In this document: positions 1 to 64,000 of the stretch, piece by piece
Numbering within the stretch: position 1 is the first letter of the stretch
Layout of the letters: each line of letters starts with the position of its first letter
DNA from: Pararhodobacter zhoushanensis
Lineage (GTDB): Bacteria > Pseudomonadota > Alphaproteobacteria > Rhodobacterales > Rhodobacteraceae
Direction of reading: 5' to 3'
NCBI RefSeq assembly: GCF_003990445.1
Contig: NZ_REEZ01000001.1
Coordinates: 372,001-436,000 of the forward strand
DNA length: 64,000 bases
Position numbers and translations under genes: made by a program
Notes under the pieces: generated by a model
What the model was told of the DNA's origin: nothing
Database searches by the model: none
What the model saw: only the letters and a program-made list of their open reading frames with translations

Positions 1-879
1 GGAACGCTGCATGACAACGGCTTCAACAGCCGTGCTTTGGCAGGGGCCGAGCGCGCCCGTGCCCTGCCCGGTGCGCAGATCGAGATCGTCAGCGGCGTGC
101 CCTTCGATCTGGCGGATATGCTCGAAGCGCTGAACTTTGCCGCCGCCGAGTCGGACGGCGTGGTGTTCATCGGCGGTCAGGGCAACCAGATCACGCCGCA
201 GATCGCCAGCCTCTACCCCGACCGCCGCTTCGCTATCGTTCAAGGCGAGGTCACAGCGACCAATCTGGCCAGCTATGACGTGCTGCAGGAACAATCGGCG
301 TTTCTGGCCGGGTGTCTGGCGGCGCGGATGACCAGGACCGGCACCGTCGCGCATCTGTCGGGCCACCGGGTCACGCCGGGCCTGAAAGGGCGCGCGGCGT
401 TCGTCGCGGGCGTCAGGCACCTGGCGCCAGAGATGCCTGTGCTCACCGGCTTTTGCGGCTCGCAGGATGACAGCACGGTGACCGAGAGCTGGGCACGCGC
501 GCAGGCCTCGGCGGGGGCGGGTGTGTTGTTCACCATGCTCAACGCCGCGCGCGACGGGGCGAGTGACGCCTGCCGCGCCTCGGGCATGCGGCAGATCGGC
601 AATGCGACCGACTGGTGCGCGGTGGACCCGGCGGTGTTCGTCGGCTCTGCCGTGGCGCAGATAGATCTGGGCGTCGAGCAGGCGATTGCCGACATGCTGG
701 CGGGCCGCGTTCCGGCGGAGGTCGTGCCTCTGGGTCTGGCGCAAGGGGCTGTCTCGCTGACCCTCGCCCCCGATGTCCCCGCGGCGGTGGCCGAGGAGAT
801 GGCGCAGATCGCCACCCGGATCGCCGAGGGCACCATACCGGTGCCGACCCGCTACACCGGCCCCGAGTTCACGCTTTAA
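1..879 (+). CDS. BMP-family ABC transporter substrate-binding protein (5' partial)
   Basis: Periplasmic binding protein of the basic-membrane-protein (PnrA/Med) family, which delivers nucleosides or related small molecules to an ABC importer. The reading frame is open from base 1, so the true start and signal peptide lie upstream; the TTG at 37 is not a credible start. The visible part begins DNGFNSRALAGAERA, the family's first ligand-loop region, and contains the EQSAFLAGCLAARM helix and TGTVAHLSG strand typical of BMP proteins. The C-terminus is complete and ends 6 bases before the convergent Rieske gene. Permease and ATPase genes would be expected upstream, outside the window. Family is confident; ligand unknown. 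Confidence 0.85.
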   Translation, partial: GTLHDNGFNSRALAGAERARALPGAQIEIVSGVPFDLADMLEALNFAAAESDGVVFIGGQGNQITPQIASLYPDRRFAIVQGEVTATNLASYDVLQEQSAFLAGCLAARMTRTGTVAHLSGHRVTPGLKGRAAFVAGVRHLAPEMPVLTGFCGSQDDSTVTESWARAQASAGAGVLFTMLNAARDGASDACRASGMRQIGNATDWCAVDPAVFVGSAVAQIDLGVEQAIADMLAGRVPAEVVPLGLAQGAVSLTLAPDVPAAVAEEMAQIATRIAEGTIPVPTRYTGPEFTL

Positions 880-885
880 CCAAAG

Positions 886-1299
886 CTACAGCGACACCAC
901 CACGTAGTCATCCCGCACCGCCACGTCAAAAACGTCGATGGTATAGGGCCCCTCGGCCAGCGTTTCGCCGGGTTTCACCTGCACGTCAAAGGTGCGCACT
1001 TTCAGCCGCGTCGGATCACAATAGGACTTGCCGGTCTTCAGATCGAACTCCCACCCGTGCCACGGGCAGCGCACCAGCTCGCCCTCGCGTTCCAGCCGGT
1101 AGTTGCCCGGCCCATCAGCGCGCACCACGCCGGTGACGCGGCCAAGGCACAGTGAGGCCCCTTCATGTGGGCAGCGGTCACCGATGGCGGACAACGTGCC
1201 CGCGACGTTGAAGATGGCAATCGCGCGCCCGTTGATCGAGACGCGTTTTGAGGCACCGGCCGGGACTTCATCCAGCCGGCAGACGACGTGGTCCGTCAT
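886..1299 (-). CDS. Small Rieske [2Fe-2S] protein
   Basis: A 137-aa stand-alone Rieske domain with both cluster motifs: C43-P-H45 and C78-P-W-H81. The 32 residues between the two pairs are about 15 more than in classical oxygenase ferredoxins, so there is an insertion. It has no catalytic mononuclear-iron domain, so it is an electron carrier or accessory protein rather than an oxygenase. AGGAG precedes the ATG by about 8 bases. It is the last gene of a minus-strand operon with two amidohydrolases and a TctABC-type importer. A partner oxygenase or reductase is not visible here. Family confident, role inferred only. Confidence 0.85.
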   Translation of the reverse strand: MTDHVVCRLDEVPAGASKRVSINGRAIAIFNVAGTLSAIGDRCPHEGASLCLGRVTGVVRADGPGNYRLEREGELVRCPWHGWEFDLKTGKSYCDPTRLKVRTFDVQVKPGETLAEGPYTIDVFDVAVRDDYVVVSL

Positions 1300-1321
1300 G
1301 CAGTCACTCCTAAAGGGTCGG

Positions 1322-2431
1322 TCAGGTCAGGCCGAAAACACCGACCGCGTTGTCATGCATCAGCTTCGCGCGGTCCTCAGGCGGCAGCGGGACGCGGAAG
1401 GCGAAATCGGGGTGATCGAAATCCCAATGCGGGTAGTCGGTTGAGAAGAGCAGCCGGTCCACCCCCACCCAGTCGATCAGGTCACTGAGCTGGCTCGAAC
1501 GCGTCGGTTCCTCGACCGGTTGGGTGGTCAGCCAGATGTGATCGCGCACATACTCGGCCGGGCGGCGCTTGAGGTCGGGCACCTCGCCGCGATAGCGGTC
1601 AAACTCACGCTCCATCCGCCAGACGGTCGGTGGCAGCCACGCGAAGCCGCCCTCGACCAGAACCACCTTCAGCTTGGGGAAGGCATCGAACACGCCCGAG
1701 AAAATCAGGCTGACCAGCGTGTGCTGTGCGGCGTGCGAGAACGCAAAATGTTCCTCGATATAGAACGAGGTCCAGCCCGCCCCGGTATTCGCCCGCGCCC
1801 CGAAGGCCGCCGAGTGCAGGCTGATCGGCAGGCCCAGCGCCTGCGCCGCCTCATAGATTGGCCAATAGCGGCGATGACCGGCAGGCTCGGCGGTGCGCGG
1901 CGTGACCGAAATCTGCACGAAGCGCTTGTCCTTGGCGCGCGCCTCGATCTCACGCAAGGCGGCGGGCGCGTCTTCCTGCATCACCGCGATCGAGCCTTTG
2001 AGGCGCGGATCGGGGTCCATCCAGCGCTCGATCTGCCAGTCATTGGTGCCCGCGCACAGCGCCTCGCCCAGCGCATGGTTCAGCACCCCATGCCCGCCGC
2101 TGAGCGGTTGCAGGATGCCGTGGGTGATGTTGAGCGGATCGAGCAATTGCTCTTGCAGAAACGCCAGATCCGAGGCCGGAGGCCCCCCGACCGGCGGATA
2201 GCTGTCTTGCCGCATCCCATGCGCCAGACGCGGATAAGGCAGCGCGCCGATCAGGGGTGACGGCGAGTGCAATCCGAAATCGGCAACATGGCGCTGCCAG
2301 CGTAGCGGCAGGTACGAGGCCATCTCGTCGGGTGAGCGATAGGCCGGATGAATGTCGCAATCCACCACGGGCTGCTGTGTGCGCGCCGGGGGCGTGGCGC
2401 CGGTCAGATCCTTGGTAAACGTGTCAGACAT
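1322..2431 (-). CDS. Amidohydrolase family protein (ACMSD-like, COG2159)
   Basis: A 369-aa metal-dependent TIM-barrel hydrolase or decarboxylase of the amidohydrolase-2 family. The N-terminal metal motif is of the DCDIHP type (VVDCDIHPAY) rather than HxH, and the C-terminal metal-site strand reads FSTDYPHWD. Related enzymes decarboxylate or hydrolyse ring-derived acids. I chose the ATG at 2431 (MSDTFTKD) because it overlaps the upstream gene's stop by 8 bases; the longer frame begins inside that gene. It is a divergent paralogue of the preceding gene, and the pair may form a hetero-oligomer or act in series. Substrate unknown. Confidence 0.8.
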   Translation of the reverse strand: MSDTFTKDLTGATPPARTQQPVVDCDIHPAYRSPDEMASYLPLRWQRHVADFGLHSPSPLIGALPYPRLAHGMRQDSYPPVGGPPASDLAFLQEQLLDPLNITHGILQPLSGGHGVLNHALGEALCAGTNDWQIERWMDPDPRLKGSIAVMQEDAPAALREIEARAKDKRFVQISVTPRTAEPAGHRRYWPIYEAAQALGLPISLHSAAFGARANTGAGWTSFYIEEHFAFSHAAQHTLVSLIFSGVFDAFPKLKVVLVEGGFAWLPPTVWRMEREFDRYRGEVPDLKRRPAEYVRDHIWLTTQPVEEPTRSSQLSDLIDWVGVDRLLFSTDYPHWDFDHPDFAFRVPLPPEDRAKLMHDNAVGVFGLT

Positions 2432-3500
2432 CGGACAGCTCCAGTCTGGGATAGGTGGCAAGGGCATGGGCACCGCGCACCGCACCGTGCAGCGCATCGG
2501 GCAGACCATGGGGCATCCCGTCGCCTGAATGGCGGTGGGGGAAATCGCTGGACCACAGCAGCATCGACGGGTCGGGCAGCTGGTCCAGCACCTTGGCGGC
2601 GGAAACGCTGTCGAGCGGGCCGTCGAAGGGCTGGGTGGTCAAGCGGAAATGGCGGGCGATGATGTCATAGGGCGGCTCTTCCAGCCACGGCACCTCGATC
2701 CGCGCGCCCTTCCAGTCCTTGGACATGCGCCACATGAGACCGGGCAGCCACGAAATCCCGCTCTCCATCAGCACGACGCGCAGGTCGGGGATGGTCTGGA
2801 ACACACCCTCGGCCACCAGACTGGCGACCTGACTGGCGTAGGTCTGTGGATGCAGCGACACCTCTTCGACGCGGGTGGCCAGAAAGCCCGATTGCGTCGG
2901 TGCGTGGCGGTTGGTGCCGCCGGGATGCAGGCCCAGCGCAAAGCCATGCGCGGCGGCGGCCTTGTAGATCGGCCAGTATTCGCGCCGTCCGAGCGGCTTC
3001 TCGCCGCCCAGCACCGCAAGGATCTGCACAAAGCGCTTGTCCTGCGCCAGACGCTCGATCTCATCCACCGCGGCCTCGGGGTTCTGGAACGGCACCAGCG
3101 CCGAGGCGCGCAATCGCGGATCGCGGTCCAGCCAGTCGGCGGCGAGCCAGCGGTTCGTCGCCTCGCACAGCGCCGTTGACAGGTACGGGTCATAGGCCGC
3201 CTGCGCGCCCGACAGCACGTTCAGGATCGCGGCATCCAGCGCCAGCGGGTCCAGATGCGCCCGCGCCAGCCCGGCGGCATCGGCCACGTCGGCCGGGTCT
3301 TTGGGCCGGAACGGCAGGGTCGAGACCGGATAGGTCATCAGCTCTTGCCGGTCGATGTTGCGATAGTCGAACATCTGCGCCCAGTAACGCGGCGCATGTG
3401 GGGCCAGATCGGCCATGCGCGGCAGACGCGGATGCACGTCGCAGTCGATGCGCCACAGCCGCGATGGCGCGTCCGGCGGCGTCAGGGTGTCGTTAGTCAT
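2424..3500 (-). CDS. Amidohydrolase family protein (ACMSD-like, COG2159)
   Basis: A 358-aa paralogue of the downstream gene, with the same architecture: an N-terminal RIDCDVHPRL metal motif and a C-terminal WSSDFPHRH strand that carries the metal-binding aspartate. It follows the tctA-tctB gene by 12 bases and overlaps the next amidohydrolase by 8, so it is clearly co-transcribed. The linked carboxylate importer suggests the substrate is an imported carboxylic acid. Annotation beyond the superfamily (decarboxylase, lactonase or hydrolase) cannot be fixed from sequence alone. Confidence 0.8.
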   Translation of the reverse strand: MTNDTLTPPDAPSRLWRIDCDVHPRLPRMADLAPHAPRYWAQMFDYRNIDRQELMTYPVSTLPFRPKDPADVADAAGLARAHLDPLALDAAILNVLSGAQAAYDPYLSTALCEATNRWLAADWLDRDPRLRASALVPFQNPEAAVDEIERLAQDKRFVQILAVLGGEKPLGRREYWPIYKAAAAHGFALGLHPGGTNRHAPTQSGFLATRVEEVSLHPQTYASQVASLVAEGVFQTIPDLRVVLMESGISWLPGLMWRMSKDWKGARIEVPWLEEPPYDIIARHFRLTTQPFDGPLDSVSAAKVLDQLPDPSMLLWSSDFPHRHSGDGMPHGLPDALHGAVRGAHALATYPRLELSDV

Positions 3501-3512
3501 CAGGGTTTCCCT

Positions 3513-5477
3513 TCAGCTCAGGAAGAACGGCGGCAGGAAGGGAACGTGCAGCATGCGGTGATAGACCACATACAGGAACGTCCCTACGGCGGCGGCGTAG
3601 ATCAGTGCCGTGAGCAGCGTGAACCGCCCCCAGGCCAGCAAATAGAGCGCAGTGAAGCCGACCATCGCTGCGGCAAGACCCACAACAGGGGCCATGGCGA
3701 CGGCCAGCGCGAACATGGCAAACACGGCCAGTTCCCTTGCATGGCGGTGCCAGAACCCGCGCAGCGTGTCGCCCCCGTCCACCGGCACATAGCGGTTCAG
3801 CGCGCGAACATCGGCAACGACGATGCACAGCGCGGTCAGCGCCCCAACCGAGGCTATCGCCATCGGGAACACGCGGCTCAGAAAGCTCCACTCGGTCGCT
3901 TGCAGATAGGCCCAGACGAACAGCGCCACGCTTCCCAGTGCCAGCCCCAGCGACAGGGTCAGGCTGCCCTTGCTGCGTTCGCTCAGCTCGATCTGGAAAT
4001 CGTTGCGGCGCTTGGCGATGGTGCGGGACGCCGCGAAGAACACACCGACCAGCAGCAGGCCAAGGATGATGATCGTCGGCCGGGCCAGCACCTCGCCCCA
4101 AGTATACGCCTGTGCGGTGATCGCCAGCGAGTTCTCCATCACCGGCCCCAGCACGAAGCCCAGGATCAGCGGCGGGCGCGGCCATCCGGCGGCGCGCAGC
4201 GCAAAGCCCGCGAAACCGATGCACAGCAGGGCAATCAGCGTGCGGATGTCAGGCTGGCCAATGAACGAGCCCATGACCAGAAACACGAACACCGCAGGCA
4301 CCACCAGATTGCCGTTGATGAAGGCGGCGCGCGAGACCTGCTTGGACCACAGCATCAAGGCCACCGCGCCGACGATATTGGCGAGGATCACGCTCCACAC
4401 CATGCTGAAGGTCAGCGACAGGTTTTCGTTCAACATGGCCGGACCGGGGACCAGCCCATGAATGGTCATTGCCCCCATCATGATCGCCATCGCGCCGCTG
4501 CCGGGGATGCCGAAGGACAGCGTCGGGATCAGCGAGCCGCCGAGGGTGGCGTTGTTCGCGGCCTCGGGCGCGATCACGCCGCGCACGTCGCCTTTGCCGA
4601 ACTGGCTGCGGTCGTCCTTGGCGCTTTGCACCGCATGGCCATAGGCCAGCCAGTCCACCACGGAAGCACCAAGCCCCGGCAACATACCGATATAGGTGCC
4701 CATGACCGAACAGCGCAGCGCCAGCCAGCGATGGGCGAAGGCGGCGCGCACCCCGGCCATCAGGCTGTCGCCCTCGGATTGCGCATAGTTGCGGGTGGCG
4801 AGGGATTTGCCGGATGTCGCCAGCTGCATCATCTCGGGGATGCCGAAGAGGCCGATCACCACCGGCACCAGCGGCAGCCCGTCGATCAGGAACATCGAGT
4901 TGAACCAGTAGCGCGGCTCGGAACTGGCCACCGGATAGCCGATCTGCGAGATCAACAGGCCCAGCGCCCCGGCGCAGATGCCCTTGCCGATGGCATTGCC
5001 ACTGACGCCGCCGACCATCACCAGACCGATCAGCGACAGCACGAAGAACTCGGGCGCGCCGAAGGTCAGCACCAGCCATGTCATGATCGGCAAGCTCAGC
5101 GCCAGCGCCAGCCCGCCGATCACCCCGCCGATCGCCGACACGGTGAAGGCCGCGCCAAAGGCGGTCAGCACCCTGCCCTGCTTGGCCATCTGGTGCCCGT
5201 CGATCACCGTCGCCTGTGAGGCGATGGTGCCCGGAATGCCCAGCATGACCGAGCTGATTGTGTCCGAGGTCGTCGAGACCGCCAGCGCCCCCAGAAGCAG
5301 CGCAAAGGCCGCCGCCGGTTCCATGCCGAAGGTGAACGGCAGCACAAGGATCATCGCGGTGACACCGCCCAGACCCGGTATCGCGCCAAACCACAGGCCC
5401 AGCAGCACGCCGCCCATCAGATACAGAAACGTCGTGCCCTGCAGCACAAGGCCGAGGCCCGCGAAGAATTGTTCCAT
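3513..5477 (-). CDS. Tripartite tricarboxylate transporter, fused TctA-TctB
   Basis: A 654-aa inner-membrane protein. Residues about 1-490 are the large TctA subunit, with its signature GAIPGLGGV segment and many transmembrane helices. The remaining 160 residues form a separate four-helix membrane segment resembling the small subunit TctB, which is normally its own gene; TctA alone is usually about 500 aa. No separate tctB lies between tctC and the amidohydrolases, which supports a fusion. The ATG at 5477 has GAGGGA about 7 bases upstream and is preferred to the GTG at 5492. It imports a carboxylate, delivered by the TctC-like protein, using an ion gradient. Confidence 0.88.
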   Translation of the reverse strand: MEQFFAGLGLVLQGTTFLYLMGGVLLGLWFGAIPGLGGVTAMILVLPFTFGMEPAAAFALLLGALAVSTTSDTISSVMLGIPGTIASQATVIDGHQMAKQGRVLTAFGAAFTVSAIGGVIGGLALALSLPIMTWLVLTFGAPEFFVLSLIGLVMVGGVSGNAIGKGICAGALGLLISQIGYPVASSEPRYWFNSMFLIDGLPLVPVVIGLFGIPEMMQLATSGKSLATRNYAQSEGDSLMAGVRAAFAHRWLALRCSVMGTYIGMLPGLGASVVDWLAYGHAVQSAKDDRSQFGKGDVRGVIAPEAANNATLGGSLIPTLSFGIPGSGAMAIMMGAMTIHGLVPGPAMLNENLSLTFSMVWSVILANIVGAVALMLWSKQVSRAAFINGNLVVPAVFVFLVMGSFIGQPDIRTLIALLCIGFAGFALRAAGWPRPPLILGFVLGPVMENSLAITAQAYTWGEVLARPTIIILGLLLVGVFFAASRTIAKRRNDFQIELSERSKGSLTLSLGLALGSVALFVWAYLQATEWSFLSRVFPMAIASVGALTALCIVVADVRALNRYVPVDGGDTLRGFWHRHARELAVFAMFALAVAMAPVVGLAAAMVGFTALYLLAWGRFTLLTALIYAAAVGTFLYVVYHRMLHVPFLPPFFLS

Positions 5478-5535
5478 GACTTCCCTCGACACCGAGGCGG
5501 GACCGGGCGCGCGTCAGCGCCCGGTCCGCGCCGGG

Positions 5536-6627
5536 TCAGTGCTCCATCGCCGCGATGTAGTCGCGCATCAGCTGGCGCATGTCTTCGGGCGTGGCCGCGA
5601 TCTCGTCCACAATGGCCTGCACGTCCTCATAGTAGGAAATCTGTGGCACCTGCCCCAGAACGCGCTCGGCCTCGGCCAGGAAGGTCGGGTCTTGCGTGGC
5701 GGCGGCGAAGCTTTCGCGCAGCATTTGCAGATGCTCCTCGGGCGTACCCGGAGGGGCGACGACCAGCCAGTTGATCGGATCAGTCACCCGTCCGTGGTAC
5801 TGGATCATGTCCCAGATCGGGCCTGAAGGTGCCTCGCCGCGCACCCGGGTGTACCAGACGTCGAACGGCTCGACCCCGTCGATCAGCGGATCGACCGCCA
5901 GCCCGGTGCCGTCCTCATTGGGGCCAGTGAAATAGAAGATCGGTACGTCGGTGCCGTCTGCAATCGGCCCCGGCACCAGCGTGCGGTTATAATAGACACC
6001 GGTCACCGGGAACCCGTCGATCTCGCCGCGCTGGCGGGCGGCTTCCAGCGGCGTGTCGCCGGCAAAACCGGACACGAAGGTATAATCCACCCCCAGCATA
6101 TCCATCACCCCCGCCGTGCGGATCGAGGCCGCCGAGCGCGCCGAGAACCCGCCGAAGGTGAAATGCTCAACCGATGGCAGATCGTCGCCGGTGGACAGGC
6201 CGATCTCGGGATTGACCGAAGCGTGCAGCACGAAGGTCGCACCCCCCGCCCCGCCGATCAGGCCAAAGTCCTGAAACGCGATCTGGCGATCCTCGGGGTC
6301 CAGAATGCGGGTCGAGCCCTGCCATGCCAGCCAGCCCAGCGTGCGCCCGTCGGGCCGCGCGTTCATCACCTGCAGGATGCCCCGCGACAGCGCGCCACCC
6401 TCGACCGATTGCACGATGATCGTCGGCTCGCCCGCCATGGTATGCGTCCAGGCATCCGCGACCAGCTGCGCGGTCAGTCCCGTCGAGCCGCCGGGCGAGG
6501 CGTTGTGCACGATGGTCACGGTGCGCCCCTCAAGGTCGATCACCTGCGCCAGCGCCGGGTTGGCGGCACTCAGCGCAAGCGCGGCGGCGGCGCCGAAAAG
6601 CGCGGCCTGTGTGGTCTTCAAAAGCAT
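5536..6627 (-). CDS. TctC-like (Bug family) substrate-binding protein of a TTT transporter
   Basis: A 363-aa periplasmic solute receptor. It opens with a signal peptide (MLLKTTQAALFGAAAALAL, cleavage near ANPALA). The mature part has the Bug-family phosphate-clamp region around NASPGGSTG and a GALSRGILQVMNARPDG segment. The ATG at 6627 follows GGAGGGA. It is first in the operon, ahead of the fused TctA-TctB and two amidohydrolases, so it probably captures their substrate. Bug proteins bind carboxylates, including aromatic ones; the actual ligand is not evident. Confidence 0.88.
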   Translation of the reverse strand: MLLKTTQAALFGAAAALALSAANPALAQVIDLEGRTVTIVHNASPGGSTGLTAQLVADAWTHTMAGEPTIIVQSVEGGALSRGILQVMNARPDGRTLGWLAWQGSTRILDPEDRQIAFQDFGLIGGAGGATFVLHASVNPEIGLSTGDDLPSVEHFTFGGFSARSAASIRTAGVMDMLGVDYTFVSGFAGDTPLEAARQRGEIDGFPVTGVYYNRTLVPGPIADGTDVPIFYFTGPNEDGTGLAVDPLIDGVEPFDVWYTRVRGEAPSGPIWDMIQYHGRVTDPINWLVVAPPGTPEEHLQMLRESFAAATQDPTFLAEAERVLGQVPQISYYEDVQAIVDEIAATPEDMRQLMRDYIAAMEH

Positions 6628-6791
6628 GGTCGTCCCTCCCTGATTGTCATTGTTGTGGTCGTATCGCGCACCCGAAACCACGCCCCTCCCGGTGCGGAAT
6701 CGGATGATAAGTCTTTGTTTATTTTACCTATTGCCCTGCGTCATCGCGGCTGTTCTGATGGCGGTCACCCCAGTTTGACCAAGGACATGCC
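6628..6791. promoter_or_regulatory. Divergent promoter region, tctC operon / GFA gene
   Basis: The 164-base gap between two divergently transcribed units must hold both promoters. It has an AT-rich patch around 6710-6735 that stands out against the high-GC surroundings. I see no convincing inverted repeat or assignable -35/-10 pair, so regulation of the uptake operon remains undefined. Confidence 0.4.
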
Positions 6792-7268
6792 ATGCCCCGC
6801 CCTTCCGTTTCCCTGCCCCTGCACGGCGGCTGCGCCTGTGGCGCGCTGCGCTATACGCTGACCAGTGCGCCGCTGGCGCTGTTCGCCTGCCATTGCAGCC
6901 TGTGCCAGCGCCAGTCGGGCAGCGCCTTTGGCCTGTCGATGCGCGTGACCCGCGCCGACCTGCATCTTGAGGGCCCGACACAAACCCGCCTGCGCGACAC
7001 CGACCGGGGCACGAAATCCGAGATGGTCTGCTGCCCCGACTGCGGCGGGCGCATTTTCAACGCGCGGCCCGGCACGGCGCTGTGCCATTTGCGCGGCGGC
7101 ACGCTGGACGACACCAGCTGGCTGCGCCCCTCGGCGCATATCTGGACCAGCAGCGCGCAACCCTGGGTCAGTTTCGGCGCCGAGACGCTGATCTATGACG
7201 GACAGCCCGACGACCTGCAGCCGATCGTCAGCCTGTGGCAAGAGCGCTTCGCGCCGGTCTTTGCCTGA
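6792..7268 (+). CDS. GFA/CENP-V family zinc-binding protein
   Basis: A 158-aa protein of the glutathione-dependent formaldehyde-activating (GFA/CENP-V) fold. It carries the expected zinc ligands: GGCACGALRY near residue 15, CHCSLCQRQSG near residue 35 and CCPDCGGRIF near residue 80. The original GFA enzyme condenses formaldehyde with glutathione, but most family members lack proven activity, so I do not assign a reaction. It stands alone between a divergent TTT operon and a convergent LysR gene, with no apparent operon partner. Confidence 0.85.
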   Translation: MPRPSVSLPLHGGCACGALRYTLTSAPLALFACHCSLCQRQSGSAFGLSMRVTRADLHLEGPTQTRLRDTDRGTKSEMVCCPDCGGRIFNARPGTALCHLRGGTLDDTSWLRPSAHIWTSSAQPWVSFGAETLIYDGQPDDLQPIVSLWQERFAPVFA

Positions 7269-7424
7269 CCCCTGCCCGCTCGCGCTGATCGACGCTAAGA
7301 TCGTCACGCCATCCTCCCTTGTTCCCGGGGTGGATGGTCGCGCCATGTATACAAAAAGACAAACGCGAAGAATGGGATAATATATGAGCAAGATGCATCA
7401 ATCGCCCGTCAGGGCTGTTGATGA

Positions 7425-8327
7425 TCACGGGTGAGCGGCGGAATTCTCGCGCTCGGCCAAGCCCTTCAGATGCGTCTCGATGCTTGCCATCAAAACCTGC
7501 GAGGCTTTGGACAGCGGCATATCGGGCCGGGTCATGAAGCAGACCTGCCGGGTCACTTCCGGTCCTGTAACCGGCAGTTTGCGCAGCTCGCGATACCCCG
7601 GCTGGTACTGCTCGAACGCAGGCAGCAAGGTCACGCCCAGCCCCTGCTTGACGAAGCTCACGGCGGTCGAGATCGTCTCGACCTCATAGTCCCAGTACGG
7701 CTGGTGCGCCGACATGCGCAGCGCCTGATTGATCACCGTATTGCCGATCAGGCGGTGATCTTTCAACTCGTCCCAGCTGACCGATGTGTGCCCGGCCAGC
7801 GGGTGGTCGACCCGGCAGACAGCGACGAAACGCTCGGTAACGATGGGTTTGAAGTCCAGCTCGTAATGCGTGCCCATGCGCACAGCCAGGCCAAATTCCA
7901 CTTCTCCGCCATTGACTTGCGCGGCGATGACGCGGGCATAGCCGTCGTGAACCCGCACCCGGACCTGCGGCATTTGCTCGGCATAGGCGGTGAGCACCTC
8001 GGCCAGCACCGAGGTTGCCAGCGACGGGATGCAGCCCAGCGTCACCTCTTGCCGGCGCAGCTCTCCCAGCTGTTTGAGTTCGCTCATCGCCTTTTCCAGA
8101 TCGACGATGGCGCGGCGCGCGCGTGGCAGCAGCGCCAGCCCTTCGTGGGTCAGCGCCAGCTTGCGCGTGGTGCGCACGAACAGCGACAGGCCCAGATCGG
8201 CCTCGATCTTGGCGATGCGGTGGCTGAGCGCCGTTTGCGACAGGTTCAGCGCCTTGGCAGCGGCCTGAAACGAGCCGTGATCGGCAATGGCGATGAACGC
8301 CTGCAACCCCAGAACGTCAACGCGCAT
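7425..8327 (-). CDS. LysR-family transcriptional regulator
   Basis: A 300-aa regulator. The winged helix-turn-helix (residues about 3-60) includes GSFQAAAKALNLSQTALSHRI and is followed by a two-lobe effector-binding domain. The ATG at 8327 has GGAGGAAA upstream; the frame extends further upstream only as an antisense shadow of the HlyD gene. It is transcribed divergently from an HlyD/ABC exporter operon, 204 bases away, although the intergenic distance and the catabolic-type effector domain leave open that it acts elsewhere. The effector is unknown. Confidence 0.88.
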   Translation of the reverse strand: MRVDVLGLQAFIAIADHGSFQAAAKALNLSQTALSHRIAKIEADLGLSLFVRTTRKLALTHEGLALLPRARRAIVDLEKAMSELKQLGELRRQEVTLGCIPSLATSVLAEVLTAYAEQMPQVRVRVHDGYARVIAAQVNGGEVEFGLAVRMGTHYELDFKPIVTERFVAVCRVDHPLAGHTSVSWDELKDHRLIGNTVINQALRMSAHQPYWDYEVETISTAVSFVKQGLGVTLLPAFEQYQPGYRELRKLPVTGPEVTRQVCFMTRPDMPLSKASQVLMASIETHLKGLAERENSAAHP

Positions 8328-8405
8328 GGGTGTTTCCTCCTGACCCCAAGGGGTAAACGCTTTGCCCCCTGCGGCGCAAGCATCAGCACAACCTGTGGCG
8401 GTCGG

Positions 8406-8417
8406 AATGTCGACATT
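8406..8417. promoter_or_regulatory. 12-bp palindrome AATGTCGACATT in the LysR / HlyD intergenic region
   Basis: A perfect 12-base palindrome lies between the divergent LysR gene and the exporter operon. LysR proteins bind dyad sites of the T-N11-A type, and this could be part of one. A 12-mer palindrome alone is weak evidence, so the assignment is tentative. Confidence 0.3.
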
Positions 8418-8531
8418 GACACGGCCGATGCACTGCCCGACGCGCTGATTGGCCGCGTGCGGCGCTCTCACTGCACTCTTGCCAGCCCGCCATGCGTGGG
8501 AAAGGATCATGCAACACCGAAAGGCGCGCCC

Positions 8532-9482
8532 ATGAGTTTTCTCTGCACCCTCCCGCTCGCTGCCACGCTCTTTACCCTGTGTGCCCCGCCGTCGCCCTTT
8601 GCCACCGGCTATGTCGAGGGGGTCTATACACTGGTCGCCCCGGTGCAGGTCGCGCAGGTCGATCAAGTGCTGGTGGTGCGCGGCGACCGGGTCGAAGCGG
8701 GGGCGTTGCTGGTGCAGATGGAGACCCGAGACGCCGAGATCGCGCTGGCGCTGGCCGAGGCCAATCTGGCAGGCGCACAGGCGACGCAGAGCAATCTTGC
8801 TCAGGGCGCGCGGCCCGAGGAGCTGAACGTGATCGAGGCCAACCTCGCCTCGGCTCAGGCCCAGCGCGACGAGGCATTGCGGCGCAGCGGACGCTTTACC
8901 AGTCTGGCGGAACGCGGTGTCGCGACGGATGCGCAGCTTGAGGACGCCCAGACAAGCGTTGAGGTGGCCGAGGCGGCAGTCGCCCAGATCGAGGCGCAAC
9001 TGGCCGTCGCCCGCCTGCCCGCCCGACCGCAGGCCATCGCGCAAGCGGATGCGAGTGTGCGCGCGGCGGAAGCTTCGCGCGATCAGGCGCGGTGGGCGTT
9101 GGAGCAGCGGCAGCTCACCCTGCCGCAGCCGGTCACCGTGGTCGACGTGATCCGCCAGCCCGGAGAGATCGCCGGGCCGTCAGCCCCGGTGCTGTCGGTC
9201 CTTGGCGACGGCGCGGTCAAGCTGCGGCTTTATGTGCCCGAGGAATCCTTTGCCCGCATCGCGGTCGGCGATCTGCTGGACGTCCATTGCGACGGCTGCG
9301 CCGCCGACGCGCAGGCGCGCATCACCTATATTTCGGACGGACCCGAATTTACCCCGCCGGTGATCTACTCGCTGCAAAACCGTCAGACGCTGGTCTATCT
9401 GGTCGAGGCAGCGCCAACCGAGGGCAGCACCCTCAGCCCCGGCCAGATCGTCGATGTCGCGCTGCCGGGTGCGTCGGAATGA
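8532..9482 (+). CDS. HlyD-family membrane-fusion (periplasmic adaptor) protein
   Basis: A 316-aa adaptor for an ABC exporter, resembling YbhG/YhiI. After a hydrophobic N-terminal segment it has a biotinyl-lipoyl-like half (VAPVQVAQVDQVLVVRGD), a long alanine/glutamine-rich coiled-coil hairpin (residues about 75-190, with a central LAERGVATDAQLEDA turn) and a beta-barrel. It stops inside the start codon of the ATPase gene (ATGA). The three-gene set adaptor, ATPase and permease is the YbhGFSR-type drug or lipid efflux arrangement. The substrate cannot be predicted. Confidence 0.85.
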   Translation: MSFLCTLPLAATLFTLCAPPSPFATGYVEGVYTLVAPVQVAQVDQVLVVRGDRVEAGALLVQMETRDAEIALALAEANLAGAQATQSNLAQGARPEELNVIEANLASAQAQRDEALRRSGRFTSLAERGVATDAQLEDAQTSVEVAEAAVAQIEAQLAVARLPARPQAIAQADASVRAAEASRDQARWALEQRQLTLPQPVTVVDVIRQPGEIAGPSAPVLSVLGDGAVKLRLYVPEESFARIAVGDLLDVHCDGCAADAQARITYISDGPEFTPPVIYSLQNRQTLVYLVEAAPTEGSTLSPGQIVDVALPGASE

Positions 9483-10402
9483 GCGACCCTGCGATCAGCG
9501 TGACCGGCCTGACCAAGCGGTTCGGCACGCGCACGGTCGTGGATGATGTGACGCTTGAAGTCGCCAAGGGCGAGATCCTGGGGTTTCTGGGCCCCAACGG
9601 CTCGGGCAAGACGACGACGATCCGCATGATGTGCGGGTTGCTGGAGCCTGATGAGGGCAAGGGTCAGGTGCTGGGCCTCGACATCCTGCGCCAGCGCAAC
9701 GCGATCAAGCGGCGTGTGGGGTATATGACGCAGAAATTCTCGTTCTACGAGGATCTGACGATTGAAGAAAACCTGCGCTTTGTGGCCGGTCTCTACGGGA
9801 TGAAACCCGCGCGCGCGGTGGTGCGCGATACGCTGGCCGATCTGGGGCTGACCACGCGCAAGGGGCAGCTGGCCGGGTCACTGTCTGGCGGCTGGAAACA
9901 GCGGCTGGCGCTGGCGGCTTGCGTGATGCACAAGCCCGATTTGTTGATGCTGGACGAGCCGACGGCGGGCGTCGACCCCAAGGCACGGCGGGAATTCTGG
10001 GACGAAATTCACCGGCTGGCGGTGGGCGGTCTGACCGTGCTGGTCTCAACGCATTACATGGACGAGGCCGAGCGCTGCCACCGCATCGCCTATATCAGCT
10101 ATGGCAAGCTGATCGCGCAGGGCACGGTGGGCGAGGTCGTGCGCGATGCGGCGTTGACCACGATGGTGCTGACCGGGCCGCGCGTGGCCGAGGCGGCGCA
10201 GCAATTGCGCGGGGCCTCGGGAGTGGATCAGGTCGCCCCGTTCGGCAATACGCTGCATGTGGTGGGCCGCGATGGTGCCGCACTGCGCGCGACGGTGGCC
10301 ATTGTGGCCGAAGCCACGGGCTGCCGGGCGGAGGCATCCGAGACCTCGCTGGAAGACGTGTTCATCCAGCTGATGGGCCAAGCCACGGATAACATGGCAT
10401 GA
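9479..10402 (+). CDS. ABC transporter ATP-binding protein (ABC-2 efflux type)
   Basis: A 307-aa single nucleotide-binding domain with Walker A GPNGSGKTT, signature LSGGWKQRL and Walker B LLMLDEPT followed by the H-loop region. The W-K-Q variant of the signature is common in DrrA/YbhF-type export ATPases. A C-terminal extension of about 80 residues (DrrA-C-like) follows the core. It overlaps the adaptor gene upstream and the permease downstream by 4 bases each, so the three are translationally coupled. It powers export by the adjacent permease. Confidence 0.92.
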   Translation: MSDPAISVTGLTKRFGTRTVVDDVTLEVAKGEILGFLGPNGSGKTTTIRMMCGLLEPDEGKGQVLGLDILRQRNAIKRRVGYMTQKFSFYEDLTIEENLRFVAGLYGMKPARAVVRDTLADLGLTTRKGQLAGSLSGGWKQRLALAACVMHKPDLLMLDEPTAGVDPKARREFWDEIHRLAVGGLTVLVSTHYMDEAERCHRIAYISYGKLIAQGTVGEVVRDAALTTMVLTGPRVAEAAQQLRGASGVDQVAPFGNTLHVVGRDGAALRATVAIVAEATGCRAEASETSLEDVFIQLMGQATDNMA

Positions 10403-11520
10403 GGCGGCTTTTCTCCCCCACCCGCCTGCGCGCGCTGCTGGTCAAGGAGAGCATCCAGATGCGCCGCGACCGGCTGACTTTTGCGATGATGCTGGCGGTG
10501 CCGCTGGTGCAACTGCTGCTGTTTGGCTTCGCGATCAACACCGACCCGCGCGAATTGCCCGCAGCCCTGGTGGCCCCGACGCAGGACCGTTTCACCCGTT
10601 CGATGGTCTCGGCGCTGGAGCTGACGGGGTATTACCGCTTCATCGCCCCCGACGCGACGGCGGACGCGGCCGAGCGGATGATCGCGCGCGGGGATGTGTC
10701 CTTCGTGGTGACGGTGCCGTCAGATTTCGGCCGCCGGATCGAGCGCGGCGACCCGGCACAGATCCTGATCGAGGCGGACGCAACCGACCCGTCCGTGGCC
10801 TCGGGCGCGATCTCGACGCTGTCCACGGTCGCCGCCTCGGCGCTGGCGCGCGAGGCGGGGGTGACCCCGCCGCAACCCGCCGTAGAGATCGTCGTGCACC
10901 GGCGCTATAACCCCGAAGGCATCACGCAATACAACATCGTCCCGGCGCTGCTGGGGGTGATCTTGCAACTGACCATGGTGATGATGACCTCGATGGCGCT
11001 GACCCGTGAGACCGAGCGCGGCACGATGGAGAACCTGCTGTCGATGCCCGCGACGCCGCTGGAGATCATGCTGGGTAAGGTGCTGCCCTATCTGGTCGTC
11101 GGTGCGGTGCAGGTGGTTGTCGTGCTACTGGCAGCAAGGGTGATCTTTGGCGTGCCGCTGATCGGCTCGCTGGCGCTGATCCTGGGCGGCGTGCTGCTGT
11201 TCGTGCTGGCGCTGGTGATCCTCGGCTATGTCATTTCGACCGTGTCGCGCACCCAGATGCAGGCGATGCAGGTGACGTTTTTCTTTTTTCTGCCGTCGCT
11301 GATGCTGTCGGGCTTCATGTTCCCCTATCGCGGGATGCCGCAGTGGGCGCAGTGGCTGGGCGAGATCTTTCCGCTGACGCATTTCCTGCGGCTGATCCGG
11401 TCGGTGATGCTGAAGGGCGCGGATGCGGCGACAGTGGCGGATTCGCTGGCGGCGCTGACGGCGTTTGTGCTGGTCTTTGCGCTGATGGCGCTGTTGCGGT
11501 TCCGGCGGACTCTGGATTGA
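10399..11520 (+). CDS. ABC-2 type permease (YhhJ/YbhR-like)
   Basis: A 373-aa membrane protein: one N-terminal transmembrane helix (LTFAMMLAVPLVQLLLFGFA), a large periplasmic domain of about 140 residues, then five C-terminal helices, which is the ABC2_membrane_3 layout. The segment FFFFLPSLMLSGFMFP is the characteristic re-entrant motif. It forms the membrane channel with the upstream ATPase and adaptor. Only one permease gene is present, so it probably works as a homodimer. The operon ends here and is followed by strong hairpins. Confidence 0.9.
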   Translation: MRRLFSPTRLRALLVKESIQMRRDRLTFAMMLAVPLVQLLLFGFAINTDPRELPAALVAPTQDRFTRSMVSALELTGYYRFIAPDATADAAERMIARGDVSFVVTVPSDFGRRIERGDPAQILIEADATDPSVASGAISTLSTVAASALAREAGVTPPQPAVEIVVHRRYNPEGITQYNIVPALLGVILQLTMVMMTSMALTRETERGTMENLLSMPATPLEIMLGKVLPYLVVGAVQVVVVLLAARVIFGVPLIGSLALILGGVLLFVLALVILGYVISTVSRTQMQAMQVTFFFFLPSLMLSGFMFPYRGMPQWAQWLGEIFPLTHFLRLIRSVMLKGADAATVADSLAALTAFVLVFALMALLRFRRTLD

Positions 11521-11530
11521 CCGGGCAGAT

Positions 11531-11592
11531 CGGGGGGGCTGCTCGCCCCCCCGAGCCCCCCTCGCCAAAGGGGGCCCACGGGCCCCCTTTGG
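11531..11592 (+). terminator. Double hairpin downstream of the ABC exporter
   Basis: Two perfect inverted repeats lie between convergent genes. The first has 9-base arms (11531-11539 and 11545-11553). The second, 11565-11592, has 13-base arms (CCAAAGGGGGCCC) and a 2-base loop. There is no long T-run, so it may act as a bidirectional or Rho-assisted terminator. It is part A of the recurrent intergenic element. Confidence 0.7.
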
Positions 11593-11598
11593 AAACCC

Positions 11599-11624
11599 CC
11601 GTGGATATTTAGGGACAGATGATG
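11599..11624 (+). repeat. Intergenic repeat core, copy 1
   Basis: The core begins CCGTGGATATTTAGGGACAG and continues into ATGATG. It lies just after a G/C hairpin, between the ABC exporter and the convergent MarR gene. Seven further copies of this core occur in the window, all in intergenic DNA beside similar hairpins. Confidence 0.75.
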
Positions 11625-11630
11625 CGGCGC

Positions 11631-12167
11631 TTATTCGTCGTCGCGCCCTTCGGGCAGATCGCCGTCATGGGTTTCGGCAAGCCGGTCGACAAGACGGTAC
11701 AGCACATCGAAGAACACCGCGCGCTCTTGCGGGGTGATGCCGGTGAACCAGTCGGCATGGCGCAGGCGCGTCGCTTCCTGTACCGCGCGGGCGCAGCGCG
11801 TCCCCTCTGCGGTTAAGGTTAACAAGTTGGCGCGTCGGTCCGTGGCGCTGCGTTCGCGCGTCAGGAAACCGCGGGTTTCGAGCCGTTGCACCACCCGCGT
11901 CACGGCGGATTTCTTGAGCACCAGCGATGCGGCAAGATCGTTCTGGGTCACACCGGGATTGGCGTCCAGCACCGCCAGCACCCCGATATCCCCCGCCTCG
12001 AGGGCGAAATCGTGGCGCAGACCTTCGCCTTGCGGGCGCAGCAGATAGCGCAGGCTGCGGGTGAGAAACGGCAGATCCTCGGCCAGCCATCCGGCGCAGA
12101 TGACGGCGCCGGATTTGAACCGGAACGCGCGGTCTTCCTGAGGGGCGGGCTGGACGGGATCACTCAT
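11631..12167 (-). CDS. MarR-family transcriptional regulator
   Basis: A 178-aa winged-helix regulator. The DNA-recognition part lies at about residues 65-125 (NDLAASLVLKKSAVTRVVQR, then a wing with RSATDRRANLLTLT). I chose the ATG at 12167 (MSDPVQP) over a start ten codons upstream. It is divergent from the island of 2-hydroxyacyl-CoA-dehydratase-like, CoA-transferase, TRAP, P450 and flavoprotein genes. A TAGTTCAT-containing dyad in its promoter region matches a perfect palindrome before the CoA-transferase gene, so it probably represses the island and responds to an aromatic acid or its CoA thioester (inference). Confidence 0.85.
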   Translation of the reverse strand: MSDPVQPAPQEDRAFRFKSGAVICAGWLAEDLPFLTRSLRYLLRPQGEGLRHDFALEAGDIGVLAVLDANPGVTQNDLAASLVLKKSAVTRVVQRLETRGFLTRERSATDRRANLLTLTAEGTRCARAVQEATRLRHADWFTGITPQERAVFFDVLYRLVDRLAETHDGDLPEGRDDE

Positions 12168-12239
12168 CACGCCAACCTGCCCGGCGCGCGAGGCCAAGGC
12201 AAGGGGCCGCAGCTCGACACGCTTGACCGGCGCCTCATT

Positions 12240-12258
12240 TAGTTCATAAAATAAACTT
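12240..12258. promoter_or_regulatory. Candidate MarR operator, copy 1 (imperfect)
   Basis: The sequence TAGTTCATAAAATAAACTT matches 15 of 19 bases of the perfect palindrome at 14420-14438. It sits between the divergent marR gene and the first gene of the island, about 12 bases before the ribosome-binding site of the latter. This is the expected place for an autoregulatory MarR site. Confidence 0.55.
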
Positions 12259-12278
12259 TACCGGCCTTCGGAGGAACC

Positions 12279-13151
12279 GTGAGCGCTTCAGTTCTGCTAT
12301 TTGGTCACGGCGTGCCCCTGTCGGACCCGGTGCTCGCCGGACTGGCCGTGCGCGATATAACCCGGCTTTTTCAGGAACCCGCCCCCGGCAGCCGCATCGA
12401 CGCGCTGCTCGAACCCTTCCTCGACCCCTATGTTCGCGGCTTCCTGCTGGGGATGGAAGCGCGGGCCTTCGATGAGGCCGCCGCGATTGTCGTCTGGCGA
12501 CAGGGAGCCGGGGCGCTGCATGCCTATCGCTATGCCACGGAACTGCGACGGCAAGGCCTGCTGCCAGCGGGGCCGCCCCTGCATCTTTGGAACCGCGCTG
12601 TCAGCGCAGGCCCGGCGGCGCAGGTCTTTGACGCGCGGCAGGATGCGCAACTCACACAGGCGCTGGCGCGTTTGCCGCGCGAGACACCGGTCGACCGCGC
12701 CGGACCTCTGGCCGTGCTTGAGGCGATGCAGGCCGCAGCGCAGATCACCGGCGGCGAGGCGTTCCGGCGGCGGTTGCGCGCGCGGGCCTGCGGCGAGCCA
12801 GTAAGCACCGCGCCGGTTCAAGCGCCTGCGAGCGACCGTACTGCCGGCCCCCGTTTCGCTTTGGCCGGCGCCCCCCTCGGCGGACGCGAGTTGCACGCAT
12901 GGCTGGACCGGCAGGGGGCACTGGTTCTTGACCTGCAGGGGCCGGATGCGCCGCGCGATGATGTCGGCGACCTGCTCACACGGCGCAGGGTCTCGGTGCT
13001 GGTCTGGCAGGTCGACCCGAACGACGATCTGCATGGTTGGCGCAAACCCGCGCTCTTGCGGCTCTGTGCCAAGATGGGGATCCGGTTTGTCGACCTTGGC
13101 TTCCTCTCTCCCTGGCCCCAACGCCCTGATTTACCGAAAGTTCTGCGATGA
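12279..13151 (+). CDS. 2-hydroxyacyl-CoA dehydratase / BcrC-like small subunit, degenerate
   Basis: A 290-aa protein from GTG 12279 (GGAGGA upstream). It is weakly recognisable as the smaller partner of 2-hydroxyacyl-CoA dehydratase or benzoyl-CoA reductase B/C subunits: an N-terminal domain with AAAIVVWRQGAGALHAYRYA, a middle helical part, and a C-terminal Rossmann-like half ending VDPNDDLHGWR. It overlaps the larger homologue by an ATGA. It contains only two cysteines, neither at the places where this family binds its [4Fe-4S] cluster. The function may therefore differ from dehydration. The family call is from pattern and context and is tentative. Confidence 0.5.
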   Translation: MSASVLLFGHGVPLSDPVLAGLAVRDITRLFQEPAPGSRIDALLEPFLDPYVRGFLLGMEARAFDEAAAIVVWRQGAGALHAYRYATELRRQGLLPAGPPLHLWNRAVSAGPAAQVFDARQDAQLTQALARLPRETPVDRAGPLAVLEAMQAAAQITGGEAFRRRLRARACGEPVSTAPVQAPASDRTAGPRFALAGAPLGGRELHAWLDRQGALVLDLQGPDAPRDDVGDLLTRRRVSVLVWQVDPNDDLHGWRKPALLRLCAKMGIRFVDLGFLSPWPQRPDLPKVLR

Positions 13152-14407
13152 CACGCGCTCTGGATTGTACCGCCGAGGCCGCCGCCTATCAGCGCGACTG
13201 GGCCAAGGGTTTGCGCGCGCGGCTGGCAGCGGGTGAGCCCTATGCCTTTGCCAATGCCGATACGCCGATGGAGGTGTTTCATGCACTGGGGATGCCGGTG
13301 GTGGTCAACCAGTGGTGGTCTTCGGTCATCGCGGCCAAGAAGCTGAGCGCAGCGCATCTGGCCGCGTCCGAGGCCGCCGGGTTTCACGGGCGGCTGGCCA
13401 AATACTCGGCCCTTCCGCTCTTTGCGGCGATGGATGGCCGGCCCGAGATGCAGCCGTGGGGCGGCCTGCCTGCTCCGGGTTTGCTCTGCGCGCGGGCCAG
13501 TGCCGATGACCACCCGCTGATCTTTGCCGAATGGGCGCGCCTGACCGGCGCTCCGCTGCGCATTCTCAGCGCGCCGGGGCATCCCGACCCGGCACCCGAC
13601 TGGTGGGACATGTTGCGTGACGGATGGGAAAAAGGCACCGGCGGCGACCGGCTGGACCTGATGGTGGCCGAGATCGAGGATCTGACCGCGCTGGCCGAGG
13701 AGGTAGCCGGGCGGCGCACGCCGGACGGCGCGCTGGCGGGGTTGATGGCGCGGATTGACCGGCAGGAACGCCTGTTCGACGAGGCCGCGCAGATGATCGC
13801 CGAAGCGCCGCGCTGCCCGATCCGCATCTCGGAAATGATCCCCAACGTGATGATCCCGCAATGGCACCGCGGCAGCGACTGGGCGCTGGCCCATGCCGAG
13901 CGGTTCCGCGACGCGGTGGCGGCGCGCATCGCCGAGGGGGCAGCGGTGGTTGAGGACGAGCAGGTCCGCATGATGTGGATAGGCGCGGGACTGTGGTTCG
14001 ACACTGGATTTTATCAGGCGTTCGAAGCGCTTGGCGCCGTGTTCGCGTGGTCGATGTACCTTCCCTTTGCGGCTGACGGCTATCTGCGCACCGATCATGG
14101 TGATCCGATGCGCGCGCTGGCCGCGCGGGTCATCGACCTGAACGAACACCTGCACCAGCCCCCCTGGGCCGGTGCATGGCACGTCAAGGAAGCACTACGT
14201 GCGCGGATTGATCTGGCGGTGATCATCGTGCCGGAAAGCGACCGGCCCTCGGGCTATGGCACACGGTTCATCGCGCGGGCGCTGGAGCAAGCCGGGGTCA
14301 AAACCGTGACAATCGAGGCCGATATGGTCGATGCACGGGCGTGGGATGGCGACAAAGCGCGGGCGTTGGTGATGGATGGGATCGAGCGGGCGCGAAAAGA
14401 GCGTTGA
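13148..14407 (+). CDS. 2-hydroxyacyl-CoA dehydratase family protein (HgdB/BcrB-like), cysteine-poor
   Basis: A 419-aa protein with the two-domain plan of HgdB/FldB/BcrB (PF06050). It has an N-terminal TPMEVFHALGMPVVV segment, a LLCARASADDHP strand, a helical hairpin, and a C-terminal IGAGLWFDTGFYQAFEALGA domain ending with a VIIVPESDRPSGYG loop. In true dehydratases that last loop carries a cluster-ligating cysteine; here it has none, and only the cysteine in LLCARAS falls at a plausible ligand position. No ATP-dependent activator (HgdC/BcrA type) is encoded nearby. It is co-transcribed with the preceding gene. It may be a CoA-thioester-binding enzyme with altered chemistry. Confidence 0.65.
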   Translation: MTRALDCTAEAAAYQRDWAKGLRARLAAGEPYAFANADTPMEVFHALGMPVVVNQWWSSVIAAKKLSAAHLAASEAAGFHGRLAKYSALPLFAAMDGRPEMQPWGGLPAPGLLCARASADDHPLIFAEWARLTGAPLRILSAPGHPDPAPDWWDMLRDGWEKGTGGDRLDLMVAEIEDLTALAEEVAGRRTPDGALAGLMARIDRQERLFDEAAQMIAEAPRCPIRISEMIPNVMIPQWHRGSDWALAHAERFRDAVAARIAEGAAVVEDEQVRMMWIGAGLWFDTGFYQAFEALGAVFAWSMYLPFAADGYLRTDHGDPMRALAARVIDLNEHLHQPPWAGAWHVKEALRARIDLAVIIVPESDRPSGYGTRFIARALEQAGVKTVTIEADMVDARAWDGDKARALVMDGIERARKER

Positions 14408-14419
14408 CAGACTCTCAAT

Positions 14420-14438
14420 TAGTTCATTGAATGAACTA
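14420..14438. promoter_or_regulatory. Candidate MarR operator, copy 2 (perfect palindrome)
   Basis: TAGTTCATTGAATGAACTA is a perfect 9-1-9 inverted repeat ending 16 bases before the start of the CoA-transferase gene and overlapping the probable leader. A 15/19 match occurs in the marR divergent promoter. The shape and size fit MarR-family operators. Confidence 0.65.
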
Positions 14439-14454
14439 CAAGGGAGGGCCATTC

Positions 14455-15579
14455 ATGGCACAACGCGCGTTGACCGGACTCAGGGTCGCGGATTTCAGCC
14501 ATGTCGTGGCCGGTCCGCTGGCCACGCATTTTCTGGCCCTCAACGGTGCCGAGGTGGTCAAAATCGAGCCGCCGCGCGGCGATGCCCTGCGCAATTACAC
14601 GTTGGACCCGGCGCAGCGCGGCATGGCCCCGGCCTTTGGCGGGATCAACATCGGCAAGACCTCGGTCGTGCTGGATCTCAAGACCGAAGAGGGCCGCGCT
14701 AAGGCCGAAGCCATCATCGCGCAAAGCGATGTGGTGGTCGAGAATTTCCGTCCCGGCGTGATGGCCCGTCTCGGTCTGGGGCCTGCCGAAATGCGGGCGA
14801 AATATCCGCATCTGATCTGGTGCGCGGTGTCGGGCTTTGGCCAGTCCGGGCCGATGGCCGATGTCGCGGCGATGGATCAGATCATCCAGAGCCTGTCAGG
14901 CGTCATGCAGCTGAGCGGCCTGCCCGGCGATCCCGCCCTGCGCATCGGCTTTCCGCTGGTCGACACCTTCACCGGGCTGCTTGCCGCCTTTGCCATCCAG
15001 ACGGCGCTGCTGCAGCGCGAGCGCGGGCTTGTGGCGGGGCAAGAGATTGACGTAGCGATGCTGGATGCGGCGCTGGTCATGCTGCTGTCGGTGGTCAACC
15101 CGCTGCTGATGACCGGCGAGGAACCCCTGCGCACCGGCAACCGGGGCTTCAGCCGCGCGCCGACCTCGGACACTTTCGCCTGCGCTGACGGCGAGATCAC
15201 CATCGGCGCGGTCGAGGACTGGCATGTCGCCAAGCTGCTTGCTGTGCTGGGGCTGGCCGATCTGCTGGACGATCCCGCCTATGCCACCCGAACCGCCCGT
15301 GCCGCCCATGCCGACGCGCTTGCCGCGAGGCTGGCGGCGGCGCTGGCGACCCAGCCCGCAGCGCACTGGGAGGATGCGTTGCGGGCTGTCGGTGTCCCCG
15401 CCGCGCGGGTGCAGGATGTGGGCCAAGCCGTGGCCATGCCGCATCTCGCCCAGCGCGATCTGTTTCTGACGCTGCCTGCCCCAGATGGCGGTACGCAGCG
15501 CGTTCTGAACGCCGGGTTCCGGTTCCGCGAGGGCGGACCGGGCACCGACCGGCCTGCCCCCGTTCTGGGGGCTGGCTGA
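14455..15579 (+). CDS. CaiB/BaiF-family (class III) CoA-transferase
   Basis: A 374-aa family III CoA-transferase that moves CoA between acyl donors and a carboxylic acid. It shows the N-terminal VADFSHVVAGPLATHFLA segment and the VVENFRPGVMARLGLG motif of the family. The ATG at 14455 follows AAGGGAGGG; an ATG 8 codons earlier lies inside the operator palindrome and is rejected. It heads a tight operon with a TRAP transporter, two P450s and two flavin monooxygenases, suggesting that the imported acid is activated to a CoA thioester. The substrate is unknown. Confidence 0.88.
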   Translation: MAQRALTGLRVADFSHVVAGPLATHFLALNGAEVVKIEPPRGDALRNYTLDPAQRGMAPAFGGINIGKTSVVLDLKTEEGRAKAEAIIAQSDVVVENFRPGVMARLGLGPAEMRAKYPHLIWCAVSGFGQSGPMADVAAMDQIIQSLSGVMQLSGLPGDPALRIGFPLVDTFTGLLAAFAIQTALLQRERGLVAGQEIDVAMLDAALVMLLSVVNPLLMTGEEPLRTGNRGFSRAPTSDTFACADGEITIGAVEDWHVAKLLAVLGLADLLDDPAYATRTARAAHADALAARLAAALATQPAAHWEDALRAVGVPAARVQDVGQAVAMPHLAQRDLFLTLPAPDGGTQRVLNAGFRFREGGPGTDRPAPVLGAG

Positions 15580-15615
15580 CGACTTCATCGCAATCCACTG
15601 GGAGGAGGATTCACC

Positions 15616-16623
15616 ATGACTAAGCTTTTCAAACTGAGCGGCGCTCTGACCGCCGCACTGATGATCGCCTCGGGCGCGCAGGCGCTTGAGTTGCGGCTGT
15701 CGGTGGAAACCCCGCCGGGCCATGTGCGCAATCAGGCGGCCGAGCATTGGGCGGCGGCGATTGCCGAGCTGTCGGGCGGCGACATCACGGTCGAGGTGTT
15801 CCCGGCCGGTCAGCTCTATAACTCGGCCGATGCGATCCGGGCACTGGCCTCGGGCGCGCTGGATCTGTCAATTCAGGCCAGCCCGACGCTGAGCCGGCTT
15901 GAGCCGAACCTGAGCGTGATCACCCTGCCGATGTTCTTTGGCGCCACCCGCGATGACATCCGCGCGGTGCTGGATGGCCCGCTGGGGGCCGAGCTGTGGG
16001 GCATGGTCGCCCAGCGCGGTATCGTGGTGCCCGAAGGCGGGCATTTCGAATTCGCCCCCAACAACACCGCCTACACCACCGAACCCGCGGCCAGCTATGA
16101 GGATCTGGCGGGCCGCACCGTCGCCACCCCGCCCAGCCCGGTCGTGGTGCAGATCATGAGCGCGATGGGCATCAACGGCGTAGCCACCCCGCGCACCGAG
16201 ATCGTACTGCAACTGACGCAGGGCCAGATTCAGGGGCTGGGGTCGGTCACCGATCTGACCATCTCAGGCGGGCGTCTGTGGGAGGCGGGCATTCGCTATG
16301 CCTTCAACGATAACGCGGGCTGGGGGGTCTATATCCCCCTCGTCTCGGCCCGCACGCTGGACGCCATGACCGAAGAACAGCGCGGCGTGATCAATCAGGC
16401 ATGGGCGCAGGTCGTCGGCTGGGCGCGTGACGCCTCGGCCGAAGAGCTGGAGCATGCCCGCGCCACGAATGAGGAAAACGGCATCACCTATGCCGATCCG
16501 TCCGACGAGATGATCGCTGCGATGCGCACGCAGATGATGGATCTTCAGCCCGCGATCGTCGACGCCTCAGGGATGAACGCCGATTTCGTTGGTCGCGTCG
16601 CGGCAGCGTTGCACAGCCAGTGA
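15616..16623 (+). CDS. TRAP transporter substrate-binding protein (DctP type)
   Basis: A 335-aa periplasmic receptor. It has a signal peptide ending near SGAQA, then LRLSVETPPGH and an FPAGQLYNSADAIRALASG segment typical of DctP proteins. GGAGGA precedes the ATG. It is followed by dctQ and dctM homologues, completing a TRAP system. Such receptors usually hold an arginine that pairs with a ligand carboxylate, so an organic acid is the likely cargo. Context points to the same compound that the CoA-transferase and oxygenases act on. Confidence 0.9.
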   Translation: MTKLFKLSGALTAALMIASGAQALELRLSVETPPGHVRNQAAEHWAAAIAELSGGDITVEVFPAGQLYNSADAIRALASGALDLSIQASPTLSRLEPNLSVITLPMFFGATRDDIRAVLDGPLGAELWGMVAQRGIVVPEGGHFEFAPNNTAYTTEPAASYEDLAGRTVATPPSPVVVQIMSAMGINGVATPRTEIVLQLTQGQIQGLGSVTDLTISGGRLWEAGIRYAFNDNAGWGVYIPLVSARTLDAMTEEQRGVINQAWAQVVGWARDASAEELEHARATNEENGITYADPSDEMIAAMRTQMMDLQPAIVDASGMNADFVGRVAAALHSQ

Positions 16624-16676
16624 CACGTCGGTCAGGCGGCCGCCCCGCCTGACCACCCTTCCCCGCGGAGTCTGAG

Positions 16677-17192
16677 ATGCTTGAGCGATTACTCTCGATC
16701 TGGTCACGGATCGAAACCGTGCTGATCGGCACATTGGTGCTGTGCGCGCTGTTCACCTTCATGGGCGGCGCCGCGCTGCGGGTTCTGGCCCCGCAGCATG
16801 CGGTCGACTGGGCCGACGAGGTTGCGCTCTATTTCATCGTCTGGGCCACCGCGCTGGGGGGCAGCGTGCTGGCGGCAGAAGGCCGTCACATCAACACCGA
16901 AATTCTGGTGACCGGCCTGCCCCCGCATCTGCGCCGCGCGGCGGTATTGTTCACCGGCGCGCTGACACTGGCGTTCTGTGCCGCGATGTTCTGGTTTGGC
17001 TGGGAAGCCTTTGAATTCTCGAAAATGCTCGATGACCGTTCGGCATCCAGTCTGCGGACACCACAAGCATGGACACTGTTTCTGGCGCTGCCTGTCGGCA
17101 TGGGTCTGATGGCCCTGCGCATCGTTCTGCTGGCGATTGTCGGACGCGGGATCACCACTGCTGCTGAAGCGCTGCCCGGAAAGGTCGAATAA
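16677..17192 (+). CDS. TRAP transporter small permease (DctQ type)
   Basis: A 171-aa integral membrane protein with four transmembrane helices, including WADEVALYFIVWATALGGSV, the conserved W-x-E helix 2 motif of DctQ subunits. Its stop overlaps the dctM start by one base (TAATG). It pairs with the large DctM subunit to form the sodium-driven permease. Confidence 0.88.
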   Translation: MLERLLSIWSRIETVLIGTLVLCALFTFMGGAALRVLAPQHAVDWADEVALYFIVWATALGGSVLAAEGRHINTEILVTGLPPHLRRAAVLFTGALTLAFCAAMFWFGWEAFEFSKMLDDRSASSLRTPQAWTLFLALPVGMGLMALRIVLLAIVGRGITTAAEALPGKVE

Positions 17193-18472
17193 TGGAAGCG
17201 ATCCTTGGTCTGGGCGGGCTGCTGGTGCTGATGGCACTGGGCGCGCCGATCTTCGTGGCTTTGGGCGTGTCGGCACTGGTCATGCTGTCGTTCGAGGGAC
17301 GTCCGCTGATGGACGCGGCGATGACGTCGATCTCGGGCATCAACTCGACGACGTTTCTTGCCGTGCCGTTCTTCGTCATGGCCGCCACCTTCATGCAGCG
17401 CGGCGGTATCGCCCGCATCATCATCGACGCCGCCGAGGCCTGGGTCGGCCATTTCCGTGGCGGCTTGGGGCTGGTCTGCGTGCTGGCAACGACGCTGTTC
17501 GCGGCGATCAGCGGCTCGTCCGTGGTCACCGCGATGGCGATGGGCACCTTCCTGATCCCCGCCATGATGGCGCGCGGCTATGACCGCCCCTTCGCGCTGG
17601 GCACTGTCGGCGCCTCGGGCACGCTGGGCATCCTGATCCCGCCGTCGCTGTCGATGATCCTCTATGGCCTGATCGCCGAAGTCTCGGTCCCGCGCCTGTT
17701 CCTTGCAGGGGTGATCCCGGGCCTCATTCAGGCGGTGATCCTTGCGGTCGTGGTGATGATCATCTCGCGCAAGAAAGGCTATGCCTCGGGCACCCGCGTG
17801 TCGGGGGCCGAGTTCGTCCGCCGCAACCTGCGCGCCCTGCCCGCGCTGTTCATCCCGATCTCGGTCTTTGTCGGCATCTATACCGGCATCACCACCGTCA
17901 CCGAATCCGCCGGGGTTGCCGCGATCGCCTCGGTCCTGATCGCGGTGCTGGTCTACCGCGAGGTGACCTGGCGCGACATTTTCGGGATGACCGCCGAGGC
18001 GATGAAAGCCGCCTCGGCCGTGACCTTCATCGTCATGTTCGCCATGCTCTTCGCCCATTGGATCACCGGCAGCGGCATCCCCACGGCGCTGGTCCGCTGG
18101 GCCGCCGCAACCGGCCTGTCACCGTGGCAATTCCTCATCGCGCTGAACGTGATCATGCTTATCATGGGCATGTTCCTTGATGCCGTGGCGGTGCTGCTGA
18201 TCGTCACCCCCATCGTACTGCCGCTGCTGCCCGCCCTTGGCATCGACCCGATCCATTTCGGCATCATCCTGATCGTGAACATGGAGATCGCGTTCCTCAC
18301 GCCGCCGATTGGCCTGAACCTGTTCGTGCTCTCCTCCATCGCCAAAGCCCCGCTCAGCGAGGCGATCCGCGGCGTGCTGCCCTTCGTGGCTGCGATGGCG
18401 GTGTTCCTGATCCTTGTCACCTACATACCGGAGATATCGCTATGGCTGCCGACGACGGTGTTCGCCCGATGA
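17192..18472 (+). CDS. TRAP transporter large permease (DctM type)
   Basis: A 426-aa member of the ion-transporter superfamily with about 12 transmembrane segments. It includes SGSSVVTAMAMGTFLIPAM and the TLGILIPPS motif, both diagnostic of DctM. It forms the transport core of the TRAP system encoded with the two preceding genes. Its 3' end overlaps the first P450 gene, so transporter and oxidases are translationally linked. Confidence 0.92.
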   Translation: MEAILGLGGLLVLMALGAPIFVALGVSALVMLSFEGRPLMDAAMTSISGINSTTFLAVPFFVMAATFMQRGGIARIIIDAAEAWVGHFRGGLGLVCVLATTLFAAISGSSVVTAMAMGTFLIPAMMARGYDRPFALGTVGASGTLGILIPPSLSMILYGLIAEVSVPRLFLAGVIPGLIQAVILAVVVMIISRKKGYASGTRVSGAEFVRRNLRALPALFIPISVFVGIYTGITTVTESAGVAAIASVLIAVLVYREVTWRDIFGMTAEAMKAASAVTFIVMFAMLFAHWITGSGIPTALVRWAAATGLSPWQFLIALNVIMLIMGMFLDAVAVLLIVTPIVLPLLPALGIDPIHFGIILIVNMEIAFLTPPIGLNLFVLSSIAKAPLSEAIRGVLPFVAAMAVFLILVTYIPEISLWLPTTVFAR

Positions 18473-19641
18473 TCCCGCATGACTGGGACCCGACCTCGGC
18501 CGACGTGCAGGCCGATCCGCAAGCCGCGCTGCTCGATCTGCGCGAGCGCTGCCCGGTCGCCGGATCGCAGAACTGGGGCGGGTTCTATACGCTGACCAAG
18601 TATGACGATGTGGTCATGGCGTCCAAGGACTACGCACGCTTCACTGCGACCGTGCAGACGGTGATCCCGGCCAGCCCGCGCAAGGGTCTGCCTCGCCTGC
18701 CGTTGCAAAAAGACCCCCCCGAGGCGATGCGCTATCGCAAGGGGCTGAACCTGTTCTTCAAGGAAAACCGCATCCGGGCGATTGAAGCACCGACGCGGGC
18801 ACTGGCCGAGCAACTGGCCGAGGCGCTGCAAACCGCCGAGGCTCCGGAATTCGGCACCGGCTTCGCCGCGCCCTTCACCGTGGGCAGCCTGTGCATTCTG
18901 GCCGGCATGGATCTTGACGAGGCCGAGGAGCTGGGCCGTCTGGGCCATGATTACGTCGCCGCGGTGCAGGGCCTCGACATGCCCGCCGCGGGCCGCATCA
19001 GCCAGGCGATTGACGGATTCGCCATTGCACTGGTCAAGGACCGCGTCGCCAAACCGCGCGATCCCGAGACCGACATCGTCAGCGGGTTGATGGCCTTTGC
19101 GCCCGAAGGCGGGCCGTATAGTTTCGAGGAACTGGCGGGCATGGTCCGCCTGATGCTGATCGGCGGGCATGTCGTGCCGCGCAACTTCCTGTGCTCGATG
19201 GCGTGGCATCTGGCGCGCGACACCGACCTGCAGGCCCGCCTGCGCGACGGCACCGCCGACCGCCGCCTGCTGATCGAAGAGATGCTGCGCTGCTATTCGC
19301 CCAATCAGGCGCTGGTGCGCGTCGCGACCGAAGACACCGAACTGCGCGGCGTCACCATCCCGCAGGGCTGCCCGGTCGCGCTGAACTACCTCAGCGCCAA
19401 CCGCGACCCCGAGGTATTCGACGCACCGATGGACTTCATCGAAGACCGCAGCCCCAACCGCCACCTCGCCTTCGGCATCGGCCCGCATATCTGCCTCGGC
19501 CAAGCCGTCGCCAAGCTGCAGGCCCGTATCACGCTCGACGTGCTGGCCGCCCTGCCCGCCTTCACGTTGGGCGACAACACCCGCTGGGCACGCTGGACGG
19601 AATACGGCGTCACCCATCTGGATCTGAGGTTCGCATCATGA
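18442..19641 (+). CDS. Cytochrome P450 (atypical I-helix), first of pair
   Basis: A 399-aa soluble bacterial P450. It has the haem-binding loop FGIGPHICLGQ with proximal Cys351 and an EEMLR ExxR motif. The I-helix reads LIGGHVVPRNF, so both the acidic residue and threonine of the usual AGxDT oxygen-activation motif are missing. The start at 18442 has GGAG 8 bases upstream but overlaps dctM by 31 bases; the ATG at 18469 would give an ATGA overlap and is an alternative. No ferredoxin or reductase gene is nearby. Substrate unknown, presumably the TRAP cargo. Confidence 0.9.
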   Translation: MAADDGVRPMIPHDWDPTSADVQADPQAALLDLRERCPVAGSQNWGGFYTLTKYDDVVMASKDYARFTATVQTVIPASPRKGLPRLPLQKDPPEAMRYRKGLNLFFKENRIRAIEAPTRALAEQLAEALQTAEAPEFGTGFAAPFTVGSLCILAGMDLDEAEELGRLGHDYVAAVQGLDMPAAGRISQAIDGFAIALVKDRVAKPRDPETDIVSGLMAFAPEGGPYSFEELAGMVRLMLIGGHVVPRNFLCSMAWHLARDTDLQARLRDGTADRRLLIEEMLRCYSPNQALVRVATEDTELRGVTIPQGCPVALNYLSANRDPEVFDAPMDFIEDRSPNRHLAFGIGPHICLGQAVAKLQARITLDVLAALPAFTLGDNTRWARWTEYGVTHLDLRFAS

Positions 19642-20819
19642 CCCACCCCGCCGATTTCACCGTCCCCGAGGTCGAGGATTTCGACAGCCCGCACGCCCTG
19701 TTTGCCGAGCTGCGCGGGCATTGTCCGGTCGCCTGGGCCGATGAAATGGGCGGTTTCTGGGCGGTGACCAAACACGCCGACATCTGCCGCGTGCTGACCG
19801 AATGGCAGACCTTTACCACCACCGTGCAGAACGTGGTGCCCCGCGTCGCCACCACCCAGCGCCGCCCGCCGCTGCATCTGGACCCGCCGGGTAACATCCC
19901 CTACCGCAACGCCATTTTGCGCTTTCTCAGCCCCCGGCGGATCGAGGAGTGGAAGCCGGTGATCGCTGCGATGGTGGCCGAGCATTTCGACCCGTTCGTC
20001 GCGGCAGGCGGCGGCGATATCTGCGCCGATTTCTCGTTCACCCTGCCGATCGCGCTGCTGGCCGAGTTCTTCCGCCTTGCGCCCGATGAAGCGGCAGAGA
20101 TCCGCATCGTCGGTGCCGAGTTCAACATGGCGCTGCAACGGCAGGATTTCGACCTGCTGCGCGAACGCTCGGATGCGCTTTACAACATCGCCGCGCGGCT
20201 GATCGAGGACCGCAAGGCCAACCCGCAAGACCCCGATCTGGACCCGGTGTCAAACCTGCTGGCCGTCCGGGTTGACGGTGCGGCGCTCCCCGATGACAAG
20301 ATCCTCGGCGCGCTGCGGCAGTTCCTGCTGGTCGGCATCATCGCGCCGACCACCTTCATCGGCTCGATGGCCGTGCACCTTGCCCGTCACTCCGAGCACC
20401 ACGCGGAACTGACCGCAAACCCCGACCTGGTGCCGGTTGCGCTGGAAGAACTGCTGCGCCTCTACACCCCCTATCGTGGCTTTGCCCGCACGGCGACGCG
20501 CGACGTCGAGCTGGGCGGCAAGCTGGTCAAAGAGGGCGATCCGCTGGCCGTGGTCTTCACCTCGGGCAACCGGGACGAGGATGTCTTTCCCGATCCGCAC
20601 AGCTACCGGCTGGACCGGGTCGAGCCCGATCTGGTCACTTTTGGCCGTGGCCCACATATGTGCCCCGGCTCGCCGCTGGCGCGGGTGCTGCTGGCCGAAG
20701 TGCTGCTCCAAATCGTGCAGAAAACCCGTGATCTGCGCCTGACCGGCACGATGGAAATGACCCGCTGGCCGGAATATGGACCCCTTGCCGTTCACCTTGC
20801 GTTGACACCTGCCCGATAA
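19638..20819 (+). CDS. Cytochrome P450 (atypical I-helix), second of pair
   Basis: A 393-aa P450 related to the preceding one and overlapping it by ATGA. It has the haem loop FGRGPHMCPGSP with proximal Cys342 and an ALEELLRLY ExxR helix. The I-helix reads LVGIIAPTTF, again without the acid-threonine pair at the canonical position; both paralogues share a proline there. The two proteins align over their whole length but are clearly diverged, which suggests either different steps or a heteromeric arrangement. The redox partners must come from elsewhere. Confidence 0.9.
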   Translation: MTHPADFTVPEVEDFDSPHALFAELRGHCPVAWADEMGGFWAVTKHADICRVLTEWQTFTTTVQNVVPRVATTQRRPPLHLDPPGNIPYRNAILRFLSPRRIEEWKPVIAAMVAEHFDPFVAAGGGDICADFSFTLPIALLAEFFRLAPDEAAEIRIVGAEFNMALQRQDFDLLRERSDALYNIAARLIEDRKANPQDPDLDPVSNLLAVRVDGAALPDDKILGALRQFLLVGIIAPTTFIGSMAVHLARHSEHHAELTANPDLVPVALEELLRLYTPYRGFARTATRDVELGGKLVKEGDPLAVVFTSGNRDEDVFPDPHSYRLDRVEPDLVTFGRGPHMCPGSPLARVLLAEVLLQIVQKTRDLRLTGTMEMTRWPEYGPLAVHLALTPAR

Positions 20820-20847
20820 CCTGCGGTCACCATAGACCGGAGGGAGC

Positions 20848-22113
20848 ATGACACGGGTCATCATTGCAGGGGCCGGAATTGCCGGGCTGGTTACTGCCCT
20901 GACGCTGCGCCAGATCGGGGTCGCATGTACTGTGTACGAAGCGGCGCCCGAGATGCAGCGCGCAGGCGTTGGCATCAACCTGCAGCCCAATGCGGTGAGA
21001 GAGCTTTACGATCTGGGGATCGCCGGGGCGCACCTGAACTCTGTCGGCTTGCCGCTCAGGGAATGGGCCATGGTCAGCCTGAATGGCAAGGACATCAGCA
21101 GTGAGCAGCGCGGCATCCATGCCGGGTTTCACTGGCCGCAATTCTCGGTCGATCGCGGCATGCTCCATGCCATGCTCTATAGAATCGCGATGCAGCGCCT
21201 TGGCACGCATTGTGTGGTTCTGGGCGCGCGCATCACAGGCTACCGGCAGACTCGTGACGGTGTGACGGCACTGTTTGCTGACGGCCGAGAAGAAAGGGGC
21301 GCGATTCTGGTAGCAGCAGACGGGATCCATTCGGGCGTGCGCGCCCAGATGTACCCTGATCAGCCCCCCATCAACCGGGCCGAAGGTGTGCTCTGGCGGG
21401 GTGTGACGCGTGCGCGTCCGATGCGCACAGGCTCAAGCGCGATAGCAGTCGGCACGAAAGACAAGCGGCTCGTCTTTTTCCCCATCTCGCATCCGGGCAG
21501 GGAAGGGTTGGCCAAGATCTGCTGGATCGCGCATCTGGTGCGTGGCGAACAAACGGTGCGTCCGGACGGAGCCTTGTTTAACCCTGTCCAGCCCATTGAA
21601 ATTGCAAAACACTTTGCTGGCTTTTGCAAGGATTGGCTCGACGCTGGCACGTTGATCCGCACCGCCGAGGTCGCCTTCGAAACGCCGATGCGGGACCGTG
21701 ATCCAGTCCCCACTTGGCGCGATGGCCGCGTCGTGCTGCTGGGTGCCGCTGCCCATCCGATGTTTCCCACAGGTGCCAACAGCGCAAGCCAGGGTATCAT
21801 CGACGCCCGTGTGCTGGGTGCCAGCATTGTCGAACATGGTCTCACGGAATGGGCGCTCGATCTCTATGATGACAAGCTGTGCGCACCGATTTCAGCGGTG
21901 GTGGAAAGCAACCGCGCCGAGGGGCCTTTCGAGCTGTTCAGCATCATCGACGCCCGTTGCGGCGGGTCCTTTGACGATATCGAAGAGGTCTGCCCCACCG
22001 CCGAACGCGCGCGGTATCTGGCGCGCTTCGTGGCCATCACCGGGTTTGCGGCTGACCAGTTGAACAAGACACCGCCGATCATCGCGCCCGGCGCCCGGGC
22101 CTCGATTGCCTGA
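20848..22113 (+). CDS. FAD-dependent monooxygenase (salicylate-hydroxylase/PhzS-like), copy 1
   Basis: A 421-aa class A flavoprotein monooxygenase. It has the dinucleotide fold GAGIAGLVTALTL at the N-terminus and a mid-protein AADGIHSGVR (DG) motif. The second FAD motif, normally GDAAH, reads LGAAAHPMFPTG, so the conserved aspartate is Ala300. Its tandem paralogue keeps the aspartate. It lies 28 bases after the P450 pair, behind a GGAGGGAGC site. Its codon usage looks slightly less GC-rich than its neighbours. It may hydroxylate an aromatic ring, or have weakened FAD binding. Confidence 0.85.
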   Translation: MTRVIIAGAGIAGLVTALTLRQIGVACTVYEAAPEMQRAGVGINLQPNAVRELYDLGIAGAHLNSVGLPLREWAMVSLNGKDISSEQRGIHAGFHWPQFSVDRGMLHAMLYRIAMQRLGTHCVVLGARITGYRQTRDGVTALFADGREERGAILVAADGIHSGVRAQMYPDQPPINRAEGVLWRGVTRARPMRTGSSAIAVGTKDKRLVFFPISHPGREGLAKICWIAHLVRGEQTVRPDGALFNPVQPIEIAKHFAGFCKDWLDAGTLIRTAEVAFETPMRDRDPVPTWRDGRVVLLGAAAHPMFPTGANSASQGIIDARVLGASIVEHGLTEWALDLYDDKLCAPISAVVESNRAEGPFELFSIIDARCGGSFDDIEEVCPTAERARYLARFVAITGFAADQLNKTPPIIAPGARASIA

Positions 22114-22209
22114 GCAAGCCTGCAACGCCGCCAAAAGCCGCGCGCGCCCTGTTGCTCCGGCGGCGTTTTCTTGCGAAAACGCGCGCGGATCATTCAGGGG
22201 GATACAGGG

Positions 22210-23496
22210 ATGACGCAAAAGGTGATGATTGCCGGGGGCGGTATCGGCGGTCTGGTCACAGCGTTGACGCTGCATCAGATCGGCGTCGACTGTGTGGTCT
22301 TCGAATCCGTGCGCGCGCTCAAACCTCTGGGCGTGGGGATCAACCTGCAGCCCAACGCGGTGCGCGAACTGTATGATCTGGGCTTTGGGCCTGAGGTTCT
22401 GGATTCCGTCGGCGTTCCGGCGCGCGAATGGGCGCTGGTCGGGCTGAATGGCAACGACATCTATGCCGAACCGCGCGGTGAACTGGCAGGCTACAACTGG
22501 CCGCAATACGCCGCGCATCGCGGCGCGCTGCACATGCTGCTTTACCAGACGGTCTGCGACCGGTTGGGCGCCGATGCGGTGCAACTGGGCCGCCGGGTGA
22601 CCGGCTACCGCCAGAATGCCGATGACAGCGTGACCGCCCTGTTCGACGATGGGCGCGAAGAAACCGGGGCGTTCCTGATTGGCGCGGACGGCATCCATTC
22701 CGCCATCCGCGCGCAGATGCACCCCAATCAGCCGCCGATCCACTGGGGCGGCGCGGTGATGTGGCGCGGCGTGACGCGCGCCAAGCCGATCCGCACGGGC
22801 AGCAGTTTTGTCGGCCTTGGTACGCACAAACACCGCATGGTGATCTATCCGATTTCGCACCCCGATGCCGATGGCATGGCCGATATCAACTGGATCGCCG
22901 AGGTCACCTATGACGACCCCTCGGCGCGCGAAAATACCGGCTGGTTCCGTGAAGTTGCGATCGAGGATTTCGCCCATCACTTCGATGGCTGGACCTATGA
23001 CTGGCTGGACGTACCGGCGCTGATCCGGGCGGGCAGCATTGCCTATGAAAACCCGATGATCGACCGTGACCCGGTGGACACCTGGCGCGATGGCAATGTG
23101 TTGCTGATCGGCGACGCGGCGCATGCGATGTATCCCACGGGCTCGAACGGGGCCAGTCAGGCGATTGTGGACGCGCGCATTCTGGGCGCGAGCATGGTTG
23201 CAAACGGCTTGACCACGCAAGCGCTTGCCGCGTTCGATCAGCAACTCTGCGGCCCGATCTCAGCCGTGATCCTGCGCAATCGGGGGGCCGGGCCGTTTGG
23301 CTTGCTGAACATGGTGGATGAACGCTGCGGCGGCGAGTTCGATGATATCGATGCGGTGATTTCACCCGACGAGCGCAGTGGGTTCATGGCCGGCTACAAG
23401 GCCGCCGCGGGGTTTGCCATCGAAAAGCTGAATGCGGCCCCGCCGACGATCCCAGCGGGTGCCCGCGTCAAGAGAACCGCGCCAGTCGTCGGCTGA
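22210..23496 (+). CDS. FAD-dependent monooxygenase (salicylate-hydroxylase/PhzS-like), copy 2
   Basis: A 428-aa paralogue of the upstream gene. It has GGGIGGLVTALTL, an intact GADGIHSAIR DG motif and the intact LIGDAAHAMYPTG GD motif (Asp302). Long stretches such as GVGINLQPNAVRELYDLG are identical in both copies, so they arose by tandem duplication. The start at 22210 is preferred to an upstream ATG inside the intergenic region. NAD(P)H-dependent hydroxylation of an aromatic or cyclic acid is the likely reaction. It is the last gene of the island. Confidence 0.88.
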   Translation: MTQKVMIAGGGIGGLVTALTLHQIGVDCVVFESVRALKPLGVGINLQPNAVRELYDLGFGPEVLDSVGVPAREWALVGLNGNDIYAEPRGELAGYNWPQYAAHRGALHMLLYQTVCDRLGADAVQLGRRVTGYRQNADDSVTALFDDGREETGAFLIGADGIHSAIRAQMHPNQPPIHWGGAVMWRGVTRAKPIRTGSSFVGLGTHKHRMVIYPISHPDADGMADINWIAEVTYDDPSARENTGWFREVAIEDFAHHFDGWTYDWLDVPALIRAGSIAYENPMIDRDPVDTWRDGNVLLIGDAAHAMYPTGSNGASQAIVDARILGASMVANGLTTQALAAFDQQLCGPISAVILRNRGAGPFGLLNMVDERCGGEFDDIDAVISPDERSGFMAGYKAAAGFAIEKLNAAPPTIPAGARVKRTAPVVG

Positions 23497-23511
23497 CGTG
23501 GACAGCGCAGC

Positions 23512-23982
23512 CTAGCAGCGCTGATTGAGCGTCTTGGCTGCGTTTTCTATTCCGTCGGCCATTGCCGTGAAGAACACCGCCAGCCCGTCGAGCCGCTTGT
23601 GCGGCGTGGCGTCGTCTGGCAACTCGCTGGCAAAGCCCTGCACGGCCTGCGACGTGCTGCGCATGCGGGTTGCGATGGTCTGCAACAGCACACAGAATGA
23701 CTCGTCGGCCAGCTGGAAATAGTCCTGCCGGTCTCCGGGCATGTTCACCTTGATGATTGATCCGCGCTGAACCAACGCGCGCGCATTGGCGCTGATGCTG
23801 CCCCGGCTGACCCCCAGCTCGGTTGCCAGATCGCTGAACGAGCGCGGTTCGCCGTCAAAGATCAGCAGACCCAGAATACGCCCGGCAATCGGCGGCATGC
23901 CATTGCCTTCAAGAGCATGACCCATAAAGTCGATAAAATTGGCGCGTGTGGTCAAAATATGCGTTGTCATCGTATCTTCCAT
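23512..23982 (-). CDS. GbsR/MarR-type transcriptional regulator
   Basis: A 156-aa winged-helix protein of the GbsR (COG1510) group. It has GNGMPPIAGRILGLLIFDG followed by a helix-turn-helix with LGVSRGSISANARALVQRG and a C-terminal dimerising helix. It is divergent from an RND efflux operon, 138 bases away, with GTTCA-type dyads between them. This is the common arrangement of a local efflux repressor. Two starts are possible (23982 or 23970); the first has AGGGG upstream. Confidence 0.82.
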   Translation of the reverse strand: MEDTMTTHILTTRANFIDFMGHALEGNGMPPIAGRILGLLIFDGEPRSFSDLATELGVSRGSISANARALVQRGSIIKVNMPGDRQDYFQLADESFCVLLQTIATRMRSTSQAVQGFASELPDDATPHKRLDGLAVFFTAMADGIENAAKTLNQRC

Positions 23983-24015
23983 GAACCCCTGCTATCTTAA
24001 ACGCCACCAAAGGTC

Positions 24016-24029
24016 ATTCAAGACTGAAC
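24016..24029. promoter_or_regulatory. Candidate GbsR-type operator half dyad (box 1)
   Basis: ATTCAAGACTGAAC lies just upstream of the regulator gene. On the opposite strand it reads GTTCAGTCTTGAAT, matching the left arm of the larger dyad at 24065-24082. Two related boxes about 50 bases apart suggest control of both divergent promoters. Confidence 0.4.
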
Positions 24030-24064
24030 GCTCCTTGACGCAGGGGCCCTGCACCCCTACCTGC

Positions 24065-24082
24065 GTTCAGTTAAAATTGAAC
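24065..24082. promoter_or_regulatory. Candidate GbsR-type operator (box 2)
   Basis: GTTCAGTTAAAATTGAAC is an inverted repeat with 8-base arms and one mismatch, placed 39 bases before the adaptor start codon. A separate 13-base palindrome, GCAGGGGCCCTGC, lies between the two boxes at 24040-24052. Confidence 0.45.
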
Positions 24083-24120
24083 AAATCATGGTGCCGCTTG
24101 GCCCATTGACGGAGATCCGG

Positions 24121-25302
24121 ATGCACGCTGCCCCTTCCTCTCTTATCCGGACGGCCGCCGCCGCCTTGGGTTTGCTGATGGCGCCCCTGCCCCTGATGGC
24201 GCAAGAGGCGTCGGTCGAACCGCGCCCGGCGCCCTCGGTAACCGTCGCCACGGCCGCGGTGCATCCGTTGCAGCAGGTGGTGCCGGTGTCGGGTTCCTTG
24301 ATCGCCCGCAGCGAGGTGCTGGTCTCGCCGCACGCGGGCGGCTACGCAATCACCGAACTGAATGCCGATATCGGCGATCATGTCGAAGCCGGTGAGGTGT
24401 TGGCGCGCATAGACGACCGCACGCTGGCACTGCGCGTGCGTCAGGCCGAAGCGGCGCTGGCCAATGCGGAAGCGGCGCAAGGACAGGCCCGAAGCCAGGT
24501 CAACTCCAGCGAAGCCCAGCTTCAGCAAGCCAATCAGGTGCTCGAACGCGCGCGCGCGCTGCGCTCAAGCGGGACCGCGACGCAATCGGCACTGGATGAG
24601 GCTCTGGCCGCGCAGCTGAGCGCACAGGCCAATGCGCAATCGGCGCGCGACGGCGTGCAGGCCGCAGGGGCGGCGCTGCAACAGGCGCAGGCGTCGCTGG
24701 AAGTGGCGCAGCTGGATTTCGAGAACGCCGAAATCACCGCGCCCGTGGCTGGCATCGTCTCGGACCGCAACGGTCAGATCGGCGCGATTGCCGCAACCGG
24801 CGGCGAGCCGATCTATCGGTTGATCGAGGATGGTGTGGTCGAGGTCGCCGCCGAAGTGATCGAGACCGAGCTGGTACTCTTGCACCCCGACGATCCGGCG
24901 ACCCTGAACATTGCAGGGCTGGCACCGGTCACGGGCCATGTCCGCCTGATCGCCCCGGTGGTCAGCCCGACCACCCGCTTGGGCGAGGTGCGCATTTCGC
25001 TGGATGACACGACCGGCCTGCGTCCCGGCCTGTACGTCGGCGGACGCATCGTGGTGGCTGATCGCACCGGGCTGGCAGTTCCCGTCGCTTCGGTTTTGCG
25101 CGATGTGGAGGGCAGTTTCGTGCTGCGTCTGGGGGCCAACGACACGCTTGAGCGCCGCATGATCCAGACCGGCATCGCGTGGGATGGTTGGCAAGAGGTC
25201 ACGGACGGGCTGGTCGAGGGCGATGAGGTTGTCGCGCGGGCCGGGGCCTTTTTTGGCGATGGCGACGTGATCCGCCCGGTGCGTGAAGGGGCCGCAGAAT
25301 GA
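24121..25302 (+). CDS. RND efflux periplasmic adaptor subunit
   Basis: A 393-aa HlyD/AcrA-type adaptor. It has a signal peptide ending near PLPLMAQ, a lipoyl-like half (LNADIGDHVEAGEVLARID), a long coiled-coil hairpin (residues about 105-185), a second lipoyl half (ITAPVAGIVSDRNGQIG) and a C-terminal beta-barrel. The ATG at 24121 has GGAG 6 bases upstream, better placed than the ATG at 24088. It overlaps the RND pump gene by ATGA and bridges the pump to an outer-membrane channel encoded elsewhere. Confidence 0.9.
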   Translation: MHAAPSSLIRTAAAALGLLMAPLPLMAQEASVEPRPAPSVTVATAAVHPLQQVVPVSGSLIARSEVLVSPHAGGYAITELNADIGDHVEAGEVLARIDDRTLALRVRQAEAALANAEAAQGQARSQVNSSEAQLQQANQVLERARALRSSGTATQSALDEALAAQLSAQANAQSARDGVQAAGAALQQAQASLEVAQLDFENAEITAPVAGIVSDRNGQIGAIAATGGEPIYRLIEDGVVEVAAEVIETELVLLHPDDPATLNIAGLAPVTGHVRLIAPVVSPTTRLGEVRISLDDTTGLRPGLYVGGRIVVADRTGLAVPVASVLRDVEGSFVLRLGANDTLERRMIQTGIAWDGWQEVTDGLVEGDEVVARAGAFFGDGDVIRPVREGAAE

Positions 25303-28300
25303 ACCTTTCCACATGGTCGATCCGGCAGCCCGTGCCGCCGATCGCGCTGTTTGTCGTGCTGTGCATCGCCGGTTTGGTCAGCTTTGGCCGCTTGCCGGTC
25401 ACCGAGATGCCCAACGTCGACCTGCCGGTAATCACCATCGGCGTCGCGGCACCGGGCACGGCCCCCTCGGAAATCGCCAGTCAGGTGATCCAGCCGATCG
25501 AGGATGAGGTCAGCGACATCGCCGGGCTGCGCCATATCGAGGCCACCGCCCGCGACGGTGTGGCCGAGCTGGTGATCCAGTTCGAGATGGGCACGAACAC
25601 CGACCGTGCCCTGAATGACGTCAAGGATGCCGTCACCTCGGCCCGCGACCAGATGCCCGACACCACCAGCGATCCGGTGGTGCAGCGGCTGGACTTCACC
25701 GGCCGTCCGATCCTGACCTTCGCCGTTGCCGACCAGACGCGCAGCATCGAAGAGCTGTCGAGCTTTGTCGATGACGTGGTGGCCCGCGCCCTGCAAGGGG
25801 CGGCGGGCGTTGGCAGCGTGACGCGTCTGGGCGGGGCCGAGCGCGAGATCCGCGTCGATCTGGACCCTGACCGGCTGGTGGCGCTGAACCTGAGCGCCAG
25901 TTCCATCAGTCAGCAACTGGCACAGACCAATCTGGATCAGGGCGGCGGTCAGGGCGATCTTTTCGGCTCGGAGTACGTGATCCGCGCGCTGGGGTCGGCC
26001 CCGACGCTGGAACAACTGGCGGCAACGCCGATCCGGCTGCCCACCGGCCAGACCGTGCCGCTGAACCAGCTGGGCACCGTCACCGATGGCGCGTCCGAGG
26101 CGAGCAGCTTTGCGCTGTATAACGGGCGTCCGGTGGTGGCTTTTGGCGTCTACCGCGCCACAGGGGCCAGCGATCTGCTGGCCGCAGAGAACGCGGAAGC
26201 CCGGCTTGACGAGCTGCGCACCCAGTACCCCGACACCGAATTTTCGCTGATCGACGACGCGACGATCTATACCGAGGCCAACTTCGATTCCGCGATGGAG
26301 ACGCTCTACGAGGGTGCGCTGCTGGCGATCATCGTGGTCTTCTTGTTCCTGCGCAACTGGCGCGCGACGGTGGTGGCCTTCGTGGCACTGCCGCTGTCAG
26401 CCATTCCGACGTTTATCGTCATGGATCTGCTGGGCTTTTCGCTCAACACCATCAGCCTGCTGGGGATCACACTGGTGGTCGGCATCCTTGTCGACGACGC
26501 CATTGTCGAGATCGAGAATATCGACCGACACATCCACATGGGCAAATCCGCCTATGAGGCCGCCATCGAAGCGGCCACCGAGATCGGAACCACGGTGGTC
26601 GCGATCTCGCTGACCATCGTGGCGGTCTTCGCGCCGGTCAGCTTCATGGGCGGCATCGCGGGCGAGTTCTTCAAGCAGTTCGGGCTGACTGTGGCCGTGG
26701 CTGTGTTGTTCTCACTGGCCGTGGCGCGGCTGATCACGCCGCTGTTTGCTGCCTATTTCATGAAGAGCAAAGCCGTCGTGCACGAGGTCAAGGACGGCTT
26801 CATCATGCGCGCCTATATGCGCGTCCTGCGCTGGACGCTGCGCAACCGCACGATCACCTTGCTGTTTGGTCTGATGCTGTTTGCCGGGTCGATCTATTCC
26901 GCGACCCTGCTGCCGCAGGAATTTGTGCCGCCCTCGGATACCGGCCGCTCGGTCGTTACGGTTGAATTGCCGCCGGGCACCACCCTGCCCGAAGCCCGCC
27001 GCACCGCGCAGGTGGTCAGCGAGCGGGTTTTCGAAGTGCCGGAGATTCAGCGCGTCTTTGTCAACGGCTCGTCGGCAACCTCGCTCAGCCTGCAGGTGAA
27101 CTACGGCGACAAATCCGAGCGCGAGCGTTCGTGGACCGAGGTCAACGCCGATATCGCGGCCCATCTCGCCGATCTGCCCGACCTGCGCGTCTTCGTGCTG
27201 GGCGAAGAAGGGCAGCGCGACATTTCGATCAACGTGCTGGCCGATACCCAGACCGCCGTCGCGCAGGCCGCCACCGACCTGCTGCACGAAATGCGCAGCC
27301 TGCCCGAGCTGCGTGGCGTCTCGTCCGAAGCCGCGCTTCGGCGGCCCGAGATCCAGATCACGCCCAACCCCGAGCGGGCGGCGGAAATGGGTGTAACGGC
27401 ATCGACGCTGGCCGCGGCGGTCCGGGTGGCGACGATTGGCGACATCGACGCCAATCTGGCGCAGTTCGACGCCGGTGAGGAACGCATCCCGATCCGCGTA
27501 CGCCTGAACGAAGCGGCGCGCAGCGACATCTCGCGGCTGGCCGGGTTCCGCATCCCGTCAAGCTCGGGCACCATGGTGCCGCTGTCGGCGGTGGCGGATG
27601 TGCAGCTGGCCTCGGGTGTCAGCATCATCGAGCGGTATGACCGCCGCTACCGCGTCACGATTCAGGCCGACCTTGCGCCCGGTGTCTATCTGGGACCGGC
27701 GTCAGAGGCGATCAACGCGCTGCCCGCAGCCAGCAACATGCCCGAGGGGGCTGAGCTGCAGGCCTCGGGCGATGTGGAAACCATGAACGAGATCTTCTCC
27801 AGCTTTGCGCTGGCGATGGGCGCCGGGCTGATGCTGGTCTATGTGGTGCTGGTCTTGCTGTTCAACAGCTTCGTCACGCCGCTGACCATCATGCTGTCGC
27901 TGCCTCTGGCCATCGGCGGCGCGATCTTTGCGCTGTATATCTATGGCTCGGGCATCGGTCTGTCAGTGGTGATCGGCTTTCTGATGCTGATGGGGATCGT
28001 CACCAAGAACGCGATCATGTTGGTCGAGTTCGCCCTGACCAGCGTGGCCGAAGGCAAGGACCGCGCCGCCGCGATGATCGACGCAGGCCACAAGCGGGCG
28101 CGTCCCATCGTGATGACGACCATTGCCATGGCGGCAGGCATGGTGCCCTCGGCACTGGGCAGCGCCACGGGCGGCGAGTTCCGCGCGCCGATGGCTGTGG
28201 CGGTGATCGGCGGGCTGTTGCTCTCCACCGCGCTGTCGCTGTTGTTCGTGCCCTCGGTGTTCTCGGTGCTTGAGGGCCTCAAGGACCGGTTGCGCTGGCT

Positions 28301-28355
28301 GCTGGGCAAGGTGCTGGCCGGGGACAAACGCCCTGACGAGCAGCAGATCCACTAA
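25299..28355 (+). CDS. RND efflux transporter, AcrB/MdtB-like inner-membrane pump
   Basis: A 1018-aa hydrophobe/amphiphile efflux pump of typical length with 12 transmembrane helices and two large periplasmic loops. Helix 4 carries the proton-relay aspartates in GILVDDAIVEIENI, and helices 10-11 carry GIVTKNAIMLVEF. No outer-membrane TolC gene follows, so the complex probably recruits a shared TolC. The adaptor upstream and the GbsR-type regulator complete the locus. Substrates are unknown, but the pump lies directly after an aromatic-oxidation island. Confidence 0.93.
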   Translation: MNLSTWSIRQPVPPIALFVVLCIAGLVSFGRLPVTEMPNVDLPVITIGVAAPGTAPSEIASQVIQPIEDEVSDIAGLRHIEATARDGVAELVIQFEMGTNTDRALNDVKDAVTSARDQMPDTTSDPVVQRLDFTGRPILTFAVADQTRSIEELSSFVDDVVARALQGAAGVGSVTRLGGAEREIRVDLDPDRLVALNLSASSISQQLAQTNLDQGGGQGDLFGSEYVIRALGSAPTLEQLAATPIRLPTGQTVPLNQLGTVTDGASEASSFALYNGRPVVAFGVYRATGASDLLAAENAEARLDELRTQYPDTEFSLIDDATIYTEANFDSAMETLYEGALLAIIVVFLFLRNWRATVVAFVALPLSAIPTFIVMDLLGFSLNTISLLGITLVVGILVDDAIVEIENIDRHIHMGKSAYEAAIEAATEIGTTVVAISLTIVAVFAPVSFMGGIAGEFFKQFGLTVAVAVLFSLAVARLITPLFAAYFMKSKAVVHEVKDGFIMRAYMRVLRWTLRNRTITLLFGLMLFAGSIYSATLLPQEFVPPSDTGRSVVTVELPPGTTLPEARRTAQVVSERVFEVPEIQRVFVNGSSATSLSLQVNYGDKSERERSWTEVNADIAAHLADLPDLRVFVLGEEGQRDISINVLADTQTAVAQAATDLLHEMRSLPELRGVSSEAALRRPEIQITPNPERAAEMGVTASTLAAAVRVATIGDIDANLAQFDAGEERIPIRVRLNEAARSDISRLAGFRIPSSSGTMVPLSAVADVQLASGVSIIERYDRRYRVTIQADLAPGVYLGPASEAINALPAASNMPEGAELQASGDVETMNEIFSSFALAMGAGLMLVYVVLVLLFNSFVTPLTIMLSLPLAIGGAIFALYIYGSGIGLSVVIGFLMLMGIVTKNAIMLVEFALTSVAEGKDRAAAMIDAGHKRARPIVMTTIAMAAGMVPSALGSATGGEFRAPMAVAVIGGLLLSTALSLLFVPSVFSVLEGLKDRLRWLLGKVLAGDKRPDEQQIH

Positions 28356-28361
28356 GACAAC

Positions 28362-28387
28362 GGGGACCGGGCGCAGGCTCGGTCCCC
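28362..28387. terminator. Terminator hairpin between convergent genes
   Basis: An inverted repeat with arms GGGGACCG (28362-28369) and CGGTCCCC (28380-28387) is followed on the plus strand by ATTTCC. It lies between the convergent RND pump and DUF1501 genes and may serve both. Confidence 0.6.
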
Positions 28388-28393
28388 ATTTCC

Positions 28394-29548
28394 TTATCCG
28401 CGCAAGAGGCCGTCCATCGGGGACAGATCGGTGCTGCCCGGAAAGACCACCCGCTCGGCATAAGCGGGGTCCAGCCCCAGATGCCCGGTCAGGATTGCCT
28501 TGAAGATCCCCTCGTAGGAATTCACCGCCAGCACGTCGCGTTCTTCGAACAGCGCCCGGTTGGAAAGCCCCGGCCACGCCCCCAGAATACGCCCGCCGTT
28601 GACCGCGCCCCCGGCCAACAGCGCCAGCCCGCCTGTGCCGTGATCGGTGCCGGCGTTGCCGTTCTCGGCCGCTGTGCGCCCGAATTCCGACGCAACCATG
28701 ACGACCGTGCGCGACCACTCGGGCCCCAGCCCGGCGTGGAGCGTCATCAACCCGGCGGACAGCCGCCCCAGCAGGCCAGTCAGGCGCCCGCCCTGATTGA
28801 CGTGCGTGTCCCAGCCGCCCAGTTCCATCACCGCGATGCGCGGGCCGTGTTCTTGTGCCAGCAGGTCCGCCGCCGCATGCGCGGCGATCTGGAAATTCCC
28901 GGTCTCGCTGGCGCCGCCCATATCCGGCTCAGGCGCGCCCGTGGCTTCGCCCAGCGCCATCGCGAACAGCGGATCGCCCCGATAGACGATGGCAAGCCGC
29001 GCGAGGAAATCCTCATCCAGATCCGGCAATTGCTCGTTCGACCACGCCTGCACCCGCGCCTGCCCCTGCAAGATCAGCGGCACCGAGGGGCCCAGTGACA
29101 GGCCCAACCGCTGATCGCCGCCGTTCAGCCCGGCAATCGCCCGGTTCAACCAGCCATCGCCAGCGCCAAAGGGCTGCCCGGTGCCATTCTCCAGCAGGTT
29201 CTGGCCGTCGAAATGCGAGCGGTCGCGGTAGCGCGTGGTCGCTGCGGGGATCAGGGCCATTTCGCCTGCCTGCCACAGCGGCATCAGCGCACCCAAACCG
29301 TGATGCAGGCCAAAGTAGCCGTCCAGACTGTGCACCTGATCCGCCTTCAGCCCCAACGAGGGGCGCAGGCGCTGATAGTCGGTGTCGGCAAAGGGCGCGA
29401 GCGCGTGCAGCCCGTCGAGCCCGCCGCGCAGGAAGACAAAGACAAAGCGGTTATCAGTCGGGGCCGAGGCAAAGGCGACACGCGATGCCGCAAGCGAGGC
29501 GGCCAGCGACGCGCCGGTCAGATGCAGAAAGCGGCGGCGGGTGAGCAT
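28394..29548 (-). CDS. DUF1501 protein, Tat-exported
   Basis: A 384-aa protein of the DUF1501 (sulfatase-like) family. It starts with a twin-arginine signal (MLTRRRFLHLTGASLAAS), so it is exported folded to the periplasm. Family segments include FVFVFLRGGLDGLHAL, MELGGWDTHVNQGG and ASEFGRTAAENGNAGTDHG near the C-terminus. The function is unknown. It is almost always paired with a DUF1800 gene, as here, where the DUF1800 stop lies 2 bases upstream. The ATG at 29548 has AGGAG about 6 bases upstream; the ATG at 29554 overlaps that site. Confidence 0.88.
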   Translation of the reverse strand: MLTRRRFLHLTGASLAASLAASRVAFASAPTDNRFVFVFLRGGLDGLHALAPFADTDYQRLRPSLGLKADQVHSLDGYFGLHHGLGALMPLWQAGEMALIPAATTRYRDRSHFDGQNLLENGTGQPFGAGDGWLNRAIAGLNGGDQRLGLSLGPSVPLILQGQARVQAWSNEQLPDLDEDFLARLAIVYRGDPLFAMALGEATGAPEPDMGGASETGNFQIAAHAAADLLAQEHGPRIAVMELGGWDTHVNQGGRLTGLLGRLSAGLMTLHAGLGPEWSRTVVMVASEFGRTAAENGNAGTDHGTGGLALLAGGAVNGGRILGAWPGLSNRALFEERDVLAVNSYEGIFKAILTGHLGLDPAYAERVVFPGSTDLSPMDGLLRG

Positions 29549-29550
29549 GC

Positions 29551-30909
29551 TCATCTCCTCTGAAACTCGGGGCTGCCGAACAACAGCGTCAGCGCCGCAT
29601 CCGCCGAGGGCGCACGGTAGACCCATGTCTGCGTCACATCGCGCGCCACGGCACCGATGCTTTGCTCCATCACCGCGCGCGGGTTGACGCCGCCGGGCAG
29701 GCGCGAGGTGAAGCGGTTGACCCATTCGAGCCGGATCATCAGCGCCTCAGGCCCGATCCAGTCCGCCGCACGGTCGCCCCAGCCTTGCGGCGACGGCGCA
29801 GTGAAGGGCAAATGCGCCAGCAACCGCAGGGGCTGGACGATGTCGCGCCGGTGCGGCGCGCCCTGCCCCGCGGCGCGGTGCACGGCGATGACATAGTCGT
29901 AGTGCGGTTTGACCTTGGCCAGCGGATCCGCCCATGCCGCGTCGAGGTCAATCACCGCCTGCATGACGCGGCCCAGATCGCCGTCGGTCTCCAGATAGAC
30001 CCGCGCAATCTGCTCGACGGCCGCCTCTGGCGGATCGTCGGCGACGAAATGACGGACCAGCTTGGTCGCAAGATGGTGTGCCGTGGCCGGGTGCCGGGCC
30101 AGAGCGTTGAGGATCTGCACCCCCTCGTCCACACCGCCCTCGGCATAGCGCTGGCCGAGAACGGTTTTGTCGCCCGGCTCGTGATGGCGCTGGATGAACT
30201 GGAAACCACCGTGCCGCGGCCGGTCCCCGCGCCGCACGCCGCCATGCGTCCAGCCGGTCAGGGCCAGCGCGAACTGGATGACATCGGCCTGCGTATAGCC
30301 ACCGTGAACGCCCAGAGTGTGCAGCTCCAGCACCTCCCGCGCGAGGTTCTCGTTCAGCGTCGTTCTGGTGGGATTGCGCTGCAAATGGCGCAGGCCCGCC
30401 GGCGATCCGGGGCCGATGGAATAGGTATTATCCAGATAAACCAGCATACTGGGGTGCTGGACGACAGTCAGGAGCATATCGGCAAAGCGGCCAAAGACAT
30501 GCGGGCGAATAGCCTCGCGCTCGAAGGACGGGATTGCAGGGGCGATCTGACGACGTGCCGAGGACACGGTGAAATGGTTCGACCAGAACAGCACCAGACG
30601 CTCGGCCAGCGGGGCGCGCGTGGTGATCATCTGGCTGGCGCGGGCCAGCATCTCGGCGTCGAAATCCTGCTCTTGCGCGCGGCGGCGCTCTCGCTGCTGG
30701 GCCTCCGGGCTCTCCAGACGGGCGCTCAGAATGCCGTTGATGATCGCTTCCGAACTGCGAAAGCCGCGCAGCGCCTCGGGCAAGGGCGCGCTTGGCTGAA
30801 TCTGCGCGCTCAGCCAGCCGCGCGGGTCATCGCCGATTGCGTCGGCCTCACCCGGTGCAGCCCCCAGACCGAAGCGATTGAGGGCGATAAAGCTGGCAAT
30901 GGTCCGCAT
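29551..30909 (-). CDS. DUF1800 protein
   Basis: A 452-aa DUF1800 protein. It begins MRTIASFIALNRFGLGA and contains FWSNHFTVSS, NENLAREVLELHTLGV and GYTQADV, the family's conserved blocks. The upstream 82 codons of the open frame overlap the divergent aroQ region and are not credible. The function is unknown. It is translationally linked to the DUF1501 gene, and the two products probably act together in the cell envelope. Confidence 0.87.
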   Translation of the reverse strand: MRTIASFIALNRFGLGAAPGEADAIGDDPRGWLSAQIQPSAPLPEALRGFRSSEAIINGILSARLESPEAQQRERRRAQEQDFDAEMLARASQMITTRAPLAERLVLFWSNHFTVSSARRQIAPAIPSFEREAIRPHVFGRFADMLLTVVQHPSMLVYLDNTYSIGPGSPAGLRHLQRNPTRTTLNENLAREVLELHTLGVHGGYTQADVIQFALALTGWTHGGVRRGDRPRHGGFQFIQRHHEPGDKTVLGQRYAEGGVDEGVQILNALARHPATAHHLATKLVRHFVADDPPEAAVEQIARVYLETDGDLGRVMQAVIDLDAAWADPLAKVKPHYDYVIAVHRAAGQGAPHRRDIVQPLRLLAHLPFTAPSPQGWGDRAADWIGPEALMIRLEWVNRFTSRLPGGVNPRAVMEQSIGAVARDVTQTWVYRAPSADAALTLLFGSPEFQRR

Positions 30910-31102
30910 GGGCCCCCCGGTGGTGCGCGCCCCGGTCAGGGGCGATGACACAGGGTAGCGCGCCTGCGGTGACAGACCTAGCGGTTTGGAAAACACAACC
31001 CTGTGCGCGTGGCCGCTCGGCAGGAAACAGCGCAGCGCCAACGGGCTGGCGCAGCCCCTGCCCAATCGGTAAGCTGTGCAAACAGTTTTGTGAGCAGATC
31101 CG
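30910..31102. promoter_or_regulatory. Divergent promoter region, DUF1800 / aroQ
   Basis: A 193-base gap between divergent genes. I could not assign clear promoters or inverted repeats. Confidence 0.3.
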
Positions 31103-31546
31103 ATGACCCGCACCATCCATATCCTGAACGGCCCCAACCTGAACCTGCTGGGCAAGCGCCAGCCCGAGATCTACGGCCGCGAGACGCTGGATGATGTCGC
31201 CGCCGCCTGTGCCGCCATTGCCCATGAGGCCGGTCTTGAGTCGGTGCTGCGCCAGTCGAACTGGGAGGGGCAGATCATCGACTGGATCCACGAGGCGCGC
31301 GAAACAGCGGCCGGGATCATCATCAATCCGGCTGCGCTGACCCATACCTCGGTCGCGGTTTTCGATGCGCTGATGACCTTTGAGGGGCCGGTGATCGAGG
31401 TGCATATCAGCCAGGTCCACAAGCGCGAGGCCTTTCGCCACCATTCCTATGTCAGTGCCCGCGCGGATGCCGTGATGGCCGGGTTCGGCGTGCATGGTTA
31501 CGCGCTGGCGATGCGGCATATGGCGCTGTTGCTGGCGGGGAAATAG
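31103..31546 (+). CDS. aroQ: Type II 3-dehydroquinate dehydratase
   Basis: A 147-aa dodecameric-type enzyme that converts 3-dehydroquinate to 3-dehydroshikimate in the shikimate pathway. It has the family opening [19 protein letters not shown] with the catalytic tyrosine, then [12 protein letters not shown] and [11 protein letters not shown], and a C-terminal arginine-containing helix. The length is normal. In Rhodobacterales aroQ often neighbours accBC; that is not seen here, and the gene appears to be monocistronic. Confidence 0.95.
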
Positions 31547-31719
31547 CCCGCCGCGCGGCCCCGCGCTTATTCCAAGTAAAGATATCAGGATTGACATTCA
31601 GGCTGGCCGGACGCAGATTGCGCTCAGCCAAGCCAAGCTGTGCCACCCTGACACGGACAAGCCCGGCCTGATTTTCAAGCGCCGTTCCCATCCCCGGCGC
31701 CCAGCCAGCCCGAGGATTC

Positions 31720-32979
31720 ATGCGCCATATTTCGACCTTTGCCCTGACCGCCGCCCTGACGTTCCCCATGGCCGCGAACGCCGTGACGCCTGCCGAGGTG
31801 CTGACCACCTATTCAGACATCGCCGAAGCCGCCTACAGCGACTCATTGAACAGCGCGCAGAACCTGTCCGAAGCGATTGCCGCCTTTCTGGCCGCCCCGT
31901 CCGAAGCCGGGCTGGAGAACGCCCGCGCTGCGTGGATTGCTGCGCGCGTGCCCTATCAGCAGACCGAGGCCTACCGCTTTGGCAACCCGATCGTCGACGA
32001 CTGGGAGGGCCGTGTGAACGCCTGGCCTCTGGACGAGGGCCTGATCGACTATGTCGCGCGCAGCTATATCGGTGGTGACGACAACCCCGCCGCGCAGCTC
32101 AATGTGATCGCCAATCCCAGTCTGACCCTCTCGGGCGAGACGATTGATGCCTCGGTGATCGACGCGACCCTGCTGCAAGACGTGCTGCAAGAGGCCGACG
32201 CGGTCGAGGCCAACGTCGCCACCGGCTATCACGCCATCGAATTCCTGCTCTGGGGTCAGGATCTGCACGGCACCGACGCTGGCGCGGGCGAACGCCCCTG
32301 GACCGATTATGCGCAGGGCGACGACTGCACCAATGGCAACTGCGACCGCCGCGCGGCCTATCTGCGCGCTGCAACCGGGCTGCTGATCACCGATCTTGAG
32401 GAAATGGCCGCCAACTGGACCGATGGCGGCGCAGCGCGCGAAGCGGTCACCGCCAATGAGACCGCCGGCCTTGCGGCGATCCTGACCGGTATGGGCAGCC
32501 TGTCTTACGGCGAGCTGGCCGGCGAGCGTATCCGTCTGGGCCTGATGCTGAACGACCCCGAGGAAGAGCATGACTGCTTCTCGGACAACACACATTACAG
32601 CCACTACTACGACGGGCTGGGCATCCGGAACGTCTATACCGGCAGCTATACCCGCACAGATGGCAGCGTTGTCGACGGCCCCAGCCTGAGCGATCTGGTC
32701 GCGCAAACCGATCCGGCGCTGGATCAGGCGCTGAGCGCGGGTCTGGATGCCTCGGTCGCCGCGCTGCAAACCATGGTCGACACGGCCGAGGGCGGCATGA
32801 CCTATGACATGATGCTCGCGCCCGGCAACGAGACCGGCGAGACTGTGATCATGGGAGCGGTGGATGCGCTGGTCGCGCAGACCCGTGACATCGAGCGTGT
32901 CATTGTCGCGCTCAATCTGGACGGTGTGGCGATCGAAGGCTCGGACAGCCTCGACAACCCCGGCGCCGTTTTCGAGTAA
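31720..32979 (+). CDS. Imelysin family protein (periplasmic, iron-linked)
   Basis: A 419-aa exported protein with a signal peptide ending near AANA. It carries the imelysin motif GxHxxE as GYHAIEFLLWGQDL near residue 170, and a DDCTNGNCDRR insertion typical of the longer IrpA-like forms. Imelysins are linked to iron uptake and are usually found with a second imelysin, a di-haem protein and a DUF1513 protein, as here. It opens the iron operon. Despite the old name ICMP, a peptidase role is doubtful. Confidence 0.88.
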   Translation: MRHISTFALTAALTFPMAANAVTPAEVLTTYSDIAEAAYSDSLNSAQNLSEAIAAFLAAPSEAGLENARAAWIAARVPYQQTEAYRFGNPIVDDWEGRVNAWPLDEGLIDYVARSYIGGDDNPAAQLNVIANPSLTLSGETIDASVIDATLLQDVLQEADAVEANVATGYHAIEFLLWGQDLHGTDAGAGERPWTDYAQGDDCTNGNCDRRAAYLRAATGLLITDLEEMAANWTDGGAAREAVTANETAGLAAILTGMGSLSYGELAGERIRLGLMLNDPEEEHDCFSDNTHYSHYYDGLGIRNVYTGSYTRTDGSVVDGPSLSDLVAQTDPALDQALSAGLDASVAALQTMVDTAEGGMTYDMMLAPGNETGETVIMGAVDALVAQTRDIERVIVALNLDGVAIEGSDSLDNPGAVFE

Positions 32980-33012
32980 ACCCGTTTAGAGCAAGCACTG
33001 AGGGCCTTTGCG

Positions 33013-33252
33013 ATGATCGTCTGTTCCTGCACCGGCATCACCGACCGGGACATCCATGCCGCCGTGGACTGGATGCGGGCCTCGGACCCGCTGACGATCA
33101 TCACGCCCGGCAAAGTGTACCGCGCCTTGGGTAAATCCGCCGATTGTGGTGGTTGCATGAAGACCTTCCTCTCGACCCTGAGGGGAAATCCGAATACGGA
33201 AGTTCCCAGTCAGCTGCGCGGTTTGCGCCGCGCGGCCCAACAGGAGGACTGA
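33013..33252 (+). CDS. bfd: Bacterioferritin-associated ferredoxin
   Basis: A 79-aa Bfd-like [2Fe-2S] protein with the four expected ligands C4, C6, C45 and C48 (motifs CSC and CGGC). Bfd reduces the ferric core of bacterioferritin to release iron. It lies just before a bacterioferritin gene (2-base gap) and between imelysin and di-haem genes, so storage and uptake are linked in one unit. Confidence 0.92.
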
Positions 33253-33254
33253 CG

Positions 33255-33740
33255 ATGAAGGGTGATACAAAGGTCATCGAGTATCTCAACAAGGCCCTGC
33301 GCTCGGAACTGACGGCGGTCAGCCAGTACTGGCTGCATTTCCGTCTGCAGGAAGACTGGGGCCTGGCCCGCATGGCCAAGAAAAGCCGTGAGGAAAGCAT
33401 CGAAGAGATGCAACACGCCGACAAGCTGATCGCGCGGATCATCTTTCTGGGCGGCCATCCCAACCTGCAAAAGCTCGACTCGCTGCGCATCGGCGAAAGC
33501 CCGCGCGAAACCCTGACCGCCGATCTGGCGGCTGAAGAGGAAGCCGTAGCGCTTTACCGCGAGGCCCGCGCCTATTGCCAGTCGGTGAATGACTTCGGCA
33601 CGATGGAGCTGTTTCAGGCGCTGCTGGTCGACGAGGAAGGCCATATCGATTTCCTCGAAACCCAGCTGGCGCTCTATGACCGCCTCGGAGACGAACGCTA
33701 TGCGCTGCTCAACGCCGCGCCGATGGATGAGGCCGAGTAA
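33255..33740 (+). CDS. bfr: Bacterioferritin
   Basis: A 161-aa haem-containing ferritin. All ferroxidase ligands are present at canonical numbers (E18, E51, H54, E94, E127, H130), and Met52 is the haem axial ligand. A strong AGGAGG lies 8 bases before the ATG at 33255; the open frame further upstream overlaps bfd. It stores iron in 24-mers. The last 14 bases overlap the start of the di-haem protein gene. Confidence 0.96.
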
Positions 33741-35262
33741 GGCCCGCCTGCTGGCAGGGCTGCTCACAGCCCTGCCACTCGCTGCTCCCTTGGCCGCGCA
33801 GGATCTGACCGACCTGCACCTGAACGCCACCCCCCGCACCCCAGCCGAAGCCCGGCGCGTCGCTCTGGTGACAGCGCCGCCCAGCGATCCAACCCTGCCG
33901 CAGCGCTTTGAGCTGCGCTCGGGCGGTGCCGCGACGGTGCGGGCGCGCACGGGCAATGACGCTTTCTCGCAACCGTCGGCGAACATGAGCTTTGAAGACC
34001 AGATGGATTTTCGTCTGGGCAACGGGCTGTTCACCCGGCTCTGGGTCTCGGCCCCTTCGTCAACGATTGCGTCGGATGGTCTGGGTCCGCTCTACAACGC
34101 GCGCGGCTGCCAGACCTGCCATTTGCTCGACGGGCGCGGCCATCCGCCCGGCCCCGGCGACGATAACGCGATCTCGATGTTCCTGCGCGTCTCGGTCCCC
34201 GCGCCCGAGGGCACGGCTGGCCCCGCCGGTATCGCCGACTACATCGCCACCCTGCCGCACCCGGTTTACGGTGCGCAGATGCAGGACTTCGCGCTGCAGG
34301 GCCAGCAGGCCGAATACCGGCTGGCCGTGGATTGGGAGGAAATCCCGGTTGCACTGGCCGGGGGCGAAACCGCTTCGCTGCGGCGTCCCAGCTGGCGGGC
34401 CGAGGATCTGGCCTTTGGCCCCTTGGGCGACGACGCCCTGCTCAGCCCCCGCGTCGCCCCCCAGATGCTCGGCCTCGGTCTGCTCGAAGCGATCCCAGTC
34501 ACCGACATCCTCGCCCACGCCGACCCCGACGATGCCGATGGCGACGGCATCTCGGGCCGCCCCAACATCGTCTGGTCGCCTGAATTCAACGCGCCCATGC
34601 TGGGCCGTTTCGGCCACAAGGCCGGCGCGCCCACAGTGATGCAGCAAAGTGCCGCCGCGTTCTCGGGCGACATGGGTCTGTCGACGCCGCTGTTCCCCGA
34701 CAGCGCCGGCGACTGCACAGCGGCGCAAACCGTCTGCCGCATGGCCATCGACGGCGCGGACCCCGAGCAGGGCGGCGTCGAGGTCAGTCAGGAAGCGCTC
34801 GATCTGGTCACCTACTACGCCCGCAATCTGGGCGTCCCCGCCCGGCGTGACGTGGATGACGCGGAAGTGCTGCGCGGCCGCGCGATCTTTCACCAGTTGG
34901 GGTGCGCGAGCTGCCACCAGCCCGCCTTTGTCACCGCCCGCCTGCCCGACCGGCCTGAGCAAAGCTTCCAGTTGATCTGGCCCTACACCGACCTTCTGCT
35001 GCACGACATGGGCGAGGCTCTGGCCGACCACCGTCCCGAAGCCCGCGCGACCGGCACCGAATGGCGCACTGCCCCCTTGTGGGGGATCGGCTTGACCGAG
35101 CGGGTCAGCGGGCATACCCAGTTCCTGCACGACGGGCGTGCGCGGTCTCTTCTGGAAGCCGTGCTCTGGCACGGTGGCGAGGCGCAGACAGCCCGCGATG
35201 CCGTGGTCGCCCTCGCCCCTGATGACCGCGCGGCCTTGCTGCGCTTTCTGGAGTCCCTCTGA
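33727..35262 (+). CDS. Di-haem oxidoreductase family protein (DUF1111)
   Basis: A 511-aa periplasmic c-type cytochrome with a signal peptide ([18 protein letters not shown]) and two haem-binding sites, C128QTCH and C393ASCH. A calcium-binding-like [12 protein letters not shown] stretch lies in the middle. The family is distantly related to MauG and cytochrome-c peroxidases. It is sandwiched between the iron-storage pair and a second imelysin and probably takes part in iron redox chemistry during uptake (inference). Its start lies inside bfr; no better start is present. Confidence 0.87.
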
Positions 35263-36245
35263 TGCGCCACAGCCTAGCCTTCGCCCTGTGTTTCGCCGCC
35301 GCCCCCGCGCTGGCCGATGTCAACGCCGTGATCGACACCCACATCCTGCCCGGCGAGGCCGCCTTCGCCAGCGCCACGCAGGATCTGGCCAGCGCCGCCG
35401 CCGACAATTGCCTGCCCGACGCGCTGCCCCCCGCGTGGAACAATGCCTTTGACGCCTGGATGGGCATCAGCCATCTGCGCATGGGACCGCAGGAGCAGGC
35501 GACGCTCAGCATGGCCTACTGGCCCGACGACCGCAGCAGCGGGCGGCGCACACTGGCCCGGCTGATCGCCGATGAGGACACGATGGGTACCGACGCCGAG
35601 GCCTTTACCGAGGTCTCGGCCGCCGCGCGCGGGCTTTATGCGCTGGAAACCATGCTCTACGATCCGCAGTTCAACGACTATGCGGCGGGCAGCTATTCCT
35701 GCACGCTGGTGACGGTCATGGCGCAGGATCTGGCCAATCAGGCCGAAGCCGTGAACGCCGCCTGGAACCAGAAATTCGCGCCTGAGTTGCGTAATGCCGG
35801 GGCGACCGACAACGGCGTCTACCTCTCGCCGCAAGAGGCCGAGCGCGCGCTCTTCACCCAGTTGCACGGCGGGATCGAGTTCATCGCCGACCAGCGCCTT
35901 GGCCGCCCGATGGGCACACTGGACCACCCGCGCCCGCAACGGGCCGAGACATGGCGCGCGAACCGCAGCATGCGCAACGTGACCCTGTCGCTGGAAGCTT
36001 TGCACCAGATGGCCACCGCGCTGGCAGGCCAACCGCTTGAGGCAGTCGACCAAGCATTTGACACGGCGAAATATTTCGCCGGCACGATCGCAGATCCGGC
36101 GTTTCAGGACATCACCGATCCGCAAGCCCGGCTTCGGCTGGAATCACTGCAAGGCCGGGTGCGCACCATTGGCGATGTGCTGATCGTCGACATCGGCGAG
36201 ACGATGGGCATCGCGCCCGGCTTCAACTCGGCGGACGGAGACTGA
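35262..36245 (+). CDS. Imelysin family protein, second copy
   Basis: A 327-aa exported protein with a short signal peptide ending PALA. The imelysin motif is modified: ARGLYALETMLYD replaces GxHxxE, losing the histidine, as is usual in the shorter partner imelysin. It overlaps the di-haem gene by one base. It probably binds iron or a partner in the periplasm together with the first imelysin. Confidence 0.85.
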   Translation: MRHSLAFALCFAAAPALADVNAVIDTHILPGEAAFASATQDLASAAADNCLPDALPPAWNNAFDAWMGISHLRMGPQEQATLSMAYWPDDRSSGRRTLARLIADEDTMGTDAEAFTEVSAAARGLYALETMLYDPQFNDYAAGSYSCTLVTVMAQDLANQAEAVNAAWNQKFAPELRNAGATDNGVYLSPQEAERALFTQLHGGIEFIADQRLGRPMGTLDHPRPQRAETWRANRSMRNVTLSLEALHQMATALAGQPLEAVDQAFDTAKYFAGTIADPAFQDITDPQARLRLESLQGRVRTIGDVLIVDIGETMGIAPGFNSADGD

Positions 36246-36248
36246 GCC

Positions 36249-37295
36249 ATGACCAGCCGCCGCGCTTTCCTCGCCGGGCTGGTGGCCGTCGCCGCGCCCA
36301 AACCCAGCTGGGCCGATGCGGGCGGGCCCCGCTGGCTGGCCTGCGCGCGCGAAAGCGACGGCGCTTATGCACTCTTTGGCATCGCCGAAGATGGCGCGGA
36401 CACCTTCCGCCTTCCCCTACCCTCGCGCGGCCATGCCGGGGCCGGGCATCCGCACCGGCCTCAGGCCGTGGTCTTCGCCCGCCGCCCCGGTGCCTTTGCG
36501 CTGGTGCTCGACTGCGCGACCGGCAGCCTGCTGCGCCAGCTGACCCCGCCCGAGGGGATGCAGTTCAACGGCCACGGTGCCTTTACCGAGGATGGCAGCA
36601 TGCTCTACACCACCGAGCAGCGCGCGTCCGACAGTCAGGGCTTTCTGGGCATTTGGGACGCCGGTTATCGCCGTCTCGGACAAATCGAGACCGGCGGCAT
36701 CGGCCCGCATGAGGTACTGCGCCTGCCCGGCGACGTTTTCGCCGTCGCCAATGGCGGCATTGCCACCGACCCCAGCGACCGCACCAAGCTGAACCTGCCC
36801 GATATGGCCCCCTCGCTGAGCTACATCGACGCAGGCACCATTTCCGAGCAGGTTACGCTGGACCCTGCCCTGCATTTCGCCTCGATCCGCCACCTTGGCT
36901 ATGAGGACGGCACCCTCGCCTTCGCGATGCAATGGGAGGGCGACCCGGCACAGGTCGTCCCGCTCCTCGGCCTGCACCGTCGCGGCGACGCGCCCCTCCT
37001 CGCCTCAGCCCCGCACGCCGAGCAGGCCCTGATGCAGGGCTACGCCGGCTCCTGCGCCTTCACCGGCGGTGAGGTAGCGATCACCTCTCCCCGCGGCGGC
37101 CGGTTGCACCGTTTCGACACCAGCGGCGCGTTCCTTGGTGCCACCCCCCGCGCTGACATCTGCGGCCTTGCGCCCTGCCCCGGCGGGTTCTTGACCACCG
37201 ATGGCGGCGGCGGTGTCCTGCGCGTCACGCAAGGCCACGCCCGGCCGCTGGGCCTGCGCCCGCGCGCCTGGGACAACCACATCGTCACGCTGTGA
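36249..37295 (+). CDS. DUF1513 protein, Tat-exported
   Basis: A 348-aa protein with a twin-arginine signal (MTSRRAFLAGLVAVAA) and a beta-propeller-like body containing FNGHGAFTEDGSMLYTTEQ, the DUF1513 signature, and GIGPHEVLRLPGD. Its function is unknown, but it is a regular member of imelysin/di-haem iron operons. It ends in a GTGA overlap with the next gene. Confidence 0.87.
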   Translation: MTSRRAFLAGLVAVAAPKPSWADAGGPRWLACARESDGAYALFGIAEDGADTFRLPLPSRGHAGAGHPHRPQAVVFARRPGAFALVLDCATGSLLRQLTPPEGMQFNGHGAFTEDGSMLYTTEQRASDSQGFLGIWDAGYRRLGQIETGGIGPHEVLRLPGDVFAVANGGIATDPSDRTKLNLPDMAPSLSYIDAGTISEQVTLDPALHFASIRHLGYEDGTLAFAMQWEGDPAQVVPLLGLHRRGDAPLLASAPHAEQALMQGYAGSCAFTGGEVAITSPRGGRLHRFDTSGAFLGATPRADICGLAPCPGGFLTTDGGGGVLRVTQGHARPLGLRPRAWDNHIVTL

Positions 37296-38035
37296 GGGCG
37301 TTCTCGGCCAATCTCGGCTTCCTGTGGACCGACCGCCCCCTGCCCGACGCGATCCGCGCCGCCAAGGCCGCAGGCTTCGCAGCGGTCGAGTGCCACTTCC
37401 CCTATGCCATCCCCGCCACCGAGACCCGCGCCGCGCTCGTTGAGACCGGCCTTCGGATGATGAGCCTTAACACCCGCCCCGGTGGACCCGGCGACTTCGG
37501 GCTTCTTGCCCTGAAGGGCCGGGAAACCGAGGCCCGCGCCGCCATCGATGAAGCCTTCGCCTACGCGCTAGCCACCGACACCCGCGCCGTGCACGTCATG
37601 GCCGGCAAACACGGCGACGACGCGACCTACCACGCCAACCTCGCTTATGCCTGCGACAGCGCGCCGCCCGGCATGACCCTGCTGATCGAGGCGATCAACC
37701 GCTGGGACGTGCCCGGCTACCACCTCAACACCATCGCCCAGGCGGTCGACACGCTGAAAACGCTCCACCGCCCCAACCTGAAACTGATGTTCGACTGTTA
37801 CCATGTCGGCCGCACCGAGCCCGAGGTCTTCGACCGCTTCGACACCCTGCGCCCGCTGATCGGCCATATCCAGATCGCCGCCGTCCCCGACCGTGGCACG
37901 CCCGATCACGGCAGTGTCGACTACGCGACGCTTCTACCCCGGCTCAACTGGCCCGGCCCCATCGGCGCCGAGTACAAACCCACCGGCCCGACCGACGCCT
38001 CGCTCGACTGGCTCCCCAGGCTCTCCGCCTGCTGA
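37292..38035 (+). CDS. Hydroxypyruvate isomerase / OtnI-like TIM-barrel protein
   Basis: A 247-aa AP-endonuclease-2-type TIM barrel resembling Hyi. It has FSANLGFLWTDRPLPDAI at the N-terminus, LLIEAINRWDVPGYHL with the metal-binding glutamate, LMFDCYHVGRTE and HIQIAAVPDR. Such enzymes isomerise hydroxypyruvate or 2-oxo-tetronates. It starts with GTG overlapping the DUF1513 stop. No functional link to iron is apparent, so it may simply be a passenger. A strong hairpin follows. Confidence 0.85.
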   Translation: MRAFSANLGFLWTDRPLPDAIRAAKAAGFAAVECHFPYAIPATETRAALVETGLRMMSLNTRPGGPGDFGLLALKGRETEARAAIDEAFAYALATDTRAVHVMAGKHGDDATYHANLAYACDSAPPGMTLLIEAINRWDVPGYHLNTIAQAVDTLKTLHRPNLKLMFDCYHVGRTEPEVFDRFDTLRPLIGHIQIAAVPDRGTPDHGSVDYATLLPRLNWPGPIGAEYKPTGPTDASLDWLPRLSAC

Positions 38036-38037
38036 CC

Positions 38038-38063
38038 CATTTTCTGTCTCTAAATATCCACGG
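38038..38063 (-). repeat. Intergenic repeat core, copy 2
   Basis: On the minus strand the core begins CCGTGGATATTTAGAGACAG and ends in AAAATG. It lies immediately after the stop of the hyi-like gene and beside the 38071-38100 hairpin. Confidence 0.75.
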
Positions 38064-38070
38064 GGGGTTT

Positions 38071-38131
38071 CCAAAGGGGGGAGCGTGCTCCCCCCTTTGG
38101 CGCAGGGGTGCGGGGGGCGCGCAGCCCCCCG
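38071..38131. terminator. Double hairpin between convergent operons
   Basis: A perfect 14-2-14 inverted repeat (38071-38100; arm CCAAAGGGGGGAGC) is followed by a second one with 8-base arms (38111-38118 and 38124-38131). It separates the plus-strand iron operon from the minus-strand ligM-metF operon and probably ends both. Confidence 0.7.
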
Positions 38132-38138
38132 CTTCTGT

Positions 38139-39044
38139 TTACTTGTGCTCGCTCAACCAGGTCGCCGAGGTCTTGATCCCGCCCAGCGGGAACAGGTGCA
38201 CATGCTCCAGCAGGCTGTCAGGATGCGAGGTCTTGTAGGCCGCGATCTCCGCCAGCATCTCGGTCGGTGCAAACGGCACCAGCAGCTTGGTCAGATCCAT
38301 CGCGCGCTTCTGCAGCACGCTCAGCGACGGGCCGACACCGCAGGCGATGGCGAATTTGATCAGGGTTTGCAGCTTGGTCGGACCGGCGACGCCCAGATGG
38401 ATCGGCAGGGTGACGCCCATGGCTTGCAGACGCTCAGCCCAGGCGATGATCGGGCCGCTCTCGAAGGCGAATTGCGTGGCGATGGCCATCTCGGCGTCGG
38501 TGTTCTTCGAGAAGTTCTGCTTCCACAGCATCGCCTCATCGACGACAGCCGTGCCGCCCTTGGGGTCGATGTCCTTGTTGCCCTCGGGGTGCCCGGCGAC
38601 GTGCAGGCGCTTGAAGCCCAGCTCGTCAAACAGCCCGGTTTTCAAAAGGTCGATGGACGAGGTGAACTCACCCGCCACCGTCGGCACGCCGCCCGCCAGC
38701 ACCAGCGCCTGTTCGGCACCGGCCTCGTTGCGGTAGCGTTTCAGCCAGGTTTCCAGCGTGGCGCGGCTGTCGATGATGCGGGCGGGGACGTGAGGCATCA
38801 CCGGGAAGCCCTCATCGGTGATCCGCTTGACCGTCTCGACCATCTCGTCGATCGGCGTGCCGTCCAGATGCGCGACATAGACGCGGGTGCCGGCGGGCAG
38901 GATTTCGGCGAAGCTTTCGATCTTGGCAGCGGTGCGCGGCATCACCTCGATCGAGGTGCCCTCAAGCAGCGCCGACAGCGCGCCGGTCTTCAGCTCGGGC
39001 TTGTCGGCAGCGCCTTTGTTGGCGCGCAGGTTGAACAGAGCCAT
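38139..39044 (-). CDS. Methylenetetrahydrofolate reductase family protein
   Basis: A 301-aa MetF-type TIM-barrel flavoprotein with TSIEVMPRTAAKIESF at the N-terminus, LVLAGGVP and QFAFESGPIIAW. As the last gene of the operon headed by a LigM-like O-demethylase it most likely runs in the oxidative direction, turning 5-methyl-THF formed by demethylation into 5,10-methylene-THF. The sequence is diverged from housekeeping MetF, which fits a pathway-specific role. The direction is inferred from context. Confidence 0.82.
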   Translation of the reverse strand: MALFNLRANKGAADKPELKTGALSALLEGTSIEVMPRTAAKIESFAEILPAGTRVYVAHLDGTPIDEMVETVKRITDEGFPVMPHVPARIIDSRATLETWLKRYRNEAGAEQALVLAGGVPTVAGEFTSSIDLLKTGLFDELGFKRLHVAGHPEGNKDIDPKGGTAVVDEAMLWKQNFSKNTDAEMAIATQFAFESGPIIAWAERLQAMGVTLPIHLGVAGPTKLQTLIKFAIACGVGPSLSVLQKRAMDLTKLLVPFAPTEMLAEIAAYKTSHPDSLLEHVHLFPLGGIKTSATWLSEHK

Positions 39045-39061
39045 GACAGGGTCCTCCAGTG

Positions 39062-39376
39062 TCAGGTGGTCATGCGGGGGCTGATACGGTCGGCTTTGAA
39101 GCCATCCGCCAGCCGGGTGATATCGATGGCCGAAACCACGCCCTCGCGGGCAAAAGGATCGCCTTCAGCAAAGCTGCGGGCGGCCTGCGGCGTCTCGGCC
39201 TCAAGGATGCCCCAATGCCCCAGCGCGCTGCCGTCATCGGCCCACAGAGCCGAGCCGATCAGCACCGAGCACAGCCCCTCGCCGCCCGAGGCAACCCAGT
39301 CGCGGTGCTGCGCACGCAGCCGGTCCCGCTCGGAATCCTTGGCCGGGAAGTGTTGGCATTCCATAAGAAAAAACAT
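39062..39376 (-). CDS. YciI-like protein
   Basis: A 104-aa YCII-domain protein (ferredoxin-like fold) with HRDWVASGGEGL and the conserved GDPFAREGV segment near residue 74. Family members can be small hydrolases or dehalogenases or may bind ligands. It lies between alpha/beta-hydrolase and metF genes of the ligM operon. Its role is unknown, though related small proteins often accompany aromatic catabolic genes. Confidence 0.8.
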   Translation of the reverse strand: MFFLMECQHFPAKDSERDRLRAQHRDWVASGGEGLCSVLIGSALWADDGSALGHWGILEAETPQAARSFAEGDPFAREGVVSAIDITRLADGFKADRISPRMTT

Positions 39377-39388
39377 GAGCGCCCTCCG

Positions 39389-40069
39389 TCAGTCGCGCAG
39401 GAAGGGGACCAGCCGGTCCGCGACCGCATCGGGCCGCTCGACCGGAGCGAAATGGCCCGCGTCTTCGATGATGTCCAACTGTGCATCCGGCAACAGCGCC
39501 AGCATGTCCTCATGCTGCGCGACCGGCGACCATTGGTCGTACCGGCCGACCATCAGCAGCACCGGGCAGGTGATCTGCGCCATTGCCGCGGTGGCATCCG
39601 GCCGCTCGACCAACGCCTTGATCTGGCGGGCGTGCAGGTCGGGGTTCATGCGCAGCACCATGGCGGTCAGATCCGCCATCAGGGCTGCATTCGTCTGGTT
39701 GCCTGTCCAGACCATCGGCGGCAGCCAGCGCTCTGCCAGCGCCTGCATGCCGTGGTCATAGGCGAATTTCACGATCTCGGCGCGGCTCGCAGGCTCGCCG
39801 GGTTTCAGCGGATGGATGCCGGTGTCCAGCAGCGCCAGCTTCTCGATCCGCTCGGGCGCCAGCCGCGTCATCTCGATCGCGACACGGGCGCCCATCGAAT
39901 GCCCGGCCACCCGCAGGGGGCCGGGGTTCTGCGCCAGCAGATCCCGCGCCATATCGGTGAGACTGTCCTGCGTGGACAGATCGGCCACCTGCGCCGGGAG
40001 CCGTTCAAGAACCGGCTCCCAGCAATAGGCGTCACACAAAAGGCCGGGGATCAGAAGCGTCGTTGTCAT
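39389..40069 (-). CDS. Alpha/beta-hydrolase
   Basis: A 226-aa alpha/beta-hydrolase with the nucleophile elbow AGHSMGAR (serine near residue 58), an acid in VGRYDQWSP and the catalytic histidine in EDAGHFAPVE. It resembles small carboxylesterases and enol-lactonases. It is encoded 2 bases after the TRAP permease gene, so it could hydrolyse an ester or lactone of the imported methoxy-aromatic compound. Confidence 0.85.
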   Translation of the reverse strand: MTTTLLIPGLLCDAYCWEPVLERLPAQVADLSTQDSLTDMARDLLAQNPGPLRVAGHSMGARVAIEMTRLAPERIEKLALLDTGIHPLKPGEPASRAEIVKFAYDHGMQALAERWLPPMVWTGNQTNAALMADLTAMVLRMNPDLHARQIKALVERPDATAAMAQITCPVLLMVGRYDQWSPVAQHEDMLALLPDAQLDIIEDAGHFAPVERPDAVADRLVPFLRD

Positions 40070-40071
40070 GG

Positions 40072-41376
40072 TCAGTTGATCATCGTGTTAGGCAAGAGAA
40101 GCGAGATCTGCGGGAAGACCACCAGCAGGATCAGCGTGATGATCATCGCAAACCAGAACGGCATGACCCCGCGGAAGATCGTGCCCAGCGGCACATGGGG
40201 TGCCACCGATTTCACGATGAACACGTTGACCCCGACCGGGGGCGAGATCAGGCCCATCTCCAGCGTCAGCACGACCAGCACACCAAACCAGATCGGGTCA
40301 AAGCCCAGTTGCTGGATGATCGGGAAGAAGATCGGCATGGTCAGCACGAGCATGGCGAAACCTTCCAGGAAGCACCCCAGAATGAGGTAGCAGCACAGGA
40401 TCAGCGCCAGAATCACCATCGGCGGCAGGCTCAGTTCGGTAAGGAACTGGCCCAGTTCCTGCGGGATATGGCTGAGCGCAAGGAACGGGTTGATCATATG
40501 CGCGGCGATCAGGATCAGCATGACCGTGGCCGTCGTGGTGACCGAGCTTTTCGCCGCCGTCCAGAAGGCGTTGAGCGTCAGCGTCCGGGCCAGAAGGCCG
40601 ATGATGATGATCAGACCCGCACCGACAGCCGAGGCTTCGACGGGCGAGAAGATGCCGGTGTAGATACCGCCAATGGTCAGCACGATCACGCTGAGGATCG
40701 GCAGCGCGCCCATCATCGCACGCAGTTTCTCGTTCACCGAGGTACGCGGACCCGCCGGACCCATGGCCGGGTTGATCCAGCACAGGATGGTGGCGGTCAG
40801 CACAAACATCAGCAGCAGCAGCAGGCCCGGGAACACCCCGGCCAGAAACAGCCGTCCGATAGATTCCTGCGTCAGGATCGCGTAGATCACGAAGCCGGTC
40901 GACGGCGGGATCAGGATGCCCAGCGTACCGCCGGCAGCCACAGCGCCAGTGCTCAGGCGCGGGTCGTAACCAAACCGCTCCATCTCACCGAGCGAGACCT
41001 TGCCCATGGTCAGCGCCGAGGCCACCGACGAGCCCGACAGCGCGGCAAACCCGCCGCAGCCGATGATCGTGGCCGAGGCCAGACCGCCGCGCACCGAGCC
41101 GATCATCGCATAGGCCGCGTCATAGAGTTTGCGGCTCATCCCCGTCTCGGTCGCGACGTTGCCCATCAGGATGAACAGCGGCACCACGACCAGTTCAGGC
41201 GACGAGGCCAGCGTGAAGCTTTCCGATGCCATCGACACCATAGCGGCGTTGAGGCTGTTAAGGATGGCAATCCCGACAAATCCGACCGCGAACATCGCAA
41301 AGGCGACGGGCACGCGCAGGGCGAGCAGGGCGAAAAGAATGACCACCCCGGTGACGCCGATACCGAAATCGCTCAT
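40072..41376 (-). CDS. TRAP transporter large permease (DctM type)
   Basis: A 434-aa DctM subunit with the family motifs SGSSVASALTMG, TLGILIPPSTGF and LISPPVGVNVF. It overlaps the small subunit gene by ATGA. It forms the permease of the second TRAP system in this window, encoded directly after the LigM-like enzyme, so its cargo is probably a methoxylated aromatic acid. Confidence 0.92.
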   Translation of the reverse strand: MSDFGIGVTGVVILFALLALRVPVAFAMFAVGFVGIAILNSLNAAMVSMASESFTLASSPELVVVPLFILMGNVATETGMSRKLYDAAYAMIGSVRGGLASATIIGCGGFAALSGSSVASALTMGKVSLGEMERFGYDPRLSTGAVAAGGTLGILIPPSTGFVIYAILTQESIGRLFLAGVFPGLLLLLMFVLTATILCWINPAMGPAGPRTSVNEKLRAMMGALPILSVIVLTIGGIYTGIFSPVEASAVGAGLIIIIGLLARTLTLNAFWTAAKSSVTTTATVMLILIAAHMINPFLALSHIPQELGQFLTELSLPPMVILALILCCYLILGCFLEGFAMLVLTMPIFFPIIQQLGFDPIWFGVLVVLTLEMGLISPPVGVNVFIVKSVAPHVPLGTIFRGVMPFWFAMIITLILLVVFPQISLLLPNTMIN

Positions 41377-41882
41377 GAATTATAACCTTCCGGTCGCGTT
41401 ACCGAACCGCCAAGGCTCAGGTAGACGGCGCGCAGCGTCATGCCCGCAGCGGTGATCACCGAGCATACAACCACGTAATACTGGAACCAGTCCTTGGGCA
41501 GATTGATGATATTGGTCGACAGGTTCAGCATCTGCGAGATCGAAGCCGACTTCCACATGTTCCAGGCGATCAGGCCAAAGACCAGAGCGCCCAGCACGGC
41601 CGCCACGATATCGGTCAGCTTGTTCAGCCAGTTGGGGAAGGACCGCTCGAACAGATCTACGGCAATATGGCCGCCCTGACGGTCGCACAACGCCATGCCG
41701 CCGAACACCAGCACCACCATGGCCATTTGCGTCACGTCTTGCGCGCCGCGCAGCGGCGAGCCGAAATAGCGCCCGATCACGTCGATCAGGATCACGACAA
41801 CCTCGGCCAAAAGGCCGAGGGTGCCGAGGACTGCGGCCAGGGCGATAACCCTGCCCGCAAACGTATCGAGGGTACGAAGCAC
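41373..41882 (-). CDS. TRAP transporter small permease (DctQ type)
   Basis: A 169-aa, four-helix membrane protein. It includes a GRYFGSPLRGAQDVTQMAMV segment equivalent to the DctQ helix 1-2 loop and FGGMALCDRQGGHIAVDLF. I place the start at GTG 41882, one base after the dctP stop; the longer frame would run 60 bases into dctP. AGGG about 10 bases upstream could serve as ribosome-binding site. It partners the DctM subunit. Confidence 0.85.
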   Translation of the reverse strand: MLRTLDTFAGRVIALAAVLGTLGLLAEVVVILIDVIGRYFGSPLRGAQDVTQMAMVVLVFGGMALCDRQGGHIAVDLFERSFPNWLNKLTDIVAAVLGALVFGLIAWNMWKSASISQMLNLSTNIINLPKDWFQYYVVVCSVITAAGMTLRAVYLSLGGSVTRPEGYNS

Positions 41883-41883
41883 G

Positions 41884-42873
41884 TTACATGCCCTGCATGG
41901 TGTGCAGGACTTCCTCGCCGCCGTCGATCGAGGCGACGACCGCATCACGCACCGGGAAGGTCAGGTCGCTGAAGGCAGCGGCTTCTTCCGGGGTCAGCGT
42001 GTAGACGGTGTTGTCACCGGCATCGGTGATCTGGCCGATCACCTGATCAGCGCGGGCATACCAGCCAGCTTCAGCCGAGGCCGACAGCTCGCGACCGGCA
42101 ATCGAGTCCAGCGCCGTACGCTCTTCGTCCGACAGGCTGTCATAGGCGCCCTGGTTCATCACCACGTAGAACGAGATGTGACCCAGCGGTGCGCCCAGCG
42201 TGTAGCTGTTGGCAACTTCATCCAGACGGAAATCGCCAATGGCCGACGCCCCGGTGATCACGCCGTCGATCAGGCCGGTTTGCAGCGAGTTGTAGATCTC
42301 GCCCGCCGGCATCTGCACCGGCGTTGCGCCCAGCGATTCAACAGCAGCGGCAGCAGCCGACCCCGACACACGGATCTTCAGACCGGCCAGATCAGCCGGG
42401 GTGCGGATGTCGTGGTCGCGCATGATGAACACGTTGGGCTCGGACAGCCACAGCGCCAGCGGCACGGTGCCCGGGAACTCGTTGGCCAGCTCGCCCGCGT
42501 CATAGGCGTTCCACAGCATGTCGTAGCCGTGCATGCCTTCGGGCAGCGCGCCCGGCAGCTCGGAGATCATGGTGCGGGGGAATTGGGTCGAGGTGTAGCC
42601 TTGCAGCCCCCAGACGATATCCGCAGCACCGGTCACGGCACGCACATATTGCTCCAGCGGACCGGCGCCCAGCTCACCACCGGGGTACACCTGGATTTCC
42701 AGGCCCGAGGCGGCAGTGGCATCAATCAGCGGCTGGATGGTCGAGGCGGTCAGCGTGTGCTGCGGCGGCACCCAGTGGGCGAAGCGCAGCGTCGTGGCAC
42801 CTGCGGGCGCTGCCAGAACAGCAGCGGTGGCAGCCACCGCGCCAGCGGCGCGAAGGGTTGTGAAATTGAGCAT
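41884..42873 (-). CDS. TRAP transporter substrate-binding protein (DctP type)
   Basis: A 329-aa periplasmic receptor with a signal peptide ending near APAGA, then TLRFAHWVPPQHTL, YPGGELGAGPLEQYVRAV and GLKIRVSG, where the ligand-binding arginine lies. It belongs to the DctP subset that lacks the usual GTG/GQ motif order. A GGGAGGA site precedes the ATG. It lies 195 bases downstream of the LigM-like gene in the same direction and probably captures that enzyme's substrate. Confidence 0.9.
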   Translation of the reverse strand: MLNFTTLRAAGAVAATAAVLAAPAGATTLRFAHWVPPQHTLTASTIQPLIDATAASGLEIQVYPGGELGAGPLEQYVRAVTGAADIVWGLQGYTSTQFPRTMISELPGALPEGMHGYDMLWNAYDAGELANEFPGTVPLALWLSEPNVFIMRDHDIRTPADLAGLKIRVSGSAAAAAVESLGATPVQMPAGEIYNSLQTGLIDGVITGASAIGDFRLDEVANSYTLGAPLGHISFYVVMNQGAYDSLSDEERTALDSIAGRELSASAEAGWYARADQVIGQITDAGDNTVYTLTPEEAAAFSDLTFPVRDAVVASIDGGEEVLHTMQGM

Positions 42874-42891
42874 GGTAGTCCTCCCAAGGTT

Positions 42892-43057
42892 CGGGGCGCG
42901 ATGCCCCGGATCGTTTACATTCGACCGGACCTACTATGACCAAGAACACCGCGCGTTAAAATGGATTTCGCTGATCCCATCATAAGGAGCGGCTATAATC
43001 ATCCAACAGGCCCGGGCCCGAAGGTCCAGGCGGCGCACGGTTTGCACCGGCGCCGCC
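42892..43057 (-). other. ligM-dctP intercistronic region with two inverted repeats
   Basis: The 195 bases between the two genes contain an inverted repeat with CGGGGC arms (42892-42897 and 42903-42908) just upstream of dctP, and a second with GGCGGCG arms (43029-43035 and 43051-43057) just after the ligM stop. They could set relative expression of enzyme and transporter or mark an extra promoter for dctP. Confidence 0.4.
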
Positions 43058-43068
43058 CAGAGATCGTA

Positions 43069-44484
43069 TCACCCGTTGGTGCGGGTCCGCCAGCTGTCGG
43101 CGTACGAGGTGCGCGCTTCAGCCGCATACGGCGTCGGCGAGACACGAACGCGGATCTCGGCTTGCTTGTGGGCTTCGGTCGAGGTCTTGCCGGTGGTCTC
43201 GGGCTCACCCCATTTCAGGGTCAGCACGTCGCCGATTTCGACATCGGTGCTCACCACGCCGAGGCTCAGCAGGCACCGCTCGTTGAACGAGTAGCCGTTG
43301 AACATCGACATACCGACCATCTTGCCATCGCGCTCGACGCGGTCGGCCGAGGACGACGCGTAGTTCGGCTGCGGGAAGTCGATCCACTTGTAGGGCGTGC
43401 CCTGCTCGAAGGACGAGGCGATGACTTTCAGCACATCGTCACGGTTCCACTCGAACGTGACTTTCTTGCGCTTCGGACCTTCGGCCTTGATTTTCTCCAG
43501 AGCGGCCTTGCCGATGAAGTCGTCTTTTTTCCAGCCGATGTAGAAGTCATAGCCAACTTCGAACGGGTTGACGTAGTAGTCTTCGATGTTGTCCGACACG
43601 AACGAACCACCGATGGCACCCGCCGACTCGTACATGTCAGCGCCCAGCCATTCACGGTAGGCTTTGGTCATGCCATCACCGGTGTAGATGCCCGGCAGCG
43701 GCGACGGAATCCAGCCGGATTCCAGCGTGTTGGTCGAATAGGCACGGCTACCGCACTGAACCAGGTTCACACCGGCGTCGCGTGCAGCCTGCATGACGGT
43801 CGAGTGGATGTAATCCTTGTCCTTGTACGGACCCCAGATTTCCAGACCCGGCGCGCCGGACATGCCGTGACGCAGCGCCTGCACCTTTTTGGAACCGATG
43901 TTGATCCACTCGACGTGGAAGAACTTGATGTCCGGGATCGGGCCGCCGTTCATCTTCTCAAAGATCGCACCGGCGTCAGGGCCCTGGATCTGGAAGCGGT
44001 AATGCTCACGCAGAACGCGCTCACCTTCGGGGCGGCTGTTCGAGCGCGGGTCATAACGGATGCGCACGTTCCAGTTGCCGTACGAAGCGCAGAACATCAG
44101 CCAGTTCGAGGTCGGCGCGCGGCCCACCAGAATGTACTTGTCTTCGCGCTCGCGGAAAATGATGTGGTCGCCGATCACGTGACCAGCGGGGGTGACCGGA
44201 ACGTAGTGCTTGGCACGGTTCAGGCCGAAGTTGTGGAATGCGTTGATCCCGTGGTGAGCCAGGAACTCGGTGGCCTGCGGGCCCTCGACGATCAGCTCGT
44301 CCATGTGGTGCGACTGGTCGAACAGCACGGCCGACTTGCGCCAGGCTTCCTGTTCTACACGCCAGTTGCTGAATTCCGGTGCGACGACCGGATAGACATA
44401 CATGCCAATTTTCGAATTGCGCAGCATGGTGACGGGGTCACCATTGTTTTGTGCGATCAGGGCTTCAAGGCTGGTTGCAACCAT
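43069..44484 (-). CDS. THF-dependent aromatic O-demethylase, LigM/DesA-like
   Basis: A 471-aa GcvT-fold enzyme that closely follows Sphingobium LigM in length and sequence blocks: MLRNSKIGMYVYPVVAPEF, LFDQSHHMDEL, LRHGMSGAPGLEIWGPY, NTLESGWIPSPLPGIYTGD and GAIGGSFVSDNIEDYYVNP. LigM and DesA move the methyl group of vanillate, 3-O-methylgallate or syringate to tetrahydrofolate, leaving a phenol and 5-methyl-THF. It heads an operon with a TRAP importer and MetF, the expected recycling enzyme. GGGAGGAG precedes the ATG. Within the family the exact methoxy substrate cannot be told; DMSP-demethylase-like activity is a less likely alternative. Confidence 0.85.
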   Translation of the reverse strand: MVATSLEALIAQNNGDPVTMLRNSKIGMYVYPVVAPEFSNWRVEQEAWRKSAVLFDQSHHMDELIVEGPQATEFLAHHGINAFHNFGLNRAKHYVPVTPAGHVIGDHIIFREREDKYILVGRAPTSNWLMFCASYGNWNVRIRYDPRSNSRPEGERVLREHYRFQIQGPDAGAIFEKMNGGPIPDIKFFHVEWINIGSKKVQALRHGMSGAPGLEIWGPYKDKDYIHSTVMQAARDAGVNLVQCGSRAYSTNTLESGWIPSPLPGIYTGDGMTKAYREWLGADMYESAGAIGGSFVSDNIEDYYVNPFEVGYDFYIGWKKDDFIGKAALEKIKAEGPKRKKVTFEWNRDDVLKVIASSFEQGTPYKWIDFPQPNYASSSADRVERDGKMVGMSMFNGYSFNERCLLSLGVVSTDVEIGDVLTLKWGEPETTGKTSTEAHKQAEIRVRVSPTPYAAEARTSYADSWRTRTNG

Positions 44485-44509
44485 TTCGATTCTCCTCCCA
44501 AGGCAAGAA

Positions 44510-44517
44510 TGTATACA
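44510..44517. promoter_or_regulatory. Candidate GntR (FCD-type) operator before ligM-like gene
   Basis: TGTATACA, an 8-base palindrome fitting the TnGTnnnACnA pattern of FadR-type regulators, lies 26 bases upstream of the ATG. Two identical octamers lie before the adjacent GntR gene. Confidence 0.5.
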
Positions 44518-44611
44518 ACATGCTTAGAAGGAGGGCTGGATGCAAGTAAATTCGCCCCTCACCGGCCAGTTTCGGCCGATTTTACACAAACCGTGTATGC
44601 ATCGCCGGCTG

Positions 44612-45358
44612 TCAGCGAATGATCAGCGCCATGCCCGGCACGCATTCCGGCGCCTGCGGGTCCGAAACGAAGCTGGCCTCAAGATTGCCGCGCGCGATCC
44701 GGGCGTGTTCGCGCGCGATGAACTCGGCCCGCGCCCCTTCGCGCTGCTCGATCGCCTGCACCAGCGCGCGGTGCTGCGCCTGCGCCAACGCCAGCGAACG
44801 GTTCGAGCGTGCAGCATCCGCCTGCCCCAGCACAAAGGCCGAGGGTGACGCGAAAGGAAGCGACACAACGCGTTCCAGCTCGCGCAGGATGACGGGACTG
44901 GCGCATAATTCCGAAAGACGCTGGTGAAACAGCGCATTCAACTCGCTATAGGCGTCAAAATCGATCTGTTCGCGCCCCGTGGCACCGCCCGGCGCAAAGC
45001 AGCCGTCCAGCCTGTCGAGCAATGCCTTGATCGCCACCAGTTGCGCAGGCTCAACCCCCTGCTCCGCCGCCAGCCGCGCTGCGGTGCCCTCAAGAACACC
45101 GCGCAGCTCGATGGCATCGGTCACATCGCGCAGGCTGAACGAACGTACCTGAAACCCGCCCCCCGGCGCGCGCTCGAGCAACCCCTCTTCGGCCAGCCGC
45201 GACATCGCCTCCCGCACCGGTGTGCGCGAGATCTGCAACTCTTCGGACAGAGCAACCTCGTAAAGCCGCGTGCCACCCGGCAATCCGCCGTGTATGATGC
45301 GCTGGCGCAACTCGTAGGTCGCCCGCTTGGTCAGGTTGACGCTTTTCGATTCGGACAT
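44612..45358 (-). CDS. GntR-family (FCD domain) transcriptional regulator
   Basis: A 248-aa regulator. The N-terminal winged helix (residues about 10-75) has EELQISRTPVREAMSRLAEEG, and the C-terminal FCD domain has LFHQRLSELCAS and histidines for a metal-bound ligand. Start ATG 45358 follows GGGAGGG. It lies just upstream of the ligM-TRAP-metF operon in the same direction, and shares TGTATACA sites with it, so it probably controls that operon and itself. The effector is likely an aromatic acid (inference). Confidence 0.88.
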   Translation of the reverse strand: MSESKSVNLTKRATYELRQRIIHGGLPGGTRLYEVALSEELQISRTPVREAMSRLAEEGLLERAPGGGFQVRSFSLRDVTDAIELRGVLEGTAARLAAEQGVEPAQLVAIKALLDRLDGCFAPGGATGREQIDFDAYSELNALFHQRLSELCASPVILRELERVVSLPFASPSAFVLGQADAARSNRSLALAQAQHRALVQAIEQREGARAEFIAREHARIARGNLEASFVSDPQAPECVPGMALIIR

Positions 45359-45369
45359 GAACCCTCCCA

Positions 45370-45390
45370 TGTATACAGTAAATGTATACA
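45370..45390. promoter_or_regulatory. Paired TGTATACA operator upstream of the GntR gene
   Basis: Two identical octamers TGTATACA (45370-45377 and 45383-45390) are separated by GTAAA, giving a 13-base repeat spacing. They lie 12 bases upstream of the GntR start codon, consistent with autoregulation. Confidence 0.55.
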
Positions 45391-45441
45391 TTTCGCCGCG
45401 ACACGCAAACCCCACGTTGCCGCGACGCCCGTCAACGCAAC

Positions 45442-45462
45442 AGGGGGGCCTTCAGCCCCCCT
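45442..45462 (-). terminator. G/C hairpin in the GntR-SDR gap
   Basis: AGGGGGGC (45442-45449) and GCCCCCCT (45455-45462) form a perfect 8-base stem. It is the first part of a compound intergenic element that separates the SDR-fcs operon from the GntR gene. Confidence 0.55.
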
Positions 45463-45486
45463 CTTCGCTTGCAGCGAATTCACCCC

Positions 45487-45512
45487 CCGAGGATATTTGA
45501 AGAGCAAAGAGG
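45487..45512 (+). repeat. Intergenic repeat core, copy 3
   Basis: The core begins CCGAGGATATTTGAAGAGCA, a variant of the consensus. It faces copy 4 in inverted orientation across a GGCGCGTTAA...TTAACCGCGCC stem-loop (45511-45538). Confidence 0.6.
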
Positions 45513-45538
45513 CGCGTTAAGCTTTCGTTAACCGCGCC

Positions 45539-45566
45539 GCATTTTCTGTCTGAAAGTATCCTCCGG
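45539..45566 (-). repeat. Intergenic repeat core, copy 4
   Basis: On the minus strand the core reads CCGGAGGATACTTTCAGACA and ends AGAAAATGC. Together with copy 3 it forms an inverted pair around a GTTAA-containing hairpin. Confidence 0.65.
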
Positions 45567-45572
45567 GAGGGT

Positions 45573-45597
45573 CCGGGAGGGTGGAAAACCCTCCCGG
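45573..45597 (-). terminator. Terminator-like hairpin after the SDR gene
   Basis: CCGGGAGGGT (45573-45582) and ACCCTCCCGG (45588-45597) form a perfect 10-base stem with a 5-base loop, 31 bases downstream of the SDR stop on the minus strand. It probably ends the fcs-SDR operon. Confidence 0.6.
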
Positions 45598-45628
45598 GTC
45601 TGGCCACCGGCGCGCCGCTTTGCGCGGT

Positions 45629-46390
45629 TTACTTCGCTTTCAGCCGCGCCGATCCGTCCAGCCGCACGCATTCGCCGTTGATGTAGCGATTGGTGGCCAT
45701 GAAACAGACGGTGTCAGCGAACTCCGCCGGATCACCCAGCCGCTGCGGAAAGGGAATGTCCGCCGCCAGCGCCTTTTGCGCCTCTTCGGGCAAGGTATAG
45801 AGCAGCGGGGTCAGGAAAATCCCCGGCGCCACCACGTTGACGCGCACACCGACCCGCGCCAGTTCGCGTGCGACCGGCAGCGACATGGCAACGATGCCGC
45901 CCTTGGAGGCCGCATAGGCCGCCTGCCCGATCTGTCCGTCAAACGCCGCAACGGACGCGGTGTTGATCACCACACCGCGTTCGCCATCCTCAAGCGGCTC
46001 GGCCTGCGCCATGCGGGCGGCCGACAGACGCATCACGTTGAACGTACCGACGAGGTTCACGTTGATCGTGCGCTGGAACATCTCCAGCGCCAGCGGCCCG
46101 TCACGGCCGAGCACGCGCCCGGCAGTGCCGATGCCCGCACAGTTCACCACGATCCGGGGAATGCCATGCGTCGAGGTCGCCGCATCCAGCGCCGCGTTCA
46201 CATCCTCTTCCGAGGTCACATCCCCGCCGACCGCAATCCCGCCAATCTCACCGGCCACGGCCTGCGCTTTGGCCAGATCGCGGTCCAGGATCGCGACCTT
46301 GGCGCCGCGCGCGGCCAGCATGCGGGCCGTTGCTTCGCCCAGCCCCGAGCCTGCGCCCGTGACCAGAACCGAACATCCGTCAATCTGCAT
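45629..46390 (-). CDS. SDR-family 3-hydroxyacyl-CoA dehydrogenase (HSD10-like)
   Basis: A 253-aa short-chain dehydrogenase with TGAGSGLG for NAD, NCAGIG and the catalytic INTASV...YAASK set. The overall sequence resembles type II 3-hydroxyacyl-CoA dehydrogenases. It lies 3 bases downstream of a feruloyl-CoA-synthetase-like gene. In a CoA-dependent phenylpropanoid route it would oxidise the 3-hydroxy-3-arylpropionyl-CoA made by the hydratase to the beta-keto thioester. The substrate is inferred from context. Confidence 0.83.
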   Translation of the reverse strand: MQIDGCSVLVTGAGSGLGEATARMLAARGAKVAILDRDLAKAQAVAGEIGGIAVGGDVTSEEDVNAALDAATSTHGIPRIVVNCAGIGTAGRVLGRDGPLALEMFQRTINVNLVGTFNVMRLSAARMAQAEPLEDGERGVVINTASVAAFDGQIGQAAYAASKGGIVAMSLPVARELARVGVRVNVVAPGIFLTPLLYTLPEEAQKALAADIPFPQRLGDPAEFADTVCFMATNRYINGECVRLDGSARLKAK

Positions 46391-46393
46391 CGC

Positions 46394-48226
46394 TCAGCCC
46401 TTCTTGCCCAGAATAACGCGCTTGCTGCCTGCATAGATGTCGGCAACCAGCTCGGCGCGGTTGGCGCGCACCGCGCGCTGGTTGACCGAGCCTTTGTCGG
46501 TCACTTCGCCGCGATCCATGTTCAGCGCCTCATCCATCACGATCACCCGCAGCACGCGCAGCGACGAGCCGGTGGCGGTGGCGTTATAGGCTGCCAGCTT
46601 CTCGGCCAGTGCCTCGGTCAGTACCGGATGGCGGCAGAGTTCGGCGTCGGACATGCCCTCGCCCCCCGGCACCAGTTTCTCGATGGCCGGGCGGAACGGG
46701 ACCAGCAGCGCGCCGAGGTAATCCTCACCCTCGCCCACGATCACCGCGTCGCGCATCAACCCGCCCAGCGCATCGGTCAGCTTGGCGCGCAGCGCGCCGA
46801 CGCCGACCCAGGTTCCGGTGGACAGCTTGAAGTTCTCAGCCACGCGCCCGTCGAAGAAGAAGCCCTTGGACGGGTCTTGCTCGTCCACGAATTTCAGCGC
46901 GTCGCCCAGACAGTAAAAGCCCTCGTCGTCAAAGGCTTCGGCCGTCAGCTTTTCGTTGCGCCAATAGCCCGGGGTCACGTTCGGCCCTTTGACGCGGGCC
47001 TCCCATTTGCCCTCAACCGGAACCAGCTTCAGGATGATCTCTTTTGCTGGCACACCGATGCAGCCGGCAGGGGCCTCAGGATCGGTGTTGAACAGCGCAA
47101 ACGGTGCGGTTTCGGTCGAGCCAAGCCCGGTGGCCAGCAGCACGCGCTCGCCGGTGGACTTTTCTGCCAGCCGTTCCAGCGCATCCCAGGTGTGCTGGGC
47201 CATCGCCGCACCGGCGTAGTACTTCAGCTTGAGGTTCTTGAAGAACGCATCGGCCAGCGACGGGTCAGCATCCATCGCTTCGACCAGCATCTCGTAGCCG
47301 AAGGGGACGTTCCAGTACCAGTTCGGCTTGATCTCGCGGATATCGCGGATCGTGTTGGCCATCATCTCACGCGTCGGGCGGCCGCCGTCGATGTGGAACG
47401 TACCGCCGTTATAGATGGCAGTGTTGAAGCACAGGTTCCCGCCCGCAACGTGGTTCCATGGCGACCAGTCCAGGATGACCGGCGGCTCGGTGCGCAGATA
47501 GGTGTAGCAATCGGTCATCTGCTCCATGTTCACGCACATCATGCGCTGGGTCTGGATCACCGCCTTGGGCGACCCCGTGGTGCCCGAGGTGAACAGGAAT
47601 TTCGCAATCGTATCGGGGCCGGTGGCCGCATTGGCCTTGTCCACCGCGTCCGTCGCCGGGGTGGCAAGCAGCGCGTCCCAGCTCATCGCAAGGCCTTCGC
47701 CCGAAACACCCAGCACCGGCAGATCGCCGAATACCGCCTCGATCGCCCGGCCAAAGGGGCCGGTATCCTGCACGAAGACCGCGCCCGGCGTGATCTGGTC
47801 GCGTACGGCGTCAAGCTTGCCGAACTCGCCGGCGACCAGTGAATAGGCGGGGGCAATCGCCGCCGACGGGATGCCCGCGTATTGCGCACCCAGCGCGATC
47901 AGCGCGTGCTGGGTCGAATTGCCCGAGAGAATGACAAGCGGCCGGTCGGTCGACAGGCCCATGTCCAGCAGGGCCTGCCCGATGGAGCGGATATGCGTCA
48001 GAAGCTGACCAAAGGTGACACGCTGCCAGACACCGTCAGCGTCGCGCTCGGCCATCCAGGGGGTGTCGGGGCGCTCTTTGGCCCAATGCTTGATGCGGTC
48101 GGACAGGCGTGCGGGATAATCGCCGAGCTTGCCGTTTTGCCAGACCAGGATCGAGCCGTCATCGCGGCGCTCCCAGTCGACGTCGGGATTCCATAGCTCA
48201 ACCGAGCGAAGCGGTGATTCTGTCAT
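46394..48226 (-). CDS. Feruloyl-CoA synthetase-like acyl-CoA ligase
   Basis: A 610-aa AMP-forming ligase of the Fcs size class. It has the P-loop FTSGTTGSPKAV, a GLGSTETAPFALF adenylate motif and a C-terminal FFFDGRVAENFKLSTGTWV hinge typical of feruloyl-CoA synthetases. It activates a hydroxycinnamic-type acid (ferulate, coumarate or their dihydro forms) with ATP and CoA. Start ATG 48226 follows GGAGGA. It is divergent from the hydratase gene across a 149-base region with two 16-bp operator-like repeats. The SDR gene follows in the same operon. Confidence 0.87.
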   Translation of the reverse strand: MTESPLRSVELWNPDVDWERRDDGSILVWQNGKLGDYPARLSDRIKHWAKERPDTPWMAERDADGVWQRVTFGQLLTHIRSIGQALLDMGLSTDRPLVILSGNSTQHALIALGAQYAGIPSAAIAPAYSLVAGEFGKLDAVRDQITPGAVFVQDTGPFGRAIEAVFGDLPVLGVSGEGLAMSWDALLATPATDAVDKANAATGPDTIAKFLFTSGTTGSPKAVIQTQRMMCVNMEQMTDCYTYLRTEPPVILDWSPWNHVAGGNLCFNTAIYNGGTFHIDGGRPTREMMANTIRDIREIKPNWYWNVPFGYEMLVEAMDADPSLADAFFKNLKLKYYAGAAMAQHTWDALERLAEKSTGERVLLATGLGSTETAPFALFNTDPEAPAGCIGVPAKEIILKLVPVEGKWEARVKGPNVTPGYWRNEKLTAEAFDDEGFYCLGDALKFVDEQDPSKGFFFDGRVAENFKLSTGTWVGVGALRAKLTDALGGLMRDAVIVGEGEDYLGALLVPFRPAIEKLVPGGEGMSDAELCRHPVLTEALAEKLAAYNATATGSSLRVLRVIVMDEALNMDRGEVTDKGSVNQRAVRANRAELVADIYAGSKRVILGKKG

Positions 48227-48248
48227 GGTAGGGTCCTCCGTGGCAAAA

Positions 48249-48264
48249 TGTATACTCGGATACA
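48249..48264. promoter_or_regulatory. Candidate operator 1 in the fcs / hydratase divergent promoter
   Basis: TGTATACTCGGATACA is an interrupted dyad (TGTAT...ATACA) that extends outward as AAAATGTAT...ATACATTTT. It lies 22 bases upstream of the fcs start codon. The related sequence at 48287 matches 13 of 16 bases. Confidence 0.5.
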
Positions 48265-48286
48265 TTTTCCGCGGATAGCGAATTAT

Positions 48287-48302
48287 TGTTTACACGGATA
48301 CT
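48287..48302. promoter_or_regulatory. Candidate operator 2 in the fcs / hydratase divergent promoter
   Basis: TGTTTACACGGATACT repeats the first site in direct orientation 38 bases on, between the two divergent genes. A further GGATACTT half-site follows near 48312. Binding by the MarR regulator of the hydratase operon or by the GntR protein are both possible. Confidence 0.45.
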
Positions 48303-48375
48303 TTTTGCGGGGATACTTCCGCAGGAATCGACCGGGAGGGGCGGTTCGCTTTTCAGACAGCGACAGGGCCAAACT

Positions 48376-49149
48376 ATGGATTACCTCACACTTGAGTATA
48401 ACGGCGATGTCGCGGTTGTGGGATTGAATCGTCCGCAAAAGCGCAATGCAATTTCCGACGCCTTCATCGAAGAGCTGAACGACGTCATCACCGACGTTGA
48501 AGCCAACGCCAAAGCCGCCGTGATCCACGGTCACGGCCCGCATTTCTGCGCCGGGCTCGATCTGGCCGAGCACGTCAAGAAAACCCCGTTCGAGGGCGTC
48601 CACGGTTCGCGCCGCTGGCACGAAGTCTTCGGCCGCATCCAGCGCGGCAAGCTGCCGTGGTTCGCGGCGCTGCATGGCGCGGTTGTCGGCGGCGGGCTTG
48701 AACTGGCGTCGTCCGTGCACGTTCGTGTTGCCGACCAGACCGCGTTCTTTGCGCTGCCCGAAGGCCAGCGTGGCATCTTCGTCGGCGGCGGGGCCTCGGT
48801 GCGTTCGGCGCGCCTGATGGGCGTGTCGCGGATGACCGATCTGATGCTGACGGGCCGCTCGGTCGATCCGGTCACCGCCGAGCGTTGGGGCATTGTCAAC
48901 TATGTCGTGGACGCAGGCGAAGCGCTGGCAAAGGCAATCGAGCTGGCCAGGCATGCCGCAACCAACGCGCCGATCTCGACCTATGCGATCATCAACGCCC
49001 TGCCGCGAATCAACGACATGGGCACCGATGACGGGCTGTTCGTCGAAAGCTTCATCGCGTCGTTCACCGCGACCTCGCCTGAGGCCGAAGAACGCCTGAA
49101 CGCCTTCCTGTCCAAAAAGGTGGGCAAAGTCGCCCGCCCCGGCGAATAA
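48376..49149 (+). CDS. Enoyl-CoA hydratase (crotonase family), two-glutamate type
   Basis: A 257-aa crotonase. It has the oxyanion-hole segment HFCAGLDLAEH and both catalytic glutamates of true hydratases, in GGGLELAS and ALPEGQRG. Feruloyl-CoA hydratase-lyases that release vanillin replace the first glutamate; this protein keeps it, so it should stop at the 3-hydroxyacyl-CoA. That fits the neighbouring SDR dehydrogenase and amidohydrolase. The start at 48376 is preferred to the upstream ATG at 48286, whose extra 30 residues overlap the operator region. Confidence 0.86.
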   Translation: MDYLTLEYNGDVAVVGLNRPQKRNAISDAFIEELNDVITDVEANAKAAVIHGHGPHFCAGLDLAEHVKKTPFEGVHGSRRWHEVFGRIQRGKLPWFAALHGAVVGGGLELASSVHVRVADQTAFFALPEGQRGIFVGGGASVRSARLMGVSRMTDLMLTGRSVDPVTAERWGIVNYVVDAGEALAKAIELARHAATNAPISTYAIINALPRINDMGTDDGLFVESFIASFTATSPEAEERLNAFLSKKVGKVARPGE

Positions 49150-49161
49150 GGACCGGGCGCG

Positions 49162-49641
49162 ATGAACGCCCCCTTCCCTGCCACCGTCGACGAAGAAATC
49201 GTCGAGCTGGGTGATCTGCGCGGCTCTGTGGGTTTCATGCTGCGCATGTCACAGACCCGCGCTTACGATCAGTTCTTTCGCGAGTTTGCCGACAGCGATG
49301 TGCGCCCCGGCGAATTCACGGTGATCTGGGTTCTGGGTCTGAACCCGGGGCTCAAGCAGGGAACGCTGGCGCGCACGCTGAACATCAAGCCTGCGCATAC
49401 CACCAAGCTGGTGCAACGGCTGGTGCGCGCAGGCTATATCAAGCGGACGGTCCCGGCTGAGGATCGCCGTTCGGTTCTGCTCTCGCTGACGGCAGCCGGG
49501 CAGACCCATCTGGATACTTACCGCGCGAGCTTTCTCGCCGTACACGCCGCCGAACGTATCGGCCTGACGCCACAAGAAGTCGAGCAACTGCTCGGCCTGC
49601 TTGGCAAACTTACCTTCAAAGAGGCCCCTGAATGCCCCTGA
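49162..49641 (+). CDS. MarR-family transcriptional regulator (CouR-like context)
   Basis: A 159-aa winged-helix protein with LARTLNIKPAHTTKLVQRLV in the recognition helix and a wing with PAEDRRSVLLSLT. It is encoded 12 bases after the hydratase and overlaps the amidohydrolase gene by 10 bases. In other bacteria phenylpropenoid CoA-ligase clusters are repressed by a MarR protein (CouR) that senses the acyl-CoA. By analogy this one may bind the repeats in the fcs/hydratase promoter. Confidence 0.85.
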   Translation: MNAPFPATVDEEIVELGDLRGSVGFMLRMSQTRAYDQFFREFADSDVRPGEFTVIWVLGLNPGLKQGTLARTLNIKPAHTTKLVQRLVRAGYIKRTVPAEDRRSVLLSLTAAGQTHLDTYRASFLAVHAAERIGLTPQEVEQLLGLLGKLTFKEAPECP

Positions 49642-50513
49642 ATCTCGACGATATCATCGCCATCGACATTCACACGCACGCCGAAGAGCCCTGCGATACC
49701 TGCCGTGACGACGGGTATAATGAATTTCAGACGGGCATGGCGAACTACTTCAAGAACCCGGCTGGCGCCGAGGGCATGCTGCCGACCATTCAGGACACCG
49801 CCGCCTATTACCGCGAGCGCAAGATTGCGGCCGTGATCTTTCCGGTCGATGCCGAGCGCGAGACGGGCTTTCGCCGCTATCACAACGAGGAAGTCGCCGA
49901 GATCGCGGCGGCCAACGACGACATTCTGATCCCCTTCGCCTCGATTGATCCGCACAAGGGCAAGATGGGTGTGCGCGAAGCCCGCCGTCTGGTGCGCGAT
50001 TTCGGCATCAAGGGGTTCAAGTTCCACCCGACGTTCCAGGGCTTCTATCCCAACGACCGTATGGCCTATGACCTCTATGAGGCCATTCAGGACGAAGGCG
50101 CGATTGCGCTGTTCCACACCGGCCAGACCGGGGTCGGTTCGGGGATGCGCGGCGGCATGGGCATGCGGCTGAAATACTCGAACCCGATGTATCTGGACGA
50201 TGTGGCGGTTGATTTCCCCGATCTGAAGATCATTCTCGCGCACCCGTCCTTCCCCTGGCAGGAAGAGGCGCTGTCGGTGGCGACCCACAAGCCCAATGTC
50301 TACATCGACCTCAGCGGCTGGTCGCCCAAGTATTTCCCCAAGATTCTGGTGCAATACGCCAATACCATGCTGCGCAAGAAAATGCTGTTCGGCTCGGACT
50401 GGCCGGCGATCACGCCGGACCGTTGGCTGGCCGACTTCGAGAAAGCGGAATTTCGGGACGAGGTACGCCCCCTCATCCTGAAAGAGAATGCCATGAGACT
50501 GCTGAATCTCTGA
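49632..50513 (+). CDS. Amidohydrolase, probable aryl beta-ketoacyl-CoA hydrolase (CouO-like)
   Basis: A 293-aa metal-dependent TIM-barrel hydrolase with an intact HxH site (AIDIHTHAEEPC), FKFHPTFQGF, LFHTGQTGVG, ILAHPSFPW and the metal aspartate in FGSDWPAI. As I recall, in Rhodococcus and Rhodopseudomonas coumarate clusters an amidohydrolase of this group cleaves the aryl beta-ketoacyl-CoA to the benzoate and acetyl-CoA. The co-encoded ligase, hydratase and SDR supply exactly that substrate. The role is inferred from context; other C-C or ester hydrolysis remains possible. Confidence 0.72.
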   Translation: MPLNLDDIIAIDIHTHAEEPCDTCRDDGYNEFQTGMANYFKNPAGAEGMLPTIQDTAAYYRERKIAAVIFPVDAERETGFRRYHNEEVAEIAAANDDILIPFASIDPHKGKMGVREARRLVRDFGIKGFKFHPTFQGFYPNDRMAYDLYEAIQDEGAIALFHTGQTGVGSGMRGGMGMRLKYSNPMYLDDVAVDFPDLKIILAHPSFPWQEEALSVATHKPNVYIDLSGWSPKYFPKILVQYANTMLRKKMLFGSDWPAITPDRWLADFEKAEFRDEVRPLILKENAMRLLNL

Positions 50514-50547
50514 GCATTACAAAGGGCGTCTTTGGGAGGAGACCAAG

Positions 50548-51672
50548 ATGAAACTGTCGAAACTCGCCGGACTCACAATTGCAGCTTCGGTACTTGCCTT
50601 CAGTGCAGCGGCGCAAGACCGCGTGCTGCGGATCGCACCGGCGGCCCCGCCGGCGCACCCGGCCAACGGTGTGCTCTACACCAACTTCGCGCAGTATCTG
50701 CCCGAAGAATCCGAGGGCCGTCTGGGCACCACGATGCTGGGCCCGGAAGTGGTCAATCTGGGCCAGATGAAGGACGCGCTGCAGAGCCAGGTTGCCGAAG
50801 TCGGTAACTTCCTGCCGCTCTACTTCCCGGCAGAACTGCCCTACATGGCGCTGGCCGGTGAGCTGTCGCTGACCTCGGGCAACAGTCAGGCTGCCGCGGC
50901 CGCGATGACCCAGTTCATCGTCGAATGCGAGCCGTGCCAGCAAGAGCTGCACGACTTCGGCTTTGTCTATCTGGGCTCGGGCGCGTCGGACGTCTACGAG
51001 ATCCTGTCGACCCGTCCGGTGCACTCGATCGCAGATCTGGAAGGCATGCGTCTGCGCTCGGGCGGCTCGCCCTGGGCCCGTTTCGCCGAGCATTTCGGCG
51101 CTGTCCCGGCTCAGATCTCGGTGAACGACACGTTTGAGGCCATCAGCCAGGGTGTTGTCGACGGCTCGATGGCGTCGATCGCTGACCTGATCTCGTTCCG
51201 TCTGGTCGACGTGATCACCCATGTCACCTTCGTGCCGCTGGGTCTGTATCAGGCAACGTCGAACTTCATGACCTCGGGCCTGACCTGGGAAAGCCTGTCG
51301 GTCGAGGACCGTGCCGCGATGGCCCGGGCTGCCAACCGCGCCAACGCCGATTTCACCGACCGTTGGGGCCGTTCGATGCCCGAAGAGGCCGAAGCTGCAG
51401 CGCGTGAAGCCGGGATCGAGCTGTATCAAGCGGACGACGAGTTCGTTGCTGCGGTGCAGGACTTCGTCGCGACCGAAGCGGCCAGCGCCGCGCAGATCTC
51501 GACCGAACGCTACGGCATTGCCGACGCCGAAGAGCGCATCGCGCGCTTCCAGGAGCTGTACAGCAACTGGGCAGCTGTTGCCGAAGAGGTCAACAACGAC
51601 CCGGTGGCCATGGCTGAGCGTGTGAACGAGGCCGTCTGGGCCAACGTCGACTACGCGACCTACGGCCAGTAA
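50548..51672 (+). CDS. TRAP transporter substrate-binding protein (DctP type)
   Basis: A 374-aa exported receptor, somewhat longer than usual. It has a signal peptide ending FSAAAQ, then RVLRIAPAAPPAHP, a GPEVVNLGQMKDALQSQ segment and GMRLRSGGSPWARFAEHFG with the likely ligand-binding arginine. It follows the amidohydrolase by 34 bases behind GGGAGGAG. Its receptor group differs from the other two TRAP systems here. The expected cargo is a phenylpropanoid acid (inference). Confidence 0.9.
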   Translation: MKLSKLAGLTIAASVLAFSAAAQDRVLRIAPAAPPAHPANGVLYTNFAQYLPEESEGRLGTTMLGPEVVNLGQMKDALQSQVAEVGNFLPLYFPAELPYMALAGELSLTSGNSQAAAAAMTQFIVECEPCQQELHDFGFVYLGSGASDVYEILSTRPVHSIADLEGMRLRSGGSPWARFAEHFGAVPAQISVNDTFEAISQGVVDGSMASIADLISFRLVDVITHVTFVPLGLYQATSNFMTSGLTWESLSVEDRAAMARAANRANADFTDRWGRSMPEEAEAAAREAGIELYQADDEFVAAVQDFVATEAASAAQISTERYGIADAEERIARFQELYSNWAAVAEEVNNDPVAMAERVNEAVWANVDYATYGQ

Positions 51673-51683
51673 TCCGCAAAAAC

Positions 51684-51714
51684 CATGCCGCCGGGGAACT
51701 TCCCCGGCGGCATG
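51684..51714 (+). terminator. Hairpin between dctP and dctQ (attenuator or mRNA stabiliser)
   Basis: A perfect 15-1-15 inverted repeat (arm CATGCCGCCGGGGAA) lies 12 bases after the dctP stop and is followed by CCTTTTA. Such a structure inside a transporter operon can cause partial termination or protect the 3' end, giving more binding protein than permease. Confidence 0.65.
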
Positions 51715-51749
51715 CCTTTTACCCTGCGGCCGGTTTCCGGGGAGGAACC

Positions 51750-52244
51750 ATGCAACGCCTAGAACGGATTGAAGACAGTCTGCTGGCCATGCTCGCCATC
51801 ATCGGCGCCGTGGCCACTCTGTCCCTGATGGCCCATGTCGCCATCGACATCACAATGCGAAACCTGATGAACGCGCCGATCCCCGCGACATTCGAGATCG
51901 TCACCAATTATTACATGGTCGCGCTGGCCTTTATTCCGCTGGCCTGGGTCGAACGGTCGGGCGGCATGGTGCAGGTCGAGGTGCTTGAAGGCTTCATGAG
52001 CCCCGGCGTGCTGCGCTTTTCGGACCGCATGGTCGCGCTGATCTCGACCATCGTCTACCTCATCCTCGCCTGGGTCACGTTCAAGGTCGCGCTGACCAAC
52101 ACCGCCCGCGGCAGCTACCTGATGGCCAACAGCACCCGCGTGCTGACATGGCCCGCCTACTGGCTGCCCCCGCTGGGCTTCGGACTTGCCGGTCTGGTCA
52201 CCCTGCTTCGCCTCTTCTCGCCGCTGAAGGATCCGCGCGTATGA
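51750..52244 (+). CDS. TRAP transporter small permease (DctQ type)
   Basis: A 164-aa protein with four hydrophobic helices. It includes an ATFEIVTNYYMVALAFIPLA segment with the helix-2 glutamate and VERSGGMVQVEVL, both typical of DctQ. A GGGGAGGA site precedes the ATG. It ends in an ATGA overlap with the DctM gene. Confidence 0.87.
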   Translation: MQRLERIEDSLLAMLAIIGAVATLSLMAHVAIDITMRNLMNAPIPATFEIVTNYYMVALAFIPLAWVERSGGMVQVEVLEGFMSPGVLRFSDRMVALISTIVYLILAWVTFKVALTNTARGSYLMANSTRVLTWPAYWLPPLGFGLAGLVTLLRLFSPLKDPRV

Positions 52245-53542
52245 GTATCACCATCGGCTTTACAGGCATCGCGGTGCTCTTTGTGCTGCTGGCCCTGCGC
52301 GTGCCCGTCGCCATCGCGCTGATCGGCGTCTCGTTTGGCGGTGTCGCCTGGATGCTGGGCCTGACCCCGGCGATCGGCATCATCTCGAACACCCCCTTCT
52401 CGTTCATCTCGAACTGGACCCTCTCAGCGGTGCCGATGTTCCTGCTGATGGGCTTCATCTCATACCACGCCGGGCTCACAGCGGGCCTGTTCGAGGCCGC
52501 CAAGGCCGTGCTGCGCCGGGTGCCCGGTGCGCTGGCGATCAGCTCGATCTTCGCCTGCTCGGGCTTCGCCGCCGTCTGCGGCTCGTCGCTGGCCACCGCT
52601 GCCGCCATGGGCCGCATCGCCATCCCCGAGATGGTGAAATCGGGCTATTCGCCCAGCTTCGCCTCGGGCGCGATTGCGGCGGGTGGCACCATCGGCGCGC
52701 TGATCCCGCCGTCGATTCTGATGATCGTCTATGGCGTCTTCGCCGAAACCTCGATCACCAAGGTCTTCGTCGGGGGCATCACCATCGGTCTGGTCACGGC
52801 GGTGTCCTATTCCATCATCGTCCTGCTGACCTGCTGGCTGCGCCCCGACATCGCACCGCCCCGGCCGCTGGATGCCGACGGGCTGGACACCCGCAAGGCC
52901 CTGCTCAACATCTGGCCGATCCTGTTGCTGATGTTCATCGTCTTCGGCGGGCTGTTTTCGGGCCTGTTCACCGCCACCGAGGCGGGTGCCGTGGGGGCGC
53001 TGGGGTCGCTGTTGATCGGTGTCGGCACCAAGCGGATGAACTGGCAGATCTTCAAGACCTCGATGATCGAGACGCTGCAAACCTCGTCCTCGCTGTTCAT
53101 CATCGGCGTTGGTGCCGCGATGTTCACGCGCTTTCTGGGCCTCACCGGGCTGTCGAGCTATATCTCGAACTGGGTCAGCGGTGCCGAGCTGAGCTATGTT
53201 CAGCTGATGATCAGCGTCGTGGTGATCTACCTGATCCTTGGCATGTTCATGGAACCCTTCGGCGCGATGATGGTCACCCTGCCGGTATTGCTGCCCATCT
53301 TCCGGGCCGAGGGTATCGACCTGATCTGGTTCGGCGTGCTGCTCGTCAAGCTGCTTGAGATCGGCATGATAACGCCCCCTGTGGGGATGAACGTCTTTGT
53401 CATCCGAAATGTCGCCAGCCAATACGCGACCGTTTCGCAGATCTTCAAAGGCGTTGTGCCCTTCCTGGCGGCTGACATCGTGGTGGTGTTCATCGTCATC
53501 GCCTTCCCCTCTCTGATCCTGTTCCTGCCGAGGTTGATGTGA
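52241..53542 (+). CDS. TRAP transporter large permease (DctM type)
   Basis: A 433-aa transporter core with CGSSLATAAAMGRIA, GTIGALIPPSILM and MITPPVGMNVFVI motifs. The ATG at 52241 overlaps the dctQ stop; the upstream part of the frame is a shadow of dctQ. It ends in a GTGA overlap with the acyl-CoA dehydrogenase gene, tying uptake to catabolism. Confidence 0.92.
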   Translation: MSITIGFTGIAVLFVLLALRVPVAIALIGVSFGGVAWMLGLTPAIGIISNTPFSFISNWTLSAVPMFLLMGFISYHAGLTAGLFEAAKAVLRRVPGALAISSIFACSGFAAVCGSSLATAAAMGRIAIPEMVKSGYSPSFASGAIAAGGTIGALIPPSILMIVYGVFAETSITKVFVGGITIGLVTAVSYSIIVLLTCWLRPDIAPPRPLDADGLDTRKALLNIWPILLLMFIVFGGLFSGLFTATEAGAVGALGSLLIGVGTKRMNWQIFKTSMIETLQTSSSLFIIGVGAAMFTRFLGLTGLSSYISNWVSGAELSYVQLMISVVVIYLILGMFMEPFGAMMVTLPVLLPIFRAEGIDLIWFGVLLVKLLEIGMITPPVGMNVFVIRNVASQYATVSQIFKGVVPFLAADIVVVFIVIAFPSLILFLPRLM

Positions 53543-55113
53543 CTTACAGACATGACGCGTCCGCAATGATGGCGGCGCTCACCGTGACACCGAACTGGGC
53601 CCGCGTTCGCGGGCCCATCGACGATGAAACGCTCGAGTCGATCCTGACCGAAGCCGCCAAGATGGCCGAAGGCGCTATCGCCCCGCTCGACATCCCCGCC
53701 GACCGCGAGGGCGCGGTGTTTGACGCAGGCTCTGTGCGTGTCCCCGCTGTCTATCACCCCGCCTTTGACGCGCTGGTCGAGGGCGGCTGGCTGGGTCTGG
53801 AACAGCCCGAGGACTTCGGTGGCATGGGTATGCCGCTGACCATGTTCGCCGCCGCCAACCCGCTGTTCGAGCGCGCCTGCCCTGCCTTCATGATGGCTGT
53901 GGGCGGCACCCGCTCGGCCGCGCTGCTGCTGGCCGAATGGGCCGAGCCGTCGCTGCGCGATGACTGGGTGCCCGCGCTGGTTGCCGGTGAGCGCTGCGCA
54001 ACGATCTGCATTTCCGAACCGGGCGCAGGCTCGGACGTGGGCCGAATCCGTACCAAGGCCGTCAAGGACGCCGATGGCTGGTCGGTCAGCGGCCAGAAGA
54101 TCTGGATCAGCTTTGGCGATCACGACATTCGCGAGCGTATCGGGCACTGCCTGCTGGCGCGCACCGGAGACGCGCCGGGCACGCGCGGCCTGAGCCTGTT
54201 TCTGGTCGAGCGCGGCCCCGGCGTCACCTGCGAGCGGCTCGAGGAAAAGATGGGCCTGCACGGCTCTCCCACCTGCGCGCTGCAATTCGACGGCGCGCGC
54301 GCGCGGTTGATCGGTGAGGAAGGGCGCGGTCTGCCGCAGCTGTTCACCATGATCCGCCACATGCGCCTGACCGTTGCCTGTCAGGGTCTGGGCACCGCGC
54401 TCAAATGCTATGACGTGGCCGCGACCCACGCCGCCGACCGCCGCCAAGGCGGCAACCCCAAGGAACCGCCAGTCGCGATTATCGAGCACCCCGATGTGCG
54501 CCGCCAGCTGATCGCGATGAAAAGCGCGATCGACATCTACCGTCTGGCCCTGCTCGAAGCCGCCACCGCCGCCGATCTGAGCGCCGAGGATGAAGACCTC
54601 GCCCGCTTCACCGCGTGGATGCTGCCTTTGGTCAAGAACTTCGGCGCCGAGCTGTCCTTCGACACCGCGGGCAAGGCGATCATGGTGCTGGGCGGCGCCG
54701 GGTTTACCAAGGATTACACGCTGGAACAGTCGCTGCGCGACAGCCGCGTGTTCGCGATCTATGAGGGCACGACCGGCATGCAGGGGCAGGATTTCTTCCT
54801 GCGTCAGACGCTGGGCGATGGCGGCAAGGCGCTGCAAAGCTTCCTGACCCGCGCCCGCGTTGAGTGCGCCGATCACCCGGCGCAGGCAGCGGTGATCGAG
54901 CAATTCGCGGCGTTCATGGACGACGCGATGGCCGAACCCGACCGCAGCCGTCAGGCGTGGATGGCCGACAGCGTGTTGCGTGCGGGCTGGGTGGCGGTGC
55001 AGGCGTGGCTGTCCACGCGGATCGCCGACACGCCCGAGGCCAAGCACTTCATGGCCAGCGCCTCAGCCCAGTTGGCGATGCACATCGCCACGGCACAAGC
55101 CCCCGTCGCCTAA
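53539..55113 (+). CDS. Acyl-CoA dehydrogenase (long form)
   Basis: A 524-aa flavoprotein with the acyl-CoA dehydrogenase N, middle and C domains. It shows CISEPGAGSDVG, SGQKIWISFGDHD and the catalytic-glutamate segment VFAIYEGTTGMQGQDF, followed by about 100 extra C-terminal residues as in the FadE5/DmdC-like long subgroup. It starts with GTG overlapping the DctM stop. In this operon it could oxidise 3-arylpropionyl-CoA (dihydro-hydroxycinnamoyl-CoA) to the enoyl-CoA used by the hydratase, as CouT does in Rhodococcus (by recall). Substrate inferred. Confidence 0.87.
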   Translation: MTYRHDASAMMAALTVTPNWARVRGPIDDETLESILTEAAKMAEGAIAPLDIPADREGAVFDAGSVRVPAVYHPAFDALVEGGWLGLEQPEDFGGMGMPLTMFAAANPLFERACPAFMMAVGGTRSAALLLAEWAEPSLRDDWVPALVAGERCATICISEPGAGSDVGRIRTKAVKDADGWSVSGQKIWISFGDHDIRERIGHCLLARTGDAPGTRGLSLFLVERGPGVTCERLEEKMGLHGSPTCALQFDGARARLIGEEGRGLPQLFTMIRHMRLTVACQGLGTALKCYDVAATHAADRRQGGNPKEPPVAIIEHPDVRRQLIAMKSAIDIYRLALLEAATAADLSAEDEDLARFTAWMLPLVKNFGAELSFDTAGKAIMVLGGAGFTKDYTLEQSLRDSRVFAIYEGTTGMQGQDFFLRQTLGDGGKALQSFLTRARVECADHPAQAAVIEQFAAFMDDAMAEPDRSRQAWMADSVLRAGWVAVQAWLSTRIADTPEAKHFMASASAQLAMHIATAQAPVA

Positions 55114-56279
55114 AGGCTGGCGCCCACCCGGTGCAGGATCTCGACCAGTTGAGCCTGCGCCGCGGTGGGCAACCAGTCCTCGCGCGTGGTCAGCCCGATG
55201 GACCGCGCGGTTTCCGGCAAGGTCACATCGAGCGGCCTCAGCGCCCCCAGCGCGATCTCGGCCCCCGCCTGCATCCGGCTGAGGCAACCGATGTGATCGC
55301 TCAGGATCAGCAGCTCGCGCAGCAAGACCAGCGAGCTGCACTCGATCATCGCCAGCCGCCGCGGCCCGAATTCGGCCAGATACCGCTCGAACGATGCGCG
55401 CGAAGGCGTACCGGGGCGCGGAACGATCCACGGATACCGCGCGAGCTGGTCAAGGCTCGGCTCTCCGCCCTGAAGCAGCGGATGGCCCGGTCGCACCACC
55501 AACACCAGATCGTCGGTGAACAGCGGTGTCTGCACCACCTCGGGCACCGGCAAAGGCTCGCGCAACGCGCCGACGATCATATCGATCTCGCCGCGCCGCA
55601 GACCTGCCAGCATGTCCGTATACGGCCCGTCCAGAATGCGCAGCGGCATGGTCGGGCGCAAAAGACGGAACTCGGCAATCGCGCGCGGCAGCACAATCGA
55701 GCGTGACAGCGGCAACGCGCCAATGACGATCTGCCCGGCTTCATGCCCGGCCAGATCGGCCAATTCCGCGGCGGCCTGCTCCAGTTCCGAAAAACACAAC
55801 CGCGCCGCATCGGCCAACATCTGCGCCGCACGGGTCGGCTGCATCCGTTTGCCGGTGCGCTGGAACAGTGGCCGCCCCGCTTCGGACTCAAGCTGCGTCA
55901 CCGCGCGGTGGACGCTGGGCTGCGACAGGCCAAGACGCTGGGCGGCAAAGGTAAAATTCTCGGCGTCGCGCACGGCGATCAGCGCGCCGAGTTGCGAGCG
56001 CGTGGCGGTCAGCACCAGACGCGGGGCCACCACCGCCAGCGACGCATCGAGCCGCGCCAGCGCGCGCCGCACCCGCAGGCCAAAGGCGCGCCCGGCATCC
56101 GTGGGACCGGACGCATCGCGCGCGTGATGGATCAGCGCCATGCCCGCCTCGCGTTCCAGCCGCGCGATGGCCTGCGAGGCCGCAGGTTGCGAAATGTTGC
56201 ACGCCCGCGCCGCGCCGGTGATCGTGCCGCAGTCAAGCACGGCCAGAAACACCCGCAAATGGCGCAGGCTGGGGGTCAT
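55110..56279 (-). CDS. LysR-type regulator with two N-terminal helix-turn-helix domains
   Basis: A 389-aa protein, about 90 residues longer than ordinary LysR regulators. Two LysR-type winged helices occur in tandem: residues 5-62 (GTITGAARACNISQPAASQ) and 94-151 (NFTFAAQRLGLSQPSVHRA). A single effector-binding domain follows (QIVIGALPLSRSIVLPRAI onward). The ATG at 56279 overlaps the stop of the dehydrogenase gene upstream. It lies beside galB-ligK-galD and is probably their regulator. The double DNA-binding domain is unusual and appears intact, not a frameshift. Confidence 0.85.
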   Translation of the reverse strand: MTPSLRHLRVFLAVLDCGTITGAARACNISQPAASQAIARLEREAGMALIHHARDASGPTDAGRAFGLRVRRALARLDASLAVVAPRLVLTATRSQLGALIAVRDAENFTFAAQRLGLSQPSVHRAVTQLESEAGRPLFQRTGKRMQPTRAAQMLADAARLCFSELEQAAAELADLAGHEAGQIVIGALPLSRSIVLPRAIAEFRLLRPTMPLRILDGPYTDMLAGLRRGEIDMIVGALREPLPVPEVVQTPLFTDDLVLVVRPGHPLLQGGEPSLDQLARYPWIVPRPGTPSRASFERYLAEFGPRRLAMIECSSLVLLRELLILSDHIGCLSRMQAGAEIALGALRPLDVTLPETARSIGLTTREDWLPTAAQAQLVEILHRVGASL

Positions 56280-57127
56280 GGTTTCAGCGCGGCCAGCAAC
56301 GCATCGGCGCGCGGGCCAAGGTCGTCCCTGTCCATCGCCACCTTCAAACTGCCAATCTGATCTTGCCATTGCGCTGTCGCGGCGGCCATGCGGTCGGGCA
56401 GATCCAGCTCGCGCAGCGTCTTGGCAACTTCACGCATTTCCGAAGCACGCCGCTGTCCATGCACCGCCATGCGCTCGAAGTTATAGGCACTGCGCGCGGT
56501 CCAGTCGAAGCCCGGATCGGACGCCTGCAACGAGGCCAGCACCCGCTCCTCAACCCCCGCCTTGCGCGCGCCTAGCACGCATTCGGCGGTCAGCGCCTCG
56601 ATCCCCTTGATCATCACCGAGCGCAGCATCTTGATCGTCGAGGCCTGCCCCACCGTGTCGCCCACCACCGTCGGGTTCATCCCCAGACTGCGCAGCTGCC
56701 CGGCGGCTTCCTCGGCCCAGGGCCCGGCCAGCAACAGCGGCACCCTGGCGCGCAGCGGATGAACCGGCGCCATGATTGCCACATCGACATACCGCCCCTG
56801 CCCCGCCTCGATCAGCGCGGCGGCCTGCGTCTTGGTGCCGGGCGAGCAGGAATTGCCGTCAAACCACAGCGTACCGGGGGCCAGATGCGGCACGCAGTCC
56901 TCAGCCGCTGCGGCAGCGCGGTCCGCCGTCACCAGACACCACACCGCCCCGGCACCGGCCAAAGCCAGCGCCCGGTCGCCCGGCATCACCTCGAGTGCGC
57001 GCATCGCGGCAGCCCGCTCACGGTTCACGTCATAGCCCGCGACCCGCTCAAGCCCGCCCCGCGACAGGCTTCCCGCAAAGGCCTGTCCCGCTTCACCAAA
57101 CCCGACAAATGCCAGTTTTCCGTTCAT
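56276..57127 (-). CDS. NAD(P)-dependent oxidoreductase with DUF1932 C-terminus
   Basis: A 283-aa protein of the 6-phosphogluconate/3-hydroxyisobutyrate dehydrogenase class. It has the N-terminal NAD fold FVGFGEAGQAFAGSL, DVAIMAPVHP and a lysine-containing helix GQASTIKMLRSVMIKG in the active-site position, then a DUF1932 helical domain. It is divergent from galB and co-transcribed with the LysR gene. DUF1932 proteins often accompany oxalomesaconate genes, perhaps oxidising or reducing a C6 or C7 hydroxy-acid; the reaction is not established. Confidence 0.78.
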   Translation of the reverse strand: MNGKLAFVGFGEAGQAFAGSLSRGGLERVAGYDVNRERAAAMRALEVMPGDRALALAGAGAVWCLVTADRAAAAAEDCVPHLAPGTLWFDGNSCSPGTKTQAAALIEAGQGRYVDVAIMAPVHPLRARVPLLLAGPWAEEAAGQLRSLGMNPTVVGDTVGQASTIKMLRSVMIKGIEALTAECVLGARKAGVEERVLASLQASDPGFDWTARSAYNFERMAVHGQRRASEMREVAKTLRELDLPDRMAAATAQWQDQIGSLKVAMDRDDLGPRADALLAALKP

Positions 57128-57255
57128 TCTTTCCTCTGGGTCAGCCCCTGCTCTTCGGCAGGGACTATAGCACCGCCTTATACCTGCGCACAGCTTTCCG
57201 ATTTGCGTTTACGCCGGGTTTTCCGCACTCTGCGCGCAGATTTGGAGGACCCATC
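57128..57255. promoter_or_regulatory. Divergent promoter region, DUF1932-LysR / galB
   Basis: The 128-base gap should hold the promoter of the galB-ligK-galD operon and the LysR operon. No strong palindrome was found by eye; weak T-N11-A sites are possible but not distinctive. Confidence 0.35.
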
Positions 57256-57987
57256 ATGACACCGAAGAAAACCGCGCTCATCGTCAGCGCCCATGCCGCC
57301 GATTTCGTCTGGCGCTGCGGCGGCGCGATCGCCCTGCACGCCGAGCTGGGCTATAACGTCACCGTCGCCTGCCTGTCGTATGGCGAGCGCGGCGAAAGCG
57401 CCAAGCTGTGGAAAGAAGGCAAATCGCTGCAAGAGGTCAAGGACATCCGCAAGGCCGAGGCCGAAGCCGCTGCCAAAGCGCTGGGTGTGCATGATCTGGT
57501 CGAGTTCGATCTGGGCGACTACCCGATGGATTTCACCCGCGAGACCCGCTTCAAGCTGGTCGATGTGATGCGCGCGGTGCAGCCGTCCTTCATCATGTCG
57601 CACTCGAAATGGGATCCGTATAACTCGGACCACATGCAGACCACGCAGATCGTGCTTGAATGCCGCGCCACTGCGCAGGCCTGGGGCCATAACCCCGGCG
57701 AGAAAGTCCTTGGCGCGCCGCAGGTCTACCTGTTCGAGCCGCACCAGACCGAGCAGATGGGCTGGAAGCCGGACGTGTTCCTCGACATCACGTCGGTCTG
57801 GGACAAGAAACGCGCAGCGATGGAGGCCATGAACGGTCAGGTCCACCTGTGGGACTTCTACACCCGTGTCGCCCAGCAGCGCGCCAACCACTTCAAGCGC
57901 AACTCGGGCGGCATGTCCGGCGGGCGCGATTGCAAATACGCTGAAGGGTTTGAGTCGATCTTCCCGCGCACGGTCGACGAGCTTTGA
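57256..57987 (+). CDS. galB: 4-oxalomesaconate hydratase (PIG-L/LmbE family)
   Basis: A 243-aa PIG-L-family metalloenzyme whose N-terminus [19 protein letters not shown] matches GalB, where the usual AHPDD motif is replaced. [16 protein letters not shown] and [12 protein letters not shown] carry further metal ligands. GalB adds water to 4-oxalomesaconate to give 4-carboxy-4-hydroxy-2-oxoadipate in gallate and protocatechuate 4,5-cleavage. GGAGGA lies 8 bases before the ATG. The aldolase gene follows in the same direction. Confidence 0.88.
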
Positions 57988-58027
57988 GCCTCCTGCGGCG
58001 CGGATGCAAGCCCGCGCCACAGGATCC

Positions 58028-58054
58028 CGGGGGTGCCGATCACCGGCGCCCCCG
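58028..58054 (+). other. Intercistronic hairpin galB-ligK
   Basis: Arms 58028-58038 and 58044-58054 pair over 11 bases with one G-T wobble and a 5-base loop. There is no T-run, so it may stabilise or process the transcript rather than end it. Confidence 0.5.
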
Positions 58055-58081
58055 ACTGAATATTCACGAAAGAGGCTGATC

Positions 58082-58753
58082 ATGGCTGTAGTCGTTCAGA
58101 ACATCGAGCGTGCCGACAAGGCAATCATCGAAGCCCTCGGCAAGGCCGGGGTCGCCACCGTTCACGAAGCACAGGGGCGTACCGGCCTGATGGGCTGCAA
58201 GATGCGCCCCATCCAGCAGGATCTGAGCATCGCCGGATCGGCGGTGACGATTTCGGCAGCGCCCGGCGATAACTGGATGATCCACGTCGCCATCGAGCAG
58301 CTGCAAGAGGGCGATGTGATGGTGCTGGCACCGACCTCGCCCTGCGACATGGGGTATTTCGGCGATCTGCTGGCGACCTCGGCGCTGGCACGGGGGTGCC
58401 GCGCGCTGATCATCGACGCGGGCGTCCGCGACACGCGCGATCTGCGGTCGATGGGGTTTGGCGTGTGGTCGACGGCGGTGTCGTCGCAGGGCACGGTCAA
58501 GGAAACGCTGGGCTCGGTGAACATCCCGATCGTCTGCGCGGGCGCGCTGGTCAATCCGGGCGATGTGGTGATTGCCGATGACGACGGCGTGGTCATCGTG
58601 CCGCGCGCCGACGCGGCAGCGGTGCAGGCCGCCGCCCAGAAGCGTCTGGATGCCGAGGAAGCCAAGCGGCTGAAACTGGCGGCGGGCGAGCTGGGGCTGG
58701 ACATCTATTCGATGCGCGAGCGGCTGGCCGAGAAAGGCCTGAAGTATATCTGA
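58082..58753 (+). CDS. ligK: 4-carboxy-4-hydroxy-2-oxoadipate aldolase / oxaloacetate decarboxylase
   Basis: A 223-aa RraA-fold class II aldolase with [19 protein letters not shown] and GVRDTRD, the metal- and substrate-binding segments of LigK/GalC/HMG aldolases, and [16 protein letters not shown] near the end. It splits 4-carboxy-4-hydroxy-2-oxoadipate into pyruvate and oxaloacetate, the last step of the 4,5-cleavage pathway, and usually also decarboxylates oxaloacetate. It lies between galB and galD, which fixes the role well. Confidence 0.9.
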
Positions 58754-58763
58754 GCGGGGAAAG

Positions 58764-58824
58764 CCGGGGGGCTGCTGCCCCCCGGACCCCCTGCCCAGAG
58801 GAGGGGGCACGCCCCCTCCTCTGG
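58764..58824 (+). terminator. Double hairpin between ligK and galD
   Basis: A perfect 9-4-9 stem (58764-58785) and a perfect 14-2-14 stem (58795-58824; arm CCAGAGGAGGGGGC) lie between two genes of the same pathway and direction. They may end the ligK message, leaving galD to its own promoter, or insulate expression. They belong to the recurrent intergenic element. Confidence 0.65.
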
Positions 58825-58831
58825 ACTCCAC

Positions 58832-58857
58832 CCGTGGATATTTGAGGACAGATGATG
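58832..58857 (+). repeat. Intergenic repeat core, copy 5 (fused to the galD start)
   Basis: The core begins CCGTGGATATTTGAGGACAG and its terminal ATGATG supplies the start codons of galD. No other ribosome-binding site is obvious, so the element itself serves as the galD leader. Confidence 0.75.
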
Positions 58858-59922
58858 AGCGATCCAGCGATTGACGGTATCCCTTGCCTGTGGATGCGGG
58901 GCGGGACCTCGAAGGGGGCGTATTTTCTGGCCTCGGATCTGCCCAGGAATGACGCGGCGCGCGATGATCTGTTGTTGCGGGTGATGGGTTCACCCGATGC
59001 GCGCCAGATCGACGGGATCGGCGGGGCGGACCCGCTGACCTCGAAAGTTGCGATCCTGTCGCCCTCGACCCGCGACGATGCGGATGTGGATTATCTTTTC
59101 TTGCAGGTCTTCGTGGATCAGGCGCTGGTCTCGGGCGCGCAGGCCTGCGGGAATATCCTGTCGGGCGTCGGACCGGCGGCGATCGAACGCGGGCTGGTGG
59201 TGGTGGCGGGCGAGGAGACGCCGGTGCGCATCCATATGCTCAACACCGGTGAGGTAGCCAAGGCCGTGGTGCAGACCCCGGGCGGGCGGGTAACCTATGC
59301 CGGAACCGCGCAGATTGACGGGGTGCCGGGCGGCCATGCGCCGATCCCGCTGATGTTCCAGAACATTGCCGGGTCGATGTGCGGGGCGCTGTTGCCTTCG
59401 GGGAACGTGGTTGATGTCGTTGATGGGGTGGACTGCACCCTGATCGACAACGGCATGCCTTGTGTGATCATGGCGGCCTCGGATTTCGGCGTGACCGGGC
59501 AGGAAAGCCGCGAGGAGCTGGAGGCGAATACGGCGCTGAAAGAGCGGCTGGAAAAGATCCGCCTGCAGGTCGGCCCGATGATGAATCTGGGCGATGTCAC
59601 CGAGAAATCCGTGCCCAAGATGACACTGGTCTCGCCAGCCACAAACGGCGGCGCGATCAATACCCGCAGCTTCATTCCCCATCGCTGCCATGCCTCGATC
59701 GGGGTTTTTGCCGCCGTCAGCGTGGCGACGGCCTGCACGCTTGAAGGCAGCCCGGCGGCCAGACTGGCTGCGATCCCGGGCGACGGGCGCTATCACATCG
59801 AGCATCCGACCGGCGCCGCCGAAGTGCTGATCGAAACGGATGCAGAGGGTACCGTGACGGGTGCGGGCACGCTGCGCACGGCGCGCAAGCTCCTCGACGG
59901 CCGGGTCTTCCCACGCGCCTGA
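58852..59922 (+). CDS. galD: 4-oxalomesaconate tautomerase (PrpF family)
   Basis: A 356-aa PrpF-fold isomerase with IPCLWMRGGTSKGAYFLASD at the N-terminus, IGGADPLTSKVAIL, the catalytic-cysteine segment SGAQACGNILSGVG and NTRSFIPHRCHASIGV. GalD converts the keto and enol forms of 4-oxalomesaconate so that GalB can hydrate it. It is the third lower-pathway gene here. Two in-frame ATGs (58852 and 58855) are possible. The closely related 2-methylaconitate isomerase PrpF is the alternative, but the context favours GalD. Confidence 0.87.
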   Translation: MMSDPAIDGIPCLWMRGGTSKGAYFLASDLPRNDAARDDLLLRVMGSPDARQIDGIGGADPLTSKVAILSPSTRDDADVDYLFLQVFVDQALVSGAQACGNILSGVGPAAIERGLVVVAGEETPVRIHMLNTGEVAKAVVQTPGGRVTYAGTAQIDGVPGGHAPIPLMFQNIAGSMCGALLPSGNVVDVVDGVDCTLIDNGMPCVIMAASDFGVTGQESREELEANTALKERLEKIRLQVGPMMNLGDVTEKSVPKMTLVSPATNGGAINTRSFIPHRCHASIGVFAAVSVATACTLEGSPAARLAAIPGDGRYHIEHPTGAAEVLIETDAEGTVTGAGTLRTARKLLDGRVFPRA

Positions 59923-59950
59923 CCGCGTTAACCTTAACAACCCCTTCGCG

Positions 59951-59978
59951 GCATTTTCTGCCTGAAAATATCCACGCG
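59951..59978 (-). repeat. Intergenic repeat core, copy 6
   Basis: On the minus strand it reads CGCGTGGATATTTTCAGGCA and ends in AAAATGC. A GTTAAC motif lies just beyond (59938), as in the copy 3/4 and 7/8 pairs. Confidence 0.7.
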
Positions 59979-59984
59979 AGAAGT

Positions 59985-60014
59985 CCGGAAGGGGGAGCGT
60001 GCTCCCCCTTCTGG
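59985..60014. terminator. Hairpin downstream of galD
   Basis: CCGGAAGGGGGAGC (59985-59998) pairs with GCTCCCCCTTCTGG (60001-60014), 14 bases with one G-T wobble and a 2-base loop. It probably ends the galD message. Confidence 0.6.
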
Positions 60015-60318
60015 CGACGGCGGCGAGCAGCCCCCCGATACGCCCTGATTTACCGGCATCCATAAACATATTTTATTTTTTAGATATGTTTTCCCGCCCC
60101 TCTGTGACAAACTCACTGAAGCGCAGCCGCAGACCCGTTACCTCAAATCCAACGTTTCCCTGCTGCGGCGGGCTCGGCATCGTCGCCGTGAACGCCGCCT
60201 TTGGGCGCACCGTCAGCGCGAGGATTGTCGGCAAATTCCAGCTGGCGAACTAAGCTCAACGATTTGCCACGGTGGCGACGGATGGCGCCCGGTGCCTTTG
60301 ACCCTGAAAGACAAGACC

Positions 60319-62055
60319 ATGACCCTTGCCAAATACATCCCGGTTCTTGAATGGGGCCGCAGCTATAACCGCGAGAATTTCTCCAATGATATGATTGCGG
60401 CGGTGATCGTGACGATCATGCTGATCCCGCAATCGCTGGCCTATGCGCTGCTGGCGGGTTTGCCGCCTGAAGCCGGTATCTATGCCTCGATCGCGCCAAT
60501 CGTGCTTTATGCGATCTTCGGCACCTCGCGCGCGCTGGCCGTCGGACCGGTCGCCGTGGTGTCGCTGATGACCGCCGCCGCGGTTGGGCAGGTGGCGCAG
60601 AGCGGGACCATGGGTTACGCCCTCGCAGCCCTGACGCTTGCGTTTTTGTCGGGTGTGTTCTTGCTGGCGATGGGTGTGTTCAAGCTGGGGTTTCTGGCGA
60701 ATTTCCTGTCGCATCCGGTGATTGCCGGTTTCATCACGGCCTCGGGCATCCTGATCGCCGCCAGCCAGCTCAAGCATATTCTAGGCGTTGCCGCTGGCGG
60801 CGACACGTTGATCGAGGTGATCGAGACGCTGGTTGCACATCTGGGCGACACCAATCCGGCCACGTTGGCGATTGGCGTGTCGGCGACGGGGTTCCTGTTC
60901 TGGGTGCGTAAAGGGCTCAAACCCCGGCTGCGCGCTGCCGGGCTGGGGCCTAAGATGGCTGACGTTCTGACCAAGGCCGGGCCGGTCGCAGCCGTCGTGC
61001 TGACGACGGTGCTGACCTGGGGGCTGGGGCTGGCGGATCACGGGGTGGCGGTCGTGGGCGCGGTCCCGCAAAGCCTGCCGCCCCTGACGATGCCGTCGTT
61101 TTCGCCCGAACTGCTCAAGCAATTGCTGATCCCTGCCCTGCTGATCTCGATCATCGGCTTTGTCGAATCGATCTCGGTCGCGCAGACGCTGGCGGCCAAG
61201 AAACGCCAACGCATCAACCCGGATCAGGAACTGATCGGTCTGGGCGCGGCCAATATCGGCGCGGCGTTTACCGGCGGCTACCCGGTCACCGGCGGCTTCG
61301 CCCGCTCTGTCGTCAACTTCGACGCCGGGGCCGAGACGCCCGCCGCAGGGGCCTATACCGCCGTGGGCCTGGCCATCGCGGCGGTGGCGCTGACACCGCT
61401 GGTGTTCTTCCTGCCCAAAGCGACGCTGGCAGCAACGATCATCGTCGCGGTGCTGTCGCTGGTGGATTTCTCGATCCTGAAGAAAACATGGGGCTACTCG
61501 CGCGCCGACTTCTTTGCCGTGGCCGCGACGATCCTGCTGACGTTGGGCTTCGGGGTTGAGACCGGTGTATCTGCCGGGGTGATTCTGTCGATCGGCCTGC
61601 ATCTTTACAAGACCTCGCGGCCGCATGTTGCCGAGGTGGGTCTGGTTCCGGGCACCCAACATTTCCGCAACATCAACCGCCACACGGTTGAAACCCTTCC
61701 CAGCATCCTCAGCCTGCGCGTGGACGAGAGCCTGTATTTCGTCAACGCGCGCTTCCTTGAAGATCTGATCCAGGACCGCGTCACCCAGGGCTGCGCGATC
61801 AAACATGTGATCCTGATGTGCTCGGCCGTGAACGAGATCGACTACTCGGCGCTGGAAAGCCTGGAATCGATCAACCGGCGGCTCAAGGATCTGGGCGTCG
61901 GACTGCACCTGAGTGAGGTCAAAGGCCCGGTTATGGACCGCCTGCGCAAGTCACATCTGCTGGCGGAGCTGAACGGGCGGGTGTTCCAGTCGCAGTACGA
62001 CGGCTGGCGCAGTCTTACGGGCGCACCCCGACCGCTGCCCGACGCGGTTGCGTAA
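60319..62055 (+). CDS. SulP-family anion permease with STAS domain
   Basis: A 578-aa inner-membrane transporter. Residues about 15-420 form the SulP helices, including MIAAVIVTIMLIPQSLAYA and TGGYPVTGGFARSVVNF; residues about 440-560 form a STAS domain (ILSLRVDESLYFVNARFLED). SulP proteins carry sulfate, bicarbonate or dicarboxylates. The ATG at 60319 is chosen over an upstream GTG at 60292; neither has a strong ribosome-binding site. No carbonic anhydrase or sulfate gene is adjacent, so the anion is undetermined. Confidence 0.9.
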   Translation: MTLAKYIPVLEWGRSYNRENFSNDMIAAVIVTIMLIPQSLAYALLAGLPPEAGIYASIAPIVLYAIFGTSRALAVGPVAVVSLMTAAAVGQVAQSGTMGYALAALTLAFLSGVFLLAMGVFKLGFLANFLSHPVIAGFITASGILIAASQLKHILGVAAGGDTLIEVIETLVAHLGDTNPATLAIGVSATGFLFWVRKGLKPRLRAAGLGPKMADVLTKAGPVAAVVLTTVLTWGLGLADHGVAVVGAVPQSLPPLTMPSFSPELLKQLLIPALLISIIGFVESISVAQTLAAKKRQRINPDQELIGLGAANIGAAFTGGYPVTGGFARSVVNFDAGAETPAAGAYTAVGLAIAAVALTPLVFFLPKATLAATIIVAVLSLVDFSILKKTWGYSRADFFAVAATILLTLGFGVETGVSAGVILSIGLHLYKTSRPHVAEVGLVPGTQHFRNINRHTVETLPSILSLRVDESLYFVNARFLEDLIQDRVTQGCAIKHVILMCSAVNEIDYSALESLESINRRLKDLGVGLHLSEVKGPVMDRLRKSHLLAELNGRVFQSQYDGWRSLTGAPRPLPDAVA

Positions 62056-62101
62056 AAGCGGGGGGCTGCTCGCCCCCCGCACCCCCTCCTCTGGACTCCT
62101 C

Positions 62102-62127
62102 CCGTGGATATTTTAAGACAGAAAATG
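62102..62127 (+). repeat. Intergenic repeat core, copy 7
   Basis: It begins CCGTGGATATTTTAAGACAG and ends in AAAATG, 22 bases after the sulP hairpin. It faces copy 8 in inverted orientation, with GTTAAC between them. Confidence 0.75.
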
Positions 62128-62150
62128 AAACAGGGTTAACGAAGCCTTAT

Positions 62151-62174
62151 CATCTGTCTCCAAATATCCTGGGG
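62151..62174 (-). repeat. Intergenic repeat core, copy 8
   Basis: On the minus strand it reads CCCCAGGATATTTGGAGACA and ends in GATG. It forms an inverted pair with copy 7. Confidence 0.7.
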
Positions 62175-62377
62175 GGTGAATTCGGCGGCAGCCGAAGAGG
62201 GGGGCAAGGCCCCCCTTCCCGCGCCGCGCTTGCGCGGCGCCCGGCCCAACGGGAGGGGCAGCATCTGTGATGCTGCGCCCGACGGGCGGGAGCCCCCGAT
62301 CACCCCCGCGCAACCCGCTTGCCCCTGTGCGCTTTCGCCCCTACACAGGGCCAGTCCTGACAGTCGGAGCCCCTGAG

Positions 62378-64000
62378 ATGGCCAAGAAAAATAGCGCCCA
62401 ATCCATCCTTGCCTGGGGGATGATGATCCTGCTGATTGCGGGGTTGGGTGGCTTTGGCATTGACAGTTTCCTTGGCAGCCGCGTCACCTCGATCGGCAGC
62501 GTCGGTGACCGCCAGATCAGCACGCAGGCCTATGCCCGCGCCCTGCAAAGCGAGATGCGCGCGGTCGAACAGCAAATCGGCCAGCCGGTCACCATCGCCT
62601 TCGCCCAGCAAGTCGGCATTGACCAACAGGTCCGGGCGCAACTGATCACACAGGCGGCACTGGAGAACGAAGCGGCGCGCATCGGCATCTCGGTTGGCGA
62701 CGAAAACGTCCAGCGCACCGTTGTCGGGATCCGCGCCTTTCAGGGCCCGACCGGCAATTTTGACATGGATGCCTACCGTTTTGCCCTGCAAAACGTTGGC
62801 CAGTCCCCGGCCGAATTCGAAGAGGAAGTCCGTCGCGACGCCGCGCGCGGCATCTTGCAGGCGGCCACAGCCGCCGGGGTCGAAACCCCCGACAACCTGC
62901 GCAGCGCGCTCCTTGGCTTTTACGCCATGCGCCACAATTTCACGCTGTTCACGCTGACCGAGTCCAATCTGCCCGCGCCTGTCGCGGACCCTGACGAGCC
63001 CGCGATCATCGCCTATTACGCGGCCAATATCGCCGATTTCACCGCCCCCGAAACCCGCTCGATTACCTACGCCTGGCTCACGCCGGAAATGGTGCTCGAC
63101 ACGGTCGAGGTCGATGAGGACTCGATCCGCGCCCTTTACGAGCAGCGCATCGACGAATTTGTGCAGCCTGAACGCCGCCTCGTCGAGCGTCTGGTCTTTG
63201 GCTCGGATGACGAAGCACAGGCCGCCAAGGCGCGCCTTGATTCCGGCGAGATGACCTTCGACGCGCTGGTCGAAGAGCGCGGCCTGTCGCTGGAAGACGC
63301 CGATATGGGCGATGTGAGCGAGGCGCAACTGGGCGCTGCCGGCGCTGCGGTCTTCGGCCTGGTCGATGCGGGCACCGTTGTCGGCCCCCTGCCCTCGAAC
63401 CTCGGGCCAGCCCTGTTTCGCATGAACGCGATCCTGAACGCCCAGGAAACCCCCTATGAGGACGCGCGCGACGAGCTGCGTGCCGAACTGGCAGGCGATG
63501 GCGCGCGCCGGGCGATCCAGGACCAGCAGGAAGGCTTTGACGATCTTCTGGCGGGCGGCGCAACGCTGGAACAGCTGGCCGAGGAAACCCCGATGCAGCT
63601 GGGCACCATCGACTGGAACCGCGACTCGAACGAAGGCATCGCAGCCTATTCGGAATTCGGCACGGCTGCCGCTGCCGTCAGCGCCGATGACTTCCCCGAA
63701 CTGGCCGGCCTGTCGGATGGCGGTCTGTTTGCGATCCGGCTCGATTCGGTCACCCCGCCGACCCCGCGTCCGATTGAAGACGTGCGCGAAGCCGTCGCTG
63801 CCGGTGCCCGTGTCGCCGCTGTCGATGCGGCCCTGCAAAGCATGGGCCAGACGCTCAGCGCCGATCTGGTTGCCGAAGGCCCGGAAACCTTTGGCGAGAC
63901 GCGCGACCTGTCACCCGAAGTGTTCGAGAACATCACCCGTCTGGACCGGCTGACGCAGGTTCCCGCCACCATGCTGGAAACCATCATGACCAGCGATACC
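62378..64000 (+). CDS. ppiD: PpiD-like periplasmic foldase / peptidyl-prolyl isomerase (3' partial)
   Basis: At least 541 codons, running off the window end without a stop. One N-terminal transmembrane helix (SILAWGMMILLIAGLGGFGI) anchors it in the inner membrane. A SurA-like N domain follows (QLITQAALENEAARIGISV), then a parvulin-like region (RRLVERLVFGSDDEAQAAKA onward) and the expected C-terminal helical part. PpiD assists folding of exported proteins at the Sec translocon. Total family length is about 610-630 aa, so some 70-90 residues are missing. In alphaproteobacteria trpE and other trp genes often follow. Confidence 0.9.
   Translation, partial: MAKKNSAQSILAWGMMILLIAGLGGFGIDSFLGSRVTSIGSVGDRQISTQAYARALQSEMRAVEQQIGQPVTIAFAQQVGIDQQVRAQLITQAALENEAARIGISVGDENVQRTVVGIRAFQGPTGNFDMDAYRFALQNVGQSPAEFEEEVRRDAARGILQAATAAGVETPDNLRSALLGFYAMRHNFTLFTLTESNLPAPVADPDEPAIIAYYAANIADFTAPETRSITYAWLTPEMVLDTVEVDEDSIRALYEQRIDEFVQPERRLVERLVFGSDDEAQAAKARLDSGEMTFDALVEERGLSLEDADMGDVSEAQLGAAGAAVFGLVDAGTVVGPLPSNLGPALFRMNAILNAQETPYEDARDELRAELAGDGARRAIQDQQEGFDDLLAGGATLEQLAEETPMQLGTIDWNRDSNEGIAAYSEFGTAAAAVSADDFPELAGLSDGGLFAIRLDSVTPPTPRPIEDVREAVAAGARVAAVDAALQSMGQTLSADLVAEGPETFGETRDLSPEVFENITRLDRLTQVPATMLETIMTSDT

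Follow-up and report, generated by a model that had tools for sequence, protein, structure and literature searches.

A conserved gene island points to a so far undescribed aerobic use of the dehydratase fold in a marine-type bacterium

Introduction

What can a pair of dehydratase-like proteins do beside two cytochrome P450s and two flavin monooxygenases, when the dehydratases and class I benzoyl-CoA reductases (BCRs) described to date are oxygen-sensitive radical catalysts with an ATP-driven electron supply? The question is raised by a gene island in a stretch of 64,000 nucleotides from Pararhodobacter zhoushanensis (the whole stretch analysed, here called the window), for which a preliminary description had proposed an aerobic CoA-dependent route for an imported cyclic or aromatic acid. 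We followed up this proposal by profile searches, structure prediction and comparison with related genomes.

Results

Gene calls give ten co-directional genes from dhS to fmo2 (Table 1), one more than the nine counted before, and adjacent genes overlap at 4 of the 9 junctions, fewer than the earlier wording "mostly overlapping" implied. The single MarR-type regulator of that description was found as the divergent marR1, but a second MarR-type gene, marR2, lies downstream. An RND-type gene pair adjoins the island.

Table 1. Genes and candidate regulatory sites of the island (window positions)
Feature	Coordinates	Strand	Description
marR1	11631..12167	-	divergent MarR-type gene upstream of dhS
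promoter-like site	12223-12252	+	TTGACC-18-TAAAAT; overlaps MarR-type palindrome, feature spans 12223..12257
MarR-type palindrome	12241-12257		AGTTCAT-AAA-ATAAACT, between marR1 and dhS
dhS	12279..13151	+	290-aa degenerate PF06050-type partner subunit
dhL	13148..14407	+	419-aa PF06050 subunit, all three cluster ligands replaced
operator	14421..14437		AGTTCAT-TGA-ATGAACT, perfect palindrome before caiB
caiB	14455..15579	+	family III CoA-transferase, AxDQ motif
dctP	15616..16623	+	TRAP solute-binding protein
dctQ	16677..17192	+	TRAP small permease
dctM	17192..18472	+	TRAP large permease
cyp1	18442..19641	+	cytochrome P450, I-helix IGGHVVPRN
cyp2	19638..20819	+	cytochrome P450, I-helix VGIIAPTT
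fmo1	20848..22113	+	PhzS-like FAD monooxygenase
fmo2	22210..23496	+	PhzS-like FAD monooxygenase
marR2	23512..23982	-	second MarR-type gene, convergent, downstream of fmo2; putative regulator

The dhL protein matched the HGD-D family profile PF06050 with an E-value of 2.5e-30 and 106.7 bits (cut-off 28.4), and its structure model (pLDDT 91.4) had as best PDB matches MbdO (9g87_A; E 8.7e-17, TMq 0.84), BzdO (8s02) and HadB (3o3m_A). In BzdO (PMC11971306), the cluster cysteines are Cys95, Cys128 and Cys380, accompanied by the catalytic acid-base residue Glu65 and by His131, and the thioester oxygen is held by Tyr97 and Tyr298. The alignment places A84, A119 and D365 of dhL at the three cysteines, so that none of the three ligands is present: the C-terminal cysteine is missing, as had been noticed from the sequence, and the other two are gone too. 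Glu65 corresponds to N54, His131 to H122 and the thioester contact Gln274 to Ala280, and the two thioester tyrosines correspond to Y86 and Y304, which are present in 97/97 rows; these kept tyrosines may fit the suggested repurposing for CoA-thioester chemistry. We considered Cys114 of dhL as a shifted ligand and rejected it, as it is not at a ligand position and does not replace a ligand, because it also occurs in relatives with three (L012) and two (L036) of the ligand cysteines. Many charged and aromatic residues of dhL are invariant across 54 sequences, and a dN/dS of about 0.09 against L008 and about 0.16 against L009 indicates purifying selection.

The comparison of the family covered 80 of 91 relatives; L001-L007, L013, L014, L034 and L093 were excluded because they are second copies, L084 was dropped because no single open frame runs across the match, and the kept pairs L019/L094 and L028/L095 are probably one species each. 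Some of these relatives have all three ligand cysteines, others two and others none. Residues 119 and 365 served to select clade I, residues 84 and 119 to select clade II, and the counts at those residues are complete by this selection. None of the 32 rows of clade I, the window dhL included, has a ligand cysteine at any of the three positions, and all 32 have D365, [DE]121 and [HQ]122 (Gln instead of His in 5/32), whereas clade II keeps two of the three ligands, C84 and C119, with the further cysteines C87, C93 and C121 nearby. In an independent tree, exactly these 32 leaves grouped together with a support of 1.0, and clade II plus one added row formed a clade of 60 leaves. None of the three outcomes that the preliminary description had named as refuting it, namely no dehydratase-like fold, cluster cysteines at shifted positions and no conserved linkage, was seen in the window clade; the second of them is partly seen in clade II, whose dhL may still hold a cluster. 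In clade I, the alignment would put Asp, Glu and His residues into the old cluster pocket.

The partner subunit dhS is more diverged. It was matched by no Pfam or NCBIfam model, its sequence profile did not match the PF06050 chains in the PDB, and a direct profile-profile comparison with dhL gave a probability of 6 only. Profile-profile comparison with the partner subunits of the relatives gave a probability of 99.9 (E 3.7e-35), and among these the L012 subunit matches PF06050 at 2.6e-28. Three dhS orthologs compared with PF06050 gave 1.1e-12 (L016), 0.011, under the cut-off (L023), and no match (L021). The structure model of dhS (pLDDT 89.6) had as best matches BzdN (8s02_B; E 1e-8), DCCP and HadC (3o3m_D). 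Thus, the dehydratase-like fold claimed for both proteins was borne out by structure prediction of each, together with the PF06050 profile for dhL and profile-profile comparison for dhS. Genome G573 encodes a single 788-aa protein composed of the partner domain and the dhL domain. dhS shows at most 47% identity outside the genus and a dN/dS of about 0.24 against L009. As judged by the conservation of cysteines in its family, dhS appears to lack the cluster cysteines of a partner subunit: it has two cysteines, one not conserved and the other, C263, kept in 9/10 window-type relatives, and the commonest cysteine column of its family (17/30) is Val in the window.

The reported absence of an activator gene was upheld by a search with the activator model TIGR00241, which matched in 0/20 genomes holding the family, the window's own genome included, and in 6/14 of the control. 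The broader PF01869 matched in 14/20 genomes, including the window's own (G000), where the match is presumably of the sugar-kinase type.

Linkage of the island genes is conserved in relatives. Among the 21 clade-I loci that span at least 15 kb, CaiB and DctM matches are present in all and a marR1 match in 20. The window caiB matched PF02515 at 3e-109 and has the AxDQ motif, whose Asp we take to be catalytic as in CaiB, assigning it to the family III CoA-transferases. The TRAP transporter was recognized by profile matches of DctP, DctQ and DctM; the window dctP has Ala at the usual Arg position, presumably the carboxylate-binding one, and the absence of this Arg from window-type DctP does not fit easily with the import of a simple acid. 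In clade-II loci, hydrolases and TonB receptors join the neighbourhood. A CaiB-fusion query matched at most 47/49 clade-II loci, an upper bound because the query contains an ordinary CaiB domain, and 5/21 clade-I loci match it too. Aromatic genes were rejected as a guide to the substrate because they lie near only a few clade-II loci, and the earlier suggestion of a cyclic or aromatic substrate found no support. Profile, fold and conservation rule out chance or an annotation artefact, and dN/dS together with conserved gene order rules out decaying genes.

The MarR-type operator is dedicated to this locus: 11 sites were found in 9/13 genomes, all of them with coordinates no more than about 3 kb away from dhL, and a search of the 13 genomes for further regulon members gave no additional site with up to one mismatch. 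At the stricter pattern, 4/13 genomes with dhL have no site. An alternative ATG of caiB at 14431 lies within the operator, and AGGGAGGG stands before the 14455 start. marR1 probably encodes the regulator of the island. The promoter scan was overall not above chance (3 found against a mean of 1.8 in shuffles), and the gap between fmo1 and fmo2, considered as a terminator, gave a weak match and folding no better than that of shuffles.

Neither P450 has the usual acid-alcohol pair. By alignment, these positions are Val-Val in cyp1 and Ile-Ala in cyp2, with Pro one place later; among P450 rows of 39% identity or more, the motif G-x-[IV]-A-P is present in all 29 readable of the 31 cyp2 rows. The best PDB matches of cyp2 are of the CYP125 type. 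Its interpretation as CYP152-like, with Ala-Pro at the acid-alcohol positions, is ruled out by this alignment; in CYP152 peroxygenases Arg-Pro replaces the pair, according to PMC5377825, a replacement found in neither cyp1 nor cyp2. Relatives of cyp2 co-occur with dhL: they are present in 5/391 sampled genomes of the order, all among the 12 with dhL, and in 3/337 sampled genomes of the class, each of which is one of the 4 that contain a dhL relative, and a cyp2 match at 1e-80 is absent in 7/12 of the order genomes holding dhL. As for the flavin monooxygenases, the GDAAH motif of fmo1 reads GAAAH, and the best PDB matches of fmo2 are 2rgj and 3c96, which we take to be PhzS. Relatives of fmo2 occur in only 3/21 large clade-I loci besides the window, so that the two enzymes, originally counted as part of the island, are not core to it.

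Discussion

With a confidence somewhat better than even, we read the island as a locally regulated aerobic CoA-dependent route in which dhS-dhL is an activator-free, non-radical acyl-CoA enzyme. The TRAP transporter would import an organic acid, onto which CaiB, to judge from its family and motif, would transfer CoA. dhS and dhL would then form a heterodimer. Its binding site for the CoA thioester would be the pocket which, in BCRs and 2-hydroxyacyl-CoA dehydratases, lies on a [4Fe-4S] cluster, and there it would carry out a non-radical, activator-free reaction, for example elimination, hydration or bond cleavage, by means of acid-base groups or of a mononuclear metal bound to residues such as [DE]121, [HQ]122 and D365. 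Both P450s, lacking the usual pair, would perform oxygen-dependent steps, and the flavin monooxygenases would be optional. A more far-reaching version, which we regard as possible but doubtful, is that a lineage of this fold has left Fe-S chemistry. The window clade would then represent an acyl-CoA enzyme that tolerates O2 and needs no activator, and the carboxylate and His positions replacing the cysteines might bind a mononuclear metal. The P450s with which it works would activate oxygen although they lack the acid-alcohol pair, possibly in a substrate-assisted manner.

The genes of HadBC, FldBC and HgdAB neighbour a family III CoA-transferase, as do those of the island pair. These proteins also have the same fold as dhS-dhL, from which they differ in that the island pair lacks the ligands and no activator was found in its genome. 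With BzdO/BzdN and MbdO/MbdN, the island pair has in common the fold of both subunits and the thioester tyrosines, but it is without the cluster cysteines and Glu65, no activator was found for it, and it is accompanied by oxygenases. DCCP (6eno, 7yyl) likewise has a PF06050-type fold, and the island pair differs from it by the lack of cluster ligands. In CYP152 peroxygenases (OleT) the acid-alcohol pair is replaced, as in cyp1 and cyp2, although with Arg-Pro (PMC5377825) in place of the Ile/Val-Ala followed by Pro one place later of cyp2 and the Val-Val of cyp1. Neither a cysteine-free PF06050 pair nor this island was found in the titles and abstract openings searched, which lie largely outside subscription papers. 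If a conserved branch has indeed given up the cluster while retaining the fold and the tyrosines, it would illustrate the reuse of such a fold and represent an oxygen-tolerant acyl-CoA catalyst, "dehydratase" annotations in aerobes could mislead, and the linked P450s could be a natural system for oxygen activation without the acid-alcohol pair.

Other explanations must be weighed against this route. The loss of all cluster ligands and of the acid-base Glu, the short and fast-diverging dhS, and the presence of a CaiB gene in every large clade-I locus would fit a dhS-dhL that is no enzyme but a structural or channelling partner of CaiB or the P450s, its tyrosines merely holding the CoA ester; we consider this unlikely, given the many invariant charged and aromatic residues and low dN/dS of dhL and the Asp at the former ligand position in every clade-I row. 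It is very unlikely that the pair still uses Asp, His or Cys114 to bind an Fe-S cluster and acts as a radical dehydratase that is supplied by ferredoxin in place of an ATP-driven activator. Fe-S clusters with non-cysteine ligands are rare but exist (PMC11574389), and clade II keeps two ligands with three cysteines nearby, but clade I has no cysteine at the three ligand positions, Cys114 also occurs in L012 next to all three ligands, window-type dhS has one conserved cysteine only, and TIGR00241 detected no activator in 20 genomes.

Compared with the activator-free acyl-CoA route, two readings differ in the purpose of the island. P450s and flavin monooxygenases are usual in tailoring clusters, and with two of each and the RND-type pair next door, the island could be a biosynthetic or detoxification cluster whose oxygenases tailor a product. 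This is quite unlikely, since TRAP and CaiB are the most constant clade-I neighbours (CaiB and DctM, 21/21), hydrolases and TonB receptors join clade II, and a profile search found a synthase family in none of the ten island genes. CaiB together with HGD-D genes is also the gene logic of the Fld and Had systems, so that caiB and dhS-dhL might form an aerobic FldABC analogue converting aryl-lactyl-CoA to cinnamoyl-CoA, and a few clade-II loci do have hydroxycinnamate genes next to them (Ech and FerA 2/49, Vdh 6/49). We give this aryl-lactate route only a slim chance: its chemistry is tied to the lost cluster, Ech, FerA and Vdh are found in 0/21 clade-I loci, and the window holds, at 46.8-49.1 kb, only distant relatives (26-28%) of enoyl-CoA hydratase and acyl-CoA synthetase.

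Gene organization of the island

The dehydratase-like pair, dhS (290 aa) and dhL (419 aa), belongs to a co-directional gene run in a genome of 4.83 Mb. The preliminary description had counted nine co-directional, mostly overlapping genes; the run itself was real, but the count was ten, and overlap was found at 4 of the 9 junctions and not at the rest. The first gene of an RND-type pair past the island also adjoins the island in three relatives of the genus.

Features in and around the island (positions in the window)
Feature	Positions	Remarks
marR1	11631-12167	divergent, upstream of the island
Island	12279-23496	ten co-directional genes: dhS, dhL, caiB, dctP, dctQ, dctM, cyp1, cyp2, fmo1, fmo2
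dctP	15616-16623	window-type DctP
fmo1	20848-22113	FAD monooxygenase
marR2 (second MarR gene)		convergent, downstream of the island
RND-type pair	24088-28355	past marR2

Fold of the pair and loss of the cluster ligands

The PF06050 profile matched dhL at 2.5e-30, and no Pfam or NCBIfam model matched dhS. Among three dhS orthologs tested, PF06050 matched that of L016 (1.1e-12), scored 0.011, below the cut-off, for that of L023 and did not match that of L021. A profile of 30 dhS sequences aligned to the partner subunits of five loci in profile-profile comparison (E 3.7e-35), one of which, from L012 (Rhodospirillales bacterium TMPK1), matches PF06050 at 2.6e-28; the direct comparison of the dhS and dhL profiles gave a probability of 6 only. 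Structure prediction, a check proposed in the preliminary description, returned a dehydratase-like fold for both proteins, the AlphaFold models being confident (mean pLDDT 91.4 for dhL and 89.6 for dhS) and the Foldseek neighbors being the catalytic subunits MbdO, BzdO, and HadB for dhL and BzdN, DCCP, and HadC for dhS.

Known dehydratases are described as holding their clusters by three cysteines and requiring an activase (PMC11574389). The class I benzoyl-CoA reductase subunit BzdO has Cys95, Cys128, and Cys380 as cluster ligands, Glu65 and His131 as acid-base groups, and Tyr97, Tyr298, and Gln274 as thioester contacts (PMC11971306). In the alignment with dhL, the ligands correspond to A84, A119, and D365, so that not only the C-terminal ligand cysteine, noted as missing earlier, but also the other two are replaced. 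His131 corresponds to H122, and Glu65 to N54, Glu65 and the N-terminal part being placed by gap-free extension of the alignment. Both thioester tyrosines are common to the two proteins (Y86 and Y304), whereas the Gln274 contact is an alanine (A280) in dhL.

The loss of the ligands was general among the 32 of 97 dhL-family rows that form clade I together with the window (chosen in this count by residues 119 and 365; the tree gives the same groups), with no ligand cysteine in any row and with Asp365 and an Asp or Glu at 121 in 32/32; residue 122 is His in 27 rows and Gln in 5. In clade II (59 rows; Sphingomonadales, Caulobacterales, Steroidobacter, and others), C84 and C119 are retained, C87, C93, and C121 are extra, and residue 365 is Asn in 55 rows, Ser in three, and His in one. 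The five conserved cysteines round the old cluster positions (e.g., L040, 10001-11224) are suggestive of a cluster in a new arrangement or of a different metal site. All three ligand cysteines are present in L012 and two in L036. Asn54 occurs in every row of both clades, and Tyr86 and Tyr304 in 97/97 rows.

In the dhL tree, clade I (32 leaves) and clade II (60 leaves) each had a support of 1.0. The cluster ligands are also lost in L102, L103, L104, L107, and the fusion L135; because the nodes tying these loci, L012, and L036 to clade I are poorly supported (0.28 to 0.60), the tree is compatible with several orders and numbers of ligand losses. A natural fusion of 788 aa occurs in genome G573 (L169, 9757-12123), matched by the partner profile at residues 32-326 and by the dhL profile at 374-785; the clade-I dhS profile did not match its first part.

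Activator and proposed role

The activator model TIGR00241 had no match in 20 family-carrying genomes, including that of the window, in agreement with the earlier statement that no activator gene is present, and matched in 6 of 14 control genomes; therefore, even the cysteine-bearing relatives (genome G050 and five clade-II genomes) are without a recognizable activator. The broader PF01869 matched in 14 of the 20.

Purifying selection acts on the pair, with dN/dS of about 0.09-0.16 in dhL and 0.24 in dhS. The pair retains the fold, the partner, and the thioester tyrosines, with the cluster ligands, the acid-base Glu, and the activator lost. The best-supported reading is that dhS-dhL is an activator-free acyl-CoA enzyme reusing the old pocket, in a CoA-dependent route for an imported acid beside oxygenases. 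The acid would be imported and handled as a CoA ester, on which dhS-dhL would act in the former cluster pocket. Since Asp365 in every clade-I row shares that pocket with [DE]121 and [HQ]122 by alignment, the hypothesis that suggests itself is a site for acid-base catalysis or for a mononuclear metal. The route would presumably operate aerobically, judging from the oxygenases and from the lifestyle of named hosts. The preliminary description was borne out and extended in its observations (gene set, fold, lost ligands, missing activator, and linkage) and was right in the core of its interpretation, a pair probably repurposed within a CoA-dependent route, the cyclic or aromatic substrate class that it named being conjectural.

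Conservation of the neighboring genes

The linkage expected in relatives was conserved. Five of 19 genomes of the genus have dhL, and all five (window counted) keep the order dhS-dhL-caiB-TRAP-cyp1-cyp2, with fmo2 in four. At 21 clade-I loci of at least 15 kb, the window not among them, dhS, CaiB, and DctM matches were each found in 21, MarR in 20, dctP and cyp2 each in 14, cyp1 in 10, and fmo2 in 3; extra CaiB genes of three kinds occur at 11. The 49 large clade-II loci have DctM (49), CaiB (45), a small partner subunit (44), a CapA-like protein (44), and a CocE-like hydrolase (42), and this gene order was seen on three annotated plasmids. Genes of the tannase/feruloyl esterase, MmgE/PrpD, hydroxycinnamoyl-CoA hydratase, or VanA-like kind adjoin the TMPK1 locus and a small number of those in clade II (L105, L106, L168). 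The record of one clade-II locus (L071) is titled Klebsiella pneumoniae MAG, a label that is probably wrong.

P450s, monooxygenase, and DctP

P450cam-type enzymes have an acid-alcohol pair, and CYP152 has Arg-Pro instead (PMC5377825). Aligned with CYP125 (AGNETT), cyp2 has Ile-Ala and cyp1 Val-Val at these positions, each followed by Pro; the pair is thus replaced in all three, by different residues. G-x-[IV]-A-P was found in 29 of 29 readable rows among 31 cyp2-like rows (at least 39% identity; five are second copies of genes already counted), in members of both clades and at identities as low as 41%, and two further cyp2-type P450s (G573, G050) agree. That of G573 lies on a different contig (L170) from the dhL relative, beside a LacI-like gene (by eye).

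With scoring limited to the 4 or 5 top candidates of each genome, cyp2 relatives occurred in 5 of 391 order genomes at 1e-80, all within the 12 with dhL, and in 3 of 337 class genomes at 1e-60, all within the 4 with a dhL relative. The chance of such overlap, own genome left out, is about 3e-7 (order) and 5e-5 (class), assuming independent genomes, which relatives are not. The converse fails, with no cyp2 relative at 1e-80 among these candidates in 7 of the 12 order genomes.

The FAD-binding motif of fmo1 is GAAAH, not GDAAH, a change that may impair the enzyme; L008 (a 96% dhL relative) has it too, but L009 and L010 do not in their fmo1-like genes. In 12/12 sequences of window-type DctP, Ala stands where solved DctPs carry their usual Arg (ATPPSPV), and Arg is kept in six DctPs of other types (two clade-I, four clade-II).

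A candidate operator

AGTTCAT-N3-ATGAACT (at most 3 mismatches) is matched twice in the 64 kb, once ahead of dhS and once ahead of caiB, versus 0.56 expected; since two matches also arose in 11 of 100 shuffles, the count by itself is weak evidence. At least one match was present in 19 of 21 clade-I loci scanned, and in 18 of 21 in a partly different set. When 13 genomes were scanned with a stricter pattern, 9 of them yielded 11 sites in total, each no more than about 3 kb from dhL as judged by coordinates, and the other 4 yielded none; a reversed-pattern control gave no site in the 13. From its position, the operator looks like a local, dedicated switch. The nearest relatives have it at both places, and four of five loci with TRAP, caiB, and P450s resembling Maritimibacter have the dhS-side operator alone, the fifth (L025) having two further weak matches. 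Owing to the operator before caiB, the caiB start was moved to 14455.
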